Shown piece after piece: positions 1-64,000 of a stretch of DNA of 64,000 nt; the first letter of the stretch is position 1, and every line of letters begins with the position of its first letter. The notes beneath the pieces were generated by a model that saw only the letters and a list, made by a program, of their open reading frames with translations, made no database searches and was not told where the DNA came from. Position numbers and translations under genes: made by a program. Source of the stretch: Bradyrhizobium sp. SK17 (GTDB lineage Bacteria; Pseudomonadota; Alphaproteobacteria; Rhizobiales; Xanthobacteraceae); NCBI RefSeq assembly GCF_002831585.1, contig NZ_CP025113.1, forward strand, positions 682,001 to 746,000, written 5' to 3'.

Positions 1-1029
1 CTCGTTGATCTCGGAGAGCTTCAGCTTGGCCGAGATCCAGTCTTCCAGATGCAGCTTGCCGCGCATGTAGAAGTCGACCAGGCGCGGCATGTCGACGCGG
101 AAATGATTCGAGCCCATCGACGAGCCCTGGATGCGGCGCTCGCGCAGGAAGTCGAAGCCGTGCAGCTCGATCTTCTGGCCGAACGGGATCATGCCGACGA
201 TGGTCGCGGTGCCGCCCGCGGCGAGCATGCCGAAGGCCTGCTCGGCGGTGTCCTTGCGGCCGAGCACCTCGAAGGAGTGATGCACACCGCCGCCGGTGAG
301 TTCGCGCACCTGCTGCACCACGTCGCCGCGGGCCGGATCGACGATGTCGGTGGCGCCAAGCTTGGTCGCGAGTTGCAGCTTGGCCGGATTGGTGTCGATC
401 GCGATGATACGGCCGGCGCCCGCGATCTGCGCGCCGTTGATCGCGGCCATGCCGACGCCGCCGCAGCCGATCACCGCCACGGTCTCACCCGCGGTGACCT
501 TCGCGGTATTCACCACGGCGCCGTAGCCGGTGATGACGCCGCAGCCGATCAGCGCGGCGAGATCGAGCGGCATCTCCTTCTTGATCTTCACGATGGCGTT
601 CTCGTGCACCAGCATCTGCTCGGCAAAGGACGACAGATTGAGGAACTGGTTGAGCTTCTCCTTCCGGCCCCAGGACAGCCGGTTGGAGGCGCCAGGCAGC
701 ATCTTCACCGTGGTGTCGGTGCACAGCACGGTGCGGCCAGTGGTGCAATTATCGCAGGTGCCGCAGAACACCGAGAGACAGGTGACGACGTGATCGCCGG
801 GCTTCACGTAATTGACGTCGGAGCCGACCTTCTCGACCACGCCGGCCGATTCATGGCCGAGCACCGCCGGCAGTGGGTGCGGGTAAAGTCCTTCCATGAA
901 GTGCAGGTCGGAATGGCAGAGGCCCGCGACCGCGGTGCGGATCAGGACCTCGCGCGGCCCGGGATTGGGCACGCTGACATCCTCGATCACCAGCGGCTGA
1001 TTGACTTCATGCAGAACGGCGGCCTTCAT
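1..1029 (-). CDS. Zn-dependent alcohol dehydrogenase, C-terminus off the window
   Basis: Medium-chain, zinc-dependent alcohol dehydrogenase, about 343 residues visible; the last few dozen run past base 1. The N-terminal GroES-like half shows the catalytic-zinc region GLCHSD and GHESAG, then a four-cysteine structural-zinc loop (CGTCDNC and the Cys residues flanking it). The Rossmann half carries GCGGVGMAA for NAD binding. The order of motifs fits class III / aryl-alcohol type enzymes that oxidise primary alcohols with NAD. The start is the ATG at 1029, preceded by AGAGGAAATTCC. It lies downstream of the acyl-CoA dehydrogenase gene on the same strand but is separated from it by a palindromic repeat at 1069-1200. 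Substrate is not predictable. Confidence 0.9.
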   Translation of the reverse strand, partial: MKAAVLHEVNQPLVIEDVSVPNPGPREVLIRTAVAGLCHSDLHFMEGLYPHPLPAVLGHESAGVVEKVGSDVNYVKPGDHVVTCLSVFCGTCDNCTTGRTVLCTDTTVKMLPGASNRLSWGRKEKLNQFLNLSSFAEQMLVHENAIVKIKKEMPLDLAALIGCGVITGYGAVVNTAKVTAGETVAVIGCGGVGMAAINGAQIAGAGRIIAIDTNPAKLQLATKLGATDIVDPARGDVVQQVRELTGGGVHHSFEVLGRKDTAEQAFGMLAAGGTATIVGMIPFGQKIELHGFDFLRERRIQGSSMGSNHFRVDMPRLVDFYMRGKLHLEDWISAKLKLSEINE

Positions 1030-1068
1030 CGGAATTTCCTCTCATGTTTTTTTGTTACGCACGCTCTC

Positions 1069-1200
1069 CACCTCTCCCGCAGGGAGAGGTCGGAGCGCAT
1101 CGAAGATGCGGTCCGGGTGAGGGGTTCGGGCCTATCGACAGAGCACTACCCCTCACCCGGATCGCTGACGCGATCCGACCTCTCCCTGCGGGAGAGGTGA
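1069..1200. repeat. palindromic intergenic repeat, CCTCTCCC family, copy 1
   Basis: Long imperfect inverted repeat: CACCTCTCCCGCAGGGAGAG at the left end is mirrored by the GGGAGAGGTG end at about 1200, with inner arms carrying GGGTGAGGGG and CCCCTCACCC. The same architecture recurs at 4789-4953 and 25301-25430. It fills the gap between the alcohol dehydrogenase and acyl-CoA dehydrogenase genes. A structured transcript or terminator-like role is possible but is inference. Confidence 0.85.
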
Positions 1201-1225
1201 GACTGCGTGAGCGGCCACTGCGAGC

Positions 1226-3043
1226 CTACGCTGCGACAAGCAATTCGCCAACCTCGGCCATGCCGATCGCGCGATCACCGAGCAGATGCTCGGTGATCCG
1301 GCGCTGAACGGTATTTTCCGCAAGCCGGAACGGATCGCCCGGCATCACGCGGTGATCGATCACCATCCGCGACAACAACAGCCGGCGTGCATCGCCGCGC
1401 ATCTCATGAATGCGGCCACCTTCCCAGGCCAGCGCGACGGCGCTTGCGACATGATAGAGCAGGCTGGTGGCACGCCGCGCATCGCCCTCATTGTCGATGC
1501 GGCCTGCGACCTCGCGGGCAAACGCGATCGCGCGGTCGCTGAGCTCGCGCAGCCGGTTGCGCCAGGCCTGCGGCACATTGGCGCTGTCATCGAGCCGCGC
1601 ATGCAGATCGGCGGCGAGCGCGTTGTCGGCGCCATGGCGTCCGACTGCGCGCTTCAGCGCATCGATTGCGACGATGTTGCCGGTGCCCTCCCAGATCGAG
1701 CCGAGGTGCGCATCGCGCAGCAGGCGCGGCGTGACGAATTCCTCGATGTAGCCGATGCCGCCGCGCATCTCCATGGCATCGCCGCAGACTTTTCGGGCGT
1801 CACGGGTGGCGCGGAATTTCAACGTCGGAGTCAGGATGCGGAGCAGCGCCGCGGCGTCCTGGCTGCCGGCCTCGGCGCGGTCGAGCGCATCCGCGGTGAG
1901 GAAGCTCATCGACAGCGCCTGCTCGGTCGGCAGCATGATCTTCATCAATTGCCGCCGCGCCAGCGGCAGATCGATGATGCGCTGGCCGAACACCACGCGG
2001 TTCCGCGCCACGGTGATGGCATCGTGCCAGGCACGGCGCATCAGCGCGGTCGATTTCACGCCATTGGACAGTCGCGACGAATTGACCATCTCGGCCATCT
2101 GCACGAAGCCGCGGTCGAGCTTGCCGACCGCATAGGCGATCGCGCCATCGAACTTGATCTCGCCGGAAGCCATCGAGCGGGTGCCGAGCTTGTCCTTCAA
2201 GCGCACGATCCGGTAGTGGTTCTGCGAGCCGTCGTCGAGGAAGCGCGGCATCAGGAACAGGCCGACGCCTTTGGTGCCCGGCCCCGCGCCCTCGGGGCGC
2301 GCCAGCAGCATCACTACCTTGGCATCGGCATTCGAGCAGAACCATTTCTCGCCATAGAGCCGCCAGTGATCGCCCTCCTGCACCGCGCGCGTGGTCAGCG
2401 TGCCGACGTCGGAGCCGCCTTCCTTCTCGGTCATGAACTGGCCGCCCTGGGTCAGTCTGCTCATGTCGGTCTGGGTCAGGCCGTCGAGATATTTCGCCTT
2501 CAACGCCTCGCTGCCGAAATTATTCAGCAGCTTGGCGCAACCGTCGGTGACGTTGATCGGGCAACCCATGCCGAATTCGGTCTGGTTGAACAGGAAGGTG
2601 AAGGCATGCTTGGCGACCACGGGGTATTTGTCGGGCCAGCCCATGATGCCCTTGCGGATCGACAGCGCGTGGATGCCGAACTCGCCGAACGCGGCGTTCT
2701 CGATCTCGCGATAGGCCGGATGATATTCGATGGTCTGGACGTCGCGGCCGAACTTGTCGCGCTGGTGCAGCACTGGCGTATGGCGATCGGCGAGCCGCGC
2801 GCATTCATCGAGATGGCCGCCGGCCAATCCGCCGAGCCGGTCGAGATGCGGCTCGATGTGGCGGAACAAGGCCTCGGGCAAATGCAGCTTGAGAAGATCG
2901 GTCAGCGCGGGATCGGCGCGGTAGAAATTCATTCCCGTCGTGTCGGGCGCCAGCAGGCCCGGCTGGCTGGTGGGCGACGAGGTCAGATCCTGCGTATGCT
3001 GCTGCATTGAATTCCCGGCTTCGGTGCTCATTTGTTTGGGCAC
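1226..3043 (-). CDS. acyl-CoA dehydrogenase, AidB-like / FadE-type
   Basis: Flavin-dependent acyl-CoA dehydrogenase of about 605 residues, longer than the usual 380-residue enzyme and in the size class of AidB/FadE5-like members. Visible signatures are TEKEGGSDVGT in the middle domain, WFCSNADAKV, and MRGGIGYIEEF followed by IWEGTGNI near the C-terminus. These motifs place it near AidB-type proteins; expected activity is alpha,beta-dehydrogenation of an acyl-CoA. I chose the GTG at 3043 because GGAGGAGG at 3050-3057 sits six bases upstream; the ATG at 3031 would be 18 bases away. It is divergent from the short-chain dehydrogenase at 3079, so the two promoters share a very short gap. Confidence 0.9.
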   Translation of the reverse strand: MPKQMSTEAGNSMQQHTQDLTSSPTSQPGLLAPDTTGMNFYRADPALTDLLKLHLPEALFRHIEPHLDRLGGLAGGHLDECARLADRHTPVLHQRDKFGRDVQTIEYHPAYREIENAAFGEFGIHALSIRKGIMGWPDKYPVVAKHAFTFLFNQTEFGMGCPINVTDGCAKLLNNFGSEALKAKYLDGLTQTDMSRLTQGGQFMTEKEGGSDVGTLTTRAVQEGDHWRLYGEKWFCSNADAKVVMLLARPEGAGPGTKGVGLFLMPRFLDDGSQNHYRIVRLKDKLGTRSMASGEIKFDGAIAYAVGKLDRGFVQMAEMVNSSRLSNGVKSTALMRRAWHDAITVARNRVVFGQRIIDLPLARRQLMKIMLPTEQALSMSFLTADALDRAEAGSQDAAALLRILTPTLKFRATRDARKVCGDAMEMRGGIGYIEEFVTPRLLRDAHLGSIWEGTGNIVAIDALKRAVGRHGADNALAADLHARLDDSANVPQAWRNRLRELSDRAIAFAREVAGRIDNEGDARRATSLLYHVASAVALAWEGGRIHEMRGDARRLLLSRMVIDHRVMPGDPFRLAENTVQRRITEHLLGDRAIGMAEVGELLVAA

Positions 3044-3078
3044 GACTATCCTCCTCCGGCCGAGCAAAGGAAAGCCCA

Positions 3079-3780
3079 ATGGATATTCCGAAGTACAAGA
3101 TCGCCCTGATCGTCGGCGCCGGCGAGGGCCTCAGCGCCTCGCTCACGCGGCTATTTTCGCGAGAGGGAATTCGGGTGGCGCTGGGCGCCCGCAGCATCGA
3201 GAAGCTCGGCGCGCTCTGCACCGAGACCGGCGCGAAGGCCTATGCTTGCGATGCCACCAAGGCCGAGGAGGTCGAACGCCTGTTCGGCCTCGTCGAGCGT
3301 GAAATCGGAACTCCGGATCTCGTGGTCTACAATGCTTCCGGCCGATCGCGCGGACCCTTCGTCGAACTCGTGCCCTCCGAGGTCGAGCAGGCGATCGCGG
3401 TGTCGGCGTTCGGCGGCTTCCTGGTGGCGCAGGAGGCGGCGAAACGCATGGTCCCCAACAAGAAGGGCGCGATCCTGTTCACCGGTGCCTCCGCCAGCGT
3501 CAAGGGCTATGCGCAATCGGCGCCATTCGCGATGGGCAAATTCGCGCTGCGCGGTCTTGCGCAGAGCATGGCGCGCGAATTGTCGCCACAGGGCATCCAT
3601 GTCGCGCATTTCGTGATCGACGGCGGCATCCGCAGCGCCGCGCGCACCGAGCCCGTCGACAAGCCGGACTCGATGCTCGATCCCGACGCGATTGCCTTGA
3701 GCTACTGGAATGTGCTGCAACAACCGCGCAGCGCCTGGACCTGGGAGCTGGAATTGCGGCCCTGGGTTGAGAAGTTTTGA
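3079..3780 (+). CDS. short-chain dehydrogenase/reductase with Phe at the catalytic Tyr position
   Basis: SDR-family protein of 233 residues with an N-terminal Rossmann motif (VGAGEGLSA, residues 12-20), the NAS motif (residues 85-87) and TGASAS around residues 135-140. The normal YxxxK catalytic pair reads F150-A-M-G-K154, so the tyrosine is replaced by phenylalanine. The surrounding GKFALRGLAQSMARELSPQG and HVAHFVIDGGI look like a recurring SDR subfamily with this replacement, so activity may be altered rather than lost; that is inference. The start ATG at 3079 follows AAAGGAAAG. It is divergent from the acyl-CoA dehydrogenase and lies upstream of an enoyl-CoA hydratase, suggesting acyl-CoA metabolism. 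Confidence 0.88.
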   Translation: MDIPKYKIALIVGAGEGLSASLTRLFSREGIRVALGARSIEKLGALCTETGAKAYACDATKAEEVERLFGLVEREIGTPDLVVYNASGRSRGPFVELVPSEVEQAIAVSAFGGFLVAQEAAKRMVPNKKGAILFTGASASVKGYAQSAPFAMGKFALRGLAQSMARELSPQGIHVAHFVIDGGIRSAARTEPVDKPDSMLDPDAIALSYWNVLQQPRSAWTWELELRPWVEKF

Positions 3781-3837
3781 GATGACGAAGATCATGCAAC
3801 GGGCGTAACGTCGCCCACAACAATCCGCCGCATCCAT

Positions 3838-3918
3838 CATTGCGAGCGGAGCGAAGCAATCCATGCCATCACGAGCGGCGACATGGGTTGCTTCGGCGCT
3901 TTGCGCCTCGCAATGACG
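3838..3918. repeat. palindromic repeat, CATTGCGAGCG family, copy 1
   Basis: Inverted repeat beginning CATTGCGAGCGGAGCGAAGC and ending with its approximate complement CTCGCAATGACG. A second copy lies at 39097-39176. It separates the short-chain dehydrogenase from the enoyl-CoA hydratase. Such elements are abundant in Bradyrhizobium and Rhodopseudomonas genomes. Confidence 0.85.
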
Positions 3919-3937
3919 ACGAACAGGGGAAGGAACC

Positions 3938-4768
3938 ATGACCACCGAAATCAAGATCGAAACCGGCACCGACGAACTGCTCTGCGTGATCCGCGACCGC
4001 GTCGCCATCATCACGCTGAACCGCCCCGACGCCCGCAACTCGCTGTCGGACACGCTGACGCCCGCGCTGCGCACGATGATCCGGACCTGCGGCGAGAACC
4101 CCGAGGTCGGCGTGCTGCTGGTCACCGGCGCCGGCAAGGCGTTCTGCGCCGGCGGCAACGTCAAGGGCATGGGTGCCAATCGCGACCCGAAGAAGCTCGA
4201 AATGTCCTATGAGGACAAGGTCGCGGATTTGCAGGAGCGCCAGCGCCTGCTCACCGGCGCGCTCGCCTCGGTGCGCAAGCCGACCATTGCGGCGCTGCCC
4301 GGCCCCGCGGTCGGCGCCGGCCTCGCGATCGCGATGGCCTGCGACATCCGGATCGCCGCACAATCCGCCTTCGTCTCGACCGGCTATCTGCGCGTGGCGC
4401 TGAGCGGCGATTACGGCATGGCCTGGCTGTTGACGCGGCTGGTCGGCACCTCGCGCGCCCGCGAGCTGATGTTCACCTCCGAGAAGGTCGATGCGACGAG
4501 GTGCGAACAGATCGGCCTCGTCAACCGCGTGGTGCCGGACGAGGCGCTGCACGACGAGGCGTTCGCGCTGGCGAAGTCGATGGCCGAGGGCCCGACCCTG
4601 GCGCTGCGCTACATGAAGGACAATCTCGACGAGGCGCTGCAATTCGATTTCGCCACCGCGCGCGACCACGAGGCCGAGCGCCTGATCCGCCTCACCACGA
4701 CCGCCGATCACAAGGAGGCGGTGCAGGCCTTCATCGAGAAGCGCAAGCCGGTGTTTAAAGGGAATTGA
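3938..4768 (+). CDS. enoyl-CoA hydratase/isomerase family protein
   Basis: Crotonase-fold protein of 276 residues. The oxyanion-hole segments are visible: LNRPDARNSLSDTL followed by GAGKAFCAGGNVKGMG (first acyl-CoA binding loop) and ALPGPAVGAGLAIAMACDI (second loop). A typical C-terminal helix ends RKPVFKGN. The expected reaction is hydration or isomerisation of an enoyl-CoA, though the crotonase fold also includes decarboxylases and thioesterases. The ATG at 3938 follows GGAAGGAACC. It is probably co-oriented with the SDR gene upstream but separated from it by a palindromic repeat, so separate regulation is possible. Confidence 0.92.
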   Translation: MTTEIKIETGTDELLCVIRDRVAIITLNRPDARNSLSDTLTPALRTMIRTCGENPEVGVLLVTGAGKAFCAGGNVKGMGANRDPKKLEMSYEDKVADLQERQRLLTGALASVRKPTIAALPGPAVGAGLAIAMACDIRIAAQSAFVSTGYLRVALSGDYGMAWLLTRLVGTSRARELMFTSEKVDATRCEQIGLVNRVVPDEALHDEAFALAKSMAEGPTLALRYMKDNLDEALQFDFATARDHEAERLIRLTTTADHKEAVQAFIEKRKPVFKGN

Positions 4769-4788
4769 GCGCATAGCGCCCTCGAAAT

Positions 4789-4953
4789 CACCTCTCCGTT
4801 TTGTGGGAGAGGTCGGATTGCATCGAAAGATGCAATCCGGGTGAGGGGTTCAAGCCCCTCCGTGAGGACGAGCCTGCCGCGAGACTGCACCCCTCACCCG
4901 CAGCGCATTCCGCTGCGCTGCATGCACTGCGGCCTCTCCCACAAGGGGAGAGG
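4789..4953. repeat. palindromic intergenic repeat, CCTCTCCC family, copy 2
   Basis: Begins CACCTCTCCGTTTTGTGGGA and ends CCTCTCCCACAAGGGGAGAG, with inner GGGTGAGGGG and CCCCTCACCC arms. Same family as 1069-1200 and 25301-25430, with an expanded middle (about 165 bp). It lies between the converging enoyl-CoA hydratase and GNAT genes. Confidence 0.83.
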
Positions 4954-4984
4954 CGGCAGCGGAGCAAGCGGTGAAGGCAGAGAA

Positions 4985-5021
4985 AGAAAGGGCCCGGTTC
5001 TGGGGAGGCCAGAACCGGGCC
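4985..5021 (-). terminator. rho-independent terminator of the GNAT gene
   Basis: A perfect 13-bp stem, GGCCCGGTTCTGG at 4991-5003 paired with its complement at 5009-5021, encloses a five-base loop. Read on the minus strand it lies just after the stop codon of the acetyltransferase gene and is followed by the T-rich tract CTTTCTTTCT. This is a classic intrinsic terminator layout. Confidence 0.85.
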
Positions 5022-5028
5022 TAGTCAG

Positions 5029-5652
5029 TCAAACCGCAAGCGAGGACATCGCGGCCGAGCGGGAAGTGGCGGCAAGCCGCCAGCTGGCACATGGAATGTC
5101 TTGCGGCTCGACGTGGAGCTCTTTCGCGAAGCGCACCAGCTTCCAGTCGCCGGGGCTTTGCATAAAGGCGTAGTCGGACTTGCGAGCGAGGCCGATCATG
5201 CTGGCATTGGAACGCAACGTGTCGCCAAAGATGCGCTCGGCTCCGAAGGACGCCGCGCGGCACTCGAGATTCTTCAACAGTGCCTTGCCAATGCCGTGGC
5301 CCTGCCACCGGTCATCGATCGACAGGCCGAACTCGACGCTCGACGTATCGGCATGGAAGGCGTAGCGCGCTTCGCCGACGATGGTCTCGAAACCATCGAC
5401 CAGCATCGTCGCGACCACCGTGAACCGGTCAGCCTCGCCGACATGGATGAAGCGCTCGAGCTCCGTCTTCGGCAGCTCGCTCAACGCGCCCAGGAAGCGG
5501 TTGTAACGGGAACTCGCGGAGAGCGAACGGATGTAGCTCTGCAGCTCCTCGCGGTCGCGCGGCTCGACGAAGCGCACCTTGATCTCGCTGCCGTCCTTGG
5601 CGCGCAGCACATCGGAGTATTGCTTCAGATCATCGAGACGCAGCGCAGTCAT
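5029..5652 (-). CDS. GNAT-family N-acetyltransferase
   Basis: GNAT-fold protein of 207 residues. The acetyl-CoA binding motif A is seen as DDRWQGHGIGKALLKNLE, preceded by a VVATMLVDGFETIVGEARYAF beta region and VEFGLSI. The N-terminal part (AKDGSEIKVRFVEPRDREEL, SSRYNRFLG) resembles the acetyltransferase domain of Pat-type protein lysine acetyltransferases, so a protein or small-molecule amine could be the acceptor; this is inference. The gene ends at a strong intrinsic terminator (4985-5021) and lies 69 bp downstream of the DUF1127 gene on the same strand, so the two may share a transcript. Confidence 0.88.
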   Translation of the reverse strand: MTALRLDDLKQYSDVLRAKDGSEIKVRFVEPRDREELQSYIRSLSASSRYNRFLGALSELPKTELERFIHVGEADRFTVVATMLVDGFETIVGEARYAFHADTSSVEFGLSIDDRWQGHGIGKALLKNLECRAASFGAERIFGDTLRSNASMIGLARKSDYAFMQSPGDWKLVRFAKELHVEPQDIPCASWRLAATSRSAAMSSLAV

Positions 5653-5721
5653 GACACGCTCCTCGGGCGAAGAAATTGGCCGGCGTCCCTCATTGAGGCG
5701 GCGCCAGCGAAGGCGTCCTTC

Positions 5722-5925
5722 TCAGGCCCGCCAGAACGGCTTCTCGGTTTCGAAAGCGATGTCGCTGCGGGACATGCCGATGTCGTGCAGATCACGCTCG
5801 GTCCACTGCGACAGTTCGCGGCGGCGCTCGTAACGATCCCACCAGACATGGATCGTGTCGCTGACCTGATTCAGCAGCCCCGGCGTATGATGATTTGTCA
5901 TCGATTCATGCGTGAAAATGGACAT
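5722..5925 (-). CDS. small DUF1127 (YjiS-like) protein
   Basis: Small basic/aromatic protein of 67 residues with the DUF1127 core WWDRYERRRELSQWTERDLHDIGMSRSDIAFE. Short DUF1127 proteins in alphaproteobacteria have been linked to RNA metabolism and phosphate or stress adaptation; the role here is not shown by the sequence. The start ATG at 5925 has the upstream AGGAGCCGCAA. It is divergent from the LysR regulator at 6044, a GcvA-like regulator next to DUF1127 genes being a common arrangement in this group. Confidence 0.87.
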   Translation of the reverse strand: MSIFTHESMTNHHTPGLLNQVSDTIHVWWDRYERRRELSQWTERDLHDIGMSRSDIAFETEKPFWRA

Positions 5926-6043
5926 TTGCGGCTCCTATCGGTAACCTGTTGGCAGGAATATCGGAGCTATTCGGTCCGTTCACAAACGACACTTTGTACT
6001 GCTTCGCATGAATTAAAGTCATGTATTTGGAGGCATTGAAGGG

Positions 6044-6943
6044 ATGACCAGCCGGCTGCCTTCACTGAACGGCCTGAGGGCCTTCGAGGCCGCGTCGCGA
6101 CACATGAGCTTCACGCTGGCGGCGTCCGAACTGAACGTGACGCAGACCGCGATCAGCCATCAGATCCGGCGGCTCGAGGAAGAACTCGGCGTCCGCCTGT
6201 TCATCCGCCAGAACCGCTCGCTGAGCCTGACACCGGAGGCTACTGAATACCTTCCCGGCGTCCGCGCCGCGTTCAACGACCTCAGGCTGGCGACCGACCG
6301 GCTGCTGCGGCGGGACGACGACCACGTGCTCACCGTCTCGACGCTGGCATCGCTCGCGGCCAAATGGCTGCTGCCGCGGCTGTCGGCGTTCCAGGAGGCG
6401 CATCCCGGGATCGACGTCCGCATCACCACCTCGACCAGCCTGGTCGACTTCCAGCGCGACAAGGTCGACGCCGCGATCCGCTATGGCCGCGGCCAATGGG
6501 CGGGGCTGCGCGCGGACTGGCTGATGGCGGACGAGCTGTTTCCGGTGTGCAGCCCGTCGCTGCTGCAAGGCAACAAGCCGCTCAAATCTCCTGAGGACCT
6601 CAGGGACCACGTGCTGCTGCACACCGGCAACGCCAACAGCGACGACTGGCGGCTGTGGCTGACCGCGGCGGGCCTTCCGACCGACGTGTCCAAGCAGCCG
6701 GGCATTACCTTCGACATCCTGTTCGTCACCATCCAGGCCGCGATCGACGGCATCGGCGTCGCGATGGGCCGCACCTCCTATGTGCAGGACGACATCACCA
6801 AGGGCCGCCTCGTGGTTCCCTTCAAGATCGCGCTGCCCGCCGATGCCGGCTTCTATCTGGTCTCGCCGCAGGGACGCCCCGACGCGGCAAAGCTCTCGGC
6901 GTTCCGGTCCTGGCTCGGCGCTGCCGCGCATACAGCGCCCTGA
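6044..6943 (+). CDS. LysR-family regulator, GcvA-like
   Basis: LysR regulator of 299 residues. The N-terminal winged helix-turn-helix is clear (LRAFEAASRHMSFTLAASEL, VTQTAISHQIRRLEEELG), followed by an inducer-binding domain with WLLPRLSAFQEAHPGIDVR and DAAIRYGRGQWAGL typical of GcvA-like members. It is divergent from the DUF1127/GNAT genes and lies 183 bp upstream of, and in the same direction as, the tricarballylate-type symporter gene. It could therefore regulate either the DUF1127 gene or, in the position of a TcuR, the tcu operon; the sequence alone does not decide. Confidence 0.9.
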   Translation: MTSRLPSLNGLRAFEAASRHMSFTLAASELNVTQTAISHQIRRLEEELGVRLFIRQNRSLSLTPEATEYLPGVRAAFNDLRLATDRLLRRDDDHVLTVSTLASLAAKWLLPRLSAFQEAHPGIDVRITTSTSLVDFQRDKVDAAIRYGRGQWAGLRADWLMADELFPVCSPSLLQGNKPLKSPEDLRDHVLLHTGNANSDDWRLWLTAAGLPTDVSKQPGITFDILFVTIQAAIDGIGVAMGRTSYVQDDITKGRLVVPFKIALPADAGFYLVSPQGRPDAAKLSAFRSWLGAAAHTAP

Positions 6944-7126
6944 CGCCTTCTTCGCGCGCAGGCGCTCCGGCGATTTCGATCTACGGCTTTTTTCCGATGG
7001 CGGCGGCGTGATTTCAGGTTGGTCGCGCCGGACAGCCGTGCCAAATTGCCGCATACGGCAGTTAACTGCCTTCGCCGGCGAAACAATTTGCGCCGGCCGA
7101 TTTTGCCACGGGGAGGAAAGGCCGTT

Positions 7127-8452
7127 ATGTCGCAGTCGAGTCCATCGCAAATTCCGCAAATCAAGTCACGTCTCGGCGCGATCCTGCGCGCGACCAGCGG
7201 CAATTTCCTCGAGCAATTCGATTTCTTCCTGTTCGGCTTCTATGCGCAGGACATCGCAAAGGCGTTCTTTCCCGCCCAGAACGAGACCGCGGCGCTGCTC
7301 AATGCCTATGGCGTGTTCTGGCTCGGCGCACTGATGCGCCCGGTGGGCGCAATCGTGCTCGGCTCCTACATCGACCGTATCGGCCGCCGCCAGGGCCTGA
7401 TCGTGACACTGGCGCTGATGGCGCTCGGCACGGTGGTGATCGCGTTCTGCCCGCCCTACGCATCCATCGGCATTGCCGCGACGATCATCGTGCTAATCGG
7501 ACGGCTGATCCAGGGATTTTCCGCCGGCGTCGAACTGGGCGGCGTCTCCGTCTATCTCTCCGAAATCGCGACGCCCGGCAACCGGGGCTTCTACACCTCG
7601 TTTCAATCGTCCAGCCAGCAGGTCGCAATCTTCGTCGCTGCGATCATTGGATACGTGTTGCGTGAGGTAATACCTGGTGACACCTTCCTGGATACGCTCG
7701 GCGGCGTTGCGAAGTGGCGCATCCCGTTCTTCATCGGCTGCCTCATCATTCCCGTGATCTTCGCGTTGCGGCGCTCGCTCGAGGAAACCCCGGCCTTCCT
7801 GGCCATGAAGAAGCATCCGACGCCGAGCGAAGTGTTCGCATCGGCGATCGAAAACTGGCGCATCGTCATCCTCGGCATGATGATCGCGGTTCTGACCACC
7901 ACGACGTTCTACTTCATCACGGTGTATGCGCCCGGCTTCGGTAAGGAGCTGCACCTGTCGGCGTCCGGGACCCTGCTGGTGACCCTGCTGGTCGCGGTGA
8001 CGAATTTCATCTGGAATCCGGTCGGCGGCGCGCTGTCCGACCGGATCGGCCGCAAGCCGGTGCTGCTCGCGATCGCGGGTCTGTCGTTCGTGACCGCCTA
8101 CCCGGCGCTGTCATGGCTGGCGCATGAGCCCACGCTCGGGAAACTGCTGGCGGTGCAGATGATGTTCTCGTTCTATTTCGGCGTCTACAGCGGCACCATG
8201 CTGGGATGCCTAGTCGAGATCGTGCCGGCGCATGTCCGCACCACCTGCTTCTCGATCGCGTTCGCGCTGGCAGCGGGCATCTTCGGCACCTCAACCCCGT
8301 TCGTGGCAACCAAGCTGATCGCAATGACCGGGCAGGACAAGGCATCGCCGGCGTACTGGCTGATGTTCGGCGCGGCGCTCGGCATCGTCGCCGCGCTGAT
8401 CGTCTACCGCGGCGGCCAGACCATCGAGGAGCGCAAGACGGTCGCGGCCTGA
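7127..8452 (+). CDS. tcuC: MFS tricarballylate/citrate:proton symporter
   Basis: Major facilitator protein of about 441 residues with 12 predicted membrane segments, metabolite:H+ symporter type. Visible markers include GNFLEQFDFFLFGFYAQDIA near the N-terminus, DRIGRRQGL in the first cytoplasmic loop and DRIGRKPVLL in the second half. It resembles citrate and tricarballylate symporters. The start is the ATG at 7127 after GGGGAGGAAAGG; a longer reading frame from 7019 is not supported. The genes for TcuA- and TcuB-like proteins follow, so the likely cargo is tricarballylate or a related tricarboxylate. A perfect hairpin lies just after its stop. Confidence 0.85.
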   Translation: MSQSSPSQIPQIKSRLGAILRATSGNFLEQFDFFLFGFYAQDIAKAFFPAQNETAALLNAYGVFWLGALMRPVGAIVLGSYIDRIGRRQGLIVTLALMALGTVVIAFCPPYASIGIAATIIVLIGRLIQGFSAGVELGGVSVYLSEIATPGNRGFYTSFQSSSQQVAIFVAAIIGYVLREVIPGDTFLDTLGGVAKWRIPFFIGCLIIPVIFALRRSLEETPAFLAMKKHPTPSEVFASAIENWRIVILGMMIAVLTTTTFYFITVYAPGFGKELHLSASGTLLVTLLVAVTNFIWNPVGGALSDRIGRKPVLLAIAGLSFVTAYPALSWLAHEPTLGKLLAVQMMFSFYFGVYSGTMLGCLVEIVPAHVRTTCFSIAFALAAGIFGTSTPFVATKLIAMTGQDKASPAYWLMFGAALGIVAALIVYRGGQTIEERKTVAA

Positions 8453-8468
8453 TGCTCCGCATGCAATT

Positions 8469-8491
8469 GGGGCAGGCCGATCGCCTGCCCC
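8469..8491 (+). terminator. intercistronic hairpin between tcuC and tcuA
   Basis: Perfect 9-bp stem GGGGCAGGC / GCCTGCCCC around the loop CGATC, placed in the 79-base gap after the symporter stop. It is followed by GGCATGTTGCTTTCC rather than a clean T run, so it may be a weak terminator, a processing site or an mRNA-stabilising hairpin that lowers flavoprotein expression relative to the symporter. Confidence 0.5.
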
Positions 8492-8531
8492 GGCATGTTG
8501 CTTTCCATGCCAACAACGATCACAAGAGCGC

Positions 8532-9932
8532 ATGGTTGATCTGACGCGCAGGTTCGACGTGCTGGTGATCGGCGGCGGCAACGCCGCCTTATGCGCTGCG
8601 ATCAGCGCACGGCGCGCCGGCGCCTCGGTGCTGGTGCTGGAAGGTGCTCCGAAATTCTACCGCGGCGGCAACACCCGCCACACCCGCAACATGCGCTGCG
8701 CCCATGACGCTGCGACCGAGATCCTCACCGGCCCCTATACCGAGGAGGAGTTCTGGAAGGATTTGCTGCTGGTGACCGGCGGCCAGACCGACGAGGAACT
8801 GGCCCGCTTCATGATCCACGAGTCCAAGGACATCTTGAACTGGATCGTCGAACAGGGCGTGCGCTGGCAGCCCTCACTCGGCGGCACCTTGAGTCTCGGC
8901 CGCACCAACTCGTTCTTCCTCGGCGGCGGCCGCGCGATGCTCAACGCGCTCTATCGCACCGCCGAGCAGCTCGGCGTCGACATCCTCTACAATGCCGAGG
9001 TGATCGACCTCGTGATCGAGCACGGCATGTTCCTGTCGGCGCAGCTCAAGCAGCCGGTCGGCGGCAAGACCGAGGTGCGGGCCTCGACGCTGGTCGCGGC
9101 CGCCGGCGGTTTCGAAGCCAACATCGAATGGCTGAAGCAATATTGGGGCGAGGCCGCCGACAACTTCCTGATCCGCGGCACGCCGTATAATCGCGGCGCG
9201 ATCCTCAAGATGCTGCTGGCCAAGGGCGTGCAGGAGATCGGCGATCCGACGCAGTGCCATGCGGTGGCGATCGACGCCCGCGCGCCGAAATTCGACGGCG
9301 GCATCATCACCCGCCACGACTCCGTGGTGTTTGGCATCGTCGTCAACAAGCACGCCGAGCGCTTCTACGACGAGGGTGAGGACATCTGGCCGAAGCGCTA
9401 TGCGATCTGGGGCCGCCTGGTCGCGGCGCAGCCCGACCAGATCGCCTACATCATCTTCGATTCGACGGTCGTCACGAGCTTCATGCCGACGCTGTTTCCG
9501 CCGATCGCGGGCGCGACGATTGCCGAGCTCGCCGGCAAGCTCGAGCTCGATGCCGCCGCGCTGGAAAAGACCATCACCGAGTTCAACGCCGCGGTGCGGC
9601 CCGGCACCTTCGACCACACCATCCTCGACGACTGCCGTACCGAAGGCATCACGCCGGCGAAGACGCATTGGGCCCGCAAGATCGAGACGCCGCCCTATCT
9701 CGCCTATCCGGTGCGGCCCGGCATCACCTTCACGTATCTCGGCACCCGCGTGAACAAGCAGGCGCGGATGCTGATGAAGGACGGCAAGCCGTCGGCCAAC
9801 ATGTTCGCCGCCGGCGAGATCATGGCCGGCAACGTGCTCGGCAAAGGCTACGCCGCCGGCATCGGCATGACCATCGGCAGCGTGTTCGGCCGCGTCGCCG
9901 GACGGGAAGCGGCGAAGAATGCGCGGAACTGA
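8532..9932 (+). CDS. tcuA: FAD-dependent tricarballylate dehydrogenase
   Basis: Flavoprotein of 466 residues of the fumarate reductase/succinate dehydrogenase flavoprotein family. The N-terminal dinucleotide fold is DVLVIGGGNAALCAAISA, followed by the GGNTRHTRN flavin segment; the C-terminal FAD contact is AAGEIMAGNVLGKGYAAGIG. TcuA oxidises tricarballylate to cis-aconitate in Salmonella, with TcuB reoxidising its flavin. Here it sits between a TcuC-like symporter and, two genes on, a TcuB-like protein, which supports the assignment. It ends 23 bases before the alpha/beta hydrolase gene. A related tricarboxylate substrate cannot be excluded. Confidence 0.88.
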   Translation: MVDLTRRFDVLVIGGGNAALCAAISARRAGASVLVLEGAPKFYRGGNTRHTRNMRCAHDAATEILTGPYTEEEFWKDLLLVTGGQTDEELARFMIHESKDILNWIVEQGVRWQPSLGGTLSLGRTNSFFLGGGRAMLNALYRTAEQLGVDILYNAEVIDLVIEHGMFLSAQLKQPVGGKTEVRASTLVAAAGGFEANIEWLKQYWGEAADNFLIRGTPYNRGAILKMLLAKGVQEIGDPTQCHAVAIDARAPKFDGGIITRHDSVVFGIVVNKHAERFYDEGEDIWPKRYAIWGRLVAAQPDQIAYIIFDSTVVTSFMPTLFPPIAGATIAELAGKLELDAAALEKTITEFNAAVRPGTFDHTILDDCRTEGITPAKTHWARKIETPPYLAYPVRPGITFTYLGTRVNKQARMLMKDGKPSANMFAAGEIMAGNVLGKGYAAGIGMTIGSVFGRVAGREAAKNARN

Positions 9933-9955
9933 CAGCGCGAGATGAGGAAGCAGCC

Positions 9956-10987
9956 ATGCCACGCCTTGCGATCGTCGCCGCCGCTGTCCTGATGACCTCG
10001 GCCACCGCACACGCAGCCGAGCCGATCGCGCTGCGCGACATGGGCTCGTTCCATGTCGGTGGCCGCCTGGTCGAGATCACGGGCAAGCCGGTGAAGGAGG
10101 TCACCTTCACGCCCGGCGGCGTGCCGGCGAAGGTCGATCCGAACGGCACCTACCAGGTCGAACAGATGTATGTGCAGTACTTCCTGCCGCAAAATGAAAG
10201 GGGCGCCTATCCGCTGCTGCTGTGGCACGGCGGCGGCCTGACCGGCGTCACCTATGAAACGACGCCCGATGGCCGCGAGGGCTGGCTGAACTACTTCCTG
10301 CGCAAGGGCTGGAGCGTCTACAACTCGGACGCGGTCGAGCGCGGCCGCGCCGGCTGGGCGCAATATCCCGACATCTTCAAGGGCGAGCCGGTGTTTCTGA
10401 CCACCGCCAATCCATTCGAGCGCTTCCGGATTGGCGACGGCCCCGGCTCCTACGACCCCGATCCGGCCAAACGCAAGCTGATGCCGGGGAGCCAATTCCC
10501 GAACGAGGGCTACGAGAACTTCGTCAAGCAGAACGTGCCGCGCTGGACCACGACCGACGACGCGACGATCGCGGCCTATATCGCCGAGATCGACCGCGTC
10601 GGTCCCTGCATCATCCTGTTCCACAGCCAGGCCGGCTCGTTCGGCTTCAAGGTCGCGCAGGCGCGTCCCGACAAGGTCAAGGCGCTGATCGCGATCGAGC
10701 CGGCCGGCGTCGGCGATCCCGCCAAGGTCGACGCGCTCAAGAACATCCCGACCCTGATGGTCTATGGCGACTTCATCGAGCGCGATTCGCGCTGGCCGAA
10801 GATCCGCGCCACCGGCGGTGCCTTCGCCGACGCCATTCGCGCCGCCGGCGGCAGCGTCGATGTGGTCGACCTGCCCAAGGTCGGGATCAAGGGCAATTCG
10901 CACATGATGATGATGGACAAGAACAATGCCGAGGTCGCCGGCCTGATCCAGACATGGCTGGAAGGCAAAGGGCTGACTAAACGATAG
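9956..10987 (+). CDS. secreted alpha/beta-hydrolase, esterase-like
   Basis: Protein of 343 residues with a cleavable signal peptide (ending ATAHA). The mature part has an HGGG oxyanion segment (LLWHGGGLTG) and a nucleophile-elbow candidate FHSQAGSFGF, where the usual G-x-S-x-G reads H-S-Q-A-G; a late HMMMMDKNN segment may supply the catalytic His. It is probably a periplasmic esterase. The start is the ATG at 9956 after GAGGAAGC; an in-frame extension back to 9668 overlaps tcuA and is rejected. It is inserted between tcuA and tcuB, which are normally adjacent, so it may release a tricarboxylate from an ester or lactone; that is inference. Confidence 0.83.
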   Translation: MPRLAIVAAAVLMTSATAHAAEPIALRDMGSFHVGGRLVEITGKPVKEVTFTPGGVPAKVDPNGTYQVEQMYVQYFLPQNERGAYPLLLWHGGGLTGVTYETTPDGREGWLNYFLRKGWSVYNSDAVERGRAGWAQYPDIFKGEPVFLTTANPFERFRIGDGPGSYDPDPAKRKLMPGSQFPNEGYENFVKQNVPRWTTTDDATIAAYIAEIDRVGPCIILFHSQAGSFGFKVAQARPDKVKALIAIEPAGVGDPAKVDALKNIPTLMVYGDFIERDSRWPKIRATGGAFADAIRAAGGSVDVVDLPKVGIKGNSHMMMMDKNNAEVAGLIQTWLEGKGLTKR

Positions 10988-11000
10988 GAACCAGCGCGCG

Positions 11001-12104
11001 ATGCACGGGACGAGGACATTGCAGGAGGCCGACCGTCTGATGACGGTGTGCAATTCCTGCCGTTATTGCGAGGGCCTGTGCGCGGTGTTTCCCGCGATGG
11101 AGATGCGCCGCGCCTTCTCCGACGGCGACCTCAACTATCTCGCCAATCTCTGCCATTCCTGCGGCGCCTGCTACACCGATTGCCAGTTCTCGCCGCCGCA
11201 CGAATTCAACGTCAACGTCCCGAAGACACTCGCGGTGGCGCGCGCCGAATCCTACGCCGCCTATGCCTGGCCGCGCGCCTTCTCCGGCGCGTTCGCGCGC
11301 AATGGCCTGGTGATCAGCGTGATCACAGCACTCAGCGTCGCAGCCTTCATCTTCGGCTTCGCCGCGATCAACGACGTCAGCGTTCTGATGGGCATCCACA
11401 CCGGTCCGGGCGCGTTCTACAAACTGATGCCGCACAACGCGATGGCACTGTTGTTCGGCCTCGCTTTGCTCTACGCGATCCTGGCGCTGGCGATGGGCGT
11501 GCGCGCCTTCTGGCGCGATATCGGCGAGCCCATTGGCATGAAGACGGATGCGAGGGCGCTGTTGCAGGCGATCCGCGACGCCGGCGAGCTGCGCTATCTC
11601 GACGGTGGCGGCGTCGGGTGCTTCAACGAGGACGACCATCCGACCGATCGCCGCAAGCTGTATCACCACTTCACCTTCTACGGCTTCGCGCTGTGCTTCG
11701 CCGCGACCTGCGTCGGCACGCTCTATCACTACCTGCTGGCGCGCGAGGCGCCCTATGCGTGGTGGGACCTGCCGGTGGTGCTCGGCACGCTCGGCGGCAT
11801 CGGGCTCGTGATCGGCCCGATCGGGCTCCTGTCGGAGAAATGGAAGCGCGACCGCGTGCTGGTCGACGAGCAGGCCATGGGCATGGACACCGCCTTCATC
11901 CTGATGCTGTTCCTGACCAGCATCACCGGCCTTGCCTTGCTGCTGTGGCGCGAGAGCGCCGCGATGGGTCCGCTGCTGGCGCTGCATCTCGGCGTGGTGT
12001 TTGCGCTGTTCATCACGATGCCCTACGGGAAATTCGTGCACGGCATCTACCGCTTCGTCGCGCTGGTGCGCTACGCGCGGGAACGGCAGATGATGGCGGA
12101 ATAA
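11001..12104 (+). CDS. tcuB: TcuB-like Fe-S membrane protein
   Basis: Protein of 367 residues of the TcuB/CitB family. Two 4Fe-4S cysteine clusters are seen at C17-x2-C20-x2-C23-x3-C27 and C51-x2-C54-x2-C57-x3-C61, followed by about six membrane segments from residue 105 onward. TcuB passes electrons from reduced TcuA flavin to the membrane quinone or oxygen pool, so it sits in the cytoplasmic membrane. It begins 13 bases after the hydrolase gene and is the last gene of the operon, followed by a palindromic repeat at 12112-12216. Confidence 0.88.
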   Translation: MHGTRTLQEADRLMTVCNSCRYCEGLCAVFPAMEMRRAFSDGDLNYLANLCHSCGACYTDCQFSPPHEFNVNVPKTLAVARAESYAAYAWPRAFSGAFARNGLVISVITALSVAAFIFGFAAINDVSVLMGIHTGPGAFYKLMPHNAMALLFGLALLYAILALAMGVRAFWRDIGEPIGMKTDARALLQAIRDAGELRYLDGGGVGCFNEDDHPTDRRKLYHHFTFYGFALCFAATCVGTLYHYLLAREAPYAWWDLPVVLGTLGGIGLVIGPIGLLSEKWKRDRVLVDEQAMGMDTAFILMLFLTSITGLALLLWRESAAMGPLLALHLGVVFALFITMPYGKFVHGIYRFVALVRYARERQMMAE

Positions 12105-12111
12105 CCTCTTC

Positions 12112-12216
12112 CGTCATTCCGGGGCGCGCGCAGCACGAGCCCGGAATCCATCGAGCCACAAGACAAGCGTAGAAATGGATTCCGGGCTCGCCGCTTCGCG
12201 GCGCCCCGGAATGACG
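12112..12216. repeat. palindromic repeat, TCATTCCGGGG family
   Basis: Inverted repeat whose outer arms are CGTCATTCCGGGGCGC and GCGCCCCGGAATGACG, with inner arms GAGCCCGGAATCCAT and ATGGATTCCGGGCTC. It lies between the convergent tcuB and Rieske genes, where it could act as a bidirectional transcript end. Only one copy is in the window. Confidence 0.85.
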
Positions 12217-12222
12217 AGTGGC

Positions 12223-12636
12223 CTACAGATCGACCACCACGTAGTCGCTCTCCACCGCCACCTTGATGGTCTCGGCGACGTACGGGCCTTTCACCACATT
12301 GGTGCCGGGCTCGACATTGACCGGATAGGCACGGACGCGAAAACGGCGCGGATCGCAATAGGATTGGCCGGTGCGGAGATCGAACTCCCAGCCATGCCAG
12401 GGGCAGCGCAGGATCTCGCCGAGCTTGGTGTATTCGATCTCGCCGGGGTCCGATGACGACGCCAGCCCGATCAGCGGCCCCTCGCACAGCGAGGCGCCCT
12501 GATGCGGGCAGCGGTTCAGCAGGCCGAAGAACTCGCCCTTGACGTTGAAGACCGCGATCGGCCGCCCGTCGATCTCGACCAGCTTTCGCGAACCCGGCGG
12601 CAGTTCATCCACCGGGGCAATCACATGACGCACCAT
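12223..12636 (-). CDS. Rieske [2Fe-2S] ferredoxin-like protein
   Basis: Protein of 137 residues that is essentially one Rieske domain. The cluster ligands are C43-P-H45 (RCPHQGA) and C78-x2-H81 (CPWHGWEF). It has no membrane anchor, so it should be a soluble electron carrier or a small subunit of an oxygenase. The ATG at 12636 begins one base after the stop codon of the amidohydrolase at 12638-13747, so it is translationally coupled. No oxygenase large subunit is in view, so its electron acceptor is unknown; it may serve the amidohydrolase pathway encoded upstream. Confidence 0.9.
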   Translation of the reverse strand: MVRHVIAPVDELPPGSRKLVEIDGRPIAVFNVKGEFFGLLNRCPHQGASLCEGPLIGLASSSDPGEIEYTKLGEILRCPWHGWEFDLRTGQSYCDPRRFRVRAYPVNVEPGTNVVKGPYVAETIKVAVESDYVVVDL

Positions 12637-12637
12637 C

Positions 12638-13747
12638 TTATGAGACACCGTAAAGCTGCTTGGCATTGTCGAGATAGAACGCCTGCTTGTGGGCGTCGCT
12701 GACACCGGCCGGCAGCACGCGCGACGGCTCGTCGAAGTCCCAATGCGGATAGTCGGTCGCGAACAACAGCCGGTCCCAGCCGATCCACTCGATGATCTGG
12801 AACAGATGGTCACGGCTCTCCGGGTCTTCCATCGGCTGCGTGGTCCACCAGATGTGGTCGCGGATGTACTCCGATGGCTTGCGCTTCAGATGCGGCACCT
12901 CGGCATGCAGGCGGCCGAACACCTTGTCGAGCCGCCAGGCCAGCGACGGCGCCCAGCCGAACCCGGCCTCGACCATCACCATCTTCAGTTTCGGGAAGCG
13001 CTCGAACACGCCCTCGAGCACCAGGCTCGCCAGCACGGTCTGCTGGCATTGCGAATGCCCGACCATTTCTTCGATATAGAAGCTCGGCCAGCCGGAGGCG
13101 GTGATCGGGTTGCCGCCGAAGCCGAAGGCGTGCACGCCGATCGGCAGGCCAGCCTCCTGCGCCGCCTCATAGATCGGCCAGTAACGGCGCTGGCCGAGCG
13201 GCTCGACATTGCGGCTGAGCAGCAGCACCTGGACGAAATTACTGTCGCCGGCGCGCTTGCGGATCTCGGCTGCGGCCGACACGCCGTCCTCATTGGCGAC
13301 GACCACCGATCCCTTCAGCCGCGAATCCTTGGCTGTCCACTTCTCGATCTGCCAATCGTTGATCGCTGAGCAGATCGCCCCGGCGAGCTCCTGGTTGCGG
13401 ATGCCCTGCCCGGTGTTGAGCGGGTTGAGCACGCCGAGCGCGACATTGTTGGGATCGAGATGCTGCTTCTGCATGAAGGACAGCGACGAGCCCTGCGGTC
13501 CGCCTTCCGGCGGATAGGCGTCGCGGCGCGAGGCATTCGGCTGCGCCTTCGGATAGGGCGGGCCGCCCATCATGCCCTGATAGGCATGAACGCCGAAGGT
13601 TTCGAGATGCGCGTGCCAGCGCTTGGCAAGGAATGGGTAAAGCTCATCGTTGGTCGCCCGCGCCGGATGGATGTCGCAATCGGCGATCGCGGTCTTGATG
13701 CTGGTTGACGATGCCGCTTCCGGGCGCTCACGAATCTGAACGTTCAT
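12638..13747 (-). CDS. amidohydrolase-2 family metal-dependent hydrolase
   Basis: TIM-barrel amidohydrolase of 369 residues. It shows the N-terminal metal region as DCDIHPA (Asp where ACMSD-type enzymes have the first His of HxH), GVHAFGFGG for the barrel histidine, and FATDYPHWDFDEP near the C-terminus, a hallmark of this family. Relatives include decarboxylases and hydrolases acting on aromatic or semialdehyde acids. The start ATG at 13747 follows GAGGAGAC. It lies 15 bases after a paralogous amidohydrolase and one base before the Rieske gene, so the three form an operon; the substrate is not predictable. Confidence 0.88.
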   Translation of the reverse strand: MNVQIRERPEAASSTSIKTAIADCDIHPARATNDELYPFLAKRWHAHLETFGVHAYQGMMGGPPYPKAQPNASRRDAYPPEGGPQGSSLSFMQKQHLDPNNVALGVLNPLNTGQGIRNQELAGAICSAINDWQIEKWTAKDSRLKGSVVVANEDGVSAAAEIRKRAGDSNFVQVLLLSRNVEPLGQRRYWPIYEAAQEAGLPIGVHAFGFGGNPITASGWPSFYIEEMVGHSQCQQTVLASLVLEGVFERFPKLKMVMVEAGFGWAPSLAWRLDKVFGRLHAEVPHLKRKPSEYIRDHIWWTTQPMEDPESRDHLFQIIEWIGWDRLLFATDYPHWDFDEPSRVLPAGVSDAHKQAFYLDNAKQLYGVS

Positions 13748-13762
13748 TGCGTCGTCTCCTCT

Positions 13763-14878
13763 TCAGTTCTGGGCATGATCTTGTCCGACAACCGGCGGCG
13801 ATTTTTCGGGATCATGCCCCACCTTCAGGCGCGGATAAGTCGCATGCGGATTGTCGATCATGATCTTGCGGACCAGGTCAGGCGACAACCCCTGCGGCAG
13901 CACCTCGTCACCATCGAACTGCCAATGCGGATAGTCCGTGGAGAATAGGATCAATTCGTCCGACTGCATATGGTCGAACAGCCGGTTCAGCGTATCGCCT
14001 TCCGGCGGCGCGTCGACCGGTTGCAGCGAAAAGCGGATGTTGCTACGCACAATCTCAAGCGGCGCGCGGTCGACCCACGGCGTTTCCATCCGGACGCCGC
14101 GCCAGAACTTGTGCAGCCGCCACAGGAACGGCGGCAGCCAGGTGAAGCCGGATTCCAGCATCACCATTTTCAAGGCAGGGTGGCGCGCGAACACGCCCTC
14201 GACGATCAGGCTGGTGAGCTGGGTCTGGAACGCCTGTGCCTGCGCGACATAGTCCTCGATGTGATAGGAGCCCCAGCCGACCGAGCTTGGCGGGTTGTGA
14301 TAGGCGCTGCCGGCATGGACCCCGATCGGCAGGCCGAGCCGTTCAGCCGCGGCGTAGATCGGCCAGTAATGGCGCTTGCCGAGCGGCATGTCGCCCATCA
14401 CGAGCATCAAGACCTGCACGAAGCGCTTATCCTGCGCACAGCGCTCGATCTCGGCGACCGCCTTCGGGATGCTCTGCACGGGAATCACGATCGAGCCGCG
14501 CAGGCGATCGTCCTTGTCGAGCCATTCCTTGGCCAGCCAGTCGTTCAATGCGCGGCAGAAGGCGTCGGCCATATCCTCGGAGAACACCATCTGCACGCCG
14601 TAGAGCGGATTGCAGATGCCATGGGCCGTGCCAAACTTGTCGAGCGCCTGCCGCTGCATGTCCGCAAGGCTCGAGCCCGGCTTGCCCTGCGCAGGACGCC
14701 AGTCCGGCCGCGACGAGATCGGCGAATTGACCGGATAGGATTGCGAGAGCAGATCGGTCATGCCGCGCGTCGTCACCTGGTCGCGCCAGTAATCGTTCAT
14801 ATAGGGCAGCAGGCTGGTGAGATGAGGCACGGCGGGATGCAGATCGCAATCCACGCCGCGCGCGATCGGCGACGTCAT
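13763..14878 (-). CDS. amidohydrolase-2 family protein with repeat-encoded C-terminus
   Basis: Amidohydrolase of 371 residues, paralogous to the next gene. Metal and family motifs are CDLHPAVP at the N-terminus, GVHAGSAYHN in the barrel and FSTDYPHWQFDGDE near the end. The ATG at 14878 follows AGAGGA at six bases; a GTG at 14893 overlaps that ribosome binding site and is rejected. The last 17 or so residues (GHDPEKSPPVVGQDHAQN) are encoded by a palindromic repeat at 13770-13821, so the natural end of the protein has probably been replaced or extended. It is first in the amidohydrolase/Rieske operon. Confidence 0.88.
   Translation of the reverse strand: MTSPIARGVDCDLHPAVPHLTSLLPYMNDYWRDQVTTRGMTDLLSQSYPVNSPISSRPDWRPAQGKPGSSLADMQRQALDKFGTAHGICNPLYGVQMVFSEDMADAFCRALNDWLAKEWLDKDDRLRGSIVIPVQSIPKAVAEIERCAQDKRFVQVLMLVMGDMPLGKRHYWPIYAAAERLGLPIGVHAGSAYHNPPSSVGWGSYHIEDYVAQAQAFQTQLTSLIVEGVFARHPALKMVMLESGFTWLPPFLWRLHKFWRGVRMETPWVDRAPLEIVRSNIRFSLQPVDAPPEGDTLNRLFDHMQSDELILFSTDYPHWQFDGDEVLPQGLSPDLVRKIMIDNPHATYPRLKVGHDPEKSPPVVGQDHAQN
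13770..13821. repeat. palindromic repeat, GCATGATC family, inside a coding region
   Basis: Short inverted element starting GGGCATGATCTTGTCCGACA and ending TTTTTCGGGATCATGCCCC. Its ends match the GCATGATC...GATCATGC ends of the element at 26378-26456. It lies within the reading frame of the amidohydrolase at 13763-14878 and encodes most of its C-terminal tail. Confidence 0.8.
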
Positions 14879-15023
14879 GATGTTTCCTCTCACGGCATCT
14901 TGTTCGACGACGCCGCTTGGTTCCTTGCCGATATTGAAGCAGGCTCACCCCGGACCCGCAACTTGCGCAAACGGCGTGGCCGTGTGCTAGGAAAACATGG
15001 GCCGCGATGAGGGAGATCTCGCG

Positions 15024-15995
15024 ATGATTCGGACCGGATTGACGACGCTTGCCGCCGCCCTCGCGCTCTCCGGCCTGGCACTGGCCCAGCAGAGCCCGCC
15101 GGCCGCACCGCCGGCGCCGGACTTCTCCAAGGTCGAGATCAAGACCACCGATCTCGGGGACGGCATCTACATGCTCGAAGGCCAGGGCGGGAACATCACG
15201 GTGGCAACCGCCAGGGACGGCATCATCATGGTCGACAGCGAGTTCGCGCCGCTGCACGACAAGATCAAGGCCGCGATCGCGACGATCTCGCCGCTGCCGG
15301 TCAAATACCTGATCAACACGCATTTCCATGGCGACCACACCGGCGGCAACGCGCCGTTCGCAAAGGATGGCGCCATCATCGTCTCCGAGGTCAACGTCAA
15401 GACACGGCTGGCGGCAGGGACCACCAACGGCCTCACCGGCGTGAAGACGCCGCCGGCAGCGCCGGAAGCACTGCCGGCCAAGACCTATACCGGCCGTTAC
15501 AAGATCCGGATGCCCGGCCGCGTCGCCGACCTCAAGCATATTGCCAACGCCCATACCGACGGCGACACCTATGTCTGGTTCAAGACCGCCAATGTGCTGG
15601 CGACCGGCGACACCTTCACCAACGGCCGCTATCCCAACATCGACTTCGCCAATGGCGGCAATATCAACGGCATGATCGCCGCCGCCGACACTTATCTGAA
15701 GCTCACCAATGCGCGGAGCCGGATCGTGCCGGGCCACGGCCCGATCGCGGACAAGGCGGCGCTGCAAGCCTATCGCACCATGCTGGCTACGGCGCGCGAT
15801 CGCATGGCGAAACTCGTCAAGGACGGCAAGAGCGAGGACGAGGTGGTCGCGGCCAAGCCGTTTGCCGATCTCGACGCCAAATGGGCGCTGAGCGAACTGG
15901 CGAGCAGCAATTTCATTCGCGTGGTCTATCACTCGCTGGCCGACAAGCCCGCCGAGAAGAAGCCGCTGCTGAAACGCATCCTGCACCGGAGTTGA
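15024..15995 (+). CDS. secreted metallo-beta-lactamase-fold hydrolase
   Basis: Protein of 323 residues with a signal peptide (MIRTGLTTLAAALALSGLALA) and a proline/alanine-rich linker, then a metallo-beta-lactamase domain with the zinc motif HFHGDHTGG, a HTDGDTYV His, ATGDTF for the bridging Asp and GHGP for the last His. It belongs to the broad family of periplasmic MBL-fold hydrolases and is not specifically a beta-lactamase. The start is the ATG at 15024 after GAGGGAGA, rather than 14997. It is divergent from the amidohydrolases and only four bases ahead of the CinA-type gene. Confidence 0.87.
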   Translation: MIRTGLTTLAAALALSGLALAQQSPPAAPPAPDFSKVEIKTTDLGDGIYMLEGQGGNITVATARDGIIMVDSEFAPLHDKIKAAIATISPLPVKYLINTHFHGDHTGGNAPFAKDGAIIVSEVNVKTRLAAGTTNGLTGVKTPPAAPEALPAKTYTGRYKIRMPGRVADLKHIANAHTDGDTYVWFKTANVLATGDTFTNGRYPNIDFANGGNINGMIAAADTYLKLTNARSRIVPGHGPIADKAALQAYRTMLATARDRMAKLVKDGKSEDEVVAAKPFADLDAKWALSELASSNFIRVVYHSLADKPAEKKPLLKRILHRS

Positions 15996-15999
15996 CGAG

Positions 16000-16482
16000 A
16001 TGAAAGAGCTGAGCGCTGTCGCCGAACAGGTCGCAGCAAAACTGATCGCGAACAAGCAGACCATTGCGGTCGCAGAATCATCCACCGGCGGGCTGATCTC
16101 GGCCGCGCTGCTGGCGGTGCCCGGTGCGTCGGCCTATTTCCTCGGCGGCGGCGTGATCTACACCCGCGACGCACGACGTACGCTGATGGACATTTCCGAT
16201 GATGCGATGCGTGGTCTGCGCTCGTCGTCGGAGCCTTATGCGCAATTGCTGGCGCGCCAGATCCGAGAGCGGCTTTCGACCGACTGGGGATTGTCGGAGA
16301 CCGGCGCGGCCGGCCCGACCGGCAACCGCTACGGCGATGCCGCCGGCCATAGCTGCATGGCGGTGGCAGGCCCCAAGCAGCAAGTGATCACGCTGGAAAC
16401 CGGAAGCGGTGACCGGCAGGCCAACATGCAGGCGTTCGCGAAAGCGGCGCTAGAGTTGTTGCTGAGGAATCTGTCACCGTAG
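16000..16482 (+). CDS. CinA C-terminal-type nicotinamide-nucleotide amidohydrolase
   Basis: Protein of 160 residues covering only the CinA C-terminal (PncC-type) domain: TIAVAESSTGGLISAALLAVPGAS with the catalytic serine region, GGGVIYTRDAR, and SETGAAGPTGNRYGD. PncC deamidates NMN to nicotinic acid mononucleotide, recycling NAD breakdown products. The N-terminal competence-damage domain of full CinA is absent, as in many stand-alone homologues. It starts four bases after the MBL-fold gene, so it is probably co-transcribed, and it ends at a palindromic repeat. Confidence 0.88.
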   Translation: MKELSAVAEQVAAKLIANKQTIAVAESSTGGLISAALLAVPGASAYFLGGGVIYTRDARRTLMDISDDAMRGLRSSSEPYAQLLARQIRERLSTDWGLSETGAAGPTGNRYGDAAGHSCMAVAGPKQQVITLETGSGDRQANMQAFAKAALELLLRNLSP

Positions 16483-16488
16483 TTTCCG

Positions 16489-16613
16489 CCGTCGTCCCGG
16501 CGCAGGCCGGGACCCATAACCACCGCTAGATGTTGTTAAACATGGTTGGGGCCACAGCGCGCTCCAACAACTCAATCCTGTGGTAATGGGTCTTTGCTTT
16601 CGCAGGGACGACG
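16489..16613. repeat. palindromic repeat, GTCGTCCCGG family, copy 1
   Basis: Begins CCGTCGTCCCGGCGCAGGCC with GACCCATAACCAC and ends GTGGTAATGGGTC followed by GCAGGGACGACG. A second copy lies at 31076-31199 with its central 55 bases in the opposite orientation. It lies between the convergent CinA-type and type I secretion genes. Confidence 0.85.
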
Positions 16614-16636
16614 CGAGGAAGCAGCCGGGCCAGTCC

Positions 16637-17947
16637 TCACTTCTCGCGGAACGAGCGCATGAACTGGTCGCTCATCGGCTTCATCAGGTAGGACAGCATG
16701 GTGCGGTCGCCGGTCTGCACGAAGGCCTCCACCGGCATGCCCGGGATGATCTTCACCTCGCTGCCGAGGCGCGCGACCTCCTCCGGCGGCATCGAGACGC
16801 GGATGGTGTAGTAGCTCTGCCCGGTGCGCTGGTCGGTGGTGACATCGGCGGAGACGCGGGTCACGACGCCGTTCAGCTCCGGCGTGGTACGCTGGTTGAA
16901 AGCGGAGAGCCGCAGCAATGTCTTCTGCCCGACCTGCAATTTGTCGATGTCCTGCGGATTGACCTTGGCCTCGACCGACAGGTCGTCGGCCTTCGGCACG
17001 ATCATCATGATGGCGTCACCCGCGGTGATGACGCCGCCGACGGTATGAACGGTGGATTGCAGCACCACGCCGTCCTGTGGCGCGCGGATATCGACGCGGC
17101 GGAGCTGGTCTTCCGCCGTCACCTTGCGCTCGACGAACTCGCCGATCTTGTCGTTGGTCTCGCGCAGATCCTTCGAGACCTCGGACAGCATGTCCTTGTC
17201 GACCTGGATGATCTGCAACTCGGTCTCGGTGATCTTGCCCTTGGCCTGGGCGCGCGAGGCGATGTATTGCGCGCGCTCGCCGGAGAGCCGCGCCGCGTCG
17301 CGCTCCAGCGTGGTCAGGCGGGTGAGCTGCACCAGATGCTGCTCGTAGAGCTGGCGGACGCCGACCAGCTCCTGCTGCACCAGCGCGATCTCCTTGTCCT
17401 TGGCGGCTTCCTGCGCCTGCAAGCCGGAGATCTCCTCGTTGAGCTGGGTGACGCGTTCGCGCAGTTGCGCCTTCTGGCCGGTGCGGCCGTTGACGCGGAC
17501 CTCGAACAGCTTGGTTTCGCTCGCCATGATGTCGCGAACGTCGGGATCGCCGGCCTGATCGAGCAGTTGCTGCGGAAATGCGATCTTGTCGCGGCCCTGC
17601 TGCTCGGCCTCGAGCCGGGCGGCGCGGGCATAGAGACCGTTCAGCGTCTTGACCACGATCGCAAGGCTCGCCTTCACGACCGTCTCGTCGAGACGCACCA
17701 CGATATCGCCCGCCTTGACCACGTCGCCGTCACGCACCCGGACCTCGCCGACCACGCCGCCGGTCGGATGCTGCACCTTCTTGACGTTGGATTCGACGAC
17801 CACCGAGCCCGGCGCGATCAAGGCGCCCGAGATCGGCACCGTGGCGGCCCAGCCGCCGACACCGCCGCCGAGAACGAGCACCACGGCGAGCCCGACAATG
17901 AGGTGCTTGCGGATCGAGAGATGCGCGTTGCGCGGTTGCTCCGTCAT
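16637..17947 (-). CDS. type I secretion periplasmic adaptor (HlyD/PrtE family)
   Basis: Membrane-fusion protein of 436 residues: one N-terminal membrane segment (IVGLAVVLVLGGGVGGWA), a lipoyl-like half (VQHPTGGVVGEVRVRDGDVVKAGDIV), a long central coiled-coil hairpin (about residues 95-285) and a C-terminal beta-barrel part with IRAPQDGVVLQSTVHTVGG and IIPGMPVEAFVQTGDR. The family links an inner-membrane ABC exporter to the TolC-type outer-membrane channel. Its start overlaps the stop of the ABC gene by four bases (ATGA). No outer-membrane channel gene is nearby. A plausible cargo is the VCBS-repeat protein at 33.5-37.7 kb. Confidence 0.93.
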   Translation of the reverse strand: MTEQPRNAHLSIRKHLIVGLAVVLVLGGGVGGWAATVPISGALIAPGSVVVESNVKKVQHPTGGVVGEVRVRDGDVVKAGDIVVRLDETVVKASLAIVVKTLNGLYARAARLEAEQQGRDKIAFPQQLLDQAGDPDVRDIMASETKLFEVRVNGRTGQKAQLRERVTQLNEEISGLQAQEAAKDKEIALVQQELVGVRQLYEQHLVQLTRLTTLERDAARLSGERAQYIASRAQAKGKITETELQIIQVDKDMLSEVSKDLRETNDKIGEFVERKVTAEDQLRRVDIRAPQDGVVLQSTVHTVGGVITAGDAIMMIVPKADDLSVEAKVNPQDIDKLQVGQKTLLRLSAFNQRTTPELNGVVTRVSADVTTDQRTGQSYYTIRVSMPPEEVARLGSEVKIIPGMPVEAFVQTGDRTMLSYLMKPMSDQFMRSFREK

Positions 17948-19695
17948 GGCTTGGCGTGCCCCGCATCGGCGACGATCTTGATCGGCGTCGGTACCGGCGG
18001 CGCAACGCGCTGCAACACCTGCGCCAGCACGGTCTCCTTCGGCCCGAAGGTCTGCATGCGGCCGTCCTTGAGCACCAGCAGCTGATCGACGCCCTCGATG
18101 CCGATCGGCCGGTGCGCGACCACCACGACGACGGCGCCACGCTCACGGGCGCCGCGCACCGCGCGGGTCAATGCCTCGTCGCCCTCGCTGTCGAGGTTGG
18201 AGTTCGGCTCGTCCAGCACGATCAGGAACGGATTGCCGTAAAGCGCACGCGCCAGCGCGACACGCTGGGCCTGGCCGGCGGAGAGCGCAGTACCCTGTTC
18301 GCCGACCTGGGTGTCATAGCCTTCGCGCATCTTGATGATCATCTCGTGCACGCCGGCTTCCTTGGCCGCCGCGATGATGCCGTCCGACGTGGCGTCGGGA
18401 TCGAACCGGCAGATGTTCTGCGCCACGGTGCCGGCGAACAGCTCGACGTCCTGCGGCAGATAGCCGACATGGCGACCGAGTTCGTCCGACGACCATTGAT
18501 CGAGCGCGGCGCCGTCGAGCCGCACCTTGCCGCGCGCCGGTGTCCAGACGCCGACCAGCGCGCGGATCAGCGACGATTTGCCGGAGCCGCTCGGGCCGAT
18601 CACGCCGACCCCGCTGCCGGCTTCGACGGTAAAGGAGACGTCCTGCACGATGGCGCGCTGGTCGCCCGGCGCGACCATGGTCACGGCTTCGACCGAGAGC
18701 TTCTTCTGCGGCGCCTGCAACAGCGTCTGCGCGGGCCGCGCCGGCAGCTGCTGCAACAGTCGGTTGAGCCGCTGCCAGCTCTGCCGCGCCGCGACGAACC
18801 CTTTCCAATGCGCGATCGCGAGATCGACCGGCGCCAGCGCCCGCGCGCTCAGGATCGAGCCGGCGATGATGATGCCGCCGGTGGCCTCCTGATGGATCAC
18901 GAGATAGGCGCCGACCGCGAGCACCGCGGACTGCAACATCATGCGCAGCACCTTGGCGACCGCACCGAGCCCGCCGGTGACGTCGCTCGCATGCTGGTTG
19001 CCGGACAGATATTCCTCGTTGGCCTCGTTCCAGCGCTTGTTCATCCGCCCGGCCATGCCCATCGCGACGAGCACCTCGGCATTGCGGCGGCTGGAGGCGG
19101 CGAGATCGTTGCGCCGCGCCGCCAGCGACATCGCCTCCTTGGCCGGCGTGCGCGACATGTATTCGGTGATCAGCGTCAGCGTCACCAGAATGATGGCGCC
19201 GGCCAGCGCGGTGACGCCGAGCAGCCAGTGGAACGCGAAGCAGATCGCCAGGTAGAACGGCAGCCATGGCAGGTCGAAGAACGCGCCGGGGCCCATGCTG
19301 CCCAGGAAGGAGCGCACATTGTCGAGGTCGCGCAACGGCTGCAACCCCTCGCTGCGATTGCCAGCGATCAGCGGCAGCCGCACGACGGTGTCGAACACCC
19401 GCGCATTGAGCGCCTCGTCGAGCGAGGTGCCGACGCGGCCGAGGATCCGTCCGCGCAGCAGGTCGAGCACGCCCTGGGCGATGTACAGCACCGCGGCGAT
19501 GACCACGAGACCGACCAGGGTCGGCACGCTGCGGCTCGGCAGCACCCGGTCGTAGACCTGCAGCATGAACATCGAACCTGTCAGGTACAACAGGTTGATC
19601 ATGCAACTGATGAGGCCGACACCGACGAAGGCACCGCGGCATGCGCGCAGCGCCTCAGCCAGTTCGGAACGCCGGACAGCGGGCGCACCTGCCAT
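17944..19695 (-). CDS. type I secretion ABC transporter, permease/ATPase (PrtD-like)
   Basis: Fused permease-ATPase of 583 residues. The membrane half spans roughly residues 20-310; the nucleotide-binding half has Walker A GPSGSGKSSL, the Q-loop LPQDVELF, signature LSAGQAQRVALARAL and Walker B FLIVLDEPNSNLD. It lacks a C39 peptidase domain, as in PrtD/RsaD/LapB-like exporters of RTX-type proteins. It is translationally coupled to the HlyD-type adaptor. The upstream 143-bp gap to the thioesterase holds no other gene. Confidence 0.93.
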   Translation of the reverse strand: MAGAPAVRRSELAEALRACRGAFVGVGLISCMINLLYLTGSMFMLQVYDRVLPSRSVPTLVGLVVIAAVLYIAQGVLDLLRGRILGRVGTSLDEALNARVFDTVVRLPLIAGNRSEGLQPLRDLDNVRSFLGSMGPGAFFDLPWLPFYLAICFAFHWLLGVTALAGAIILVTLTLITEYMSRTPAKEAMSLAARRNDLAASSRRNAEVLVAMGMAGRMNKRWNEANEEYLSGNQHASDVTGGLGAVAKVLRMMLQSAVLAVGAYLVIHQEATGGIIIAGSILSARALAPVDLAIAHWKGFVAARQSWQRLNRLLQQLPARPAQTLLQAPQKKLSVEAVTMVAPGDQRAIVQDVSFTVEAGSGVGVIGPSGSGKSSLIRALVGVWTPARGKVRLDGAALDQWSSDELGRHVGYLPQDVELFAGTVAQNICRFDPDATSDGIIAAAKEAGVHEMIIKMREGYDTQVGEQGTALSAGQAQRVALARALYGNPFLIVLDEPNSNLDSEGDEALTRAVRGARERGAVVVVVAHRPIGIEGVDQLLVLKDGRMQTFGPKETVLAQVLQRVAPPVPTPIKIVADAGHAKP

Positions 19696-19838
19696 TAATG
19701 TATTGTCTCTGCAAACGGTTAGGTAATGACCACGTTGTACCGACGTTTGTGGCCATCGTCTATTTAAGTCGCGCCAAACCGGAGATGGTTCGCGACCTAT
19801 TTTCGTTATGGCACAGAGGTTTGACGGAATAACCAGGG

Positions 19839-20684
19839 CTAGCCGGCCGCGGCGTCTGCCGGACTTCTCGGATAGGGCACGAGAATGACCGACATCGAGA
19901 CCCGGCCGATCTCGCCATCCACATCGAGCAGCACACCGCTCCCGACACCGAGCCCCGCCTCGGGACGCCAGCGGCTCTCGGCCCGAACGCCGACCCAGTC
20001 GCCGCGCGGTGGCCTGAACAACTGAACGGCGAGGTTCGGATTGGGGTCGGCGACGACGTTATGGACCGGGCGGGCGATGCCATGGGTCCAGTCCGCCGGA
20101 CCCAGCACCCGCGCCAGCGGGCCGGCCCCTTCGATCACGCCGTGATGCATCCGGAACCAGGCCGCGTCATCGCCGGCGCGAGCTTCCATGGCATCCATGA
20201 ACCAGCTGCGGCCATGCACGGCGTGCAGGTTCCGCAACGGAAATTGCAGCGGATCGACGGCTTCGGTCGCCTGTTCACGAAAGCCCGGGATCGCGACCGC
20301 GCGTTCGCGCGACAGCGTGACGCGCACCGTCGCGCAGGGCCGCTCTTCGCCCGCCGGCCACAGCGTGTTGTCGACGACGCTGACCCGGCCGCCCTCCGTC
20401 ACGACGCTGATCCGCGTGCGCAGCTCGGCCATCGGGGTCGGCCGCAGGAACCAGGCCGCCGCCGAGATCGCGGAGCCCCAATTGCGCGATTCTGCCAAGG
20501 CCTCGACCTCGGCGGTCAACAGGCTCGCGACCGCGCCGCCCTGGAGGCCTGCGAACGGCCCTGCCGCCAGCGCGGCAGGTTTCCAGTGATGCGGCGCGGC
20601 GAGCGGTTCGAAGATGGCCAAGGCAGATTCCCAAGGTGAGCAGGATTGAGCGTTCGGGCATTCTGGGCCAAGAATGATGGTCAT
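19839..20684 (-). CDS. acyl-CoA thioesterase-like protein (double hotdog)
   Basis: Protein of up to 281 residues that fits the thioesterase-like superfamily (two hotdog domains; segments GPFAGLQGGAVASLLTAEVEA, AAAWFLRPTPMAEL and AESRWRPEAGLGVGSGVLLDVDGEIGRVSMSV). The family hydrolyses acyl-CoA thioesters. The proposed start at 20684 overlaps the divergent LysR gene by a few bases, which is unusual; a TTG around residue 17 could be the true start. It shares its promoter region with that LysR regulator, which may control it. Confidence 0.78.
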   Translation of the reverse strand: MTIILGPECPNAQSCSPWESALAIFEPLAAPHHWKPAALAAGPFAGLQGGAVASLLTAEVEALAESRNWGSAISAAAWFLRPTPMAELRTRISVVTEGGRVSVVDNTLWPAGEERPCATVRVTLSRERAVAIPGFREQATEAVDPLQFPLRNLHAVHGRSWFMDAMEARAGDDAAWFRMHHGVIEGAGPLARVLGPADWTHGIARPVHNVVADPNPNLAVQLFRPPRGDWVGVRAESRWRPEAGLGVGSGVLLDVDGEIGRVSMSVILVPYPRSPADAAAG

Positions 20685-21636
20685 GACAAAAGGCCATTCA
20701 TCACTCGAGGTGAACAGAATTCACCCATTGGACGCCCCGGACCCTCGGGCGATCCCGCCGCTTGCGGCATTGCTCGCCTTCGAGCGCGCGGCAACGCAAT
20801 TGAGCTTCCGGCGCGCCGCGCGCGACCTGTCGCTGAGCCCTTCGGCGATCAGCCACCAGATCCGCGGGCTGGAAGAGCAGTTCGGCACCAGACTGTTCGT
20901 CCGCGGCGCGCGCTCGGTGCGACTGACCGACGACGGCGCATGCTATCTGGCAAAGGTGTCGGCCGCGCTGGCGACGTTGCAGGAGGCGAGCCGCGACATG
21001 CTGCGGCAACGCGGCCAAGCCAGCGGCGAGCTATGGATCAGCTCGTTGCCATTCTTCACCAGCGCCGTGCTGCTGCCGGCGCTGCCGGAGTTCAAGCGGC
21101 GCCATCCGCAGCTGACGCTGCGGATCGAGGCCACCCATCAATATGCAGACTTCTCCGGCTCCCGGGTCGATGTCGCGATCCGCTACGGGCGGGAGCACGC
21201 CACCGGGCTGAAGGTCGAGCCGCTGGTGGAGGTCAGGGGATTGGCTGTCTGCACGCCGGCGCTGGTCAAAGGCGGGCTGCGGACACCCGCCGACCTGTCG
21301 CGCGAGGTGCTGATCCATGTCACGAGCCAGCCGCGCGCATGGCCGGCCTGGCTGAAGGAGGCCGGGCTGCCGAACCTCACGCCGCGCGGGCATCTGTGGC
21401 TCGACAGCGTGCCGGCGATGCTGGAAGCCGCCGAACACGGGCTCGGCGTGGCGCTGGCGATGGCGCCCTTGATCAAGGTACGGCCGGGCTTCGGCAAGCG
21501 GCTGGTGGCGCCGTTCGCGTTCGAGCCGACGCATCACGAGACGATCTATCTGGTCTCCCGCACCGAACAGGCCCGGGACCGCCGGATCGCCGCCGTGCGG
21601 CGCTGGATCGCGGACGCCGTCGCGCGCGCGAGCTAA
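20674..21636 (+). CDS. LysR-family regulator
   Basis: LysR regulator of 320 residues or slightly fewer. The helix-turn-helix is LLAFERAATQLSFRRAARDL with SPSAISHQIRGLEEQFG; the effector-binding domain includes DVAIRYGREHATGLKVEPL, of GcvA type. Three closely spaced ATG codons (20674, 20677, 20683) and a GTG at 20710 leave the exact start open, and there is no strong ribosome binding site to choose between them. It is divergent from the thioesterase gene. Its stop codon TAA overlaps the stop TAG of the convergent DppD-like gene in the sequence CTAA. Confidence 0.87.
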   Translation: MMVMTKGHSSLEVNRIHPLDAPDPRAIPPLAALLAFERAATQLSFRRAARDLSLSPSAISHQIRGLEEQFGTRLFVRGARSVRLTDDGACYLAKVSAALATLQEASRDMLRQRGQASGELWISSLPFFTSAVLLPALPEFKRRHPQLTLRIEATHQYADFSGSRVDVAIRYGREHATGLKVEPLVEVRGLAVCTPALVKGGLRTPADLSREVLIHVTSQPRAWPAWLKEAGLPNLTPRGHLWLDSVPAMLEAAEHGLGVALAMAPLIKVRPGFGKRLVAPFAFEPTHHETIYLVSRTEQARDRRIAAVRRWIADAVARAS

Positions 21637-22610
21637 ACCGTCGCGGCGGCGGCCTCAGCCAGAACGCAGCGTGCCAAATGACCGGGCGCGACCTGCACGC
21701 TCGGCGGCAAACCCTCACTGCAACGTTGCTCGGCGAACTTGCAGCGCGGCGCGAACGAGCAACTGGCCGGCGCCTGATCGAGTGAGGGCGGCGTGCCCGG
21801 GATGGTCTCGAGGCGCTGGCCGCGCATCGCGCCGTGAATGGTCGAGGCCAGCAGGCCCTTGGCATAGGGATGCGCCGGCGTGCGCACGATGTCGCGCAAG
21901 GCACCCTGCTCCACGATCTGGCCGGCATACATCACCGCGACGCGGTCGCAGATCTCGATGGCGACGCCGATGTCATGGGTGACGAAGATGACGGACATGC
22001 CGAATTCCCGCTGCAACTCGCGCAGCAGCAGCAGGATCTGGATCTGCACGGTGGCATCGAGCGCCGTGGTCGGCTCGTCCGCGAGCAGGATCTTCGGCTT
22101 GCAGGCCAGCGCCAGCGCGATCATCGCGCGCTGCCGCATGCCGCCCGACATCTCGTGCGGATAGGAGTCCAGCCGTCGCTTCGCCGAGGGGATCCGCACC
22201 ACTTCGAGTATCTCGAGCGCACGCGCGGTGGCGTCGCGCTCGCTCTTGCCCTCGTGGCGCATCACCGTCTCGGCGATCTGACGCCCGATGGTGTAGACCG
22301 GATCGAGCGCCAGCGCCGGCTCCTGGAAGATCATCGAGACGGTCTGGCCGCGGAACGCGGACAGCGCGTCGTCGTCCATCGCCAGCACCTCCTGGCCCAG
22401 CACCTTGACGCTGCCGGAGATTTGCGTGCGCTTCCGCGGCAACAGTCGCATCAGCGCGCGCAAGGTCACGCTCTTGCCGGAACCGGACTCGCCGAGCAGC
22501 CCCAACACCTCGCCTTCGCCGAGCGACAGGCCGAGATCGTTCACGGCATGGACCGTGCGATCGCCGGTGAAGCGGATGTTGAGGTTGTTGATCTCGACGA
22601 GATTGGTCAT
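21633..22610 (-). CDS. oligopeptide/dipeptide ABC transporter ATPase (DppD/OppD type)
   Basis: ATPase of 325 residues: Walker A GLLGESGSGKSVTLRAL, signature MSGGMRQRAMIALALA, Walker B ILLADEPTTALD, and the C-terminal cysteine-rich OppD/F extension with TPPSLDQAPASCSFAPRC. It energises import together with the DppF-like ATPase at 24.2-25.3 kb and two permeases. It is the last gene of the seven-gene operon and overlaps the amidase stop by four bases, so the amidase is inserted between the two ATPase genes. Confidence 0.92.
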   Translation of the reverse strand: MTNLVEINNLNIRFTGDRTVHAVNDLGLSLGEGEVLGLLGESGSGKSVTLRALMRLLPRKRTQISGSVKVLGQEVLAMDDDALSAFRGQTVSMIFQEPALALDPVYTIGRQIAETVMRHEGKSERDATARALEILEVVRIPSAKRRLDSYPHEMSGGMRQRAMIALALACKPKILLADEPTTALDATVQIQILLLLRELQREFGMSVIFVTHDIGVAIEICDRVAVMYAGQIVEQGALRDIVRTPAHPYAKGLLASTIHGAMRGQRLETIPGTPPSLDQAPASCSFAPRCKFAEQRCSEGLPPSVQVAPGHLARCVLAEAAAATV

Positions 22611-24019
22611 GCGAGCTTGGGTACCTTGGCGTGGAAATCGGTCGCGCGCTGGAACGCAGCGCCGATCCGGAGCAGCGTCGCCTCCTCGAAGGAGCGACCG
22701 ATCAGTTGCATGCCGACCGGCAACCCCGCTTTGGTGAAGCCGGAGGGAATCGTCAGCGACGGCACCCCGAGATAATTGACCGGACGGGTGAACCGGGTCA
22801 GCCGCTGGATCACGGCTTCCGCGCCCGGGCCGTTGCCGACATCGCTCTCGGCGATGGTCGGCGCCGGCACCGGCGAGGACGGCGCGATGACCGCATCGAT
22901 CCCGGTGACCGCCGCATTGTGCGCAGCCAGCGCGGGTCCGCGCCAGCGCATCGCCTCGAGATAGCTGACGGCGGGAATGGTCAGGCCGTTCTGCAACCGC
23001 ATCAGCACCTGCGCGCCGTAATCCTGCGGCCGCTCGATCATCCAGCGCTTGTGGAAGGCGGCGGCCTCGGCCGCGAGCACCAGTTGCGACGCGCCGCTGA
23101 GCTGACGCTGATCCGGCAACTCGACCTTGACGATCTCGGCGCCTTCCTTCTTGAGGGTGGCCACCGTCTCGTCGAGGACGCGCGCCACCTCGGGATCGAG
23201 GTCGTCGACATAGAACGCCGTCGGGACGCCGATCTTGAGACCCTTCAGCGATTGGCCGGTCGCTGCCAAATAGTCCGGCACCGGCTGCGTCGACGCCGTC
23301 AGATCCTCGGGATCAGCACCGGCCATCAGGCCGAGCAGCAGCGCGCAGTCCTCCGCGGTCTGTGCCAGCGGGCCGACGGTATCGAGCGACTGCGACAGCG
23401 GCATCGCGCCGGCGCGGCTGACACGGCCGACCGTGGTCTTGAGCCCGGTGACGCCGCAGAAATGCGCGGGCATGCGCACCGAACCACCGGTGTCGGAGCC
23501 GAGCGCGGCGAAGGTCAGACGCGCAGCAACCGCCGAGCCCGAGCCTGACGACGAACCGCCGGTGATGTGCTCGGTGTTCCAGGGATTGCGCACCGGGCCG
23601 TAATGCACGTTGTGGCCGGTCGGCCCGAACGCGAACTCGACCATCTGCAACGAGCCGAGCCGGACCTGGCCGGCATCCTTCAGCCGCTGCAACGCGGTCG
23701 CGGTCGTCTTCGGCACGAAGTCGCGGCGGATCAGCGAGCCGCAAGTCACGACCTTGCCGGCGTCGTAATACATGTCCTTGTGCGCCAGCGGCACGCCATG
23801 CAGTGCGCCGCGGCTCTTGCCCTTCGCGAGTTCGGCGTCGGCTTCGGCCGCCGCGGCGAGCGCCGGTTCGGATTCGATCGCCATATAGGCGTTGAGGCGC
23901 GGCTGCCACTCGGCAATGCGATGCAGCACGGCGCGCGTCACCTCTTGCGAGGAGAGCTTCTTCTCGGCGATCGCCTTGGCGACCGCGGTCAGCGTCATCA
24001 GGGCCGGATCGGAGCTCAT
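22607..24019 (-). CDS. amidase, amidase-signature family
   Basis: Amidase-signature enzyme of 470 residues. The Ser-cisSer-Lys machinery is visible: Lys in PLAHKDMYYDAG, the Ser/Gly-rich GGSSSGSGSAVAARL, and GSDTGGSVRMPAHFCGVTGLK. It hydrolyses a C-N amide bond, releasing ammonia or an amine. Its start overlaps the stop of a 65-residue GatC/AtzG-like gene by four bases and its end overlaps the DppD-like gene, so it is coupled to the importer. Likely role: cytoplasmic cleavage of the imported amide. GatA proper is unlikely without GatB. Confidence 0.9.
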   Translation of the reverse strand: MSSDPALMTLTAVAKAIAEKKLSSQEVTRAVLHRIAEWQPRLNAYMAIESEPALAAAAEADAELAKGKSRGALHGVPLAHKDMYYDAGKVVTCGSLIRRDFVPKTTATALQRLKDAGQVRLGSLQMVEFAFGPTGHNVHYGPVRNPWNTEHITGGSSSGSGSAVAARLTFAALGSDTGGSVRMPAHFCGVTGLKTTVGRVSRAGAMPLSQSLDTVGPLAQTAEDCALLLGLMAGADPEDLTASTQPVPDYLAATGQSLKGLKIGVPTAFYVDDLDPEVARVLDETVATLKKEGAEIVKVELPDQRQLSGASQLVLAAEAAAFHKRWMIERPQDYGAQVLMRLQNGLTIPAVSYLEAMRWRGPALAAHNAAVTGIDAVIAPSSPVPAPTIAESDVGNGPGAEAVIQRLTRFTRPVNYLGVPSLTIPSGFTKAGLPVGMQLIGRSFEEATLLRIGAAFQRATDFHAKVPKLA

Positions 24020-24213
24020 TTCGACACCTTTGCGATCTGCGCCAGCAGGAAGCTCGCGGGTTCGAGATCGAACGGCAGCGTGCCGGCAATCGGTGCAAAG
24101 CCGTCGAAGGCCGGCCCGATCGAATTGGCGATGCGGTTCGCGACCTCGTCATCGGCCGGCACGTCGGCGACGTGCGCGATCACCTTGACGTCCTTGGGTG
24201 TGGGCCTGGTCAT
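24016..24213 (-). CDS. small GatC/AtzG-like amidase partner
   Basis: Predicted protein of 65 residues, too short to stand out. The N-terminal DVKVIAHVADVPADDEVANRI resembles the first helices of GatC, and the C-terminal LPFDLEPASFLLAQ resembles the end of AtzG-like (DUF4089) proteins, which wrap around an amidase subunit such as AtzE. The ATG at 24213 overlaps the stop of the upstream ATPase gene (ATGA), has AAAGGAG upstream, and its own stop overlaps the amidase start. This double coupling is strong support for a real gene. Role as an amidase stabilising subunit is inference. Confidence 0.77.
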   Translation of the reverse strand: MTRPTPKDVKVIAHVADVPADDEVANRIANSIGPAFDGFAPIAGTLPFDLEPASFLLAQIAKVSK

Positions 24214-25283
24214 GCCGCGTTTTCTCCTTTTGCTTTTGCCGGCGCGCGGCTGTGCCCCGAGCCAGGAATGGCCATGTAGCATGCCGCTTGATGACCCATT
24301 GTATCGAGATCGCTGAGTTTTGGCGTGTCGTTTGCGCAGAGCGGCTCCGCAAACGGACAACGGGTGTGAAACCGGCATCCTGACGGCGGATCGATCGGAT
24401 TGGGCGGATCGCCGGAGATCGGCGGCACCTCGGTGCGCTTGTCGGGATCCGATGACGGCATCGCCGCCAGCAGCGCGCGGGTATAGGGATGCGCCGGCGC
24501 ATCCCACACCGCATCGACCGGGCCGAGTTCGACGACCTCGCCGAGATACATCACCAGCACGCGGTCGGAGATATAGCGCACGACATTGAGATCGTGGCTG
24601 ATGAAGAGATAAGTCAACCCGAATTCGCGCTTCAGGTCGGCAAGCAGATTGAGCACCTGCGCCTCGACCGATTTGTCGAGCGCCGAGACCGCCTCGTCGA
24701 GGATCACGAGCCGCGGCGACAGCGCCAGTGCGCGGGCGATGTTGACGCGCTGGCGCTGGCCGCCGGACACCTCATGCGGATAGCGATTGGCAAAGATCTC
24801 CGGCCGCAGGCCGACCTTGCCGAGCAGTTCGCGCGCCAGCGTGCGCGCCGTATCATCGGCCATGCCATGGACTTTCGGTCCGAAGGCAATGGATTCCTCG
24901 ATGGTGAGGCGCGGGTTGAGCGAGGCGTAGCTGTCCTGGAACACCATCTGCACGCCGCGGCGCAGATCGCGCAGCGAGAGCGACGGGCCGACCTGCCGTC
25001 CGTCATAGATGATGTCGCCGCCATCGCGGGGCATCAGGTGCATCAGCAGCCGCGCCGTGGTCGACTTGCCGCAGCCGGATTCGCCGACGATGCCGACGGT
25101 CTCTCCCTTCATGACCGCGAAGGTGACGTCGTCGACGGCGCGCACGGTCTTGCGCGGGCTGAATAGCCCGCCGCGCACCGGGAAGTGCTTGGTCAGCCCG
25201 TTGACCTGCAACAGCGGCTGCGCGGCGCCGCCAAGGTCGGCGACCGGCTCCAACATGTCGATGGAGGTCATTGTGTCGATCAT
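24210..25283 (-). CDS. oligopeptide/dipeptide ABC transporter ATPase (DppF/OppF type)
   Basis: ATPase of about 357 residues: Walker A GESGCGKSTTARLL, signature VSGGQRQRVNIARAL, Walker B LVILDEAVSALD, and the OppF-like C-terminal extension with PSGCRFHTRCPFAEPLC. I chose the ATG at 25283 because the longer frame enters the palindromic repeat at 25301-25430; an ATG at 25271 is also possible. It is translationally coupled to the GatC-like gene downstream and follows the permease genes at 25.5-27.4 kb. Confidence 0.9.
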   Translation of the reverse strand: MIDTMTSIDMLEPVADLGGAAQPLLQVNGLTKHFPVRGGLFSPRKTVRAVDDVTFAVMKGETVGIVGESGCGKSTTARLLMHLMPRDGGDIIYDGRQVGPSLSLRDLRRGVQMVFQDSYASLNPRLTIEESIAFGPKVHGMADDTARTLARELLGKVGLRPEIFANRYPHEVSGGQRQRVNIARALALSPRLVILDEAVSALDKSVEAQVLNLLADLKREFGLTYLFISHDLNVVRYISDRVLVMYLGEVVELGPVDAVWDAPAHPYTRALLAAMPSSDPDKRTEVPPISGDPPNPIDPPSGCRFHTRCPFAEPLCANDTPKLSDLDTMGHQAACYMAIPGSGHSRAPAKAKGENAA

Positions 25284-25300
25284 ACCGAGCACGCTGGTAT

Positions 25301-25430
25301 CACCTCTTCCCACCGGGGAGAGGTCGGCGCGCAGCGCCGGGTGAGGGCTTTAGGTCCAACGAGAGGCCGTAACCCTCACCCAGATCGCATCTAACGATGC
25401 GATCTGACCTCTCCCACAGGGGGAGAGGTG
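25301..25430. repeat. palindromic intergenic repeat, CCTCTCCC family, copy 3
   Basis: Begins CACCTCTTCCCACCGGGGAG and ends TCTCCCACAGGGGGAGAGGT, with inner GGGTGAGGG and CCCTCACCC arms. Same family as 1069-1200 and 4789-4953. It occupies the gap between the DppC-like permease and the DppF-like ATPase within one operon. Confidence 0.85.
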
Positions 25431-25472
25431 GACCGTCGTTGCGGAGAGCGGCCGCGAGTATTTTCATCGTGC

Positions 25473-26360
25473 TTAGTTCCTGATGTCCATGGCGCTGCGC
25501 ATGCCGTCGCTGAGCAGATTGAAGCAGATCGAGACCGCGAAGATCATCGCACCCGGCAGCGCCGCGACCCATGGGTTGACATAGATCGCGGTGCGCAGCG
25601 TATTCAGCATCAGGCCCCATTCCGGCTCCGGCGGTTTCGTCCCCAACCCGAGGAACGAGAGGCCGGCGGCCAGGATCATCGACACCGAGATCAGGCCGGT
25701 GGCGTAGACGAAGATCGGGCCGAGCACATTGCCGAGCATGTGGACCCGCATGATGGTGAAGGGACCGGCGCCGGAGGCGCGCGCCGCCTCGACGAAATCC
25801 ATGTTGCGGACGCCGGTGGTGACGCTTTCGGCGACGCGGGTGATCTGCGGCACGAACACGATGGTCAGCGACACGATCGAATTGGTGATGCCGGCGCCGA
25901 GCGCGCCCGAGATCGCGATCGCCAGCAGCACCGACGGGAAAGCATAGAACACGTCGACGGTGCGCATGATCGCGGTGTTGAGCTTACCGCCGACATAGCC
26001 GGCGACGAGGCCGAGCGAGGTGCCGATCACGAAGGCGAGAATCACCGGCAGGATACCGATCACCAGCGACAGCCGTCCGCCATAGATCAAGCGCGCCAGC
26101 ATGTCGCGGCCGAGTTCGTCGGTGCCGAGCGGATAGCCCGGCGTGCCGATATGGCGGAGGCGGCGGATCATCGAACCCTGATAGGGATCGGCGAGATGCA
26201 GCCACGGCGCCAGCAGCGCCGAGGCAAAGATCAGCAGCAGGATGATGGCGCAGGCCATGCTGACCTTGTCGCGCCTGATCCGTCGCCCGACCGTCGCCCA
26301 GTAGCCGCGCGCCTTGCTCGCGGGTGCAGCCTGCAATGCAGTATCTGACATCGCACTCAT
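25473..26360 (-). CDS. oligopeptide/dipeptide ABC transporter permease (DppC type)
   Basis: Permease of 295 residues with an N-terminal cytoplasmic stretch, a first membrane segment (MACAIILLLIFASALLAPWL) and five more. LGTDELGRDMLARLIYGGR is the DppC-family signature, and the EAA loop EAARASGAGPFTIMRVHM contacts the ATPases. The ATG at 26360 is chosen, with another at 26351. The longer open frame upstream is out-of-frame noise over the DppB gene. A palindromic repeat at 26378-26456 fills the gap to the DppB gene. Confidence 0.9.
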   Translation of the reverse strand: MSAMSDTALQAAPASKARGYWATVGRRIRRDKVSMACAIILLLIFASALLAPWLHLADPYQGSMIRRLRHIGTPGYPLGTDELGRDMLARLIYGGRLSLVIGILPVILAFVIGTSLGLVAGYVGGKLNTAIMRTVDVFYAFPSVLLAIAISGALGAGITNSIVSLTIVFVPQITRVAESVTTGVRNMDFVEAARASGAGPFTIMRVHMLGNVLGPIFVYATGLISVSMILAAGLSFLGLGTKPPEPEWGLMLNTLRTAIYVNPWVAALPGAMIFAVSICFNLLSDGMRSAMDIRN

Positions 26361-26377
26361 AGGACGGCTCTTGGTTG

Positions 26378-26456
26378 GAGCATGATCTCCGCGCAAACGC
26401 GTTCCGTGTTTGTCGCGACGGAAACCCGGTCTCCACTTTTCCGGATCATGCTCTAG
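26378..26456. repeat. palindromic repeat, GCATGATC family
   Basis: Begins GAGCATGATCTCCGCGCAAA and ends CCACTTTTCCGGATCATGCT. This end sequence is characteristic of a very common Bradyrhizobium intergenic element. Its right end overlaps the stop codon of the DppB-like gene (TAG at 26453-26455). A shorter relative lies at 13770-13821. Confidence 0.85.
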
Positions 26457-27406
26457 CTCCGCTTGATGCGCGGATCGATCGCGGCCTGCGCGATGTCGAC
26501 CAGGAGATTGAGCAGCACGAAGAACAGCGCCAGCACCAGGATCGTGCCCTGCAGCAACGGCAGATCGCGCTGGAAGATCGCCGAGTTCAGCAGCAGGCCC
26601 GAGCCCGGCCAGGAGAACACCGTCTCGATCAGGATCGAGCCGCCGAGCATATAACCGAGTTGCAAGCCCATCACCGCGAGCGCGGTCGGTGCCGCGTTCT
26701 TGACGACGTGGCGAAACACGTGGGTCTCGCGCAGGCCCTTGGCACGCAGCGCCTCGACGAAGTCCTGGCTCAAGATGTCGCCGGTCAGCGCGCGCACGGT
26801 GCGGGTGACGATGCCCATCGGGATCACCGAGGTGGTGATTGCCGGCAGCACCAGATAGCGCAGATGCTCCCAGTCCCATGCCCAGGCCGCCGAGCCGCCG
26901 GGTCCGGCGCCGACCGCAGGCAGCCAGTTGAGCTGCACCGAGAAGATGATGACCAGCACCATGCCGAGCCAGTAATGCGGCAACGAGACGCCTGCGATCG
27001 CGATCGAGGTCGCGACCTTGTCGACCCAGGTGTCGCGGAAGTAGCCGGCGATCAGCCCGAACAGCAGGCCTAGCGTGAAGCCGATCATCGCGGCGGCGAC
27101 CGCCAGCATCACGGTGTTGCCGACCGCGCGCATCACCTCCGACAGCACCGGGCGCCCGGTCGCGATCGAGTTGCCGAGATCGCCGTGGATCGCGCGCCAC
27201 AGCCACAGCCCGAACTGCACCGGCAGCGGGCGATCGAAACCATAGGCCGAGCGCAACTGCGCGGCGAGCTCCTGCGAGGCATCGGCCGGCAGCACCGCGA
27301 CCAGCGGGTCGCCAGGCGTGATATGCACGAGCAGGAAGCACACCAGCGCGACGCTGAGCACGATCGGAATGACGTAGACGATTCGTCTGGACGTATAGGC
27401 GAACAC
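26453..27406 (-). CDS. oligopeptide/dipeptide ABC transporter permease (DppB type)
   Basis: Permease of 317 residues with six membrane segments: a first segment YVIPIVLSVALVCFLLVHI followed by the family's TPGDP motif, and the EAA loop EALRAKGLRETHVFRHVVKNA. The start is set at the GTG at 27406 (VFAYTSRRIVY) after TTAGGTAAG, because the longer frame back to 27520 would translate the palindromic repeat at 27476-27579. It precedes the DppC-like gene by 92 bases. Confidence 0.89.
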   Translation of the reverse strand: MFAYTSRRIVYVIPIVLSVALVCFLLVHITPGDPLVAVLPADASQELAAQLRSAYGFDRPLPVQFGLWLWRAIHGDLGNSIATGRPVLSEVMRAVGNTVMLAVAAAMIGFTLGLLFGLIAGYFRDTWVDKVATSIAIAGVSLPHYWLGMVLVIIFSVQLNWLPAVGAGPGGSAAWAWDWEHLRYLVLPAITTSVIPMGIVTRTVRALTGDILSQDFVEALRAKGLRETHVFRHVVKNAAPTALAVMGLQLGYMLGGSILIETVFSWPGSGLLLNSAIFQRDLPLLQGTILVLALFFVLLNLLVDIAQAAIDPRIKRS

Positions 27407-27475
27407 AGGCTTACCTAACGTGATGTCGCACAACGAGGTGCGCAGGTTACGGTCAGAGACGCACGATACGAGGGT

Positions 27476-27579
27476 TCCCTCCCCCTTGCGGGGGAGGGTT
27501 AGGGAGAGGGGTGGCCGCACGGGGACTTCCCGTGTGAACCCCTTCCCCCAACCCCTCCCCGCAAGGGGGAGGGGAGCCC
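27476..27579. repeat. palindromic repeat, CCTCCCCCTTGCGGGGGAGG family
   Basis: Left arm TCCCTCCCCCTTGCGGGGGA and right arm CCTCCCCGCAAGGGGGAGGG, each itself palindromic, flank a centre with ACGGGGACTTCCCGTG. It fills most of the gap between the binding-protein gene and the DppB-like permease of the same operon. Confidence 0.85.
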
Positions 27580-27595
27580 TACCAGCGTGCTCATC

Positions 27596-29248
27596 TCACG
27601 GCGCGACCGTGACCGGCGAGAAGTCGACGAACCAGCTCTTCGGCTGCACGAAGCCCTTGATCTTCGGGCTCATCGCCCGTGGCGCGACGTCGTGGGCGAC
27701 GAACAGGAAGGTTGCATCGTCGACGGATGCCGCATGCAGCTCGGCCAGCGCCGCGTCGCGGGCCGCGGGTTCGAAGGTCTGGCGGGCCTTCTTCACCAGC
27801 TCGTCGAACTTCGGATTGTTGTTGAAGCCCCAATTGTTCGAGACAGGCGGCGCCATGCCCGATTGCAGGAAGCGTACCAGCGCGAAGAACGGATCCATCG
27901 CCGCGTAGGTGACGTTGATCGCATTGCTACCATTGGCCGACGGGTCCTTGGCACCGCGCCGCCAGTTGGTGAACAGCGTGTTCCACTCGATGACATCGAG
28001 CTGCACATCGAAGTAGCACTCCGCCAAAGCCTGTTGCAGATATTCGTTCATCGGCAACGGCAGCATCTGGCCCGATCCCGACGCCGAGGTCTGGATCTTG
28101 ACCGTCAGCTTCTTGTTCGGGCCGAAGCCCGCCTCCTGCATCAGCTTTTGCGCAGCCGGCTTGTCATACTTGATCTGGAAGGTCGGGTTGCCGCGCCACG
28201 GATGACCCGGCTCGAACGTGCCGGTGGCCGGCACCATCAGTCCCGCGAGCAGGCCATCGCGCAACCCTTCGCGATCGATGCAGAGATTGGCGGCCTTGCG
28301 GACCCGGATATCGTTCCACGGCGAGCCCTCGACGCGGGAGAACTGCCACGGCCAGACATGCGGCTCCTCGTTGGAATAGAGATTGAAGCCGCGCTGCTTG
28401 ATCTCCGGCAACGCATCCGGCGCCGGCGCCTCGATCCAGTTGACCTGCCCGGACAGCAGCGCGGCGGTGCGCGCATTGGCCTCCGGCATCGGCAACAGCA
28501 CCATCTTGTCGGTCTTCGGCACGCGGGCCTTGTCCCAGTAGTTCTCGTTCTTCACCAGTTCGAGCCGCTCGCGCGGGGTGAAGCTCGACATCTTCCAGGG
28601 ACCGGTGCCCGAGGCGTCCTTGGCGAACGCAGCCCATGCGGCCTGCGACTTCGCCTTGGCGTCGGCGCCTTCGGCCTTGTCGTAGAACTGCTGCCACTTG
28701 GCCGGGCTCGCCATGAACAGATTGGTGAGGTTGATCGGCAGGAAGCTGTCCGGCTCCTTGGTGGTCAGCTCCACCGTCATGTCGTCGATCTTGCGCGCCG
28801 AGACCAAGGTCGGCATGCGCGAAGCGGTGACGCCGACCTGGCTCGCGTCGTATTGCGGCGCGTCCTGCTTCAGAACCTTGTCGACGTTCCAGACCACCGC
28901 GTCGGCATTGAACGGCGAGCCATCATGAAAGGTGACGCCGGGACGCAGCTTGAAAACCCACTTGGTCTTGTCGGCATCGTCGACCTTCCACTCGGTGGCG
29001 AGGCCCGGGATCATCGCACTGGCCTTGTCCGACGACGACAGGTCCCACATCGTCAGCGCGTCATACATCGTCAAGCCAGTGAAGCGATTGCCTTCGAAAC
29101 CCTGGTCGGGCTGCCCGAGCGTGCGCGGAATATCGGCAGCCGTCATGCCAATACGCAGCACGGTTTCGGCGCTGGCGATCGCCGGCACGCAATTGGCCAT
29201 CGCGAGCGCCAGCATCATCGCTGCCGCATTGGTCTTCCTGTTACGCAT
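27596..29248 (-). CDS. ABC transporter substrate-binding protein, family 5 (DppA/OppA type)
   Basis: Periplasmic solute-binding protein of 550 residues with a signal peptide (ending AIASA). Family 5 features are LATEWKVDDADKTKWVFKLRPGVTFHDGSPFNADAV, SGTGPWKMSSFTPRERLELVKNENYW and the late DIRVRKAANLCIDREGL. It is first in the importer operon that also encodes two permeases, two ATPases, an amidase and a GatC-like protein, so it should capture a peptide or amide-containing nutrient. It is clearly paralogous to the divergent protein at 29459-31066, with many shared blocks. Confidence 0.92.
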   Translation of the reverse strand: MRNRKTNAAAMMLALAMANCVPAIASAETVLRIGMTAADIPRTLGQPDQGFEGNRFTGLTMYDALTMWDLSSSDKASAMIPGLATEWKVDDADKTKWVFKLRPGVTFHDGSPFNADAVVWNVDKVLKQDAPQYDASQVGVTASRMPTLVSARKIDDMTVELTTKEPDSFLPINLTNLFMASPAKWQQFYDKAEGADAKAKSQAAWAAFAKDASGTGPWKMSSFTPRERLELVKNENYWDKARVPKTDKMVLLPMPEANARTAALLSGQVNWIEAPAPDALPEIKQRGFNLYSNEEPHVWPWQFSRVEGSPWNDIRVRKAANLCIDREGLRDGLLAGLMVPATGTFEPGHPWRGNPTFQIKYDKPAAQKLMQEAGFGPNKKLTVKIQTSASGSGQMLPLPMNEYLQQALAECYFDVQLDVIEWNTLFTNWRRGAKDPSANGSNAINVTYAAMDPFFALVRFLQSGMAPPVSNNWGFNNNPKFDELVKKARQTFEPAARDAALAELHAASVDDATFLFVAHDVAPRAMSPKIKGFVQPKSWFVDFSPVTVAP

Positions 29249-29458
29249 CTGAGCAACCCCTTCGAGACTGGTGACGTTTTGGTGATTATTTGTTGGGCAA
29301 GCGTATGCAATGCCTGTGCCAAGGGGAATAGTTCTTCAGCAAATGATCGCCGGGCGCGTCATTTCTTCCCACCTCGCCCCTGCACCGCACAAAGATGCCT
29401 ATTCTGGCATCATGCTTGCACCATTCGGCTCCGACGTCCCACCAACGGAGCCTTTAAT

Positions 29459-31066
29459 ATGCGTGAGCGCAATTCGATCCTGACGGCGGCTGTGGCGCTT
29501 GCCCTCATCACGGGCTGGCCTTCCTTGTCCGCGCAAGCGGAATCCATTGTGCGCTACGGCATCTCGATGGCCGACATTCCGCTGACGACGGGCCAGCCCG
29601 ATCGCGGTGCCGGCGCTTATCAGTTCACGGCCTACACGATCTACGATCCGCTGGTCGCCTGGGAGATGGACGTTGCCGACCGGCCGGGCAAACTGGTGCC
29701 CGGACTCGCCACCGAATGGAAGGTCGACGACGGCGACAGGACCAAATGGCGTTTCACGCTGCGCAAAGGCGTCAAGTTTCACGACGGCAGCGATTTCAAC
29801 GCCGATGCCGTGATCTGGAATCTCGACAAGGTGCTGAATGACAAGGCACCGCAGTTCGACAAGCGGCAGAGCGCGCAGGTCAAGACCCGCCTGCCTTCGG
29901 TTGCGAGCTACGCCAAGATCGACGATTCCACGATCGAGATCACGACCAAGACGGTCGATTCGTTCTTCCCCTACCAGATGCTCTGGTTCCTGGTCTCGAG
30001 TCCCACGCAGTATGACAAGCTCGGCAAGGATTGGGACAAGTTCGCGAGCCAGCCCTCCGGTACCGGCCCGTTCAAGCTGACCAGACTGGTGCCGCGCGAG
30101 CTCGCCGAGCTGACGAAGAATCCGGATTACTGGGACAAGAAGCGGCTCGCCAAGGTCGACAAGATGATCCTGATCCCGATGCCGGAAGCGCTGACCCGCA
30201 CCAATGCGCTGTTGGCCGGCCAGGTCGACCTGATCGAAACACCGGCGCCCGACGCCGTGCCACAGCTCAAGGCCGCCGGCATGAGGATCGTCGACAACGT
30301 GACGCCGCATGTCTGGAATTATCATCTGAGCGTGCTGCCAGGCTCGCCCTGGACCGACATCCGGCTGCGCAAGGCGCTCAACCTCGCGATCGATCGCGAC
30401 GCGGTGGTCGGCCTGATGAATGGTTTGGCGAAGCCGGCCAAGGGCCAGGTCGACCCGTCCAGCCCGTGGTTCGGCAAGCCGAGCTTCGAGTTGAAATACG
30501 ACCTCGCCGCAGCGAAGAAACTGGTCGCGGAAGCCGGCTACTCCAAGGACAAGCCGCTAAAGACCACCTTCATTATCGCCCAGGGCGGTACCGGGCAGAT
30601 GCTGTCGCTGCCGATGAACGAATTCCTGCAACAGAGCTTCAAGGAGATCGGCATCGACATCGACTTCAAGGTGGTCGAGCTCGAGACGCTCTATACGCAC
30701 TGGCGCAAGGGCGCGGCCGACGAGATGAACGCCGGCATCACCGCTAACAACATCGCCTATGTCACGTCGGATCCACTCTATGCCATCGTGCGGTTCTTCC
30801 ATTCCGGCCAGGTGGCGCCGACGGGCGTCAATTGGGGCGGCTACAAGAACCCGAAGGTCGATGCGTTGATCGACGAAGCCAGGCAGACCTTCGACACCGC
30901 GAAGCAGGACGCGTTGCTCGCGCAAGCTCACGCACTGATCGTCGACGATGCCGCGCTGGTCTGGGTGGTGCACGACACCAATCCGCACGCACTATCGCCG
31001 AAGGTGAAGACCTTCGTGCAGGCGCAGCATTGGTTCCAGGATCTGACGCAGATCGGGCTGGAGTGA
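29459..31066 (+). CDS. ABC transporter substrate-binding protein, family 5, divergent paralogue
   Basis: Periplasmic binding protein of 535 residues with a signal peptide (ending LSAQA). It shares LATEWKVDDGDRTKWRFTLRKGVKFHDGS and SGTGPFKLTRLVPRELAELTKNPDYW with the protein encoded divergently at 27596-29248, so a local duplication is likely. The start is the ATG at 29459 after AACGGAG; the very long open frame back to 27587 is antisense noise. No permease follows it, so it probably feeds the neighbouring importer with a second ligand; that is inference. It ends at a palindromic repeat. Confidence 0.92.
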   Translation: MRERNSILTAAVALALITGWPSLSAQAESIVRYGISMADIPLTTGQPDRGAGAYQFTAYTIYDPLVAWEMDVADRPGKLVPGLATEWKVDDGDRTKWRFTLRKGVKFHDGSDFNADAVIWNLDKVLNDKAPQFDKRQSAQVKTRLPSVASYAKIDDSTIEITTKTVDSFFPYQMLWFLVSSPTQYDKLGKDWDKFASQPSGTGPFKLTRLVPRELAELTKNPDYWDKKRLAKVDKMILIPMPEALTRTNALLAGQVDLIETPAPDAVPQLKAAGMRIVDNVTPHVWNYHLSVLPGSPWTDIRLRKALNLAIDRDAVVGLMNGLAKPAKGQVDPSSPWFGKPSFELKYDLAAAKKLVAEAGYSKDKPLKTTFIIAQGGTGQMLSLPMNEFLQQSFKEIGIDIDFKVVELETLYTHWRKGAADEMNAGITANNIAYVTSDPLYAIVRFFHSGQVAPTGVNWGGYKNPKVDALIDEARQTFDTAKQDALLAQAHALIVDDAALVWVVHDTNPHALSPKVKTFVQAQHWFQDLTQIGLE

Positions 31067-31075
31067 CCTCTTCCG

Positions 31076-31199
31076 CCGTCGTCCCGGCGAAGGCCGGGAC
31101 CCATAACCACAGGATTGAGTCGTTGTAGCATGCTGTGGCCCCAACCATGTTTAACAACATCGATCGGTGGTTATGGGTCCCGGCCTCCGCCGGGACGAC
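31076..31199. repeat. palindromic repeat, GTCGTCCCGG family, copy 2
   Basis: Outer arms CCGTCGTCCCGGCGAAGGCC and GGCCTCCGCCGGGACGACA with ACCCATAACCAC and GTGGTTATGGGT inside. Its central segment is the approximate reverse complement of the centre of the copy at 16489-16613. It lies between the convergent binding-protein and adenylate cyclase genes. Confidence 0.85.
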
Positions 31200-31215
31200 A
31201 TCGGATGCGTGACGT

Positions 31216-33450
31216 CTACTTCGTCGTCAACGCGAACGCGCCATCCCAATCGACCGGCGGCGGTTCGGCCTGGAAGGCGCGAATCCGTGCCTCATAGAGA
31301 CTGTAGAGATACTGCAACGTCTGCGCCTCATCGGTCTTGCGGCCGCGCTCGATCGCAGCGAGTGCACCGTCCCAGTCACGGCCACGGTAGCAGGCGAGCA
31401 TCTCGATGGTCAGGTTGCGCAGCCGCTGGAAGCGCCCGGAGTTCGCCACGTCCTCGCGGCCGGCGATCGCGTAGATCACCTCGGGCTCCCTCTTGCCCTT
31501 GACCATGATGAAGTCGAGCTCGAGGATCGCGAATTTCTCCTTCACCGCGAGCGCGGTCTTCGATCCCACGATGATCGGGAAGCCATATTCCTTGGACTGT
31601 CCCTCGAGCCGCGAGGCCAGGTTGACGCTGTCGCCGAACACCGAATAGTCGAAGCGCACGTCGGAACCCATATTGCCGACCACGCAGGTGCCGGTGTTGA
31701 GACCGACGCCGATGTTCAGCGGGACATAGACATGCCCGCCATCCCGCGCCTCCTGCTCGCGCTCGCGGTTGAGGTCGCCGATGCGCTCCAGCATGTCGAG
31801 CGCGGCGTCGCAGGCGTTAATCTGGTGCTGTCTGTCGTCGAGCGGCGCATTCCAGAACGCCATGATGGCGTCGCCCATATACTTGTCGATCGTGCCCTTG
31901 CGGGCGAGGATCGCGTTGGAAAGCGGAGTGAGGAAGCGATTCATCAGCGCCGTAAGGCCCTGCGGGTCGCTCTTGTAGGTTTCCGAAATCGAGGTGAAGC
32001 CGCGCATGTCCGAGAACATGATGGTCATCTCGCGCTCCTCGCCGCCGAGCACCAGCCGCTCCGGCGATTGCGCCAGTTGCTCGACCAGCGCGGGCGACAT
32101 GTACTGCACGAACTGCGACCTGATCTGCCGGCGCTGCTGCTGTTCGCGCACGAAAGCGGAGAAGATCAGCGTGAGGTAGATCGCCGTGGTCGACATCAGC
32201 GGGTAAGTGAAGTCGATCAGGAGCCGATGCTGGGCATAGAAGTACCAGGAGGTGCCGATCAGCACTGAGGCGAACAGCCCGCCGACCGCGACCAGCGTCA
32301 CCGGGCCGAACTTCGGGGCGAAGGCGATCACCAGCAGACCCATGACCAGCGCGGCGAGGAATTCGATGCTGATGCCGTAGTTCGGCTGCGAGACGACGTC
32401 GCCGGTCAGCGCGCTCTCCAGCACCTGGGCATGAACCTCGACGCCGGGCATCGCCGGCGTCACCGGCGTCGTCTTGATGTCGTTCAGTCCGATCGAGGAG
32501 GTGCCGATCAGGACCAGCTTTCCGGCGATCTTGTCCGGCGCGACACGTCCCTCCAGCACGTCGATGGCCGAGACATAGATCGAGGGATCGCGGGGCGCGT
32601 AATGGATCCAGAGCTGGCCATTGCGATCGGTCGGGATCGCAAAACCCTTGACGCCGAGACTCTGAATGCCGGCCTCGTCGGCCTTGATCAGGATGGTGCC
32701 CGTGCCGCTCGCCACACGCAGCATCTCGAAGGTCAGCGACGGCATGGTGATGCCCTGGGCGACCATGATCATCGGCACGCGCCGCACGATACCGTCGCGT
32801 TCCGGCTTGATCGTGAACAGGCCGCGTCCGGCCGCCGCCTCTTCGAGCACAGGCACGTTGCGCAACAGTCCCGGAAACTCGACCATGAATTGCTGCGGCT
32901 CCTCGCCGAGCATCGCAAATCCCGTGACCGGCAGCTTTTCATTGAGGTCGGCGCGCACATTGGGGCCGCCGGATTCGCCGAGCACCACGCGCGAGCTCTT
33001 GATGGCGTCGGCCAGGATGCTGTCGTTGCTCGGCAACTGCCGCAACCTGGTGCGCATCTCCTCGTCGAGGCTGCTGAAGGTGTCGGCCGCGATATCGGGA
33101 TTGAGCCGGTCCGGCTCGGAGAACACAGCGTCGAAGGCGATCACCACGGCACCGAGCCGGGTGAGATTGATCACGATGTCGGCGATCCGCGTGCGGGGCC
33201 AGGGCCATTGTCCGAGCCGCGGATCGGCGAGGCTCTTCTCGTCGATGTCGACGATGGTGACTGGATGCGCAGCCTTCTTGCGGGGTTGGAGCACCTGAAA
33301 GGTGTCAAACGTCCTAACACGAATTTCCTGAACCGGAGCCGGATCCGCGGCGCGCAGCGCGGCCACGCCGATCAGCAGCCCGACGCAGGCCAGCCGCGCA
33401 TAACCGAAGCGCCGTCCGAACCACCTTCGTATCGCCCTCAGCCGTTTCAT
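31216..33450 (-). CDS. CHASE2-domain class III adenylate cyclase
   Basis: Membrane-bound cyclase of 744 residues. An N-terminal membrane segment is followed by an extracytoplasmic CHASE2 sensor (about residues 40-330, with TIVDIDEKSLADPRLGQWPW and GKLVLIGTSSIGLND), then about three membrane helices (345-425) and a class III cyclase domain (470-640). The catalytic region shows both metal-binding Asp contexts (MFSDMRGFTS and KYMGDAIMAFW) and DYSVFGDSVNLASRLEG. It should make cAMP in response to an envelope signal. It lies 69 bases downstream of the VCBS-repeat surface protein on the same strand, so co-expression is likely. Confidence 0.92.
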   Translation of the reverse strand: MKRLRAIRRWFGRRFGYARLACVGLLIGVAALRAADPAPVQEIRVRTFDTFQVLQPRKKAAHPVTIVDIDEKSLADPRLGQWPWPRTRIADIVINLTRLGAVVIAFDAVFSEPDRLNPDIAADTFSSLDEEMRTRLRQLPSNDSILADAIKSSRVVLGESGGPNVRADLNEKLPVTGFAMLGEEPQQFMVEFPGLLRNVPVLEEAAAGRGLFTIKPERDGIVRRVPMIMVAQGITMPSLTFEMLRVASGTGTILIKADEAGIQSLGVKGFAIPTDRNGQLWIHYAPRDPSIYVSAIDVLEGRVAPDKIAGKLVLIGTSSIGLNDIKTTPVTPAMPGVEVHAQVLESALTGDVVSQPNYGISIEFLAALVMGLLVIAFAPKFGPVTLVAVGGLFASVLIGTSWYFYAQHRLLIDFTYPLMSTTAIYLTLIFSAFVREQQQRRQIRSQFVQYMSPALVEQLAQSPERLVLGGEEREMTIMFSDMRGFTSISETYKSDPQGLTALMNRFLTPLSNAILARKGTIDKYMGDAIMAFWNAPLDDRQHQINACDAALDMLERIGDLNREREQEARDGGHVYVPLNIGVGLNTGTCVVGNMGSDVRFDYSVFGDSVNLASRLEGQSKEYGFPIIVGSKTALAVKEKFAILELDFIMVKGKREPEVIYAIAGREDVANSGRFQRLRNLTIEMLACYRGRDWDGALAAIERGRKTDEAQTLQYLYSLYEARIRAFQAEPPPVDWDGAFALTTK

Positions 33451-33519
33451 GCCGTCTGGATATCACGGTCGCGCGAGCCGATCACGCGCGGACTTTCGCA
33501 ACGGCCGGCTCGGCCGCCC

Positions 33520-36500
33520 TCAGGCAATGCCGCCGGGATGAAGGATGAAGTCGTTGATGTGCAGGTTCGCCCGATTGACGTTCGTCAGCATGATCGAATC
33601 GTTGGCATCGAGGTGAATCAGCGTGCCGTTGGCGAGCTGTTCGACGGCGGCATTGTTCAGCCAGGCGTTGAACGAGTCGGCATCGCCGGCAACGAAGGGC
33701 GAATAATCGAACAGGTTGATCTTGTCGATGCCAGGCTTGAAATCGGTGATCGTGTCGTTGCCGGTGTCGGCCCTGAACACGAACTGATCGGCGCCACCAC
33801 CGCCGGTCAGCGTGTTGGCATGGCTGGTCGCGAAGATCACGTCGTTGCCGGCGGTCCCTTGCAGCGCGATGTTCGGGCCTGAGGTCGTCAGGTTGAAGAT
33901 CAGATTGAGCGTGTCGCTCGCACCATGGCCATCGGTCACCGTGAGCGCAACCTGATCGGTCACCGGCGGCGTATGGCCGGGATCGGTGAAGGTAAGGCCC
34001 GTCGACCCGAGCGCGGCGTTGATGTCGGAGAGATGGCCGAGCAGCGTCGTCGGCGTCACGCTGTTGCCGGAGCCGGGCGGCGTCGACGCGGCCAGGGTGA
34101 ATATCTCGCTGGCCGCGGCATCGGCGTCCGTGACCGTCAGGCCGGTGATCGTTTCGGTCCCGTCGGGATTCTGGATCAGGCCGATATTGTCGGGATGGAT
34201 AATGGGCGCATCATTGGCGCCGATCACGTCGACGGTCAGCGTTGCGACCCCGACGGCGCCATGCACGTCGATCGTCTCGACACTGAACGTATCGGCGAAG
34301 GTCCCCTCACCCAACGCGTTGATCGCGGCCGAGTCGGGAACGTAGGTGTAGGTGCCATCCGCATGCACGGTGAGCGAGCCATAGAGACCCGCGATCGGCG
34401 TGTTGACCGCGAGATGGCTCGAATTGAGCGCGGCATAGGTCAGCATCGCGATTTCACCCTGGTCGACGTCATTGCCGTGGAGTGTCCCGGTCAGCGGGCT
34501 GAACGTGTCGTTGGCCGCGGTATCGACCAGCGTGCCGGCAATGACATTGGCGAGCGTCGGCGCGTCGTTGGAGCCGTCGATCGTGATCGTGATCGGCTGG
34601 GTGACGACGCCGCCATGATGGTCGTCGATCTGGATCGTATAGGTCAGCGTCAGCGTCTGGCCCGCGGCGAGATAGTCGAAATTCTTGTCCGCCGCCGAGA
34701 AGGTCCAGGTCGACGCTCCCGTCACGCCGCCGGTCGCGTCCGTCAACGTGCCGAGCGAGAGCCAGTTCAGGATGGTGGACTCGTCCTCGGTCAGGCCCGT
34801 GGTTGCGCCGGCCTCGGCGACACCGGTGATGGTCACCGCGTGGGTGTCGCTGAGATCGGCATCGGTGAACGTCACGGTGCCGGATGCGCTGTCCGGCTTC
34901 GACGACCCCGTCGTGTCGGGTTGCTCAATGATGGTCGCGGCCTGCGCCGCCGACGTGATGACCGGCGTATCGTTGCTGCCGACGATCATGATGATCACCG
35001 GCTGGCTCGCGATGCCGCCATGGTGATCGTTGACCTCGACCGTGTAGGTCAGCGTCAGCGTTTCGCCGGCAGCCAGATAATCGAAATTCTTGTCCGCGGC
35101 CGAGAAGGTCCAGAGCTGTGACCCGGTGATCCCGCCAGTCGAATCGGTCAGCGTGCCCAGCGAGAGCCAGTTCAGGATCGTCGATTCATCCTCGGGCAGG
35201 CCCGTGGTGGTCCCGGATTCCGCCACGCCGGTGATGGTCATCGTGTGGGTGTCGCTGAGATCGACATCGACGAACGTCATCGCGCCGTGGGCGACGTCGG
35301 GCGTGAGCGAACCGGTCACGCCGGGCGCCTCGGTAATCGTCGCGGTCGACGGCTCCGAGGTGAATGTCGGCGCGTCATTGGTCCCGGTGACGGTGATGGT
35401 CACGGGCTGGGTGACGACGCCACCATGATGGTCATCGACCTGGATCAGATAGGTCAGCGTCAGCGTCTCGCCCGCGGCGAGATAGTCGAAATTCTTGTCG
35501 GCCGCCGAGAAGGTCCAGGCCCGCGATCCGGTGACACCGCCGGTCGAGTCGGTCAGGGCGCCGAGCGACAGCCAGCTCAGGATCGTCGACTGATCGGGAA
35601 GGCCCGTAGTAACGCCCGCCTCGGTTACGCCGGCGACCGTGACGCTGTGGGTGTCGCTGAGATCGACATCGGTGAACGTCACCCTGCCGGACGCGACATC
35701 ATGCGTCAGCGAGCCGGTCACGTCGGGGATTTCGGTGATGGCCGCCGCCTGGGTCGGCGAAGTGATCACCGGCTTGTCGTCGGTTCCGACGATCGTGATC
35801 GTGACAGGGAGCGTGACGACGCCGCCATGATGATCGTCGATCTGGACCGTGTAGGCCAGCGTCAGCGTCTCGCCCGCGGCAAGATAGTCGAAATACCTGT
35901 CGGCAGCCGAGAAGGTCCAGGAGCGCGATCCCGTCACGCCGTCGGTCGAATCGACCAGTGCCCCCAGCGACAGCCAGCTCAGCACGGTGGCCTCGCTGGC
36001 GAGCCCCGTGGTGACACCGGCTTCGGTGACGCCGGTGATGGTGACGGAGTGGGTGTCGGTCAGATCGACGTCGGTGAATGTCACCGTGCCGTGTGCGGTA
36101 TCTGGAACGGTGGAGTTCGTCGTCCATGGCTGCTCGACGATCAAACCGACCTGTGCCGAGGACGTCACGACCGGCGCATCATTGGTACCGGTAATCGTGA
36201 TGGTGATGGTGTTGTACCCGGTCTCGTTGCTCAGCGCGAAATTGTTGTCGACGCGCACCATGTAGGTCAGCGTCAGCGTTTCGCCGGCGGCCAGGAAGTC
36301 GAAGGCGCCGTCGGCCAGGCTGTACGTCCACCTTGCCGAGCCGAAATTGCTGTTCAGCGGATTGGGATCCAGCAGCAGCGGGATCTCAACGGCCTTGATG
36401 GCCGCCAGTTGCACCGCCGTCAGCGACGAGGTCACGTCGTTGCCGCTGGCGTCGTGGTAGTTGAACGCATTGAAATAGGCCGTCGCAGTCGGCGTGTCGC

Positions 36501-37293
36501 CAAGATTGACGTCCACCCACGAGATCCCGCCCGTCACGGTGTCGGGCACCCCGCTATGAGTCACCCCGGGCTGCTCGGTGAACTCCGCATTCTGCGTCAC
36601 GACTTTCGGCGGCCCGGCGACGTGCTGGGACCCCGCGGCAACGGCCTGCGGGATGGTGACGCCGGAGATCGACAGCAGCACGGTGGTCGGCACGACGACG
36701 TCGCCGCCAGCGAGCTTGATACCGATCGTGACCGGGATGACGCTGTCAGTGAAGTTCGTCGTGAGCTTGGTGTTGGGATTCGAATTGTCGGTGAACTTCA
36801 GCGCGAAGACGTCCGAAATGAGCTTCTGCGCATCGGTCGACAGTTGCGCCGACGAGACGAAGCTGACGCTGCCCTGGCCGTTGACGATGGTCTGGGTGCC
36901 GGCCTGATCGACGGTCGCGATCGGATTGAGCGTCGTCTTGTCGAACAGGATGTATGAGCCCGTGGTGCCATCGGGCTCGACCAGCACCTGGAATTTGGCT
37001 GGCGGGACGCCGCCGGTGCCCTGCACGTCGAAATCGATCTCGACCAGCACCGCGGTGCCGCGGATGCCCATGGTCGCGACCGGCGTGTCGACCTTCATGT
37101 CGCCGTGCTTGGCGGTCGCACCGGCCACGAACGAGATCGTGCCCGAAACCAGGCTCATCAGCGACGAATTGCTCGACCCGTTCGGGTCGTAGATCATCTC
37201 GTTCAACACCATCTTGGCGTTCGGTCCGAGACCGAACACGGTGCCATCGATGAAGGTGATGCCGAGCGTCGAGTCGCTACCGGATTGCACCAC
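33520..37293 (-). CDS. giant VCBS-repeat, FecR-like surface protein, type I-secreted (3' part of a frame-broken gene)
   Basis: Main part (1,257 residues) of a large secreted protein. Order: FecR-like/retention-type beta module (about residues 1-90, FIDGTVFGLGPNAKMVLNEM, TPVATMGIRGTAVLVEI), a linker with VAAG at 218-221, five VCBS-type repeats each ending FDYLAAGETLTLTY...DDHHGG...GTNDAP, two further cadherin/VCBS-like units, and a C-terminal RTX-type secretion segment (LTGGGGADQFVFRADTGNDTITDFKPGIDKINLFDY). Such proteins leave through type I secretion and act in adhesion or biofilm. The reading frame continues upstream without a start into a different frame at a C6 tract (37410-37415); the first 107 residues are in the neighbouring frame. 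Confidence 0.88.
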   Translation of the reverse strand: MVQSGSDSTLGITFIDGTVFGLGPNAKMVLNEMIYDPNGSSNSSLMSLVSGTISFVAGATAKHGDMKVDTPVATMGIRGTAVLVEIDFDVQGTGGVPPAKFQVLVEPDGTTGSYILFDKTTLNPIATVDQAGTQTIVNGQGSVSFVSSAQLSTDAQKLISDVFALKFTDNSNPNTKLTTNFTDSVIPVTIGIKLAGGDVVVPTTVLLSISGVTIPQAVAAGSQHVAGPPKVVTQNAEFTEQPGVTHSGVPDTVTGGISWVDVNLGDTPTATAYFNAFNYHDASGNDVTSSLTAVQLAAIKAVEIPLLLDPNPLNSNFGSARWTYSLADGAFDFLAAGETLTLTYMVRVDNNFALSNETGYNTITITITGTNDAPVVTSSAQVGLIVEQPWTTNSTVPDTAHGTVTFTDVDLTDTHSVTITGVTEAGVTTGLASEATVLSWLSLGALVDSTDGVTGSRSWTFSAADRYFDYLAAGETLTLAYTVQIDDHHGGVVTLPVTITIVGTDDKPVITSPTQAAAITEIPDVTGSLTHDVASGRVTFTDVDLSDTHSVTVAGVTEAGVTTGLPDQSTILSWLSLGALTDSTGGVTGSRAWTFSAADKNFDYLAAGETLTLTYLIQVDDHHGGVVTQPVTITVTGTNDAPTFTSEPSTATITEAPGVTGSLTPDVAHGAMTFVDVDLSDTHTMTITGVAESGTTTGLPEDESTILNWLSLGTLTDSTGGITGSQLWTFSAADKNFDYLAAGETLTLTYTVEVNDHHGGIASQPVIIMIVGSNDTPVITSAAQAATIIEQPDTTGSSKPDSASGTVTFTDADLSDTHAVTITGVAEAGATTGLTEDESTILNWLSLGTLTDATGGVTGASTWTFSAADKNFDYLAAGQTLTLTYTIQIDDHHGGVVTQPITITIDGSNDAPTLANVIAGTLVDTAANDTFSPLTGTLHGNDVDQGEIAMLTYAALNSSHLAVNTPIAGLYGSLTVHADGTYTYVPDSAAINALGEGTFADTFSVETIDVHGAVGVATLTVDVIGANDAPIIHPDNIGLIQNPDGTETITGLTVTDADAAASEIFTLAASTPPGSGNSVTPTTLLGHLSDINAALGSTGLTFTDPGHTPPVTDQVALTVTDGHGASDTLNLIFNLTTSGPNIALQGTAGNDVIFATSHANTLTGGGGADQFVFRADTGNDTITDFKPGIDKINLFDYSPFVAGDADSFNAWLNNAAVEQLANGTLIHLDANDSIMLTNVNRANLHINDFILHPGGIA
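34561..36190. repeat. four tandem ~405-bp VCBS repeats
   Basis: The conserved block GATAGTCGAA recurs at 34671, 35076 (one mismatch), 35481 and 35883, and a diverged version at 36294, giving periods of 405, 405, 402 and 411 bp. Each unit encodes about 135 residues. The near-identity over long stretches indicates recent duplication or gene conversion and makes the region prone to length change or assembly collapse. Confidence 0.9.
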
Positions 37294-37367
37294 GTCGCCC
37301 TTGTTGACGTTGTCACCCTGGTTCAGGATGATCGCGACGCCGTTGCGAATGGCGGTGGCACTTCCGG

Positions 37368-37730
37368 TCAGCTTGGTGACGTGGCCGATGACCTTGGCCG
37401 GTTCCGCGGCCCCCCAGCCTGCGCGTACTGGGTATAACCGGTGAGCGCGTTGACGAGGTCGCCGGTGAGATGCGCACCCTCAGGCGACGCCAGCGCCGCC
37501 CGGTGCTCGCCCTTGAAATAGTCGCGCAGAACCAGTTCCCGGTCGTCCTTCGCGATGACGAGGTCGAGCCCGGTCCGCTTGAAGTCGCCGGTGAACAGCA
37601 ATTGCCCGTCGTCGACCGTGATCGCGCCGGGCGGCGCATGTGTGGAGACGCTGTCGACATGAACCGACCCGCCACGGGCATAGGCGTCCGTGTCCGGCAA
37701 AAAGCCGTCGAATTTATCGACAAAGTTCAC
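37368..37730 (-). pseudogene. 5' part of the VCBS-repeat surface protein gene, frame-broken
   Basis: Encodes the N-terminal start of the surface protein: GTG at 37730, MNFVDKFDGFLPD..., then GAITVDDGQLLFTGDFKRTG and LVIAKDDRELVLRDYFKGEH, ending in-frame sense at YAQAG near 37416. After the G6 tract (C6 on the plus strand, 37410-37415) this frame reads nonsense to 37368, while the continuation (AAEPAKVIGHVTKLTGSATA) appears in the frame of the downstream open reading frame. Seven or four Gs instead of six would restore one 1,400-residue protein. It may be a sequencing error, slippage-based phase variation or a true mutation. Confidence 0.8.
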
Positions 37731-38321
37731 GGGCGGCTCACCGCACGATGGTTAAAATTCTTAAGGTATCCAAATGAATGCTTATGCATATCACTGGATA
37801 AAGCCTGGCGAAACCATGTCGTGCTTGCGCACGGTGCTCCGGCCGCGCCTTCTTGCCGGGTCAGCTCCGGCCCCCTGTCTCGCGACTCGTGTAGTTCGGA
37901 CTCGATAAACGGTATCATGAGGTGGGATTCGGGCCAAGATGGGTATTGAGCCACGTGTTCGTGGTATCGATCGACATCACTCTACTTGCCTCTATTTGCC
38001 CGCAGTCCCGGGCCGGGAGTTAACCGCAAACTTCCGGCTAAAGCTGTGAATTAGCTTACAAATTACAGCAGCCCTGCGCGCGGACAGCCGATTGCCCGAA
38101 TCCAAGCGTAAGGCGGCGCGAGGGCAGAAAAGGTTCGCTGGTTCCCTTCACAAACCGATAAAGTTTTCGGGACCCTGACCACGCGACCTTCAGCCTCTTG
38201 CCCGGTTTCCCCACATCTTAAGCGGATTCAAAGGGCCGTCTGCCATGTTGGTGGCATTGAAACGATCCGGTCACGTGCGCGGTGCAGCATGCGCCCGCCG
38301 ATGCCCGGACAGGGGTGTCAC
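37731..38321. other. intergenic region between the surface-protein and LapG-like genes
   Basis: This 591-bp gap has lower GC than its surroundings and should hold the divergent promoters of the surface protein and the LapG-like protease. I see short dyads such as AAGCTGTGAATTAGCTT at about 38041-38057 but no convincing gene, repeat family or known operator. Confidence 0.6.
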
Positions 38322-39074
38322 ATGGGATTCTCGCTTCGCTCGCGCACGCTGCGTGCCGTCATGCTGGGGTTCGGCCTGGCGCTGACCGCCCCGATTGCCG
38401 AGCTCAACGCCGCGTCGCTGCTGTCGCCCGGCCCGGCAACATTGATCAGACAATCGACCGAGCCGTTCGGCCAGCGGACCAGCCTGCTCGCCGGCGGCGG
38501 CCTGCACGACAAATGGCTCGGCGTGCAGCGCCAACTCGCGGGCGAAATGGTGCAACTCGCGATCTGCGAAGGCGACCGTGAGGGTTGCGCGTCGCAAGAG
38601 GCGTTGCGGTTCCTGGCGATCGTCGATGCCGGACGGGCGCGGGACGGCCGCGCCCGGTTCGGCGAGATCAACCGCGCGATCAACCTGGCGATCCATCCGG
38701 CCAGCGATCTGGCCGCCTATGGCGAGCCCGACGTCTGGGCCACGCCGCTGGCCACCTTCGCTCGCGGCAGCGGCGACTGTGAGGATTATGCGATCGCGAA
38801 ATTCGTGGCGCTGCGCGAGGCCGGCGTCGCGGCGGACGACCTCCGCATCGTCGTGATGCACGATTTGCTCGGCGGCGAGGACCATGCCGTCGTCGCGGCG
38901 CGGCTCGCCGGCCACTGGCTGATCCTCGACAACCGCCGCATGGCGATGATCGAGGATTCCGATATCAGGAATTTCCGGCCGACCTTCGTGATCGACCAGC
39001 ATGGCGTCAGCCGCTATGTCGATGCGCCGCTCGTCACCGAGGCCGCGTGGCGGCCGGCCGTGCCGGCGAATTGA
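38322..39074 (+). CDS. LapG-like bacterial transglutaminase-like cysteine protease (BTLCP)
   Basis: Periplasmic protein of 250 residues with a signal peptide (RAVMLGFGLALTAPIAELNA). The BTLCP catalytic triad is visible as C153 in GSGDCEDYAIAKF, H188 in GGEDHAVVAA and D203 in WLILDNRR. In Pseudomonas, LapG of this family cleaves the N-terminal retention module of the adhesin LapA under control of LapD. Here the gene is divergent from a giant FecR-like/VCBS surface protein, an obvious candidate substrate; no LapD homologue is in the window. The start is the ATG at 38322 after CAGGGG; an upstream ATG at 38289 is possible. Confidence 0.88.
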   Translation: MGFSLRSRTLRAVMLGFGLALTAPIAELNAASLLSPGPATLIRQSTEPFGQRTSLLAGGGLHDKWLGVQRQLAGEMVQLAICEGDREGCASQEALRFLAIVDAGRARDGRARFGEINRAINLAIHPASDLAAYGEPDVWATPLATFARGSGDCEDYAIAKFVALREAGVAADDLRIVVMHDLLGGEDHAVVAARLAGHWLILDNRRMAMIEDSDIRNFRPTFVIDQHGVSRYVDAPLVTEAAWRPAVPAN

Positions 39075-39096
39075 ACCGAACTTTCAAATACATTCC

Positions 39097-39176
39097 GTCA
39101 TTGCGAGCGAAGCGAAGCAATCCATCCCTCCGTGGAGAGATGGATTGCCTGGTCGCGATGCTCCTCGCAACGACGG
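39097..39176. repeat. palindromic repeat, CATTGCGAGCG family, copy 2
   Basis: Begins CGTCATTGCGAGCGAAGCGA, has a central palindrome TCCATCCCTCCGTGGAGAGATGGA, and ends CTCCTCGCAACGACGG. Same family as 3838-3918. It separates the convergent protease and binding-protein genes. Confidence 0.85.
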
Positions 39177-39196
39177 CAGGCGGAGTCCCGGCCCGC

Positions 39197-40396
39197 TCAG
39201 AACATCAGGTTGTCCTTCACCAGAACCCAGCGGCCGGCTTTCACCTGCTGCACCTGGGTGATGGTGTTGGCGAGATGATCGGTCTTGGAGAACTTGGTCG
39301 GCGGCGAATTGAAGATGTCGAGGAACTTGTCGCCTGACTCCAGCGAATCCAGCATCTTCTGTCCGGTGAGATCCTTGCCCGCTTTCTGGGCGTAGAACGC
39401 AAAGGTCATCACCGCATTGTAGCCGATGATCGCCTGGGTGTTGGCGTCGGTGTTGAACATCTTCTTGTAGTTGACCAGCCAGTCCTTGACCTTGCCCTTG
39501 GCCGTGTCCTCGTAGGGGATTTCGAAGCCCGAGGCGGCATAGAGCCCTTCGACGGCCTCCTTGCCGAGCGCCGGCACTTCGAGCACGTTGGTCGGCGTGG
39601 CGCCGAGGAAGGTTACGTCCCAGCCGAGCTTCTTGGCCTCGTTCATCGCGCCAATGGTCTCGCGGATCACGGTGCCGAGCACGACGAGGTCGCAGCCATC
39701 GGCCTTCATCTTGGCGATCTGCGCCGAGAAGTCGGAGGCGCCGCGCTTGTAGCTAGTGATCGAGGCCGGCTGCACCTTCATCGCCGCGAGCTGCTGGGTG
39801 AAGCCGTCGAGCACGTTCTTGCCGTACTCGTCGTCCTGATTCATGATGCAGGGCTTCTTGAAGTTCTTCCACTCCATCATGTATTTGAGCGCGGCGCGCG
39901 TGCTCTCGACATAGGGCAAGAGGTTGTTGAACTTCAGCCGCTCCTGCGGCTTGTTGGGATCGAACTTGAAGGTGAATTCCGCCGCCGTGAGCGGGAACAG
40001 TTGCAGCACGCCGGCATCGAACAGGATGTCCTGCGCGGCGAGCGTCGGTGCCGAGCCCATCGAGCCGATCATCGCAAAGATCTTGTCGCGCTCGACCATC
40101 TTCTGCGAGGCCAGCACGCCCTTCTTCGGATCATAGCCATTGTCTTCCAGGATCAGCCTGATCTTGCGACCGTTGATGCCGCCGCCGGCGTTGATCTCCT
40201 CCACCGCCATCTTCATGCCGTTCGACACCGGCACGCCCCAGACCTTGATCGGGCCGGACAGGTCCTGATGCGTTCCGATCACGATCTCGGTCGGCGAGAT
40301 ACCCTCATTGGTGACCTTGGTCTGGGCTGCGGCCGGCAGACAGGTCAGCGCCAGCGCGCTGACCGCAAGGCCCAGCGCCTTCAGCGATTTCGACAT
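39197..40396 (-). CDS. branched-chain amino acid-type ABC substrate-binding protein (LivK-like)
   Basis: Periplasmic binding protein of 399 residues with a signal peptide (ending LPAAA). Family features include EIVIGTHQDLSGPIKVWG, AVEEINAGGGINGRKIRLILEDNGYDPKKGVLASQKMV and LEVPALGKEAVEGLYAASGF. Members in this group bind amino acids or small aromatic and fatty acids. The start ATG at 40396 follows AAGGAGGAGA. It is the last gene of a six-gene operon with Liv permeases, Liv ATPases and an acyl-CoA ligase, suggesting the ligand is a carboxylic acid that is activated on entry. Confidence 0.92.
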   Translation of the reverse strand: MSKSLKALGLAVSALALTCLPAAAQTKVTNEGISPTEIVIGTHQDLSGPIKVWGVPVSNGMKMAVEEINAGGGINGRKIRLILEDNGYDPKKGVLASQKMVERDKIFAMIGSMGSAPTLAAQDILFDAGVLQLFPLTAAEFTFKFDPNKPQERLKFNNLLPYVESTRAALKYMMEWKNFKKPCIMNQDDEYGKNVLDGFTQQLAAMKVQPASITSYKRGASDFSAQIAKMKADGCDLVVLGTVIRETIGAMNEAKKLGWDVTFLGATPTNVLEVPALGKEAVEGLYAASGFEIPYEDTAKGKVKDWLVNYKKMFNTDANTQAIIGYNAVMTFAFYAQKAGKDLTGQKMLDSLESGDKFLDIFNSPPTKFSKTDHLANTITQVQQVKAGRWVLVKDNLMF

Positions 40397-40473
40397 TGCA
40401 GTCTCCTCCTTGCAAAGGCCCATGGTGAGCGAAGGGTCGGGCCTGCTGGCTCCTTCGCGACGTTCGTCGTCCG

Positions 40474-42312
40474 CTACGCCACCGCCCGCTCGCCATACAT
40501 GGCGTCGATCTCGGCCGCGTAGCGCTTGTTCACGAAGCTGCGCTTCAGCTTCATGGTCGGCGTCAGCTCCTCGTCCTCCGGCGTGAGCTGGCGTTCGATC
40601 AGGTAGAATTTCTTGACGGTCTCGACCCGCGCGAACTTGACGTTGACCGCCTCGACCTCGCGCTGGATCAGGTCCTGGATCTCGCGGGCCCGGCACAGGC
40701 TCGCGTAGTTGGTGAACGGGATGTCGTAATCCTGGGCGTATTTCTCGACATTCTCCTGATCGATCATGATCAGGCAGGTGAGATACGGCCGCTTGTCGCC
40801 GATCACGACCGCGTCCGAGACGTAGGGCGAGAATTTGAGCTGGTTCTCGATCTCCGACGGCGTGATGTTCTTGCCGCCTGACGTGATGATGATGTCCTTC
40901 ATCCGGTCGGTGATCTTCACAAAGCCTTCATTGTCGATCGCACCGACATCGCCGGTGTGCAGCCAGCCTTTGGCGTCGATCGTCTCGGCGGTCTTCTCCG
41001 GCTGGTTGAGATAGCCCATGAACAGGTAGTCGCCCTTGATCAGGATCTCGCCCTTCGGGCAGATCATCACCTCGCCCCAGGGCGCGGCCTTGCCGACCGA
41101 GCCGAGCTTGATGCGGTCCGCCGGCATCATGGTCGCGACGCCGCAGTTCTCGGTCTGGCCGTAGACCTCGCGCATGTCGATGCCGAGCGCGAGATACCAG
41201 CGGATCAGATCCGGCGAGATCGGCGCGGCGCCGGTCAACGCGATCCGGCAGCGGTCGAGCCCGAGCATGCGGCGGATGTTGCGGAACACCAGCCAGTAGG
41301 CGGCACGGTTGGCGAGCCGCAGCGACAGTGGCGGCGTCTCGCTCTCCAGCCGGCACTCGGTCATCCGGTTGCCGATCGCAAGCGCCCGGGCGTACATCCA
41401 GTTCTGGAACGGGGTCGCGTCCTTCAACGCGATGGTGATACCGGAATAGAATTTCTCCCAGATCCGGGGCACCGCGAGGAATGCGGTCGGCTGCACCTCG
41501 CGCAGATTGTCCGGCACCGTCTCCGGGCTCTCGGCGAAATTCATCACCGAGCCCAGCGCGAGCGAGATGTAATAGCCGCCGACCCGCTCGGCGACGTGGC
41601 AGAGTGGCAGGAACACCAGCCGTTCCTCGCTGTCGGTCGAGGGATAGAGATCGTTGGCGTGGCGCATCTGATGCGTCACGCTGCGGTTGGAGTGCATTGC
41701 GCCCTTGGGCGGGCCTGTGGTGCCCGAGGTGTAGACCAGGATCGCGAGATCGGCGGCGGCGCGGCTACCGGTCATCTCGTCCCACAGGGCGTCGTTGCCT
41801 TGCGCGTGATTGCGGCCGAGCGCGGTGAATTCCGCGAGCGACAGCACCATCGGATCGGAGAAGCCGGAGAGGCCCTCCATGTCGAACACGACGATCTTGT
41901 CCAGCGTCGGACAGCGCGACCGGCAGGTCAGCACCTTGTCGAGTTGCTCCTCGTCCTCGACGAAGATCACCCGGGTGCGGGAATCATTGACGAGATATTC
42001 GACCTGCGCCGCCGAATCGGTCGGGTAGATACCGGAGGAGACGCCGCCGGCGCACAGAATGCCCATGTCGGCATAGACCCATTCCGGCACCGCGTTGGCG
42101 ATGATCGAGCCGACATCGCCGGGGCGGAAGCCGGTCGCGTGCAGGGCGAAGGCGATGTCCCTGGAAATCTGTAGCCATTGGCGCCAGCTGGTCGGCTGCC
42201 AGATGCCGAATTTCTTTTCGCGGATCGCGGGCCTGTCGCCACGCGTTTGCACCGCGAGCAGAAAGCTCCTCGCGATCGTGTCGGCAACCGTCAGCACCGC
42301 CGGTCCTGCCAT
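40474..42312 (-). CDS. AMP-dependent long-chain acyl-CoA synthetase (FadD-like)
   Basis: Acyl-adenylate-forming enzyme of 612 residues. The P-loop is VYTSGTTGPPKGAMHSN; A5-like YGQTENCG, the WLHTGDVGAIDNEGFVKITDR hinge region and the C-terminal GGKNITPSEIENQLK are all present. It converts a carboxylic acid, ATP and CoA to the acyl-CoA. The ATG at 42312 follows GGAGGGAGC, preferred over the upstream GTG at 42372. Position between the Liv ATPase and the binding protein ties it to uptake; the chain length or aromatic nature of the substrate cannot be read. Confidence 0.92.
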   Translation of the reverse strand: MAGPAVLTVADTIARSFLLAVQTRGDRPAIREKKFGIWQPTSWRQWLQISRDIAFALHATGFRPGDVGSIIANAVPEWVYADMGILCAGGVSSGIYPTDSAAQVEYLVNDSRTRVIFVEDEEQLDKVLTCRSRCPTLDKIVVFDMEGLSGFSDPMVLSLAEFTALGRNHAQGNDALWDEMTGSRAAADLAILVYTSGTTGPPKGAMHSNRSVTHQMRHANDLYPSTDSEERLVFLPLCHVAERVGGYYISLALGSVMNFAESPETVPDNLREVQPTAFLAVPRIWEKFYSGITIALKDATPFQNWMYARALAIGNRMTECRLESETPPLSLRLANRAAYWLVFRNIRRMLGLDRCRIALTGAAPISPDLIRWYLALGIDMREVYGQTENCGVATMMPADRIKLGSVGKAAPWGEVMICPKGEILIKGDYLFMGYLNQPEKTAETIDAKGWLHTGDVGAIDNEGFVKITDRMKDIIITSGGKNITPSEIENQLKFSPYVSDAVVIGDKRPYLTCLIMIDQENVEKYAQDYDIPFTNYASLCRAREIQDLIQREVEAVNVKFARVETVKKFYLIERQLTPEDEELTPTMKLKRSFVNKRYAAEIDAMYGERAVA

Positions 42313-42431
42313 GCGCGCTCCCTCCTCTGCCGCCTGCCTCACGTGCCGGCCCTTGGTGCCGGTCTTGTTCACGAGACAGGGCTAAAATCTAGCTCCAACT
42401 CTGTTTCAGTACCAAGCCTTCCTCAGCGCTC

Positions 42432-43211
<780 letters not shown>

Positions 43212-43221
43212 GGCATCATCC

Positions 43222-43980
43222 TCATGCGCCCAGATAGGCTGCGACGACGTCGGGATGGTGCTGCACTTCGGATGGCGAACCCATCGCCAGCACGCGGCCG
43301 TAATTCAGCGCGATCACGCGATCGGAGACGCGGTTGACCAGCGTCATGTCGTGCTCGACCATCAGCACCGTGATGCCGAGCTCGCTCTTCATGTCGCGGA
43401 TCCAGAACGACATGTCGTCGGTCTCCTCGACATTGAGCCCGGACGACGGTTCGTCGAGCAGGATCAGCTTCGGCTCCGAGCACAGCGCCCGCGCCAGCTC
43501 GATCACCTTGCGCACGCCGTAGGGCAGGCCTGAGATCAGCTTGTCGCGATAGGGCTCGAGATCGAGGAATTCGATCACCTGCTCGACCCGGCGGCGATGC
43601 GCCTTCTCGCCGGCGCGGACGCTCGGCAGGAACAACAGCTCCTGCCAGAGCCGGGTGGTGGAATGGCGATGCCGCCCGACCAGCAGATTGCTCAGCACGG
43701 TCGCGTTCTCGAACAGCTCGATGTTCTGGAAGGTGCGCGCGATGCCGAGCCGGGCGATATCGTAGGCCGGCTCGTGGGTGATGTCCTGATCCTCGAAGAA
43801 GATCCTGCCCGAGGTCGGCGGATAGATTCGCGAGATCAGGTTGAAGATCGAGCTCTTGCCGGCGCCGTTGGGCCCGATGATCGAGAGGATCTCACCCTTC
43901 TCGACCGCGAAGCTGACGGCATCGACCGCCTTGAGGCCGCCGAAATGCAGCGACAGGTTCTCGGCGCGGAAATAGCTCAT
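43222..43980 (-). CDS. livG: Liv-type ABC transporter ATPase (LivG)
   Basis: ATPase of 252 residues: Walker A IIGPNGAGKSSIFNLIS and Walker B LILLDEPSSGLN. The signature is LPYGVRKVIELARAL, the degenerate form usual for LivG rather than LSGGQ. The start overlaps the stop of the LivM gene by four bases; 10 bases separate it from LivF. Confidence 0.93.
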   Translation of the reverse strand: MSYFRAENLSLHFGGLKAVDAVSFAVEKGEILSIIGPNGAGKSSIFNLISRIYPPTSGRIFFEDQDITHEPAYDIARLGIARTFQNIELFENATVLSNLLVGRHRHSTTRLWQELLFLPSVRAGEKAHRRRVEQVIEFLDLEPYRDKLISGLPYGVRKVIELARALCSEPKLILLDEPSSGLNVEETDDMSFWIRDMKSELGITVLMVEHDMTLVNRVSDRVIALNYGRVLAMGSPSEVQHHPDVVAAYLGA

Positions 43981-45128
43981 CGATTCCGCTCCGACTTCAC
44001 ATAGATCTTCTGCCGCTTGAAGGTCGCGCGCTTGTACAGCGGGAACAACTGGAAGAAGAGCTTGATCTTGAGCCAGCGGCCGTAGAGCCCGAGCGGCTCG
44101 AACAGCACGAACGCCACGATGATGATGCCGTAGATCGCGCCCTTCAGCCCGTTGGCGGAGGCGAAGGCCGCGACTGCATCCTGGATGTGTGCCGCGCGGT
44201 CCTGGCCGGCGCCGAGCGTGGCGGCAGCGCCCGCGATCACGCCCGGCATGTCGTCCTTCAGATAGGTCAGGAACGGATCGATCATGACCAGGAAGATCGC
44301 GCCCAGCACCGCGCCATGCAGGCTGAAGGTGCCGCCGATCAGGATCACGATGATGAACTCGATCGAAAGCTGCAACGTGAACATCTCGGGCGAGATGAAG
44401 GAGAGCTTGTGTGCGAACAGCACGCCGGCAAAGCCGGTGATGCCAGCCGAGATCGCGAACGACTTCACCTTGTAGAGCGCGACATTGATGCCCATGCTGC
44501 GCGCCGCGGTCTCGCTGTCGCGGATCGCGACAAAGGCGCGCCCGGTCGGCGAGCGCAGCAGGTTGAGCGTGCCGACGATGGTCAGCACCAGCACCGCAAG
44601 GCAGAGATAATAGAAGACCGGGCCGTCGCGCGACACCGTGGTGCCGAGCAACTGCATGGTTTTGACCCGCATGCCCTCGTTGCCATTGGTCACGTTTTCC
44701 CAGCGCGCCATGATCTCCTCGACGATGAAGGCAAACGAGATCGTCGCGATCACCAGATAGATGCCCTGCAACCGCAGCGCCGGAAATCCGACCAGCGCGC
44801 CGACCACGCCGGTCAACAATCCCGCGGCGAGGAAGTAGACCGGAAACGGCACGTTGAACTGCTGCAGATAGGCCGCGGTGTAGGCGCCGATCGCCAGAAA
44901 TGCGGCATGGCCGAGCGAGGCCTGCCCGGTGAAGCCGGTGAGGATCATCAGCCCGACGCCAACCGTCGCATAGATGCAGACGAAGACGAGCTGGCTCATC
45001 AGATAGCTTGAGAGCACATACGGCGCGATCAGCAGCACCACGAGCAACAGGCCGTAAGAATAGACGTAGCCGGAATGCGGGAACAGCCTGATGTCGTCTT
45101 CATAGTCGGTCTTGAAGAGAAACCGCAT
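43977..45128 (-). CDS. livM: Liv-type ABC transporter permease (LivM)
   Basis: Permease of 383 residues with about eight to ten membrane segments, including GLMILTGFTGQASLGHAAFLAIGAYTAAYL and the EAA-like loop AIRDSETAARSMGINVALYKVKSFAISAGITGFAG. An unusual long basic C-terminal tail (KRATFKRQKIYVKSERNR) follows the last helix. It pairs with LivH and lies nine bases after it. Confidence 0.92.
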   Translation of the reverse strand: MRFLFKTDYEDDIRLFPHSGYVYSYGLLLVVLLIAPYVLSSYLMSQLVFVCIYATVGVGLMILTGFTGQASLGHAAFLAIGAYTAAYLQQFNVPFPVYFLAAGLLTGVVGALVGFPALRLQGIYLVIATISFAFIVEEIMARWENVTNGNEGMRVKTMQLLGTTVSRDGPVFYYLCLAVLVLTIVGTLNLLRSPTGRAFVAIRDSETAARSMGINVALYKVKSFAISAGITGFAGVLFAHKLSFISPEMFTLQLSIEFIIVILIGGTFSLHGAVLGAIFLVMIDPFLTYLKDDMPGVIAGAAATLGAGQDRAAHIQDAVAAFASANGLKGAIYGIIIVAFVLFEPLGLYGRWLKIKLFFQLFPLYKRATFKRQKIYVKSERNR

Positions 45129-45137
45129 GCTTCCTCC

Positions 45138-46013
45138 TCAAACCTTTTTTCGGACGTGAAGGCCGAACAGGCCCTCGGGCTTGAGCAGCAGCACCGCGAG
45201 CAGCACGATGTAGGGCGCGACGTCCTTCCATCCCTGCGGGAGATAGAAGCCGGCCATGCTCTCGATTACGCCGATCAGGATACCGCCGACCACCGCGCCC
45301 GGGATCGAGCCGAAGCCACCGAGCACCGCGGCTGGAAACGCCTTCAGCCCCAGCACCAGGCCGACATTGGAATGGATGAAGGTGATCGGCGCCAGCAGCA
45401 CGCCGGCGCAGGTCGCAACCGCCGCCGAGATCGCCCAGACGATCGAAACCACGCGCTTGACCGGGATGCCCATGTAATAGGCAGCCAGCATGTTCTCCGA
45501 ACTGGCGCGCATCGCGGTGCCGAGCGTGGTGCGGTTGAAGAACAGATAGAGCAGCGCACACAGGATAATGGTCGCCGCAATCACCGACAGCTTGTCATAG
45601 GCGAGCACCAGGCTGCCGATTCGCAGCACGCCCTGGCTGAACGGCGTCTCGATCTTGAAGTCGTCGGTGCCCCAGATCATGCCGGCGACCGAGCGCAGGA
45701 AATAGCCGAGCCCGATCGTCGCCATGATGATGGAGAACTGCGGATAGCCGAGGATCGGCCGCACCACGAGCCGCTCGGCCAGCATGCCGAACAGCGCCAT
45801 GCAGATCACCGCGCCGGCGAAGCCGACCCAGTAGTTCAGTCCGAGCATGCCGATGAAGGTGAAGGCGAAAAAGCCGCCCAGCATCATCAAATCGCCTTGC
45901 GCGAAATTGACGACTTCGGTGGCCTTGTAGACCAGCACGAAGCCAAGCGCGATCAGGCCGTAAACGCAGCCGAGCGCAATGCCGCTGACGAGCTGCTGAA
46001 CAAAGTCCAGCAT
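45138..46013 (-). CDS. livH: Liv-type ABC transporter permease (LivH)
   Basis: Permease of 291 residues with about eight membrane segments: LVSGIALGCVYGLIALGFVLVYKATEVVNFAQGDLMMLGG at the N-terminus and MRASSENMLAAYYMGIPVKRVVSIVWAISAA in the ATPase-contact loop. It is first in the operon; the 295-bp gap to the divergent ABC gene at 46309 should hold both promoters. Confidence 0.93.
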   Translation of the reverse strand: MLDFVQQLVSGIALGCVYGLIALGFVLVYKATEVVNFAQGDLMMLGGFFAFTFIGMLGLNYWVGFAGAVICMALFGMLAERLVVRPILGYPQFSIIMATIGLGYFLRSVAGMIWGTDDFKIETPFSQGVLRIGSLVLAYDKLSVIAATIILCALLYLFFNRTTLGTAMRASSENMLAAYYMGIPVKRVVSIVWAISAAVATCAGVLLAPITFIHSNVGLVLGLKAFPAAVLGGFGSIPGAVVGGILIGVIESMAGFYLPQGWKDVAPYIVLLAVLLLKPEGLFGLHVRKKV

Positions 46014-46308
46014 CGTTCCCTCCCCGATGCCCGGCGGTTCTTAGTCCGACCGCTCGTTGCATCCCGCCTTCGCGCCCTTGTGCCGGAAGCGCTGAAAGCC
46101 GCCTATGTCCACCCCGATTGAGCCAAAAGGCCCGATCCGTGTCAACAAACCGCTGATCCGCCGCCATCATCACATTTGCGGAGAAATGCCGCAGCACGGA
46201 CTAATACGGGTATCGTGTTCGATTTGCCCGCTGCGATTCACCGCACCGAAACGGTTTTTGTCCAAGCTTGCGCAACTGACGAGCGAAATCCCGGATCGCC
46301 ACCACATC

Positions 46309-47061
46309 ATGACATCGGAACTGGCCGCACTCGCCGTGCGAGGGTTAACCAAGCGTTTTGACCGCCCGGCGGTCGATGCGCTCGATCTCACCGTCCGTGT
46401 CGGCGAGTTCTATGCGCTGCTCGGGCCGAACGGCGCCGGTAAGACCACGACGCTGCGTATGGTGGCCGGGCTGCTGCGGCCGGATGCCGGCGCGGTGTCG
46501 ATCCTCGGCATCGACGCGCTGGCCGATCCGGTCGCCGCCAAGCAGATCATGGCCTGGGTATCCGACGAGCCGATGATCTACGACAAGCTGACGCCGCTGG
46601 AATATCTCGAATTCGTCGCCGGCCTCTGGGGCATCGACCCGCGCACTTCGGAAGAATCGGCACGCAATCTGCTCGCCTCGCTCGGGCTCGAGCCGCATCT
46701 CAACGAGCGCTGCGAAGGTTTCTCCAAGGGCATGCGCCAGAAGGTGGCGCTGGCCGGCGCGCTGGTGCACGATCCCCGCCTGATCATTCTCGACGAACCG
46801 CTGACCGGCCTCGACGCGCTGTCGGCGCGTCACGTCAAGGGGCTGTTGCAGGAGCGCGTCCGCGCCGGCTGCACCGTGATCATGACCACCCATATTCTCG
46901 AAGTCGCCGAGCGCATGGCCGACCGCATCGGCGTGATTGCGGCCGGCAGGCTGATCGCCGAGGGCACGTTGGCCGAGCTGCGCGAGCAGAACGGCCGCAA
47001 CGACACCAGCCTCGAGGACATGTTCATCGCGCTGGTCGATACCGAAGCGGTCGCCGCGTGA
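46309..47061 (+). CDS. ABC-2 type exporter ATPase
   Basis: ATPase of 250 residues: Walker A LLGPNGAGKTTTLRM, signature FSKGMRQKVALAGAL, Walker B LIILDEPLTGLD, of the CcmA/NatA-like class that works with ABC-2 permeases. I take the ATG at 46309; an open frame extends to 46105 but its first 68 residues are unlike the family. It overlaps the permease gene by four bases. The substrate is unknown. Confidence 0.88.
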   Translation: MTSELAALAVRGLTKRFDRPAVDALDLTVRVGEFYALLGPNGAGKTTTLRMVAGLLRPDAGAVSILGIDALADPVAAKQIMAWVSDEPMIYDKLTPLEYLEFVAGLWGIDPRTSEESARNLLASLGLEPHLNERCEGFSKGMRQKVALAGALVHDPRLIILDEPLTGLDALSARHVKGLLQERVRAGCTVIMTTHILEVAERMADRIGVIAAGRLIAEGTLAELREQNGRNDTSLEDMFIALVDTEAVAA

Positions 47062-48575
47062 GCTCGACCGCCCATCTCGCCTGGTTCGCCCGCCACGAGT
47101 TCCGCCTCGCCTGGCGCGAATGGCTGGCGATGATGACCGGCAGCCGGCGCCGGCGCAATCGCGCCGTGATCGGGCTCGTGATCTTCGCGGCGATCCTGCA
47201 TCTGCCGGCCTATGCCGTGGTCGCCCGCTATGTCGACCTCAGGTTTCCGCTCGATCCATCCTCGCTGATCGTGCTGACGGCGACGATCTTCCTGTCCTGG
47301 GCGCTGATGCTCTCGCAGGCGATCGAGTCGGTGACGCGGGTGTTCTATGCCCGCGCCGATCTCGATCTGATCATGTCGTCGCCGGCCAAGCTCACCAACA
47401 TCTTCTCGATCCGGATCGCCGCGATCGCGCTGACGGTGAGTTGCATGGCGCTGTTGCTGTCGACGCCGTTCATCGACGTTCTGGTCTATCTCGGCGGCGC
47501 GCGCTGGCTCGCCGGCTTCGGCGTCGTGGTTGCGATCGGGCTCTCGGCGGCGGCGACCGCGATCGCCGTCACCGTCGTGCTGTTCCGTCTGATCGGACCG
47601 GGCCGCACGCGGCTGGTGGCGCAGATCGTTTCCGCCGTGATCGGCGCCGGCTTCGTCATCGCCTTGCAGGTCGTTGCCGTGCTGTCCTACGGCACGCTGT
47701 CGCGGTTTGCTTTCCTGACCTCGGATACCGCGGCACGGGTCGCGCCGGCACTCGACAGCCTGCTGTGGTGGCCAGCGCGGGCGTCGCTGGGTGACGTCGA
47801 AATCATGATGCTGCTGCTTGCCGCCGCGCTGGTGATGCTCGGCGTCGTGATGGCGGTGTTCGCGCCGCGCTTTGCCGACACCGTGACGAGCGTCGCCGCC
47901 AATCCGGCCGCGGCGACGCGGGGGCGGGCCCGCGCGTTCCGGTCCGGCTCGCGGCAGCAGGCGCTGCGCAGGAAGGAGTTTCTGCTGCTGCGCCGCGATC
48001 CCTGGCTGCTGTCGCAGAGCCTGATGCAAATGCTCTATCTGGTGCCGCCGGCGCTGATGCTGTGGCGAAGCTTCTCCGGCTCGTCGACCGCGATCGTGCT
48101 GATCACGCCGGTCGTGGTGATGGCCGCGGGGCAGCTCGCGGGCGGGCTGGCCTGGCTGACCATTTCGGGCGAGGACGCGCCCGACCTGGTTGCGACCGCG
48201 CCGCTGCCACCATCGCGGGTGATCCGCGCCAAGGTCGAAGTCGTCCTGATCGCGATCGCCGCGATTTTTGCGCCGCTGGTGGCAGCGCTGGCGCTCGCCT
48301 CGCCGCAACAGGCCCTGGTGACGGCGATCGCGATCATCATCGCGACCGCATCCGCAGCCGCCGTTCAATTCTGGTTCCGCGCGCAGGCCAGGCGCAGCCA
48401 ATTCCGCCGGCGCCAGACCTCCTCCCGCGTCGCCACCTTCGCCGAAGCGTTCTGCTCAATCGGCTGGGCCGCAACCGCGGCACTCGCCTTGACGATCCCG
48501 GCGGCGGCCGTCGTCAGCGGCACCTTGACACTGCTGACACTCGTCATCGCCTGGAAGCTGAGCCCGCGACGCTGA
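47058..48575 (+). CDS. ABC-2 type exporter permease, uncharacterised
   Basis: Integral membrane protein of 505 residues with roughly 12 hydrophobic helices and a short basic N-terminus. It contains the shared exporter feature of a soluble segment between two membrane halves (SRQQALRRKEFLLLRRDPWLLSQSLMQMLY). It is translationally coupled to the ATPase gene at 46309-47061, so the two form an exporter. No neighbouring gene suggests the cargo. Confidence 0.85.
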   Translation: MSSTAHLAWFARHEFRLAWREWLAMMTGSRRRRNRAVIGLVIFAAILHLPAYAVVARYVDLRFPLDPSSLIVLTATIFLSWALMLSQAIESVTRVFYARADLDLIMSSPAKLTNIFSIRIAAIALTVSCMALLLSTPFIDVLVYLGGARWLAGFGVVVAIGLSAAATAIAVTVVLFRLIGPGRTRLVAQIVSAVIGAGFVIALQVVAVLSYGTLSRFAFLTSDTAARVAPALDSLLWWPARASLGDVEIMMLLLAAALVMLGVVMAVFAPRFADTVTSVAANPAAATRGRARAFRSGSRQQALRRKEFLLLRRDPWLLSQSLMQMLYLVPPALMLWRSFSGSSTAIVLITPVVVMAAGQLAGGLAWLTISGEDAPDLVATAPLPPSRVIRAKVEVVLIAIAAIFAPLVAALALASPQQALVTAIAIIIATASAAAVQFWFRAQARRSQFRRRQTSSRVATFAEAFCSIGWAATAALALTIPAAAVVSGTLTLLTLVIAWKLSPRR

Positions 48576-48789
48576 TCACGGCCTCGATCCCCGATGCGCC
48601 AGTCACGGCTGGCACTGCTCGACCGTCTCTGTCGTGCGCAATCCGAGACGGCCGTCACGTCTTTATCATGACTGGAGCCTAGCTTGCCTGCGAGGTGCCC
48701 CGGCATTCTGCGGGCGAAGGTAGACTTGCACCTCCGGTGTATTTCAGCAAGATTGCAACTACGAAGTTATTCCGCCGAGGGAGAGCATC

Positions 48790-50871
48790 ATGCGCGTTTC
48801 GCAATCGAGCGGGGCCCTTCGCGTCAAGGCGATCGCGGGCACCCATGTCGTCCTGATGGCGCTGGACATGGACGAAGGTGCGAGGCCCGGCCTGCGCGGT
48901 TTCGCCATCAAGCGCGGCCATGGCGGCCAGGCTCAGCAATGGCTGGAAGGCATCAAGTACTTCAAGGACCTGGTGCCGAACCCGAAGCCCGGCGACAGCT
49001 TCCCGTCGCGGCAGCAGCCGTTCCAGTCGTTCCTGTGGTCCGACTACACTGCAAGCCCCGGCGTCGATTACGACTTCACGATCATCGCGCTCTACGGCGA
49101 CCTCCACAACATGGAGGAACGCTACACCTTGAACTTCTCGATCACGACCGAGCCGGAATACGACGGCAAGGGCCAGGGCGTCTGGTTCAACCGCGGTATC
49201 ATCGCGAGCCATGCGATGGCGGTCGATTTTCACAATGCCACGCTGACCGAGGAGATGGTCAACAATGTCAGCGACGACGGCCGGCTGCTCGACCGCGAGA
49301 CGCAATGGCTTTCGCGCGGCCTGGCCGAGGCCTGCCTCAAATACATCAACAGCGCGGGGTCCGGCGACCAATTGCGGGTTTGCGCCTACGAATTCACCTA
49401 TCTTCCGGTGCTGGCCGCCTTGAAGCGGGCGCATGATCGCGGCGTCGATGTACAGATCATCTATCACGACACCAAGCACGACAACGATCCCAATCGCGCC
49501 GCGATCGCAACGGCCAAGCTGCCGGCCGCGATCGTGCATCCGCGCACCCGGACCGCGATCCCCCACAACAAGTTCATCGTCAAGCTGGCCGCGGGTAAGC
49601 CGCCGCTGGTGTGGACCGGCTCGACCAACTTCACCGACTCCGGCTTCTACGGTCAGACCAATGTCGGACACGTGACCGCCGACGCCACCACGGTGAAGAC
49701 CTATCTGAACTACTGGACGGAATTAAAGGACGATCCGGTGCACAGTGTCGCGCTGCACAACGCGATCGAGCTGACGCCCAACCCGCCGAATGTGATCGCT
49801 GAATCCTCCACCGTCCCGTTCTTCTCGCCGCGCATCGCCGACAACATGCTCGACTGGTACGGGCAACGCATCGACGATGCCGGATCGCTCGCGATGATGA
49901 CGATTCCGTTCAACGTCGCGGACACCATCCTCACCGCGCTCGGCAAGACCAGCAACGCGATGCGGCTGGTGATCCTGGAGGATCCCCCGAGCGCGGCGGT
50001 GAACGCCGCTGAGCAGCGCAACCGCGGCAAGCTTGCCTTCTCCAACGGCGCGATCCTCGGCAAGTCGTTCATCAAGTACAAGTCGAGCTTCGGCGGCGCC
50101 AAGGTGACCCCGATCCCGAATTCCAATCTCGACAAATGGTTCATCGACGAAGAACTCGATCGTCCCACCAACAAGGGCCACGTGTTCTTCGTCCATGCCA
50201 AGGTACTGATCGTCGATCCGCTGTCGGATGACCCGCTGGTCTGCTCCGGTTCGGCCAATTTCTCGGCGAATTCGCTGACAGCAAACGACGAGAACATGCT
50301 GCTGATCCGCGGCGACACCAGGGTCGCCGACATCTACGTGACCGAACTCGATCGCATCTTCAGGCACTTCCGCTCGCGCGATATCATCAACAAGCAGGCG
50401 AACGCGGGCCAGCGCGAGGAATGGCTGTTGCTTGATACGACCGACGGCTGGATTGGATCGAACTTCCAGGACGGCACCTACAAGAACAATCGCCGCCTGT
50501 TGTTCTTCCCCGAAGCCGCCACCAAGCCATGGAGCACCCCGGCTGGCGCCGACCCCGATCCGTTCAAGGATGAAGACGAAAGGGCGCAGCAGAAACGTGC
50601 CAAGGCCAGCGCCAGGAGAAAGCAGGCCGGCGGCACGGGCAAGAAGGTCGGCAAAAAAGCTTCTGCCAAGAAGAGCACTGCCAAGAAAACCGTGAAGAAA
50701 GCCAAAGCCAAGACAGCCAAGACGTCCAAAAAGAAGGCTGCGAAGAAGTCGGCAAAGAAGGCCGTGAAGAAGGCCGCGAAGAAAACCACCGCAAGAAAGG
50801 CCGGCAAGGCGAAGAAGGCCGCGAAGTCCGCGAAGAAGAAGGCCACCAAACGGAAGGCCTCGAAGCGCTGA
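48790..50871 (+). CDS. phospholipase D-like protein with histone H1-like C-terminal tail
   Basis: Protein of 693 residues. After a beta-rich N-terminal domain (about 1-150) come two PLD halves. The first, H259-N-K-F-I-V-K-L, has the His and Lys but Leu instead of Asp at the last HKD position, followed by GSTNFTDSG; the second, H469-A-K-V-L-I-V-D, is complete and followed by GSANFSANS. Residues 594-693 form a Lys/Ala-rich tail (repeats of AKK and KKA), like the DNA-binding tail of histone H1. PLD-fold enzymes include phospholipases and nucleases; the tail suggests nucleic acid binding, which is inference. ATG at 48790 follows GGGAGAG. No clear operon partner. Confidence 0.87.
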   Translation: MRVSQSSGALRVKAIAGTHVVLMALDMDEGARPGLRGFAIKRGHGGQAQQWLEGIKYFKDLVPNPKPGDSFPSRQQPFQSFLWSDYTASPGVDYDFTIIALYGDLHNMEERYTLNFSITTEPEYDGKGQGVWFNRGIIASHAMAVDFHNATLTEEMVNNVSDDGRLLDRETQWLSRGLAEACLKYINSAGSGDQLRVCAYEFTYLPVLAALKRAHDRGVDVQIIYHDTKHDNDPNRAAIATAKLPAAIVHPRTRTAIPHNKFIVKLAAGKPPLVWTGSTNFTDSGFYGQTNVGHVTADATTVKTYLNYWTELKDDPVHSVALHNAIELTPNPPNVIAESSTVPFFSPRIADNMLDWYGQRIDDAGSLAMMTIPFNVADTILTALGKTSNAMRLVILEDPPSAAVNAAEQRNRGKLAFSNGAILGKSFIKYKSSFGGAKVTPIPNSNLDKWFIDEELDRPTNKGHVFFVHAKVLIVDPLSDDPLVCSGSANFSANSLTANDENMLLIRGDTRVADIYVTELDRIFRHFRSRDIINKQANAGQREEWLLLDTTDGWIGSNFQDGTYKNNRRLLFFPEAATKPWSTPAGADPDPFKDEDERAQQKRAKASARRKQAGGTGKKVGKKASAKKSTAKKTVKKAKAKTAKTSKKKAAKKSAKKAVKKAAKKTTARKAGKAKKAAKSAKKKATKRKASKR
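50577..50868 (+). repeat. low-complexity Lys/Ala-codon tract
   Basis: Degenerate tandem AAGAAGGCC and GCGAAGAAG codons encode the H1-like tail of the PLD-like protein. Such tracts vary in length between relatives and are prone to slippage. Confidence 0.75.
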
Positions 50872-51024
50872 GGCACGTTCCTGAAGCGGCTTTCCCTCTC
50901 AACAAACGCACTTGCACGGAGACCGCACCTTAACGAGAAGCCAGGCGCGACGATGAATTTACTGGGACGCATCGCCCTGGATGCGCGATGCATCCGACAC
51001 GACCGGCCCGCGCGCAGCCGCCGA

Positions 51025-51963
51025 CTATCCTTTCATCACCTCGATCACGGCCGCGGCGAAGGCGTCCGGCGCTTCCTGCGGTATGTTGTGGCCAGCCCCC
51101 GGGATCACGCGATACGCCAGGCGGGCGGTGTATTTGGCCGCGCTGGCGCTGGCGTCGGCGGCGGCCGTGACCCCGTCATCGGCGCCATCGAGCGTAATGG
51201 TGGGGACCGCGATCACAGGCAACGCCGCCAGGCGCCGCTGCACGTCGGCATAGTGCGGATCGCCTTCGACGACGCCGTAGCGGTGGCGATAGCTATGGAT
51301 CACGACATCGACATAATCCGGATTGTCGAATGCGGCCGCGCTGCGCTCGAAGCAGGCATCGTCGAACGCCCAGCCCGGCGACCATTGCGACCACAATATC
51401 CGCGCGATGCCGCGCCGGTTGGCGGCAAGCCCGGCGCGGCCGCGCTCGAGCTGGAAGTAATACTGATACCAGAGCGGCACCTCGCGCTCCGGCCGCGCCG
51501 GCACCATGGAATGTGCGATGTCCTGGATCATGTAGCCGTTGGTGCAGACCAGCCCGATGCATCGGTCCGGCCACAGTGCGGCGCCGATCGAGGCGGCACG
51601 GCCGCCCCAGTCATAGCCGGCGAACACCGCGCGCTGGATACCAAGCGCATCCAGCAGCGCCATCATGTCGGCGCCGACCGCCGCCTGCTCGCCCGAGCGC
51701 GGCGTCGCCTTGTCGCGGAACTGCGTCGGCCCATAGCCGCGCAGATAGGGCACGATGACCCGGCAGCCCTGCGCCGCCAGCAATGGCGCGACGTCGACAT
51801 AGGAATGGATGTCGTAGGGAAAGCCGTGCATCAGCAGCACGGCCGGACCGTCGGCCGGGCCAGCCTCGTAATAGGCGATATTGAGCACGCCGGCGTCAAC
51901 GTGACGCAGCGGCTCGAGCCGTTTGGTCGATGGCGCCCTCGGCGCGGCGGCATGTTCGGTCAC
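51025..51963 (-). CDS. alpha/beta hydrolase, epoxide hydrolase-like
   Basis: Alpha/beta-fold enzyme of about 312 residues. The oxyanion motif is LLMHGFPYD, the nucleophile elbow is AGYDWGGRA with Asp as nucleophile, and the final His is in GAGHNIPQE, as in epoxide hydrolases and haloalkane dehalogenases. I place the start at the GTG at 51963, because AGGGAG lies six bases upstream; an ATG at 51978 would have that site inside the gene. It is divergent from the UlaG-like gene and stands alone. Confidence 0.85.
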   Translation of the reverse strand: MTEHAAAPRAPSTKRLEPLRHVDAGVLNIAYYEAGPADGPAVLLMHGFPYDIHSYVDVAPLLAAQGCRVIVPYLRGYGPTQFRDKATPRSGEQAAVGADMMALLDALGIQRAVFAGYDWGGRAASIGAALWPDRCIGLVCTNGYMIQDIAHSMVPARPEREVPLWYQYYFQLERGRAGLAANRRGIARILWSQWSPGWAFDDACFERSAAAFDNPDYVDVVIHSYRHRYGVVEGDPHYADVQRRLAALPVIAVPTITLDGADDGVTAAADASASAAKYTARLAYRVIPGAGHNIPQEAPDAFAAAVIEVMKG

Positions 51964-52136
51964 GGCGGACTCCCTCATCGATCGCTTTGCGCGCCATGGT
52001 AGCGCGTCCTGCCGAATTATTCGCCGGGATCGCATTGCAATCCGCGTCATAGAGCGATGCGCGTACGTCACCATGACGGCACGACAGTTCGGCGATAATA
52101 TCTCGCCGGAGGATGTTGCCGCAGACGGAACAGGTC

Positions 52137-52964
52137 ATGCCGAGATTGCTCGCCGCGCTCATGCTGCTCGGAACGTTGGCCAGCCACGCCCTCGCGCAGG
52201 ATGCCCCGCGCAGCGAATGCCTGGCGATGGCCAATGCACCGCCCCGTGCCATCCCGGTGGCCTACCGCCGCGTCGCCGCCAAGACCACGACCAAGACCGG
52301 CGAAGTCGCGATCACCTATGCCGGCCATTCGACCTATTACATCGACACGCCGGAAGGCGTCCGGATCGCGACCGACTACAACGGCGCCTATCAGACCGGA
52401 CGTCTGCCCGACGTCGCGACCATGAACCGGGCGCATGCGACCCATTACACGCTGTTTCCCGATCCCCGGATCGCCCATGTGCTGCACGGCTGGGGCGAGA
52501 ACGGCCAGGCCGCACATTATTCGGAGCGGATCGGCGACGTCTATATCCGCAATGTCACCACCGATATCCGCCGCTATTGGGGCGAGGACGCCGGCGGCGG
52601 GATGATCAAGGACGGCAATTCGATCTTCATCTTCGAGGTCGCCGGCCTTTGCATCGGCCATCTCGGCCACCTCCACGTCAAGCTCGATGACAGCCAGTTC
52701 GCGGCGATCGGCCGGCTCGACATCGTGATGGTGCCGATCGACGGCACCTATACGATGTCGCTCAGCGGCATCTCCGAGATCACCAGACGGCTGCGCGCCT
52801 CGGTGGTGCTGCCGATGCACCGCTTCGCGACCCCGCTCGACGAATTCATGCGCCTGATCGGCCAGCAGTTCGAGATCGACCGCCGCGGCGGCGAGCGCAC
52901 CTTGCGGGTCTCGCGCGACACGCTGCCGGCGACGCCGACGGTGATCATCCTCGACGGCGTGTGA
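52137..52964 (+). CDS. secreted metallo-beta-lactamase-superfamily (UlaG-like) protein with degenerate metal motif
   Basis: Protein of 275 residues with a signal peptide (ending SHALA). ITYAGHSTYYIDTPEGVRIATDY and IGHLGHLH are UlaG-like metallo-beta-lactamase features, but where the HxHxDH motif is expected the sequence reads AHATHYTLFPD, so only part of the metal site is conserved. PMHRFATPLDEF supplies a late His. Reduced or altered metal binding is possible. The start is the ATG at 52137 after GGAACAGG; an ATG at 52113 is an alternative. Confidence 0.82.
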   Translation: MPRLLAALMLLGTLASHALAQDAPRSECLAMANAPPRAIPVAYRRVAAKTTTKTGEVAITYAGHSTYYIDTPEGVRIATDYNGAYQTGRLPDVATMNRAHATHYTLFPDPRIAHVLHGWGENGQAAHYSERIGDVYIRNVTTDIRRYWGEDAGGGMIKDGNSIFIFEVAGLCIGHLGHLHVKLDDSQFAAIGRLDIVMVPIDGTYTMSLSGISEITRRLRASVVLPMHRFATPLDEFMRLIGQQFEIDRRGGERTLRVSRDTLPATPTVIILDGV

Positions 52965-53010
52965 GTCAGCCCGCCCCTGACACGATTTCGTCAACCGGCG
53001 ATTTTCGCGC

Positions 53011-53041
53011 TTGACCTAGAGTATGCTCTAGCTTGTTCACT
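53011..53041 (+). promoter_or_regulatory. MerR-type promoter with operator dyad
   Basis: A -35-like TTGACC (53011-53016) and -10-like TTCACT (53036-53041) are separated by 19 bases, the long spacer typical of MerR-controlled promoters. The spacer contains the near-perfect palindrome CTAGAGTATGCTCTAG (53016-53031). It lies just upstream of the MerR gene, indicating autoregulation and probably control of the MFS gene downstream. Confidence 0.75.
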
Positions 53042-53064
53042 CCGGACCGTCCGGCGACGCCCCT

Positions 53065-53559
53065 ATGAGCGAACCTCGCCGGCGCGACGAAGGCGGTCTC
53101 ACCATGATGGATGCCCGAACAGCCCAGGCGCCAGGCGCGCTTCATATCGGCGAGATCGCGCGCCGCTCCGGCCGCAGCGTGCATACCATCCGCTGGTACG
53201 AGACGCAGGGCCTGATGCCCGGCGTCACCAGGGACCGCGGCCGCCGCCGCGTCTACAGCGACTACCACATCGGCTGGCTCGACCTGATGGAGCGGCTGCG
53301 CTTGACCGGCATGTCGATCCGGCAGCTGCGCGAGTACACCGCGCTGGTGAAACAGGGCGGCGCGAGCCTGGCCAAACGCCGCGCCTTGCTCGCCGCACAT
53401 CGGCTCCGCGTGCACGCGATGATCGCGAAATGGACCGAGGCGCTGACGCTGGTCGACGCCAAGGTCGAATTCTACGACGAATGGATGGCCGGCGGCCGCC
53501 GGCCCTCGGTTTCGCCGCAGCAGCGCGCCCGCGCCAAGCGCTCCGTGCCCAAAGCCTGA
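53065..53559 (+). CDS. MerR-family transcriptional regulator
   Basis: MerR regulator of 164 residues or fewer. After a short N-terminal extension the HTH reads LHIGEIARRSGRSVHTIRWYETQGLMPGVTRDRGRRRVYSDYHIGWLDLMERLRLTGMSIRQLREY, followed by a coiled-coil dimer helix. There are no cysteine ligands typical of metal sensors, so it more resembles organic-compound sensors. ATGs at 53065, 53104 and 53107 are possible starts. A MerR-type promoter precedes it and an MFS drug exporter gene follows 41 bases after its stop. Confidence 0.88.
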   Translation: MSEPRRRDEGGLTMMDARTAQAPGALHIGEIARRSGRSVHTIRWYETQGLMPGVTRDRGRRRVYSDYHIGWLDLMERLRLTGMSIRQLREYTALVKQGGASLAKRRALLAAHRLRVHAMIAKWTEALTLVDAKVEFYDEWMAGGRRPSVSPQQRARAKRSVPKA

Positions 53560-53600
53560 ACAAGGCCTGAGCCCTCACCGATCAGACAACAGGATGCGCG

Positions 53601-54989
53601 ATGGACGATATGCTTCGGCGTAGACCCTTTGCCATGCGCGCATCGCGCCGAGTGACGCTGCTGACGCTGTGTCTCGCCGTCACGATCGCGCACATCGATA
53701 CGTTCATCGTCAATCTCGGCGCGCGTGCGATCGGCGATCACTTCGGCGCCGGTGTCGACCAGCTGCAATGGATCGTCGACAGCTACAATCTGGTCTATGC
53801 GGCTTCGCTGCTGACCGGCGGAATGCTCGCGGACCGCTACGGCCGGCGCCGGATCCTGATGGCCGGCGCCGTGATCTTCAGCGCCGCATCGCTGCTGTGC
53901 GCAGCCGCACCGTCGGCACTGGTGCTGATCGGCGGACGAGCGCTCACCGGAGCCGGCGGCGCCCTGATGATCCCCGCGTCGCTTGCGATCATCCGCGTGG
54001 TCTGGGACCAGCCGGACGAACGCGCTCGCGCTCTCGGCATCTGGGCCGCCTGCAATGGCGTGGCCATGGCGCTCGGACCAAGCCTTGGCGGGCTGCTGAT
54101 TCCATGGCTCGGCTGGCGCAGCATCTTCCTGGTCATCGTGCCGCTCGGTCTGCTCGTGGTTGCGATGGCCGGGTCGACGGTCCCGGAGTCGGCAAACCCG
54201 CAGCGCCGCGCATTCGACGCTCCGGCCCAACTCTGCGGCGCGCTGGCGCTTGGAAGCCTGACCTATGCCGCGATCGGCGGGCAATCGGCGCCGGGCGCGA
54301 TGATCGCCGCGCTGGTCGTCGCCGCGCTTTCGACAACGCTGTTGATCGCGATCGAGAGGAAGAAGGGGTCCGCGGCGCTGTTATCGCCGGAGATACTTGG
54401 TGCCCGTCAGTTCCGCGCCGCGATGATCGCCACCACGGGCATGACCTTTGGCGGCTACGGCATGGTGTTCGTGCTGCCGCTGGCGTGGCAGTCGAGCGGG
54501 CGGTTCGATGCCGCGGCAAGCGCCGCCGCGCTGCTGCCGATGTCGCTGGTGTTCGTGTTGGTCTCGCCGCTTTCCGGCACGCTCTCGGACAAGTTTGGAT
54601 TGCGCGCGACAGCATCGGGCGGCGTGACGCTGATGAGCGTCGGTCTCCTGATGATCGGCCTCGGTGGCCTGCAACCAGACGTCGCCCTGGCCGAGTTCGG
54701 GCTGGCCATCACGGGCCTCGGGCTCGGGCTCGCCGCGGGACCGCTCTCAGCGATGGCCGTCGGCGACGTTACCGCCGCGCGGGCCGGTACGGCTGCGGCG
54801 CTGATCAACGTGGCCCGGATCAGCGGTGCAACGATAGGGGTCGCGATGCTCGGCGCGCTGTATGCGGCGGCCGGCGGCGGCGGCCACGGCTTGCGGCTTG
54901 CGATGCTCGCCGGGAGCCTCGTTCAGTTCGCTGGCGTCAGCCTGGCCTGGATGATGACGCTACGGAAAGCGCCGGGGCTGCGCATTTGA
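53601..54989 (+). CDS. MFS drug:proton antiporter, DHA2/EmrB-QacA type
   Basis: Multidrug-type transporter of 462 residues with 12-14 membrane segments. Motif features include DTFIVNLGARAIGDHFGAGVDQLQWIVDSYNL (DHA2 motif region) and GGMLADRYGRRRILM. The start ATG at 53601 is preceded by ACAGGATG. Its position just downstream of a MerR regulator suggests induction by an exported compound. A long open frame in a second phase through this gene is antisense-like noise. Confidence 0.9.
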   Translation: MDDMLRRRPFAMRASRRVTLLTLCLAVTIAHIDTFIVNLGARAIGDHFGAGVDQLQWIVDSYNLVYAASLLTGGMLADRYGRRRILMAGAVIFSAASLLCAAAPSALVLIGGRALTGAGGALMIPASLAIIRVVWDQPDERARALGIWAACNGVAMALGPSLGGLLIPWLGWRSIFLVIVPLGLLVVAMAGSTVPESANPQRRAFDAPAQLCGALALGSLTYAAIGGQSAPGAMIAALVVAALSTTLLIAIERKKGSAALLSPEILGARQFRAAMIATTGMTFGGYGMVFVLPLAWQSSGRFDAAASAAALLPMSLVFVLVSPLSGTLSDKFGLRATASGGVTLMSVGLLMIGLGGLQPDVALAEFGLAITGLGLGLAAGPLSAMAVGDVTAARAGTAAALINVARISGATIGVAMLGALYAAAGGGGHGLRLAMLAGSLVQFAGVSLAWMMTLRKAPGLRI

Positions 54990-55072
54990 CCTGCTCGCAC
55001 GCGGCTCGTTATCCTCCCGCAGCCGACATCGTATCGGCGGCCGACAAGAAGCAAGAACAGGGAGCATCATCC

Positions 55073-56122
55073 ATGGCCAGCACTCTGCCCGCCTCAGCCA
55101 GCGGGCTCTATGCCGATCCGCGCGAAGACTGGCTCGCCCAATACACCGAGGCGATCATCGATCCCGACAGGCCGATCGTCGATCCGCACCATCATCTGTG
55201 GGATCGCGGCGGCCTGCGCTACCTGATCGAGGACATGCGCGACGACATCGCCTCCGGCCACAACATCGTCGCGACCGTCTATGTCGATTGCCGATCGATG
55301 TATCGCGCCAGCGGCCCGGAGGCGTTCCGCCCGGTCGGCGAGGTCGAGTTCGCCAATGGCGTCGCCGCGATGGCGGCAAGTGGCGGCTACGGCAAGGCGG
55401 CGATCTGCGCCGGCATCGTCAGCCACGTCAACCTTCTGATCGGCGATCAGGCCAAGGCGGTGCTGGAGGCGGAGATCGCTGCCGGCAACGGCCGGTTCCG
55501 CGGCATCCGCCATTCCTCGGCCTGGGACGAGGACCCCAACGTCGCCCACATGTACGCGAACCGGCCGAAGGGCATCCTGCTCGATTCCACCTTTCGTAGG
55601 GGGTTCGCCTGCCTGGCGCCGCTCGGCCTCAGCTTCGATGCCTGGTTGTTCCACCCGCAGATCGGCGAGCTGACCGACCTCGCCCGCGCCTTCCCCGACA
55701 CCAGGATCGTGCTCGACCATTGCGGCGGCCCGGTCGGCACCGGCCGCTTCGCCGGCAAGCGCGGGGAGACCTTTCCGGTCTGGAAGGCATCGATCCAGGA
55801 GATCGCCAAATGCCCGAACGTCGTGGTCAAGCTCGGTGGGCTGGCGATGTGCCTGCTGGGCTACGACTTTCATCTCCGCCCGCGACCGCCGTCGTCGGAG
55901 GAACTCGCCGCGGCCTGGCGTCCCTATGTGGAAACCTGCATCGAGGCGTTCGGCCCCAACCGTTGCATGTTCGAGAGCAACTTCCCACCTGACAAGGGGC
56001 AGTGCAGTTATCAGGTGATCTTCAACACCTTTAAACGGCTTGCTTCACAATATAGCGAAGTCGAGAAGACGGCGTTGTTCTTGAAGACGGCAAAGGATGT
56101 CTATCGGCTCGATATCGGGTAA
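55073..56122 (+). CDS. amidohydrolase family metal-dependent hydrolase
   Basis: TIM-barrel hydrolase of 349 residues with the canonical HxH motif IVDPHHHLWDRGG at its N-terminus, GIRHSSAWDED, LDHCGGPVG and MFESNFPPDKGQC. It differs from the paralogues at 12.6-14.9 kb in keeping both N-terminal His. Relatives include lactonases and 2-pyrone-4,6-dicarboxylate-type hydrolases. The start ATG at 55073 follows CAGGGAG. It lies 84 bases after the MFS gene, so it may detoxify or process the MFS substrate; that is inference. Confidence 0.88.
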   Translation: MASTLPASASGLYADPREDWLAQYTEAIIDPDRPIVDPHHHLWDRGGLRYLIEDMRDDIASGHNIVATVYVDCRSMYRASGPEAFRPVGEVEFANGVAAMAASGGYGKAAICAGIVSHVNLLIGDQAKAVLEAEIAAGNGRFRGIRHSSAWDEDPNVAHMYANRPKGILLDSTFRRGFACLAPLGLSFDAWLFHPQIGELTDLARAFPDTRIVLDHCGGPVGTGRFAGKRGETFPVWKASIQEIAKCPNVVVKLGGLAMCLLGYDFHLRPRPPSSEELAAAWRPYVETCIEAFGPNRCMFESNFPPDKGQCSYQVIFNTFKRLASQYSEVEKTALFLKTAKDVYRLDIG

Positions 56123-56133
56123 ACTTCCGACTC

Positions 56134-57066
56134 ATGGATGACGGCATCACCATCCGGCCGCTTCGAGAGGCTGATGCGGAAGCGGTGGTCGCACTTTACG
56201 CAAAGGCAGCTGCGGTGGAACCGCGGCTAGGCCCTGTCGCGCTGCCGCAATGGGACCAGTTCCTGAAGCTGCCGCAAAACCGTGGCGGACGCGACTTTCG
56301 TGTCGCCGAACGAAATGGGCGACTCCTCGGCCTCGCCGAGTCATCGTTGCGCGATCAAGGCGCACATCATTCCCGGTTCCTCAAGATCGTCGTGGTGCCC
56401 GAGATGCGGCGTCGCCGGATTGGCCTTGCGCTGTTCGACGACATCATCGCAATCGACGCCGATCCCGCTCTGATCGTGCAAACATTGGTGAGCGGCGACT
56501 GGCCGGCCGGCATGGCCTTCGTCGCCGCCTTCGGCTTTGTTCATGTTGAGTCCGAGATCGGGATGAAGTGCGTCGAGCCCTTGCAGCCGGCGCGCACGCT
56601 CGCCGCCGCCCGCGCCACCATCGAGCAGGTCAGCGACGTGACCGCCTGCGCCGCCGAGGTCGCGCGTATCCATAACGCCGCCTACGCCTCGGATGCCGCG
56701 TTCCGCCTGTACTCGCCGGAGGAGATGGCGCAGGTCCTGACCGAGACCGAGGTCTGGATCGCCTCGGAAGATGGACAGATGTCCGGCTTCTGCCTGACCG
56801 AGCCGGAGCGGAACTCGATGTGGATCGAATCGGTCGCGGTCGATCCGGCGCGGCAGGGACGCGGATTAGGCCAACTGCTGGTCTATCGCGTGCTCAGCGC
56901 ACACGACGTCTCGGTCGAGCATCCCTGCTGGCTCAACGTCTCGAGCCGCAACGCGCCCGCGCTGAAGATCTACCGCCGGCTCGGCTTCAAGCCGCAGCAC
57001 GAGACCTGTCGCTTCAGCGCCACGCGCGGCGCGCTGATCGCCGCCCGGGAGCAGAGGTTTCGCTAG
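56134..57066 (+). CDS. tandem GNAT-domain N-acetyltransferase
   Basis: Protein of 310 residues made of two GNAT domains. The first (about 5-145) has the acetyl-CoA loop VVPEMRRRRIGLAL; the second (about 160-300) has VDPARQGRGLGQLLVYRVL and NVSSRNAPALKIYRRLGF. The second looks intact; the first could be regulatory or catalytic. MshD has a similar two-domain plan, but the sequence does not identify the substrate. It starts 12 bases after the amidohydrolase, probably co-transcribed. Confidence 0.87.
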   Translation: MDDGITIRPLREADAEAVVALYAKAAAVEPRLGPVALPQWDQFLKLPQNRGGRDFRVAERNGRLLGLAESSLRDQGAHHSRFLKIVVVPEMRRRRIGLALFDDIIAIDADPALIVQTLVSGDWPAGMAFVAAFGFVHVESEIGMKCVEPLQPARTLAAARATIEQVSDVTACAAEVARIHNAAYASDAAFRLYSPEEMAQVLTETEVWIASEDGQMSGFCLTEPERNSMWIESVAVDPARQGRGLGQLLVYRVLSAHDVSVEHPCWLNVSSRNAPALKIYRRLGFKPQHETCRFSATRGALIAAREQRFR

Positions 57067-57073
57067 TGGGCTG

Positions 57074-58177
57074 TTAAGCCCACTCACCCTTGCGGAACAC
57101 CGGCACGCTGCGGCCGTCGGCGTGGATGCCGTCGATGTCGGTATGCGCGGAGCCGATCATCCAGTCGATGTGGATCAGGCTCTTGTTGCCGCCCTGCTCG
57201 GCGATCTGCTGCGGCGTCAGTCTGTCGCCATTGACGAAGCATTTCGAGTAGCACTGGCCGAGCGCGATATGCGAGGCGGCGTTCTCATCGAACAGCGTGT
57301 TGAAGAACAACAGCCCGCTCTTCGAGATCGGCGAAGAGTGCGGCACCAGCGCGACCTCGCCAAGGCGGCGCGCACCCTCGTCGGTGTCGAGCACCTTCTT
57401 CAGCACTTCCTCGCCGCGCGAGGCCTTGGCCTCGACGATGCGACCTTCCTCGAACTTCACCGCAATATTATCGATCAGCGTGCCCTGGTAGGACAGCGGC
57501 TTCGAGCTGACGACATGGCCGCTGACACGGCGGCAGTGCGGTGTGGTGAAGACTTCCTCGGTCGGGATATTGGCATTGCAGACGATGCCGTTCTTGGCGG
57601 TCGAGGCGCCGCCTTCCCATTCATGACCGTCGGCGAGGCCGATGGTCAGGTCCATGCCGGGGCCGGAATATTTCAACGCGTGGAAGCGCTGGCCGTTCAG
57701 CCATTCGGTACGCTCGCGCAGCTTCGCATTATGCCTTTCCCAGTTGGCGACGGCGCCATCCTGATCGACCCGGGATGCAGAGAAGATCGCATCCGCAAGC
57801 TTGGCCACCGCGACGTCTTCGGCATCGTCGGGGAATACCTGCCTGGCCCAGGATGTGCTCGGATAGGCGATGATGTTCCAGTTGGTGTCGAAATTGACGA
57901 TCTTCTCCAGCGCCGGCTGGTAGGCGATCGAGTTGGCCTTGCTGGCGCGTGCGACCTTGGTTGGGTCTTCGCCGGACAGCAGCATCGGATTGTCGCCGAC
58001 GATCGCGAGCCGCGCGGTGTTGGCGCCGAACGCCTTCGCCATGCCTTCGTAAAGCCAGCCCGCGGCGCGGTCGAAGCTTGCATCGTTGGCATAGTGGTAG
58101 CGCGCCAGCGTCAGCTCCTCGTCAGAGAAGAACGGGGTCACGAGACCGGCGCCAGCCTTGTAGGCGTGCTCCACCAC
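57074..58177 (-). CDS. M29-family aminopeptidase, 3' part of a frame-broken gene
   Basis: Main part (367 residues) of an M29 metallo-aminopeptidase. It shows HALKYSGPGMDLTIGLADGHEWEGG, PTEEVFTTPHCRRVSGHV, LVPHSSPISKSGLLFFNTLFDENAASHIALGQ and a final HIDWMIGSAHTDIDG, which carry the conserved Glu, His and Asp metal ligands. The first ~52 residues lie in another frame (58122-58328). A CCCC run at 58177-58180 marks the break; one base too many is present. The intact enzyme would be about 417 residues. Confidence 0.85.
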   Translation of the reverse strand: MVEHAYKAGAGLVTPFFSDEELTLARYHYANDASFDRAAGWLYEGMAKAFGANTARLAIVGDNPMLLSGEDPTKVARASKANSIAYQPALEKIVNFDTNWNIIAYPSTSWARQVFPDDAEDVAVAKLADAIFSASRVDQDGAVANWERHNAKLRERTEWLNGQRFHALKYSGPGMDLTIGLADGHEWEGGASTAKNGIVCNANIPTEEVFTTPHCRRVSGHVVSSKPLSYQGTLIDNIAVKFEEGRIVEAKASRGEEVLKKVLDTDEGARRLGEVALVPHSSPISKSGLLFFNTLFDENAASHIALGQCYSKCFVNGDRLTPQQIAEQGGNKSLIHIDWMIGSAHTDIDGIHADGRSVPVFRKGEWA

Positions 58178-58328
58178 CCCGCACCAGCGGCATCGCCGCG
58201 GCGGGCGCCGTGAGCAGCAGGTCCTGCCCCGGCTGCAATTGCAGGCCGACCTTGATCGCGACTTCGGCGAGCCGATCGAGCTTGACGGGATCGATCGAGG
58301 CGGAAAGGTTGCGTTGAAGTGCGGTCAT
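58122..58328 (-). pseudogene. 5' part of the M29 aminopeptidase gene, frame-broken
   Basis: Encodes the N-terminus MTALQRNLSASIDPVKLDRL... with QPGQDLLLTAPAAAMPLVRG, after which the sense continues (VVEHAYKAGAGLV) in a different frame. The ATG is at 58328. Total length 57074-58328 leaves one extra base. A sequencing or assembly indel is likeliest, but a genuine inactivating mutation cannot be excluded. Confidence 0.8.
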
Positions 58329-58446
58329 GAAGCGTCCGGCCGTGTCGTTGGAGGGTGATGAGGATTCGTAGTCCAATTCGATCCGCATTCGCAAGGTTCC
58401 TGCCCGCCGCAGCCGATCACGCGACGGCGAGCAATTGCCTCGAATT

Positions 58447-59808
58447 TTACCGCTTCACCGAAGTCAGCACCCGGTCGACCATCTCGGGCGCCAGGCCGAG
58501 GTAGTTCTTTGGCGCGGTGAGGCGGTCGATCGTGGCCCGATCGATCCGGCTCGCGACGCGCGGATCGGCGGCCAGCGCCTCGGCGAGGGTCACGCCCTTG
58601 TCGTTGGCGACACGGCAGGCATCGTAGACCACGTCATGCGCCTCTTGCCGGCCGATCGCGGGCGCGAGCCCCATCATCACGGCTTCCGCCACGATGAGCC
58701 CGCGGCTGATGTCGAGATTGTCGGCCATCCGCCTTTCATCAACGATGAGGCCGCCGAGCGCGAACCTGGCCTGATGCAGCGCGCCGGCGGTGAGCACGAA
58801 GCTTTCCGGGATCGCCATCCACTCGGCATGCCACGGGCCGGTGGCGCGTTCGAAATCCTGCACCATCGCATCCAGCATCAGGCCGGCATGCTGGCGCACC
58901 GCCTTGGCGGCGGCGAGCATCAACTCCGACGAGATCGGGTTGCGCTTCTGCGGCATGGTCGAGGACGCGCCGCGTCCCTTCACGAACGGCTCGTAGACTT
59001 CCGCAAACTCGGTCGACGCCATGATCATGATGTCGAGCGCGATCTTGCCCAGGGTTCCCGTGACCAGCGCCAGGAAGTTCACCACTTCTGCAAGACCATC
59101 GCGGGCGACGTGCCAGGTCGCGACCGGCACACCGAGGCCGAGCTCCTCGCACAGCGCCTGCTGAACCTCGAACCCCTTGCCGCCCAATGAGGCCAGTGTG
59201 CCGGCGGCACCGGCGAACTGGCCGACCAGCACACGCGGCTTCAGCTCCGCCAGCCGCGCGGCGTGACGATCGAAGGCAGCGAGCCAGATCGCGGTCTTGT
59301 AGCCGAAGGTCACGGGAAGGGCCTGTTGCAGATGGGTGCGGCCGGCCATCGGCGTGTCGCGATAACGCTTCGACAGATCGGCCAGGATGCCGCGCAGTGC
59401 GGCGATGTCGTTCTCGACGATCCTGAGACCGTCGCGCAGCTGTAGCACCACGGCGGTGTCCATGATGTCCTGCGTGGTCGCGCCCCAATGGACATAGCGG
59501 CCGGCCTCGCCGCACTGCTTCGCCATCTGATGCACCAGCGGCAGGATCGGATAGCCGACCACGTCGGTCTCCTGCCGCAGCAGATCGAAATCGAGCGCGG
59601 TGACATCTGTTCGCGCAGCGATCTCCTCCGCAGCTTCCGCCGGGATCACGCCGCAGCGCGCTTCGGCCTTTGCCAGCGCGACCTCGACCTCGGCGTAGCG
59701 CCCGATCAGCCGCAGGTCGGAGAACACCTCACGCATCTCGCGCGTGCCGAAAGCATCCCGAAACAACACGGAGTCGAGCACGGTGGTCGAGGTCGGAAAG
59801 GCGGACAT
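58447..59808 (-). CDS. adenylosuccinate lyase/PcaB-like superfamily lyase
   Basis: Fumarase/aspartase-superfamily protein of 453 residues with the signature GASSTMPQKRNPISSE and GRTHLQQALPVTFGYK and HWGATTQDIMDT. Closest visible relation is to 3-carboxy-cis,cis-muconate cycloisomerase and related lyases. The start ATG at 59808 follows ACAGGATG. It is 60 bases downstream of a PcaC-like decarboxylase, a pairing that recalls protocatechuate catabolism, but other pca genes are absent so it may be another carboxylate pathway. Confidence 0.85.
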   Translation of the reverse strand: MSAFPTSTTVLDSVLFRDAFGTREMREVFSDLRLIGRYAEVEVALAKAEARCGVIPAEAAEEIAARTDVTALDFDLLRQETDVVGYPILPLVHQMAKQCGEAGRYVHWGATTQDIMDTAVVLQLRDGLRIVENDIAALRGILADLSKRYRDTPMAGRTHLQQALPVTFGYKTAIWLAAFDRHAARLAELKPRVLVGQFAGAAGTLASLGGKGFEVQQALCEELGLGVPVATWHVARDGLAEVVNFLALVTGTLGKIALDIMIMASTEFAEVYEPFVKGRGASSTMPQKRNPISSELMLAAAKAVRQHAGLMLDAMVQDFERATGPWHAEWMAIPESFVLTAGALHQARFALGGLIVDERRMADNLDISRGLIVAEAVMMGLAPAIGRQEAHDVVYDACRVANDKGVTLAEALAADPRVASRIDRATIDRLTAPKNYLGLAPEMVDRVLTSVKR

Positions 59809-59868
59809 GGGCGCATCCTGTTGCCGGTCGCGGTCGGCAATTTGCCTATCACGGCGCAAGCCGCTGCC

Positions 59869-60258
59869 CTATCCCTCCGCCGGCGTTTCGCCGAACACCT
59901 CGGCTGCGATCTTGCTGGTCTCGATGGCAGCCGGAATGCCGCAATACATCGCGACCAGCAGCAGCACGTCCTGCACCTGCGCGGCGGTGCAGCCATTGGC
60001 CAGTGCGCCCTTGGCGTGAACGCGGAATTCGGTGGGCTTGCTGCTCGCCGCGGTGATGCCGAGCATCACCAGGCTGCGGATCTGGTCGGACAGGCCGCTG
60101 CGCTCCCAGACGTCGCCATAGACGTAGGCATTGATGATGTTTTGCAGCGGGGTGCCGAATTCGCCGGCGGCCGCCATCCGCTTGGCGACATCGACCTCGC
60201 CGAACATCTTCTGGCGCCGCCGCAGCCCGCGCGCATGCAGATCGCTGATGTCGACCAT
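59869..60258 (-). CDS. carboxymuconolactone decarboxylase-family protein (PcaC-like)
   Basis: Small all-helical protein of 129 residues. SLVMLGITAASSKPTEFRVHAKGALANGCTAAQVQDVLLLVAMYCGIPAAIE is the carboxymuconolactone decarboxylase family core. PcaC decarboxylates 4-carboxymuconolactone in the beta-ketoadipate pathway; family members also include other enzymes. It is divergent from the Bug-type binding protein gene and shares with it a promoter region holding two operator-like palindromes. Confidence 0.88.
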   Translation of the reverse strand: MVDISDLHARGLRRRQKMFGEVDVAKRMAAAGEFGTPLQNIINAYVYGDVWERSGLSDQIRSLVMLGITAASSKPTEFRVHAKGALANGCTAAQVQDVLLLVAMYCGIPAAIETSKIAAEVFGETPAEG

Positions 60259-60284
60259 CGTCGTCCGGCTCCCGTGTTCTGGCT

Positions 60285-60300
60285 ATTTATACGGATAAAT
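60285..60300. promoter_or_regulatory. operator-like site 1 for the GntR regulator
   Basis: ATTTATACGGATAAAT, containing the imperfect palindrome TTATACGGATAA. It lies near the start of the PcaC-like gene; the matching inverted site is at 60350-60365. Both are in a locally AT-rich stretch. The GntR protein at 63244 is the likeliest binder by context. Confidence 0.68.
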
Positions 60301-60349
60301 ATGTCGTACAACAATATTCCTATAAGCCTTTCTCTTGCATTCCTGATAA

Positions 60350-60365
60350 ATTTGTCCGTATAAAT
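60350..60365. promoter_or_regulatory. operator-like site 2 for the GntR regulator
   Basis: ATTTGTCCGTATAAAT; its reverse complement ATTTATACGGACAAAT differs from site 1 at one base. The sites are oppositely oriented, 65 bp apart and flank the divergent promoters. Confidence 0.68.
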
Positions 60366-60393
60366 TCTTCAAAACAGCCAGGAGGGGACCGGG

Positions 60394-61353
60394 ATGAAGT
60401 TACGGCTGGGGCTGCTCGCCGTCCTGCTCGCTGCGCTTCCGGTTCTGCCGGCAGCCGCGGCGGACGACTTCCCGCAGCGGCCGATCCGGATCATCGTGCC
60501 GTTCCCGCCCGGCGCCGGACCCGACAATGTCGCGCGCCTGGTCGGCCAGCATCTACAGGACGCGTTCGGCCAGACCGTGCTGATCGAGAACCGCGCCGGC
60601 GCGCTCGGCAGCATCGGTGCCCAGGAAGTCGCCCGCAGCGCACCGGACGGCTACACGCTGCTGATGGGCACCAACACCACCCAAGCCAGCAATGTCGCGA
60701 CGCTCAAAAGCCTACCCTACGACCCGGTGAAGGATTTCGCGCCGGTCATCCGCACCACCACGACGGCGATGGTGCTGCTGGTCAACCCGAAGCTCGCAGC
60801 CAAGGACCTGCCGCAGTTCCTCAGCTACGCCAAGGCCAACCCCAACCTGACCGCGGGCTACGGCTCCGGCGCATCGCAGATCTCGATCGCGCAGTTGCAG
60901 TCGCGCGGCGGCCTGTCGCTGATCGCCGCCTCCTATCGCGGCGTGCCGCAGGCGATGACCGATGTGATGGCGGGCGTGATCGACCTGACCTTCGGCGATT
61001 TCTCGGTCGCGATCCCGCAGATGCAGGGCGGCACCCTGCGCGGCATCGCGGTGACATCGGCGGCCCGCAACGAGCTGACGCCCGGCCTGCCCGCGCTGTC
61101 GGAAGCGATGCCGGGCTTCGAGGCGACGATCTGGTACGGCCTGTTCGCGCCGGCCGGCACGCCGGAACCGGTGGTCAACAAGATCTATGCCGAATGCGCC
61201 AAATACCTCGCGATGCCGGAAACCAGGAAGAAACTCGCCGATGTCGGCGTGATCGTGGCGCCGCTGGCGCCGGCCGAGTTCGCCGCTTTCGTCAAGAGCG
61301 AGGTCGTGCGCTGGTCGGCGGAGGTCAAGGCCGCCGGCATCGAGCCGCAATAG
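60394..61353 (+). CDS. Bug-family tripartite tricarboxylate transporter binding protein
   Basis: Periplasmic binding protein of 319 residues with a signal peptide (ending AAAA). Bug-family features are QRPIRIIVPFPPGAGPDNVARLVGQHL, LIENRAGALGSIGAQEVARSAPDGYTLLMG and GLFAPAGTPEPVVNKI. Bug proteins bind carboxylates and often lack adjacent TctA/TctB membrane genes, as here. The start ATG at 60394 follows GGAGGGGACC. It leads a four-gene run with two oxidoreductases and a GntR regulator. Confidence 0.92.
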   Translation: MKLRLGLLAVLLAALPVLPAAAADDFPQRPIRIIVPFPPGAGPDNVARLVGQHLQDAFGQTVLIENRAGALGSIGAQEVARSAPDGYTLLMGTNTTQASNVATLKSLPYDPVKDFAPVIRTTTTAMVLLVNPKLAAKDLPQFLSYAKANPNLTAGYGSGASQISIAQLQSRGGLSLIAASYRGVPQAMTDVMAGVIDLTFGDFSVAIPQMQGGTLRGIAVTSAARNELTPGLPALSEAMPGFEATIWYGLFAPAGTPEPVVNKIYAECAKYLAMPETRKKLADVGVIVAPLAPAEFAAFVKSEVVRWSAEVKAAGIEPQ

Positions 61354-61372
61354 CGCGAAGCTACGTCGCATC

Positions 61373-62260
61373 ATGGCGCGCGAGACACCTGTCGGCATGA
61401 TTGGCCTGGGGCTGATGGGATCAGCGCTCTCGGCACGCCTGATCGATGCCGGCATCGGGGTGATCGGCTTCGACGTCGATGCGGCGAAGACCGATGGGCT
61501 GAAGACCAGCGGCGCCGAGTTCGCGGCCTTCGCCGCCGACGTCGCGGCGCGCTGCCGGATCATCGTCATCGCGGTGTATGACGCGGCCCAGGCGATCGGA
61601 TTGCTGCCCGACCTCGCCAACGCGACGCCGCCGCCACTCGTCATCTGCACCACCACCTGCGCGCCGGACGAGATGGCGACGATCGCCGACTTCGCTGCCC
61701 GCTCGCGCCTTGCCCTGATCGAGGCGCCGATCTCGGGCACCAGCGCTGAGGTGCGCGCCGGCACCGCCAGCGCGCTTGTCGCAGGCGATGCGGACATTAT
61801 CGCAGCCGCCGCAGCGACGCTCGACATCCTCTGCCCGCAGCGGATCAATGTCGGCGCGATCGGCGATGCGAGCCGTACCAAGCTCGCCATCAACCTGATT
61901 CTGCAGAACAACCGCGCGGCGCTCGCCGAGGGCCTCGCTTTTGCCGAAAGCCTCGGCCTCGACGGCGCGAGCTTCCTTGCGACGGCGCGACAATCGGCGG
62001 CATATTCCAGGGTGATGGACAGCAAGGGACCGAAGATGCTGGCGCGGGATTTCTCGCCGCAATCGCATATCGCGCAGACCTTGAAGGACGCCGAGCTGAT
62101 CCTGCAGGAGGCCGGCCGGCACGGCCTGCGGTTGCCGCTGACTTCGGCGCAGGCCGAGCTGCTGCGCAAGGCGATTGCGCTCGAGGGCCCGGACTGCGAC
62201 AGCGCCGCTGTCATCGAGGCGGTACGTGCCGGACAGCACCGGGGTGAGGACCATTCATGA
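61373..62260 (+). CDS. 3-hydroxyisobutyrate-dehydrogenase-like NAD(P) oxidoreductase
   Basis: Beta-hydroxyacid dehydrogenase family member of 295 residues. GMIGLGLMGSALSARLIDAGIGVIGFDVD is the cofactor fold, GTSAEVRAGT is the substrate-loop region and RTKLAINLILQNNRAALAEGLAFAESLGLD holds the catalytic Lys. It oxidises a beta-hydroxyacid or reduces the semialdehyde. It overlaps the next gene by four bases. Confidence 0.9.
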   Translation: MARETPVGMIGLGLMGSALSARLIDAGIGVIGFDVDAAKTDGLKTSGAEFAAFAADVAARCRIIVIAVYDAAQAIGLLPDLANATPPPLVICTTTCAPDEMATIADFAARSRLALIEAPISGTSAEVRAGTASALVAGDADIIAAAAATLDILCPQRINVGAIGDASRTKLAINLILQNNRAALAEGLAFAESLGLDGASFLATARQSAAYSRVMDSKGPKMLARDFSPQSHIAQTLKDAELILQEAGRHGLRLPLTSAQAELLRKAIALEGPDCDSAAVIEAVRAGQHRGEDHS

Positions 62261-63237
62261 TCAATTGTGCGATCGCGGGCCTCGGCCGCTGGGGCCGCGC
62301 GCTGGTCGAGGCCGCGCGCAAGGAGCCCCGGCTGAACATCATCCGCGCGGTGGAACCCGACAGCACCGGCGCCGCGAGCTTTTGCAAGGCGCACAATCTG
62401 GCGCTCGCGGCAAGCCTGGACGACGTCCTCGCCGATCCCGGCATCGATGCCGTGCTGCTGGCGACGCCGCATTCGCTGCACAAGCGCCAGGTGATCGCGG
62501 CGGCCAGTGCGGGCAAGCAGGTGTTTTGCGAGAAACCGCTGGCACTCCGGCGTGACGACGCCGCCGAGATGTTCGCGGCCTGCCGCAGCGCCGGCGTCAC
62601 TCTCGCGGTCGGGCATAACCGAAGGTTCTGGCCGTCGATGCAGGCACTGCGCGCGATCACAGCCAGCGGCGAGCTCGGCACGATCCTGCATGTCGAGGGC
62701 CACAACAGCAACGAGAACTCCCAGGCCGTCACGCAGGGCTGGCGGCTGTCGCCGGAGGAATCCCCGGGCGGCGGACTGACCGGCGCGGGACTGCATGTGC
62801 TCGACGGCTTCGTCAGCCTGCTAGGTCCCGCGCGCCGGGTCTACGCCCGGCTGAATGAACGTGAGGCCGGACCGCCACCGCTCGATACTGCAACTTTGGC
62901 GATTGAATTTGTGAATGGCGTCAGCGCAACCCTTGCGACAATCCGCGCAACACCGTTCTATTGGCGCGTGCATGTGTTCGGAACGAGGGGATCTGCCGAA
63001 GTGCTCGACGAGGTGACGATGGTGCTGCGGAGATCCGGCGAAGCACCCGCGACGACACGCTATCCCGCAGTCGACACGCTTGCCGCGGAACTCGTGGCCT
63101 TCGCCGACGCGGTCGAACGCAAGCAACCGTTCCCGGTCCCGGAAGCCGACGTGCTGGCGACGCTCGCCGCGTTCGAGGCCGCGCTGCAATCGATGCAGAC
63201 GGGACATCCGGTCGCCTGCCATATGGCATACCAGTGA
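62257..63237 (+). CDS. Gfo/Idh/MocA-family oxidoreductase
   Basis: NAD(P)-dependent dehydrogenase of 326 residues: cofactor fold CAIAGLGRWGRALVEAARK, the family EKP motif in FCEKPLALRR, and VGHNRRFWPSMQALR. Members act on sugars, polyols or amino sugars, and some on ketone/aldehyde acids. It is translationally coupled to the preceding dehydrogenase and ends six bases before the GntR gene. Confidence 0.9.
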   Translation: MINCAIAGLGRWGRALVEAARKEPRLNIIRAVEPDSTGAASFCKAHNLALAASLDDVLADPGIDAVLLATPHSLHKRQVIAAASAGKQVFCEKPLALRRDDAAEMFAACRSAGVTLAVGHNRRFWPSMQALRAITASGELGTILHVEGHNSNENSQAVTQGWRLSPEESPGGGLTGAGLHVLDGFVSLLGPARRVYARLNEREAGPPPLDTATLAIEFVNGVSATLATIRATPFYWRVHVFGTRGSAEVLDEVTMVLRRSGEAPATTRYPAVDTLAAELVAFADAVERKQPFPVPEADVLATLAAFEAALQSMQTGHPVACHMAYQ

Positions 63238-63243
63238 ACCGCC

Positions 63244-63999
63244 ATGTCTGAACAACCGGACCGAGCGAGATCGTCCCGCTACCGCGACATCGCCACCGGA
63301 CTGCAACGGGAGATTCGTCTCGGCACCTACGCCGTCGGCAATCTGCTGCCGACCGAAACCGAGCTGATGGCGAGCTACCAGGCCAGCCGCCAGACCGTGC
63401 GCGAGGCGCTGCGCATCCTGATCGACCAGGGCCTGATCGTGCGCCGCGCCGGGCTCGGCTCAGTGGTGATCGCTTCCGAGCCGCCGGTGCTGTTCACTCA
63501 CAGCGTCAAATCGCTCGGCGAGTGGCTGCGCTATTCCAACGAAACCTACCGCGATGTGGTCGGCAGCAGTGACATCGTTGCCGACCGCAAGCTTGCCGCG
63601 CTCTTGAAATGCGAGCCCGGCAAGAGCTGGTTCCTGATCGAGGCGGTGCGTCGCTCCGACCAGTTCGCCGCGCCGCTCGGCTGGACCGAGATCTACGTGC
63701 TGCGCCGGTTCGCCGATGTCGTGACCCGCAGCGACCACGGCCGCACCCCGGTGCATGAGCAGATCGCCAAGATGTACGGCCAGGTCACCGAGCGCGCGCA
63801 GATGGAGATCTTCGTGCGGGGCATGCCGGCGCCGATCGCCAAGGCGCTCGACGTCAAGACCGGATCGCCGGCGCTCACCGTGGTCCGCCGTTACTATGGC
63901 CAGCGCGAGGAACTGTTCGAGGTCACCATCACCACGCACCCCGAAGGGCGCTACACCTACACGATGGATATGCAGCGCTCGCTGCGGCCGAAGCTCTAG
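63244..63999 (+). CDS. GntR-family regulator with UTRA domain (HutC type)
   Basis: Regulator of 251 residues. The winged helix is YRDIATGLQREIRLGTYAVGNLLPTETELMASYQASRQTVREALRIL with LIVRRAGLGSVV; a UTRA effector domain (about residues 85-250) follows. The last codons reach the window edge and a stop TAG closes the frame at 63997-63999. It is the last gene of the run and the probable controller of both divergent promoters at 60.3 kb. Confidence 0.92.
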   Translation: MSEQPDRARSSRYRDIATGLQREIRLGTYAVGNLLPTETELMASYQASRQTVREALRILIDQGLIVRRAGLGSVVIASEPPVLFTHSVKSLGEWLRYSNETYRDVVGSSDIVADRKLAALLKCEPGKSWFLIEAVRRSDQFAAPLGWTEIYVLRRFADVVTRSDHGRTPVHEQIAKMYGQVTERAQMEIFVRGMPAPIAKALDVKTGSPALTVVRRYYGQREELFEVTITTHPEGRYTYTMDMQRSLRPKL

Positions 64000-64000
64000 C

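What the first reader, a model, noticed from the sequence alone, without database searches (positions are those of the whole stretch)
31216..39074. Candidate releasable-adhesin module: giant VCBS protein, LapG-like protease, CHASE2 adenylate cyclase
A large type I-secreted surface protein with a FecR-like/retention-type N-terminal module, VCBS repeats and an RTX-like C-terminus is directly flanked by a BTLCP cysteine protease (triad C153, H188, D203) and, downstream, by a CHASE2 adenylate cyclase. Type I secretion genes without their own cargo lie 14 kb away at 16.6-19.7 kb. LapG proteases of this family release LapA adhesins under LapD/c-di-GMP control. No LapD is visible here, but a cAMP cyclase is, raising the possibility of cAMP-linked control of adhesion. 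The parts are seen; the coupling is inference.
Basis: partly seen in the sequence, partly recalled or inferred. Interest (0 to 1): 0.72.

Follow-up and report, generated by a model that had tools for sequence, protein, structure and literature searches.

The report
Surface adhesin wired to cAMP enzyme
Many soil and marine bacteria keep together the genes for a giant sticky surface protein, the pump that exports it and one particular cAMP-making sensor enzyme, which suggests that the adhesin's own anchor may tell the cell whether it is attached.

Summary
The parts are real. A CHASE2 adenylate cyclase (31216-33450,-), a FecR/VCBS/RTX surface protein (33520-37293,-, with its N-terminal piece in another frame up to ~37730), a LapG-like protease (38289-39074,+) and type I secretion genes (16637-19695,-) lie in a Bradyrhizobium chromosome. 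A wider scan shifts the emphasis. Among 37 fully visible alphaproteobacterial loci with this adhesin N-terminus, the cyclase is present in 35, a T1SS gene in 28 and the protease in only 16; three unrelated window neighbours in 2-4. Gene order varies while the association holds. The core is therefore adhesin + T1SS + cyclase. The N-terminal module matches both a solved adhesin-anchoring domain and FecR/PupR signalling domains, and FecR genes lie near CHASE2 genes far above chance. No LapD was recognised; the canonical LapG site is not conserved. Best reading: the periplasmic anchor reports adhesin state to the cyclase (outside-in); the protease is a lineage-specific cutter. The coupling is inferred. 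This strain's adhesin is frame-broken.

The parts
31216..33450 (-). CHASE2-domain adenylate cyclase (744 aa)
   Evidence: PF05226 192.6 bits, PF00211 79.6 bits; cyclase residues D481, K523, D527, D607, N610, R614 each in 48-49 of 49 aligned relatives; cyclase domain matches solved adenylyl cyclases
33520..37293 (-). FecR/VCBS/RTX type I-secreted surface protein, ORF as listed (1257 aa; frame open to ~37479)
33520..33867 (-). RTX/serralysin-type C-terminal secretion region of the adhesin
   Evidence: PF00353 residues 1144-1170; NF035945 residues 1143-1249, under its cut-off
34174..36576 (-). VCBS / cadherin-like repeats (approximate limits)
   Evidence: TIGR01965, 6 stretches; PF17803, 4 stretches
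37039..37405 (-). FecR-type anchor (retention) domain of the adhesin (approximate limits)
37410..37730 (-). Conserved N-terminal domain of the adhesin, here in a different frame from the rest
   Evidence: in frame in 32 of 32 relatives, out of frame only here
37731..38288 (.). Divergent intergenic region between adhesin and protease
   Evidence: 565-741 bp as cut in 33 copies; no Clr/CRP-like site with <=1 mismatch in any
38289..39074 (+). LapG-like BTLCP cysteine protease with a signal-peptide-like N-terminus (judged by eye); triad C164/H199/D214
   Evidence: PF06035 63.6 bits; CystProtLapG 69 bits, cut-off 320; PDB 4u65 E 5e-13, 4fgo E 5.1e-9; triad invariant in 48 of 48 relatives
17944..19695 (-). 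Type I secretion ABC transporter (583 aa)
   Evidence: PF00005, PF00664; orthologue in 13 of 14 congeners beyond the cyclase
16637..17947 (-). HlyD-type membrane fusion protein (436 aa)
   Evidence: PF13437; orthologue in 13 of 14 congeners

Best explanation
A dedicated adhesin-cyclase unit. The T1SS exports the adhesin C-terminus first. Its N-terminal FecR-type domain folds in the periplasm and holds the chain in the outer-membrane conduit. That same domain meets the periplasmic CHASE2 domain of the cyclase, so that a retained (or pulled) adhesin changes cAMP output: outside-in signalling of attachment. In lineages that have it, the LapG-like protease cuts off the anchor and ends both adhesion and signal. 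Shown by sequence: gene content, conserved association with changing gene order, a cyclase clade that goes with these adhesins, and the double anchor/signalling fold. Inferred: retention in this protein, FecR-CHASE2 contact, direction of signalling, cleavage.
Against: No physical contact was tested; no complex could be modelled. Distance matrices of 40 loci show no FecR-CHASE2 excess over FecR-cyclase domain (partial r 0.11 against 0.34). No Clr/CRP site in the divergent region. No FecR-CHASE2 fusion among the 120 listed relatives of the cyclase. In G006 the adhesin has left the locus while protease and cyclase remain. 2 of 37 fully visible loci have no cyclase (L173, L190). The window's own adhesin is frame-broken.
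Confidence: 0.5

Rival explanations
1. Lap-like inside-out control: the CHASE2 cyclase, or cAMP, replaces LapD/c-di-GMP and governs the protease, which releases the adhesin.
For: Protease, adhesin and cyclase together in 30 of 31 congeners with protease and cyclase on one contig. The protease clade is tied to T1SS adhesins: class II proteases and class II adhesins occur in the same 9 of 20 genomes, and LPAA[GD] is found in 6 of 6 class II adhesin N-termini seen.
Against: 19 of 21 fully visible loci without the protease have the cyclase. [TAP]AA[GV] is not conserved in FecR adhesins. A cyclase makes the messenger; LapD reads it.
Confidence: 0.15
2. cAMP made by the cyclase controls expression or other functions of the adhesin; CHASE2 senses a small molecule and the FecR anchor is only an anchor.
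For: Cyclase downstream of the adhesin on the same strand in 30 of 30 congeners that have both on one contig, gap about 57-286 bp except 1248 bp in G003. CHASE2 signals are described as not known (PMC5192318, passages read).
Against: CHASE2 is found near FecR genes generally, also outside this subfamily. No Clr/CRP-like site upstream of the adhesin.
Confidence: 0.25
3. The protease has an unrelated periplasmic target (like HvyA of Caulobacter) and only the adhesin/T1SS/cyclase part is a unit.
For: BTLCPs can act on other envelope processes (PMC4241560, passages read). Protease seen in only 16 of 37 loci. No canonical cleavage motif.
Against: Divergent neighbour of this adhesin's N-terminus in 32 of the 33 congeners where the place is seen (30 on one contig, plus G012 and G030; not G006; G016 and G035 cut off); a protease also accompanies the relocated adhesin of G006.
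Confidence: 0.25
4. In this particular strain the module is decaying, or the adhesin is switched off by a frame change.
For: N-terminal domain out of frame only here, 32 of 32 relatives in frame.
Against: A sequencing or assembly error in a homopolymer would look the same; the cyclase and protease reading frames are intact.
Confidence: 0.4

Closest known systems
Lap system of Pseudomonas fluorescens (LapA/LapG/LapD, c-di-GMP) and its Vibrio and Desulfovibrio relatives
   Same: T1SS giant RTX adhesin, N-terminal retention-type domain (sub-cut-off match to retention_LapA), LapG-like protease nearby in some lineages
   Different: No LapD recognised; no conserved [TAP]AAG site; partner is a CHASE2 adenylate cyclase; anchor continues into a FecR signalling fold; protease not seen in 21 of 37 fully visible loci
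BiofilmReg operon of Burkholderia (response regulator - LysM/FecR protein - CHASE2 histidine kinase, PMC5192318, passages read)
   Same: FecR protein paired with a CHASE2 sensor, linked to biofilm formation
   Different: FecR sits in a signal-peptide-bearing peptidoglycan-binding protein, output is a histidine kinase; no adhesin and no T1SS in the operon as described
FecR/PupR cell-surface signalling (TonB receptor - FecR - sigma factor; recalled)
   Different: FecR is part of a secreted adhesin, not of an inner-membrane anti-sigma regulator; neighbour is a cyclase
Receptor-like adenylate cyclases of Sinorhizobium meliloti (CyaD1/CyaD2/CyaK with Clr; PMC5498481, passages read)
   Same: CHASE2 cyclase (CyaD1) signalling in rhizobia; a FecR protein (SMc02177) is a Clr target
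   Different: The passages seen mention no T1SS adhesin (the words adhesin and VCBS do not occur in the text); no Clr site found here

Membership tests
Lap-type adhesin system | Adhesin with repeats and RTX/T1SS C-terminus | tested here: met
   T1SS linked in 13 of 14 congeners
Lap-type adhesin system | N-terminal retention module | tested here: inconclusive
Lap-type adhesin system | LapG protease (curated equivalog model) | tested here: not met
   CystProtLapG 69 bits against cut-off 320; still homologous to LapG structures, triad conserved
Lap-type adhesin system | [T/A/P]AAG cleavage site after the retention module | tested here: not met
   first 420 residues: a wider pattern [TAPVS]AA[GV] hits once each in window, L057, L069, L074 at unrelated places; none in the other 29 of 33
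Lap-type adhesin system | LapD receptor | tested here: inconclusive
   PF16448 has only one sub-cut-off match in the genome, in a histidine-kinase-like ORF; a divergent LapD would be missed
FecR domain family (PF04773) | Pfam gathering score | tested here: met
   33.6 bits against 24
FecR anti-sigma regulator | Inner-membrane anti-sigma N-terminus and TonB-receptor partner | not tested
   domain arrangement is that of an adhesin; sigma/TonB neighbours were not searched
CHASE2 class III adenylate cyclase | CHASE2 + cyclase domain with catalytic residues | tested here: met
CHASE2 class III adenylate cyclase | Makes cAMP | not testable with these tools
   needs an enzyme assay

The most novel reading that the evidence does not exclude
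A class of alphaproteobacterial surface receptors in which the adhesin itself is the ligand of the sensor. Its periplasmic retention domain is a FecR-type signalling domain that gates a dedicated CHASE2 adenylate cyclase, so that surface contact, pulling force or completion of secretion is turned into cAMP, with an optional LapG-like protease as reset: the reverse of Lap signalling.
Probability: 0.35. Interest if true: 0.88.

Novelty: new variant of a known kind. Interest (0 to 1): 0.72.

Why it matters
How bacteria know that they are attached is an open question. If the anchor of a giant adhesin gates a cAMP cyclase, the adhesin is both glue and sensor, and the idea can be tested with single deletions. 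It would also give CHASE2, whose signals are described as not known (PMC5192318), a concrete candidate partner: FecR-fold domains. The module is present in Bradyrhizobium and in Roseibium and Roseovarius relatives, so it may bear on root and surface colonisation.

Tried and rejected
LapD: PF16448 in the own genome gives only one sub-cut-off match, in an ORF that reads as a MoxY-like histidine kinase by eye. LapG motif: not conserved; the window's own VAAG is not shared. Clr/CRP sites in 33 divergent regions: 0 with <=1 mismatch (expected 1.8), 7 with <=2 (expected 19.8); the consensus is recalled. Co-evolution test FecR-CHASE2: no specific excess (40 of 52 loci with all parts). Fusion proteins FecR-CHASE2: none among the 120 rows listed out of 7981. 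CHASE2 fold: the 50 Foldseek rows listed are all cyclases by their titles and say nothing on CHASE2. Conserved element in the intergenic region: short promoter-like blocks only. Literature: ten searches in open-licence PMC showed, in their listings, no description of a FecR adhesin with a CHASE2 cyclase; only 3 papers hold both CHASE2 and FecR. Passages of five papers were read. Subscription papers and preprints were not searched.

The 37-locus subset (closed adhesin ORF, >=9 kb upstream, >=4 kb downstream) was defined after seeing the data. Of the 25 loci without cyclase, 2 are in that subset (L173, L190) and the other 23 are cut short at one or both ends. The HMMs were trained on L042-L121. 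In one search all genes were counted at E < 1e-10, at which ABC may include other ABC ATPases; the stricter T1SS count is 28 of 37. The random expectation ignores contig fragmentation; the own-genome hit and the two sub-cut-off CHASE2 matches (of 51) were left out. The ten genomes were chosen by me because they carry a cyclase relative (15 of 21 CHASE2 within 12 kb of FecR, expected 0.28). In one search (quick method) L082, whose contig starts before any adhesin could be seen, and L047, whose adhesin is relocated, were labelled adhesin-paired by me. In the last script a final listing of cyclase positions failed; the lines used were printed before.

Full report
WHAT IS THERE. The window is G000:C1:682001-746000 of an 8.29 Mb genome; the named relatives listed for the cyclase are almost all Bradyrhizobium. 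The cyclase, the surface protein, the protease and the T1SS pair are all present as described. The adhesin's first ~106 codons (~37730-37410) lie in another frame from the FecR part. In 32 of 32 relatives where both pieces were found they are in one frame, so intact copies are the rule and this copy is broken or misread.

IS THE ARRANGEMENT CONSERVED? Of 35 same-genus genomes, all have a close relative of the protease and of the cyclase. In 31 of 35 the two best matches are on one contig less than 12 kb apart; in the other 4 (G012, G016, G030, G035) they are on different contigs. In 30 of the 31 the adhesin lies between them, read away from the protease and into the cyclase (gap about 57-286 bp; 1248 bp in G003); in G012 and G030 its two ends lie beside protease and cyclase on separate contigs. 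The exception, G006, has protease and cyclase side by side and carries an adhesin of this type elsewhere, next to another protease (37% identity). The HlyD/ABC pair recurs beyond the cyclase in 13 of 14 congeners checked, not in G022.

BEYOND THE GENUS. A scan of named genomes with the adhesin's N-terminal module (alignment A1) gave 477 confirmed relatives, the best 80 kept, mostly Hyphomicrobiales and Rhodobacterales by their titles. Of these 80, 55 hold the cyclase, 56 a T1SS gene and 20 a LapG-like protease. Of the 37 with the complete adhesin gene and enough flank, 35 hold the cyclase, 28 a T1SS gene and 16 the protease; at one looser cut-off for every gene the counts are cyclase 35, ABC 30, HlyD 27, protease 16, against 4, 3 and 2 for three window neighbours that are not part of the module. 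Of the 21 without protease 19 have the cyclase. Arrangement varies: Afipia (L177) has protease <-|-> adhesin - ABC - HlyD - cyclase; Roseibium (L140) has protease, HlyD, ABC on one strand and adhesin - cyclase on the other; Roseovarius (L157) has ABC - HlyD, then the opposed cyclase, then the adhesin. Association that outlives rearrangement points to function. A quick tree puts the 61 cyclases grouped as adhesin-paired on one side of a fully supported branch, 11 distant ones on the other.

FecR AND CHASE2. In 50 genomes drawn across the class, 13 of 48 CHASE2 matches have a FecR match within 12 kb, expected 0.86; within 3 kb 10, expected 0.22. In a separate set, the more distant genomes of the order, several FecR neighbours of the cyclase's relatives (L083-L092) read as short proteins with signal-peptide-like N-termini (judged by eye). 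A FecR-CHASE2 histidine kinase operon is already reported as a biofilm switch in Burkholderia (PMC5192318, passages read). The pairing is thus wider than the adhesin; here its FecR half is built into a T1SS adhesin.

THE PROTEASE. It is homologous to LapG (4u65 E 5e-13; 69 bits against a cut-off of 320) with an invariant Cys/His/Asp triad (48 of 48). In the same genus a second, paralogous set sits between T1SS genes and giant open frames in 8 of 8 loci (L111-L118), where tblastn finds no FecR module and no such cyclase; two further paralogues (L109, L110) have no T1SS pair or adhesin there. The class II adhesins carry a helix-like stretch followed by LPAA[GD] in 6 of 6 N-termini seen, and are found in exactly the 9 of 20 genomes that have the class II protease. 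The clade is therefore tied to T1SS adhesins. But the FecR adhesins lack the motif, and the window genome has no class II adhesin. The motif's definition (helix, DP, [T/A/P]AAG) is from PMC13090378 (passages read). Cleavage of this adhesin is plausible but unproven, and if it happens the site must differ.

HOW IT MOST LIKELY WORKS. Shown: association, a cyclase clade that goes with these adhesins, active-site conservation of the cyclase, double fold of the anchor. From general knowledge of type I secretion (recalled): the C-terminus leaves first, so a folding N-terminal domain stays in the periplasm. Inferred: the retained FecR domain meets CHASE2 and changes cAMP; cutting or loss of the adhesin ends the signal. 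Against it: no interface tested, no FecR-CHASE2 excess in the distance comparison, no cAMP-regulator site upstream, and 2 of 37 loci without the cyclase.

VERDICT. The system is a new variant that joins Lap-type retention with FecR/CHASE2 signalling. Ten searches of open-licence PMC (listed under Tried and rejected) did not show it described.

Noticed in passing
window 37410-37730 and 33520-37293: The adhesin's conserved N-terminal domain is in a different frame from the rest, only in this genome (32 of 32 relatives in frame); near a run of G.
   Followed up: partly
L111-L118, L202-L205: Second kind of giant adhesin in the genus (no FecR match) beside T1SS and a paralogous LapG-like protease; conserved N-terminus followed by LPAA[GD] in 6 of 6 seen, a likely LapG-type site in Alphaproteobacteria.
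   Followed up: partly
L109 and L110 (G025, G020): LapG-like proteases of 52-56% identity with no T1SS pair, FecR module or cyclase of this kind within the 17 kb fetched; targets unknown.
   Followed up: no
L119 (G006) 3198-7745 and 11270-11995: Relocated FecR adhesin with its own protease, and a separate short FecR protein with a signal-peptide-like N-terminus a few kb away.
   Followed up: partly
L066 (G024) 8689-10916: The cyclase orthologue is split into two pieces (residues 1-637 and 651-744), so the cyclase is apparently broken in that genome.
   Followed up: no
L081/L122, L124: In some distant members the segment after the FecR domain is long and low in complexity (GDPAE, GGE or proline runs), as would suit a chain threaded through an outer-membrane conduit.
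   Followed up: no
50 genomes of the class: CHASE2 and FecR genes are neighbours across the class, also for CHASE2 proteins outside this subfamily; FecR may be a general CHASE2 partner.
   Followed up: partly
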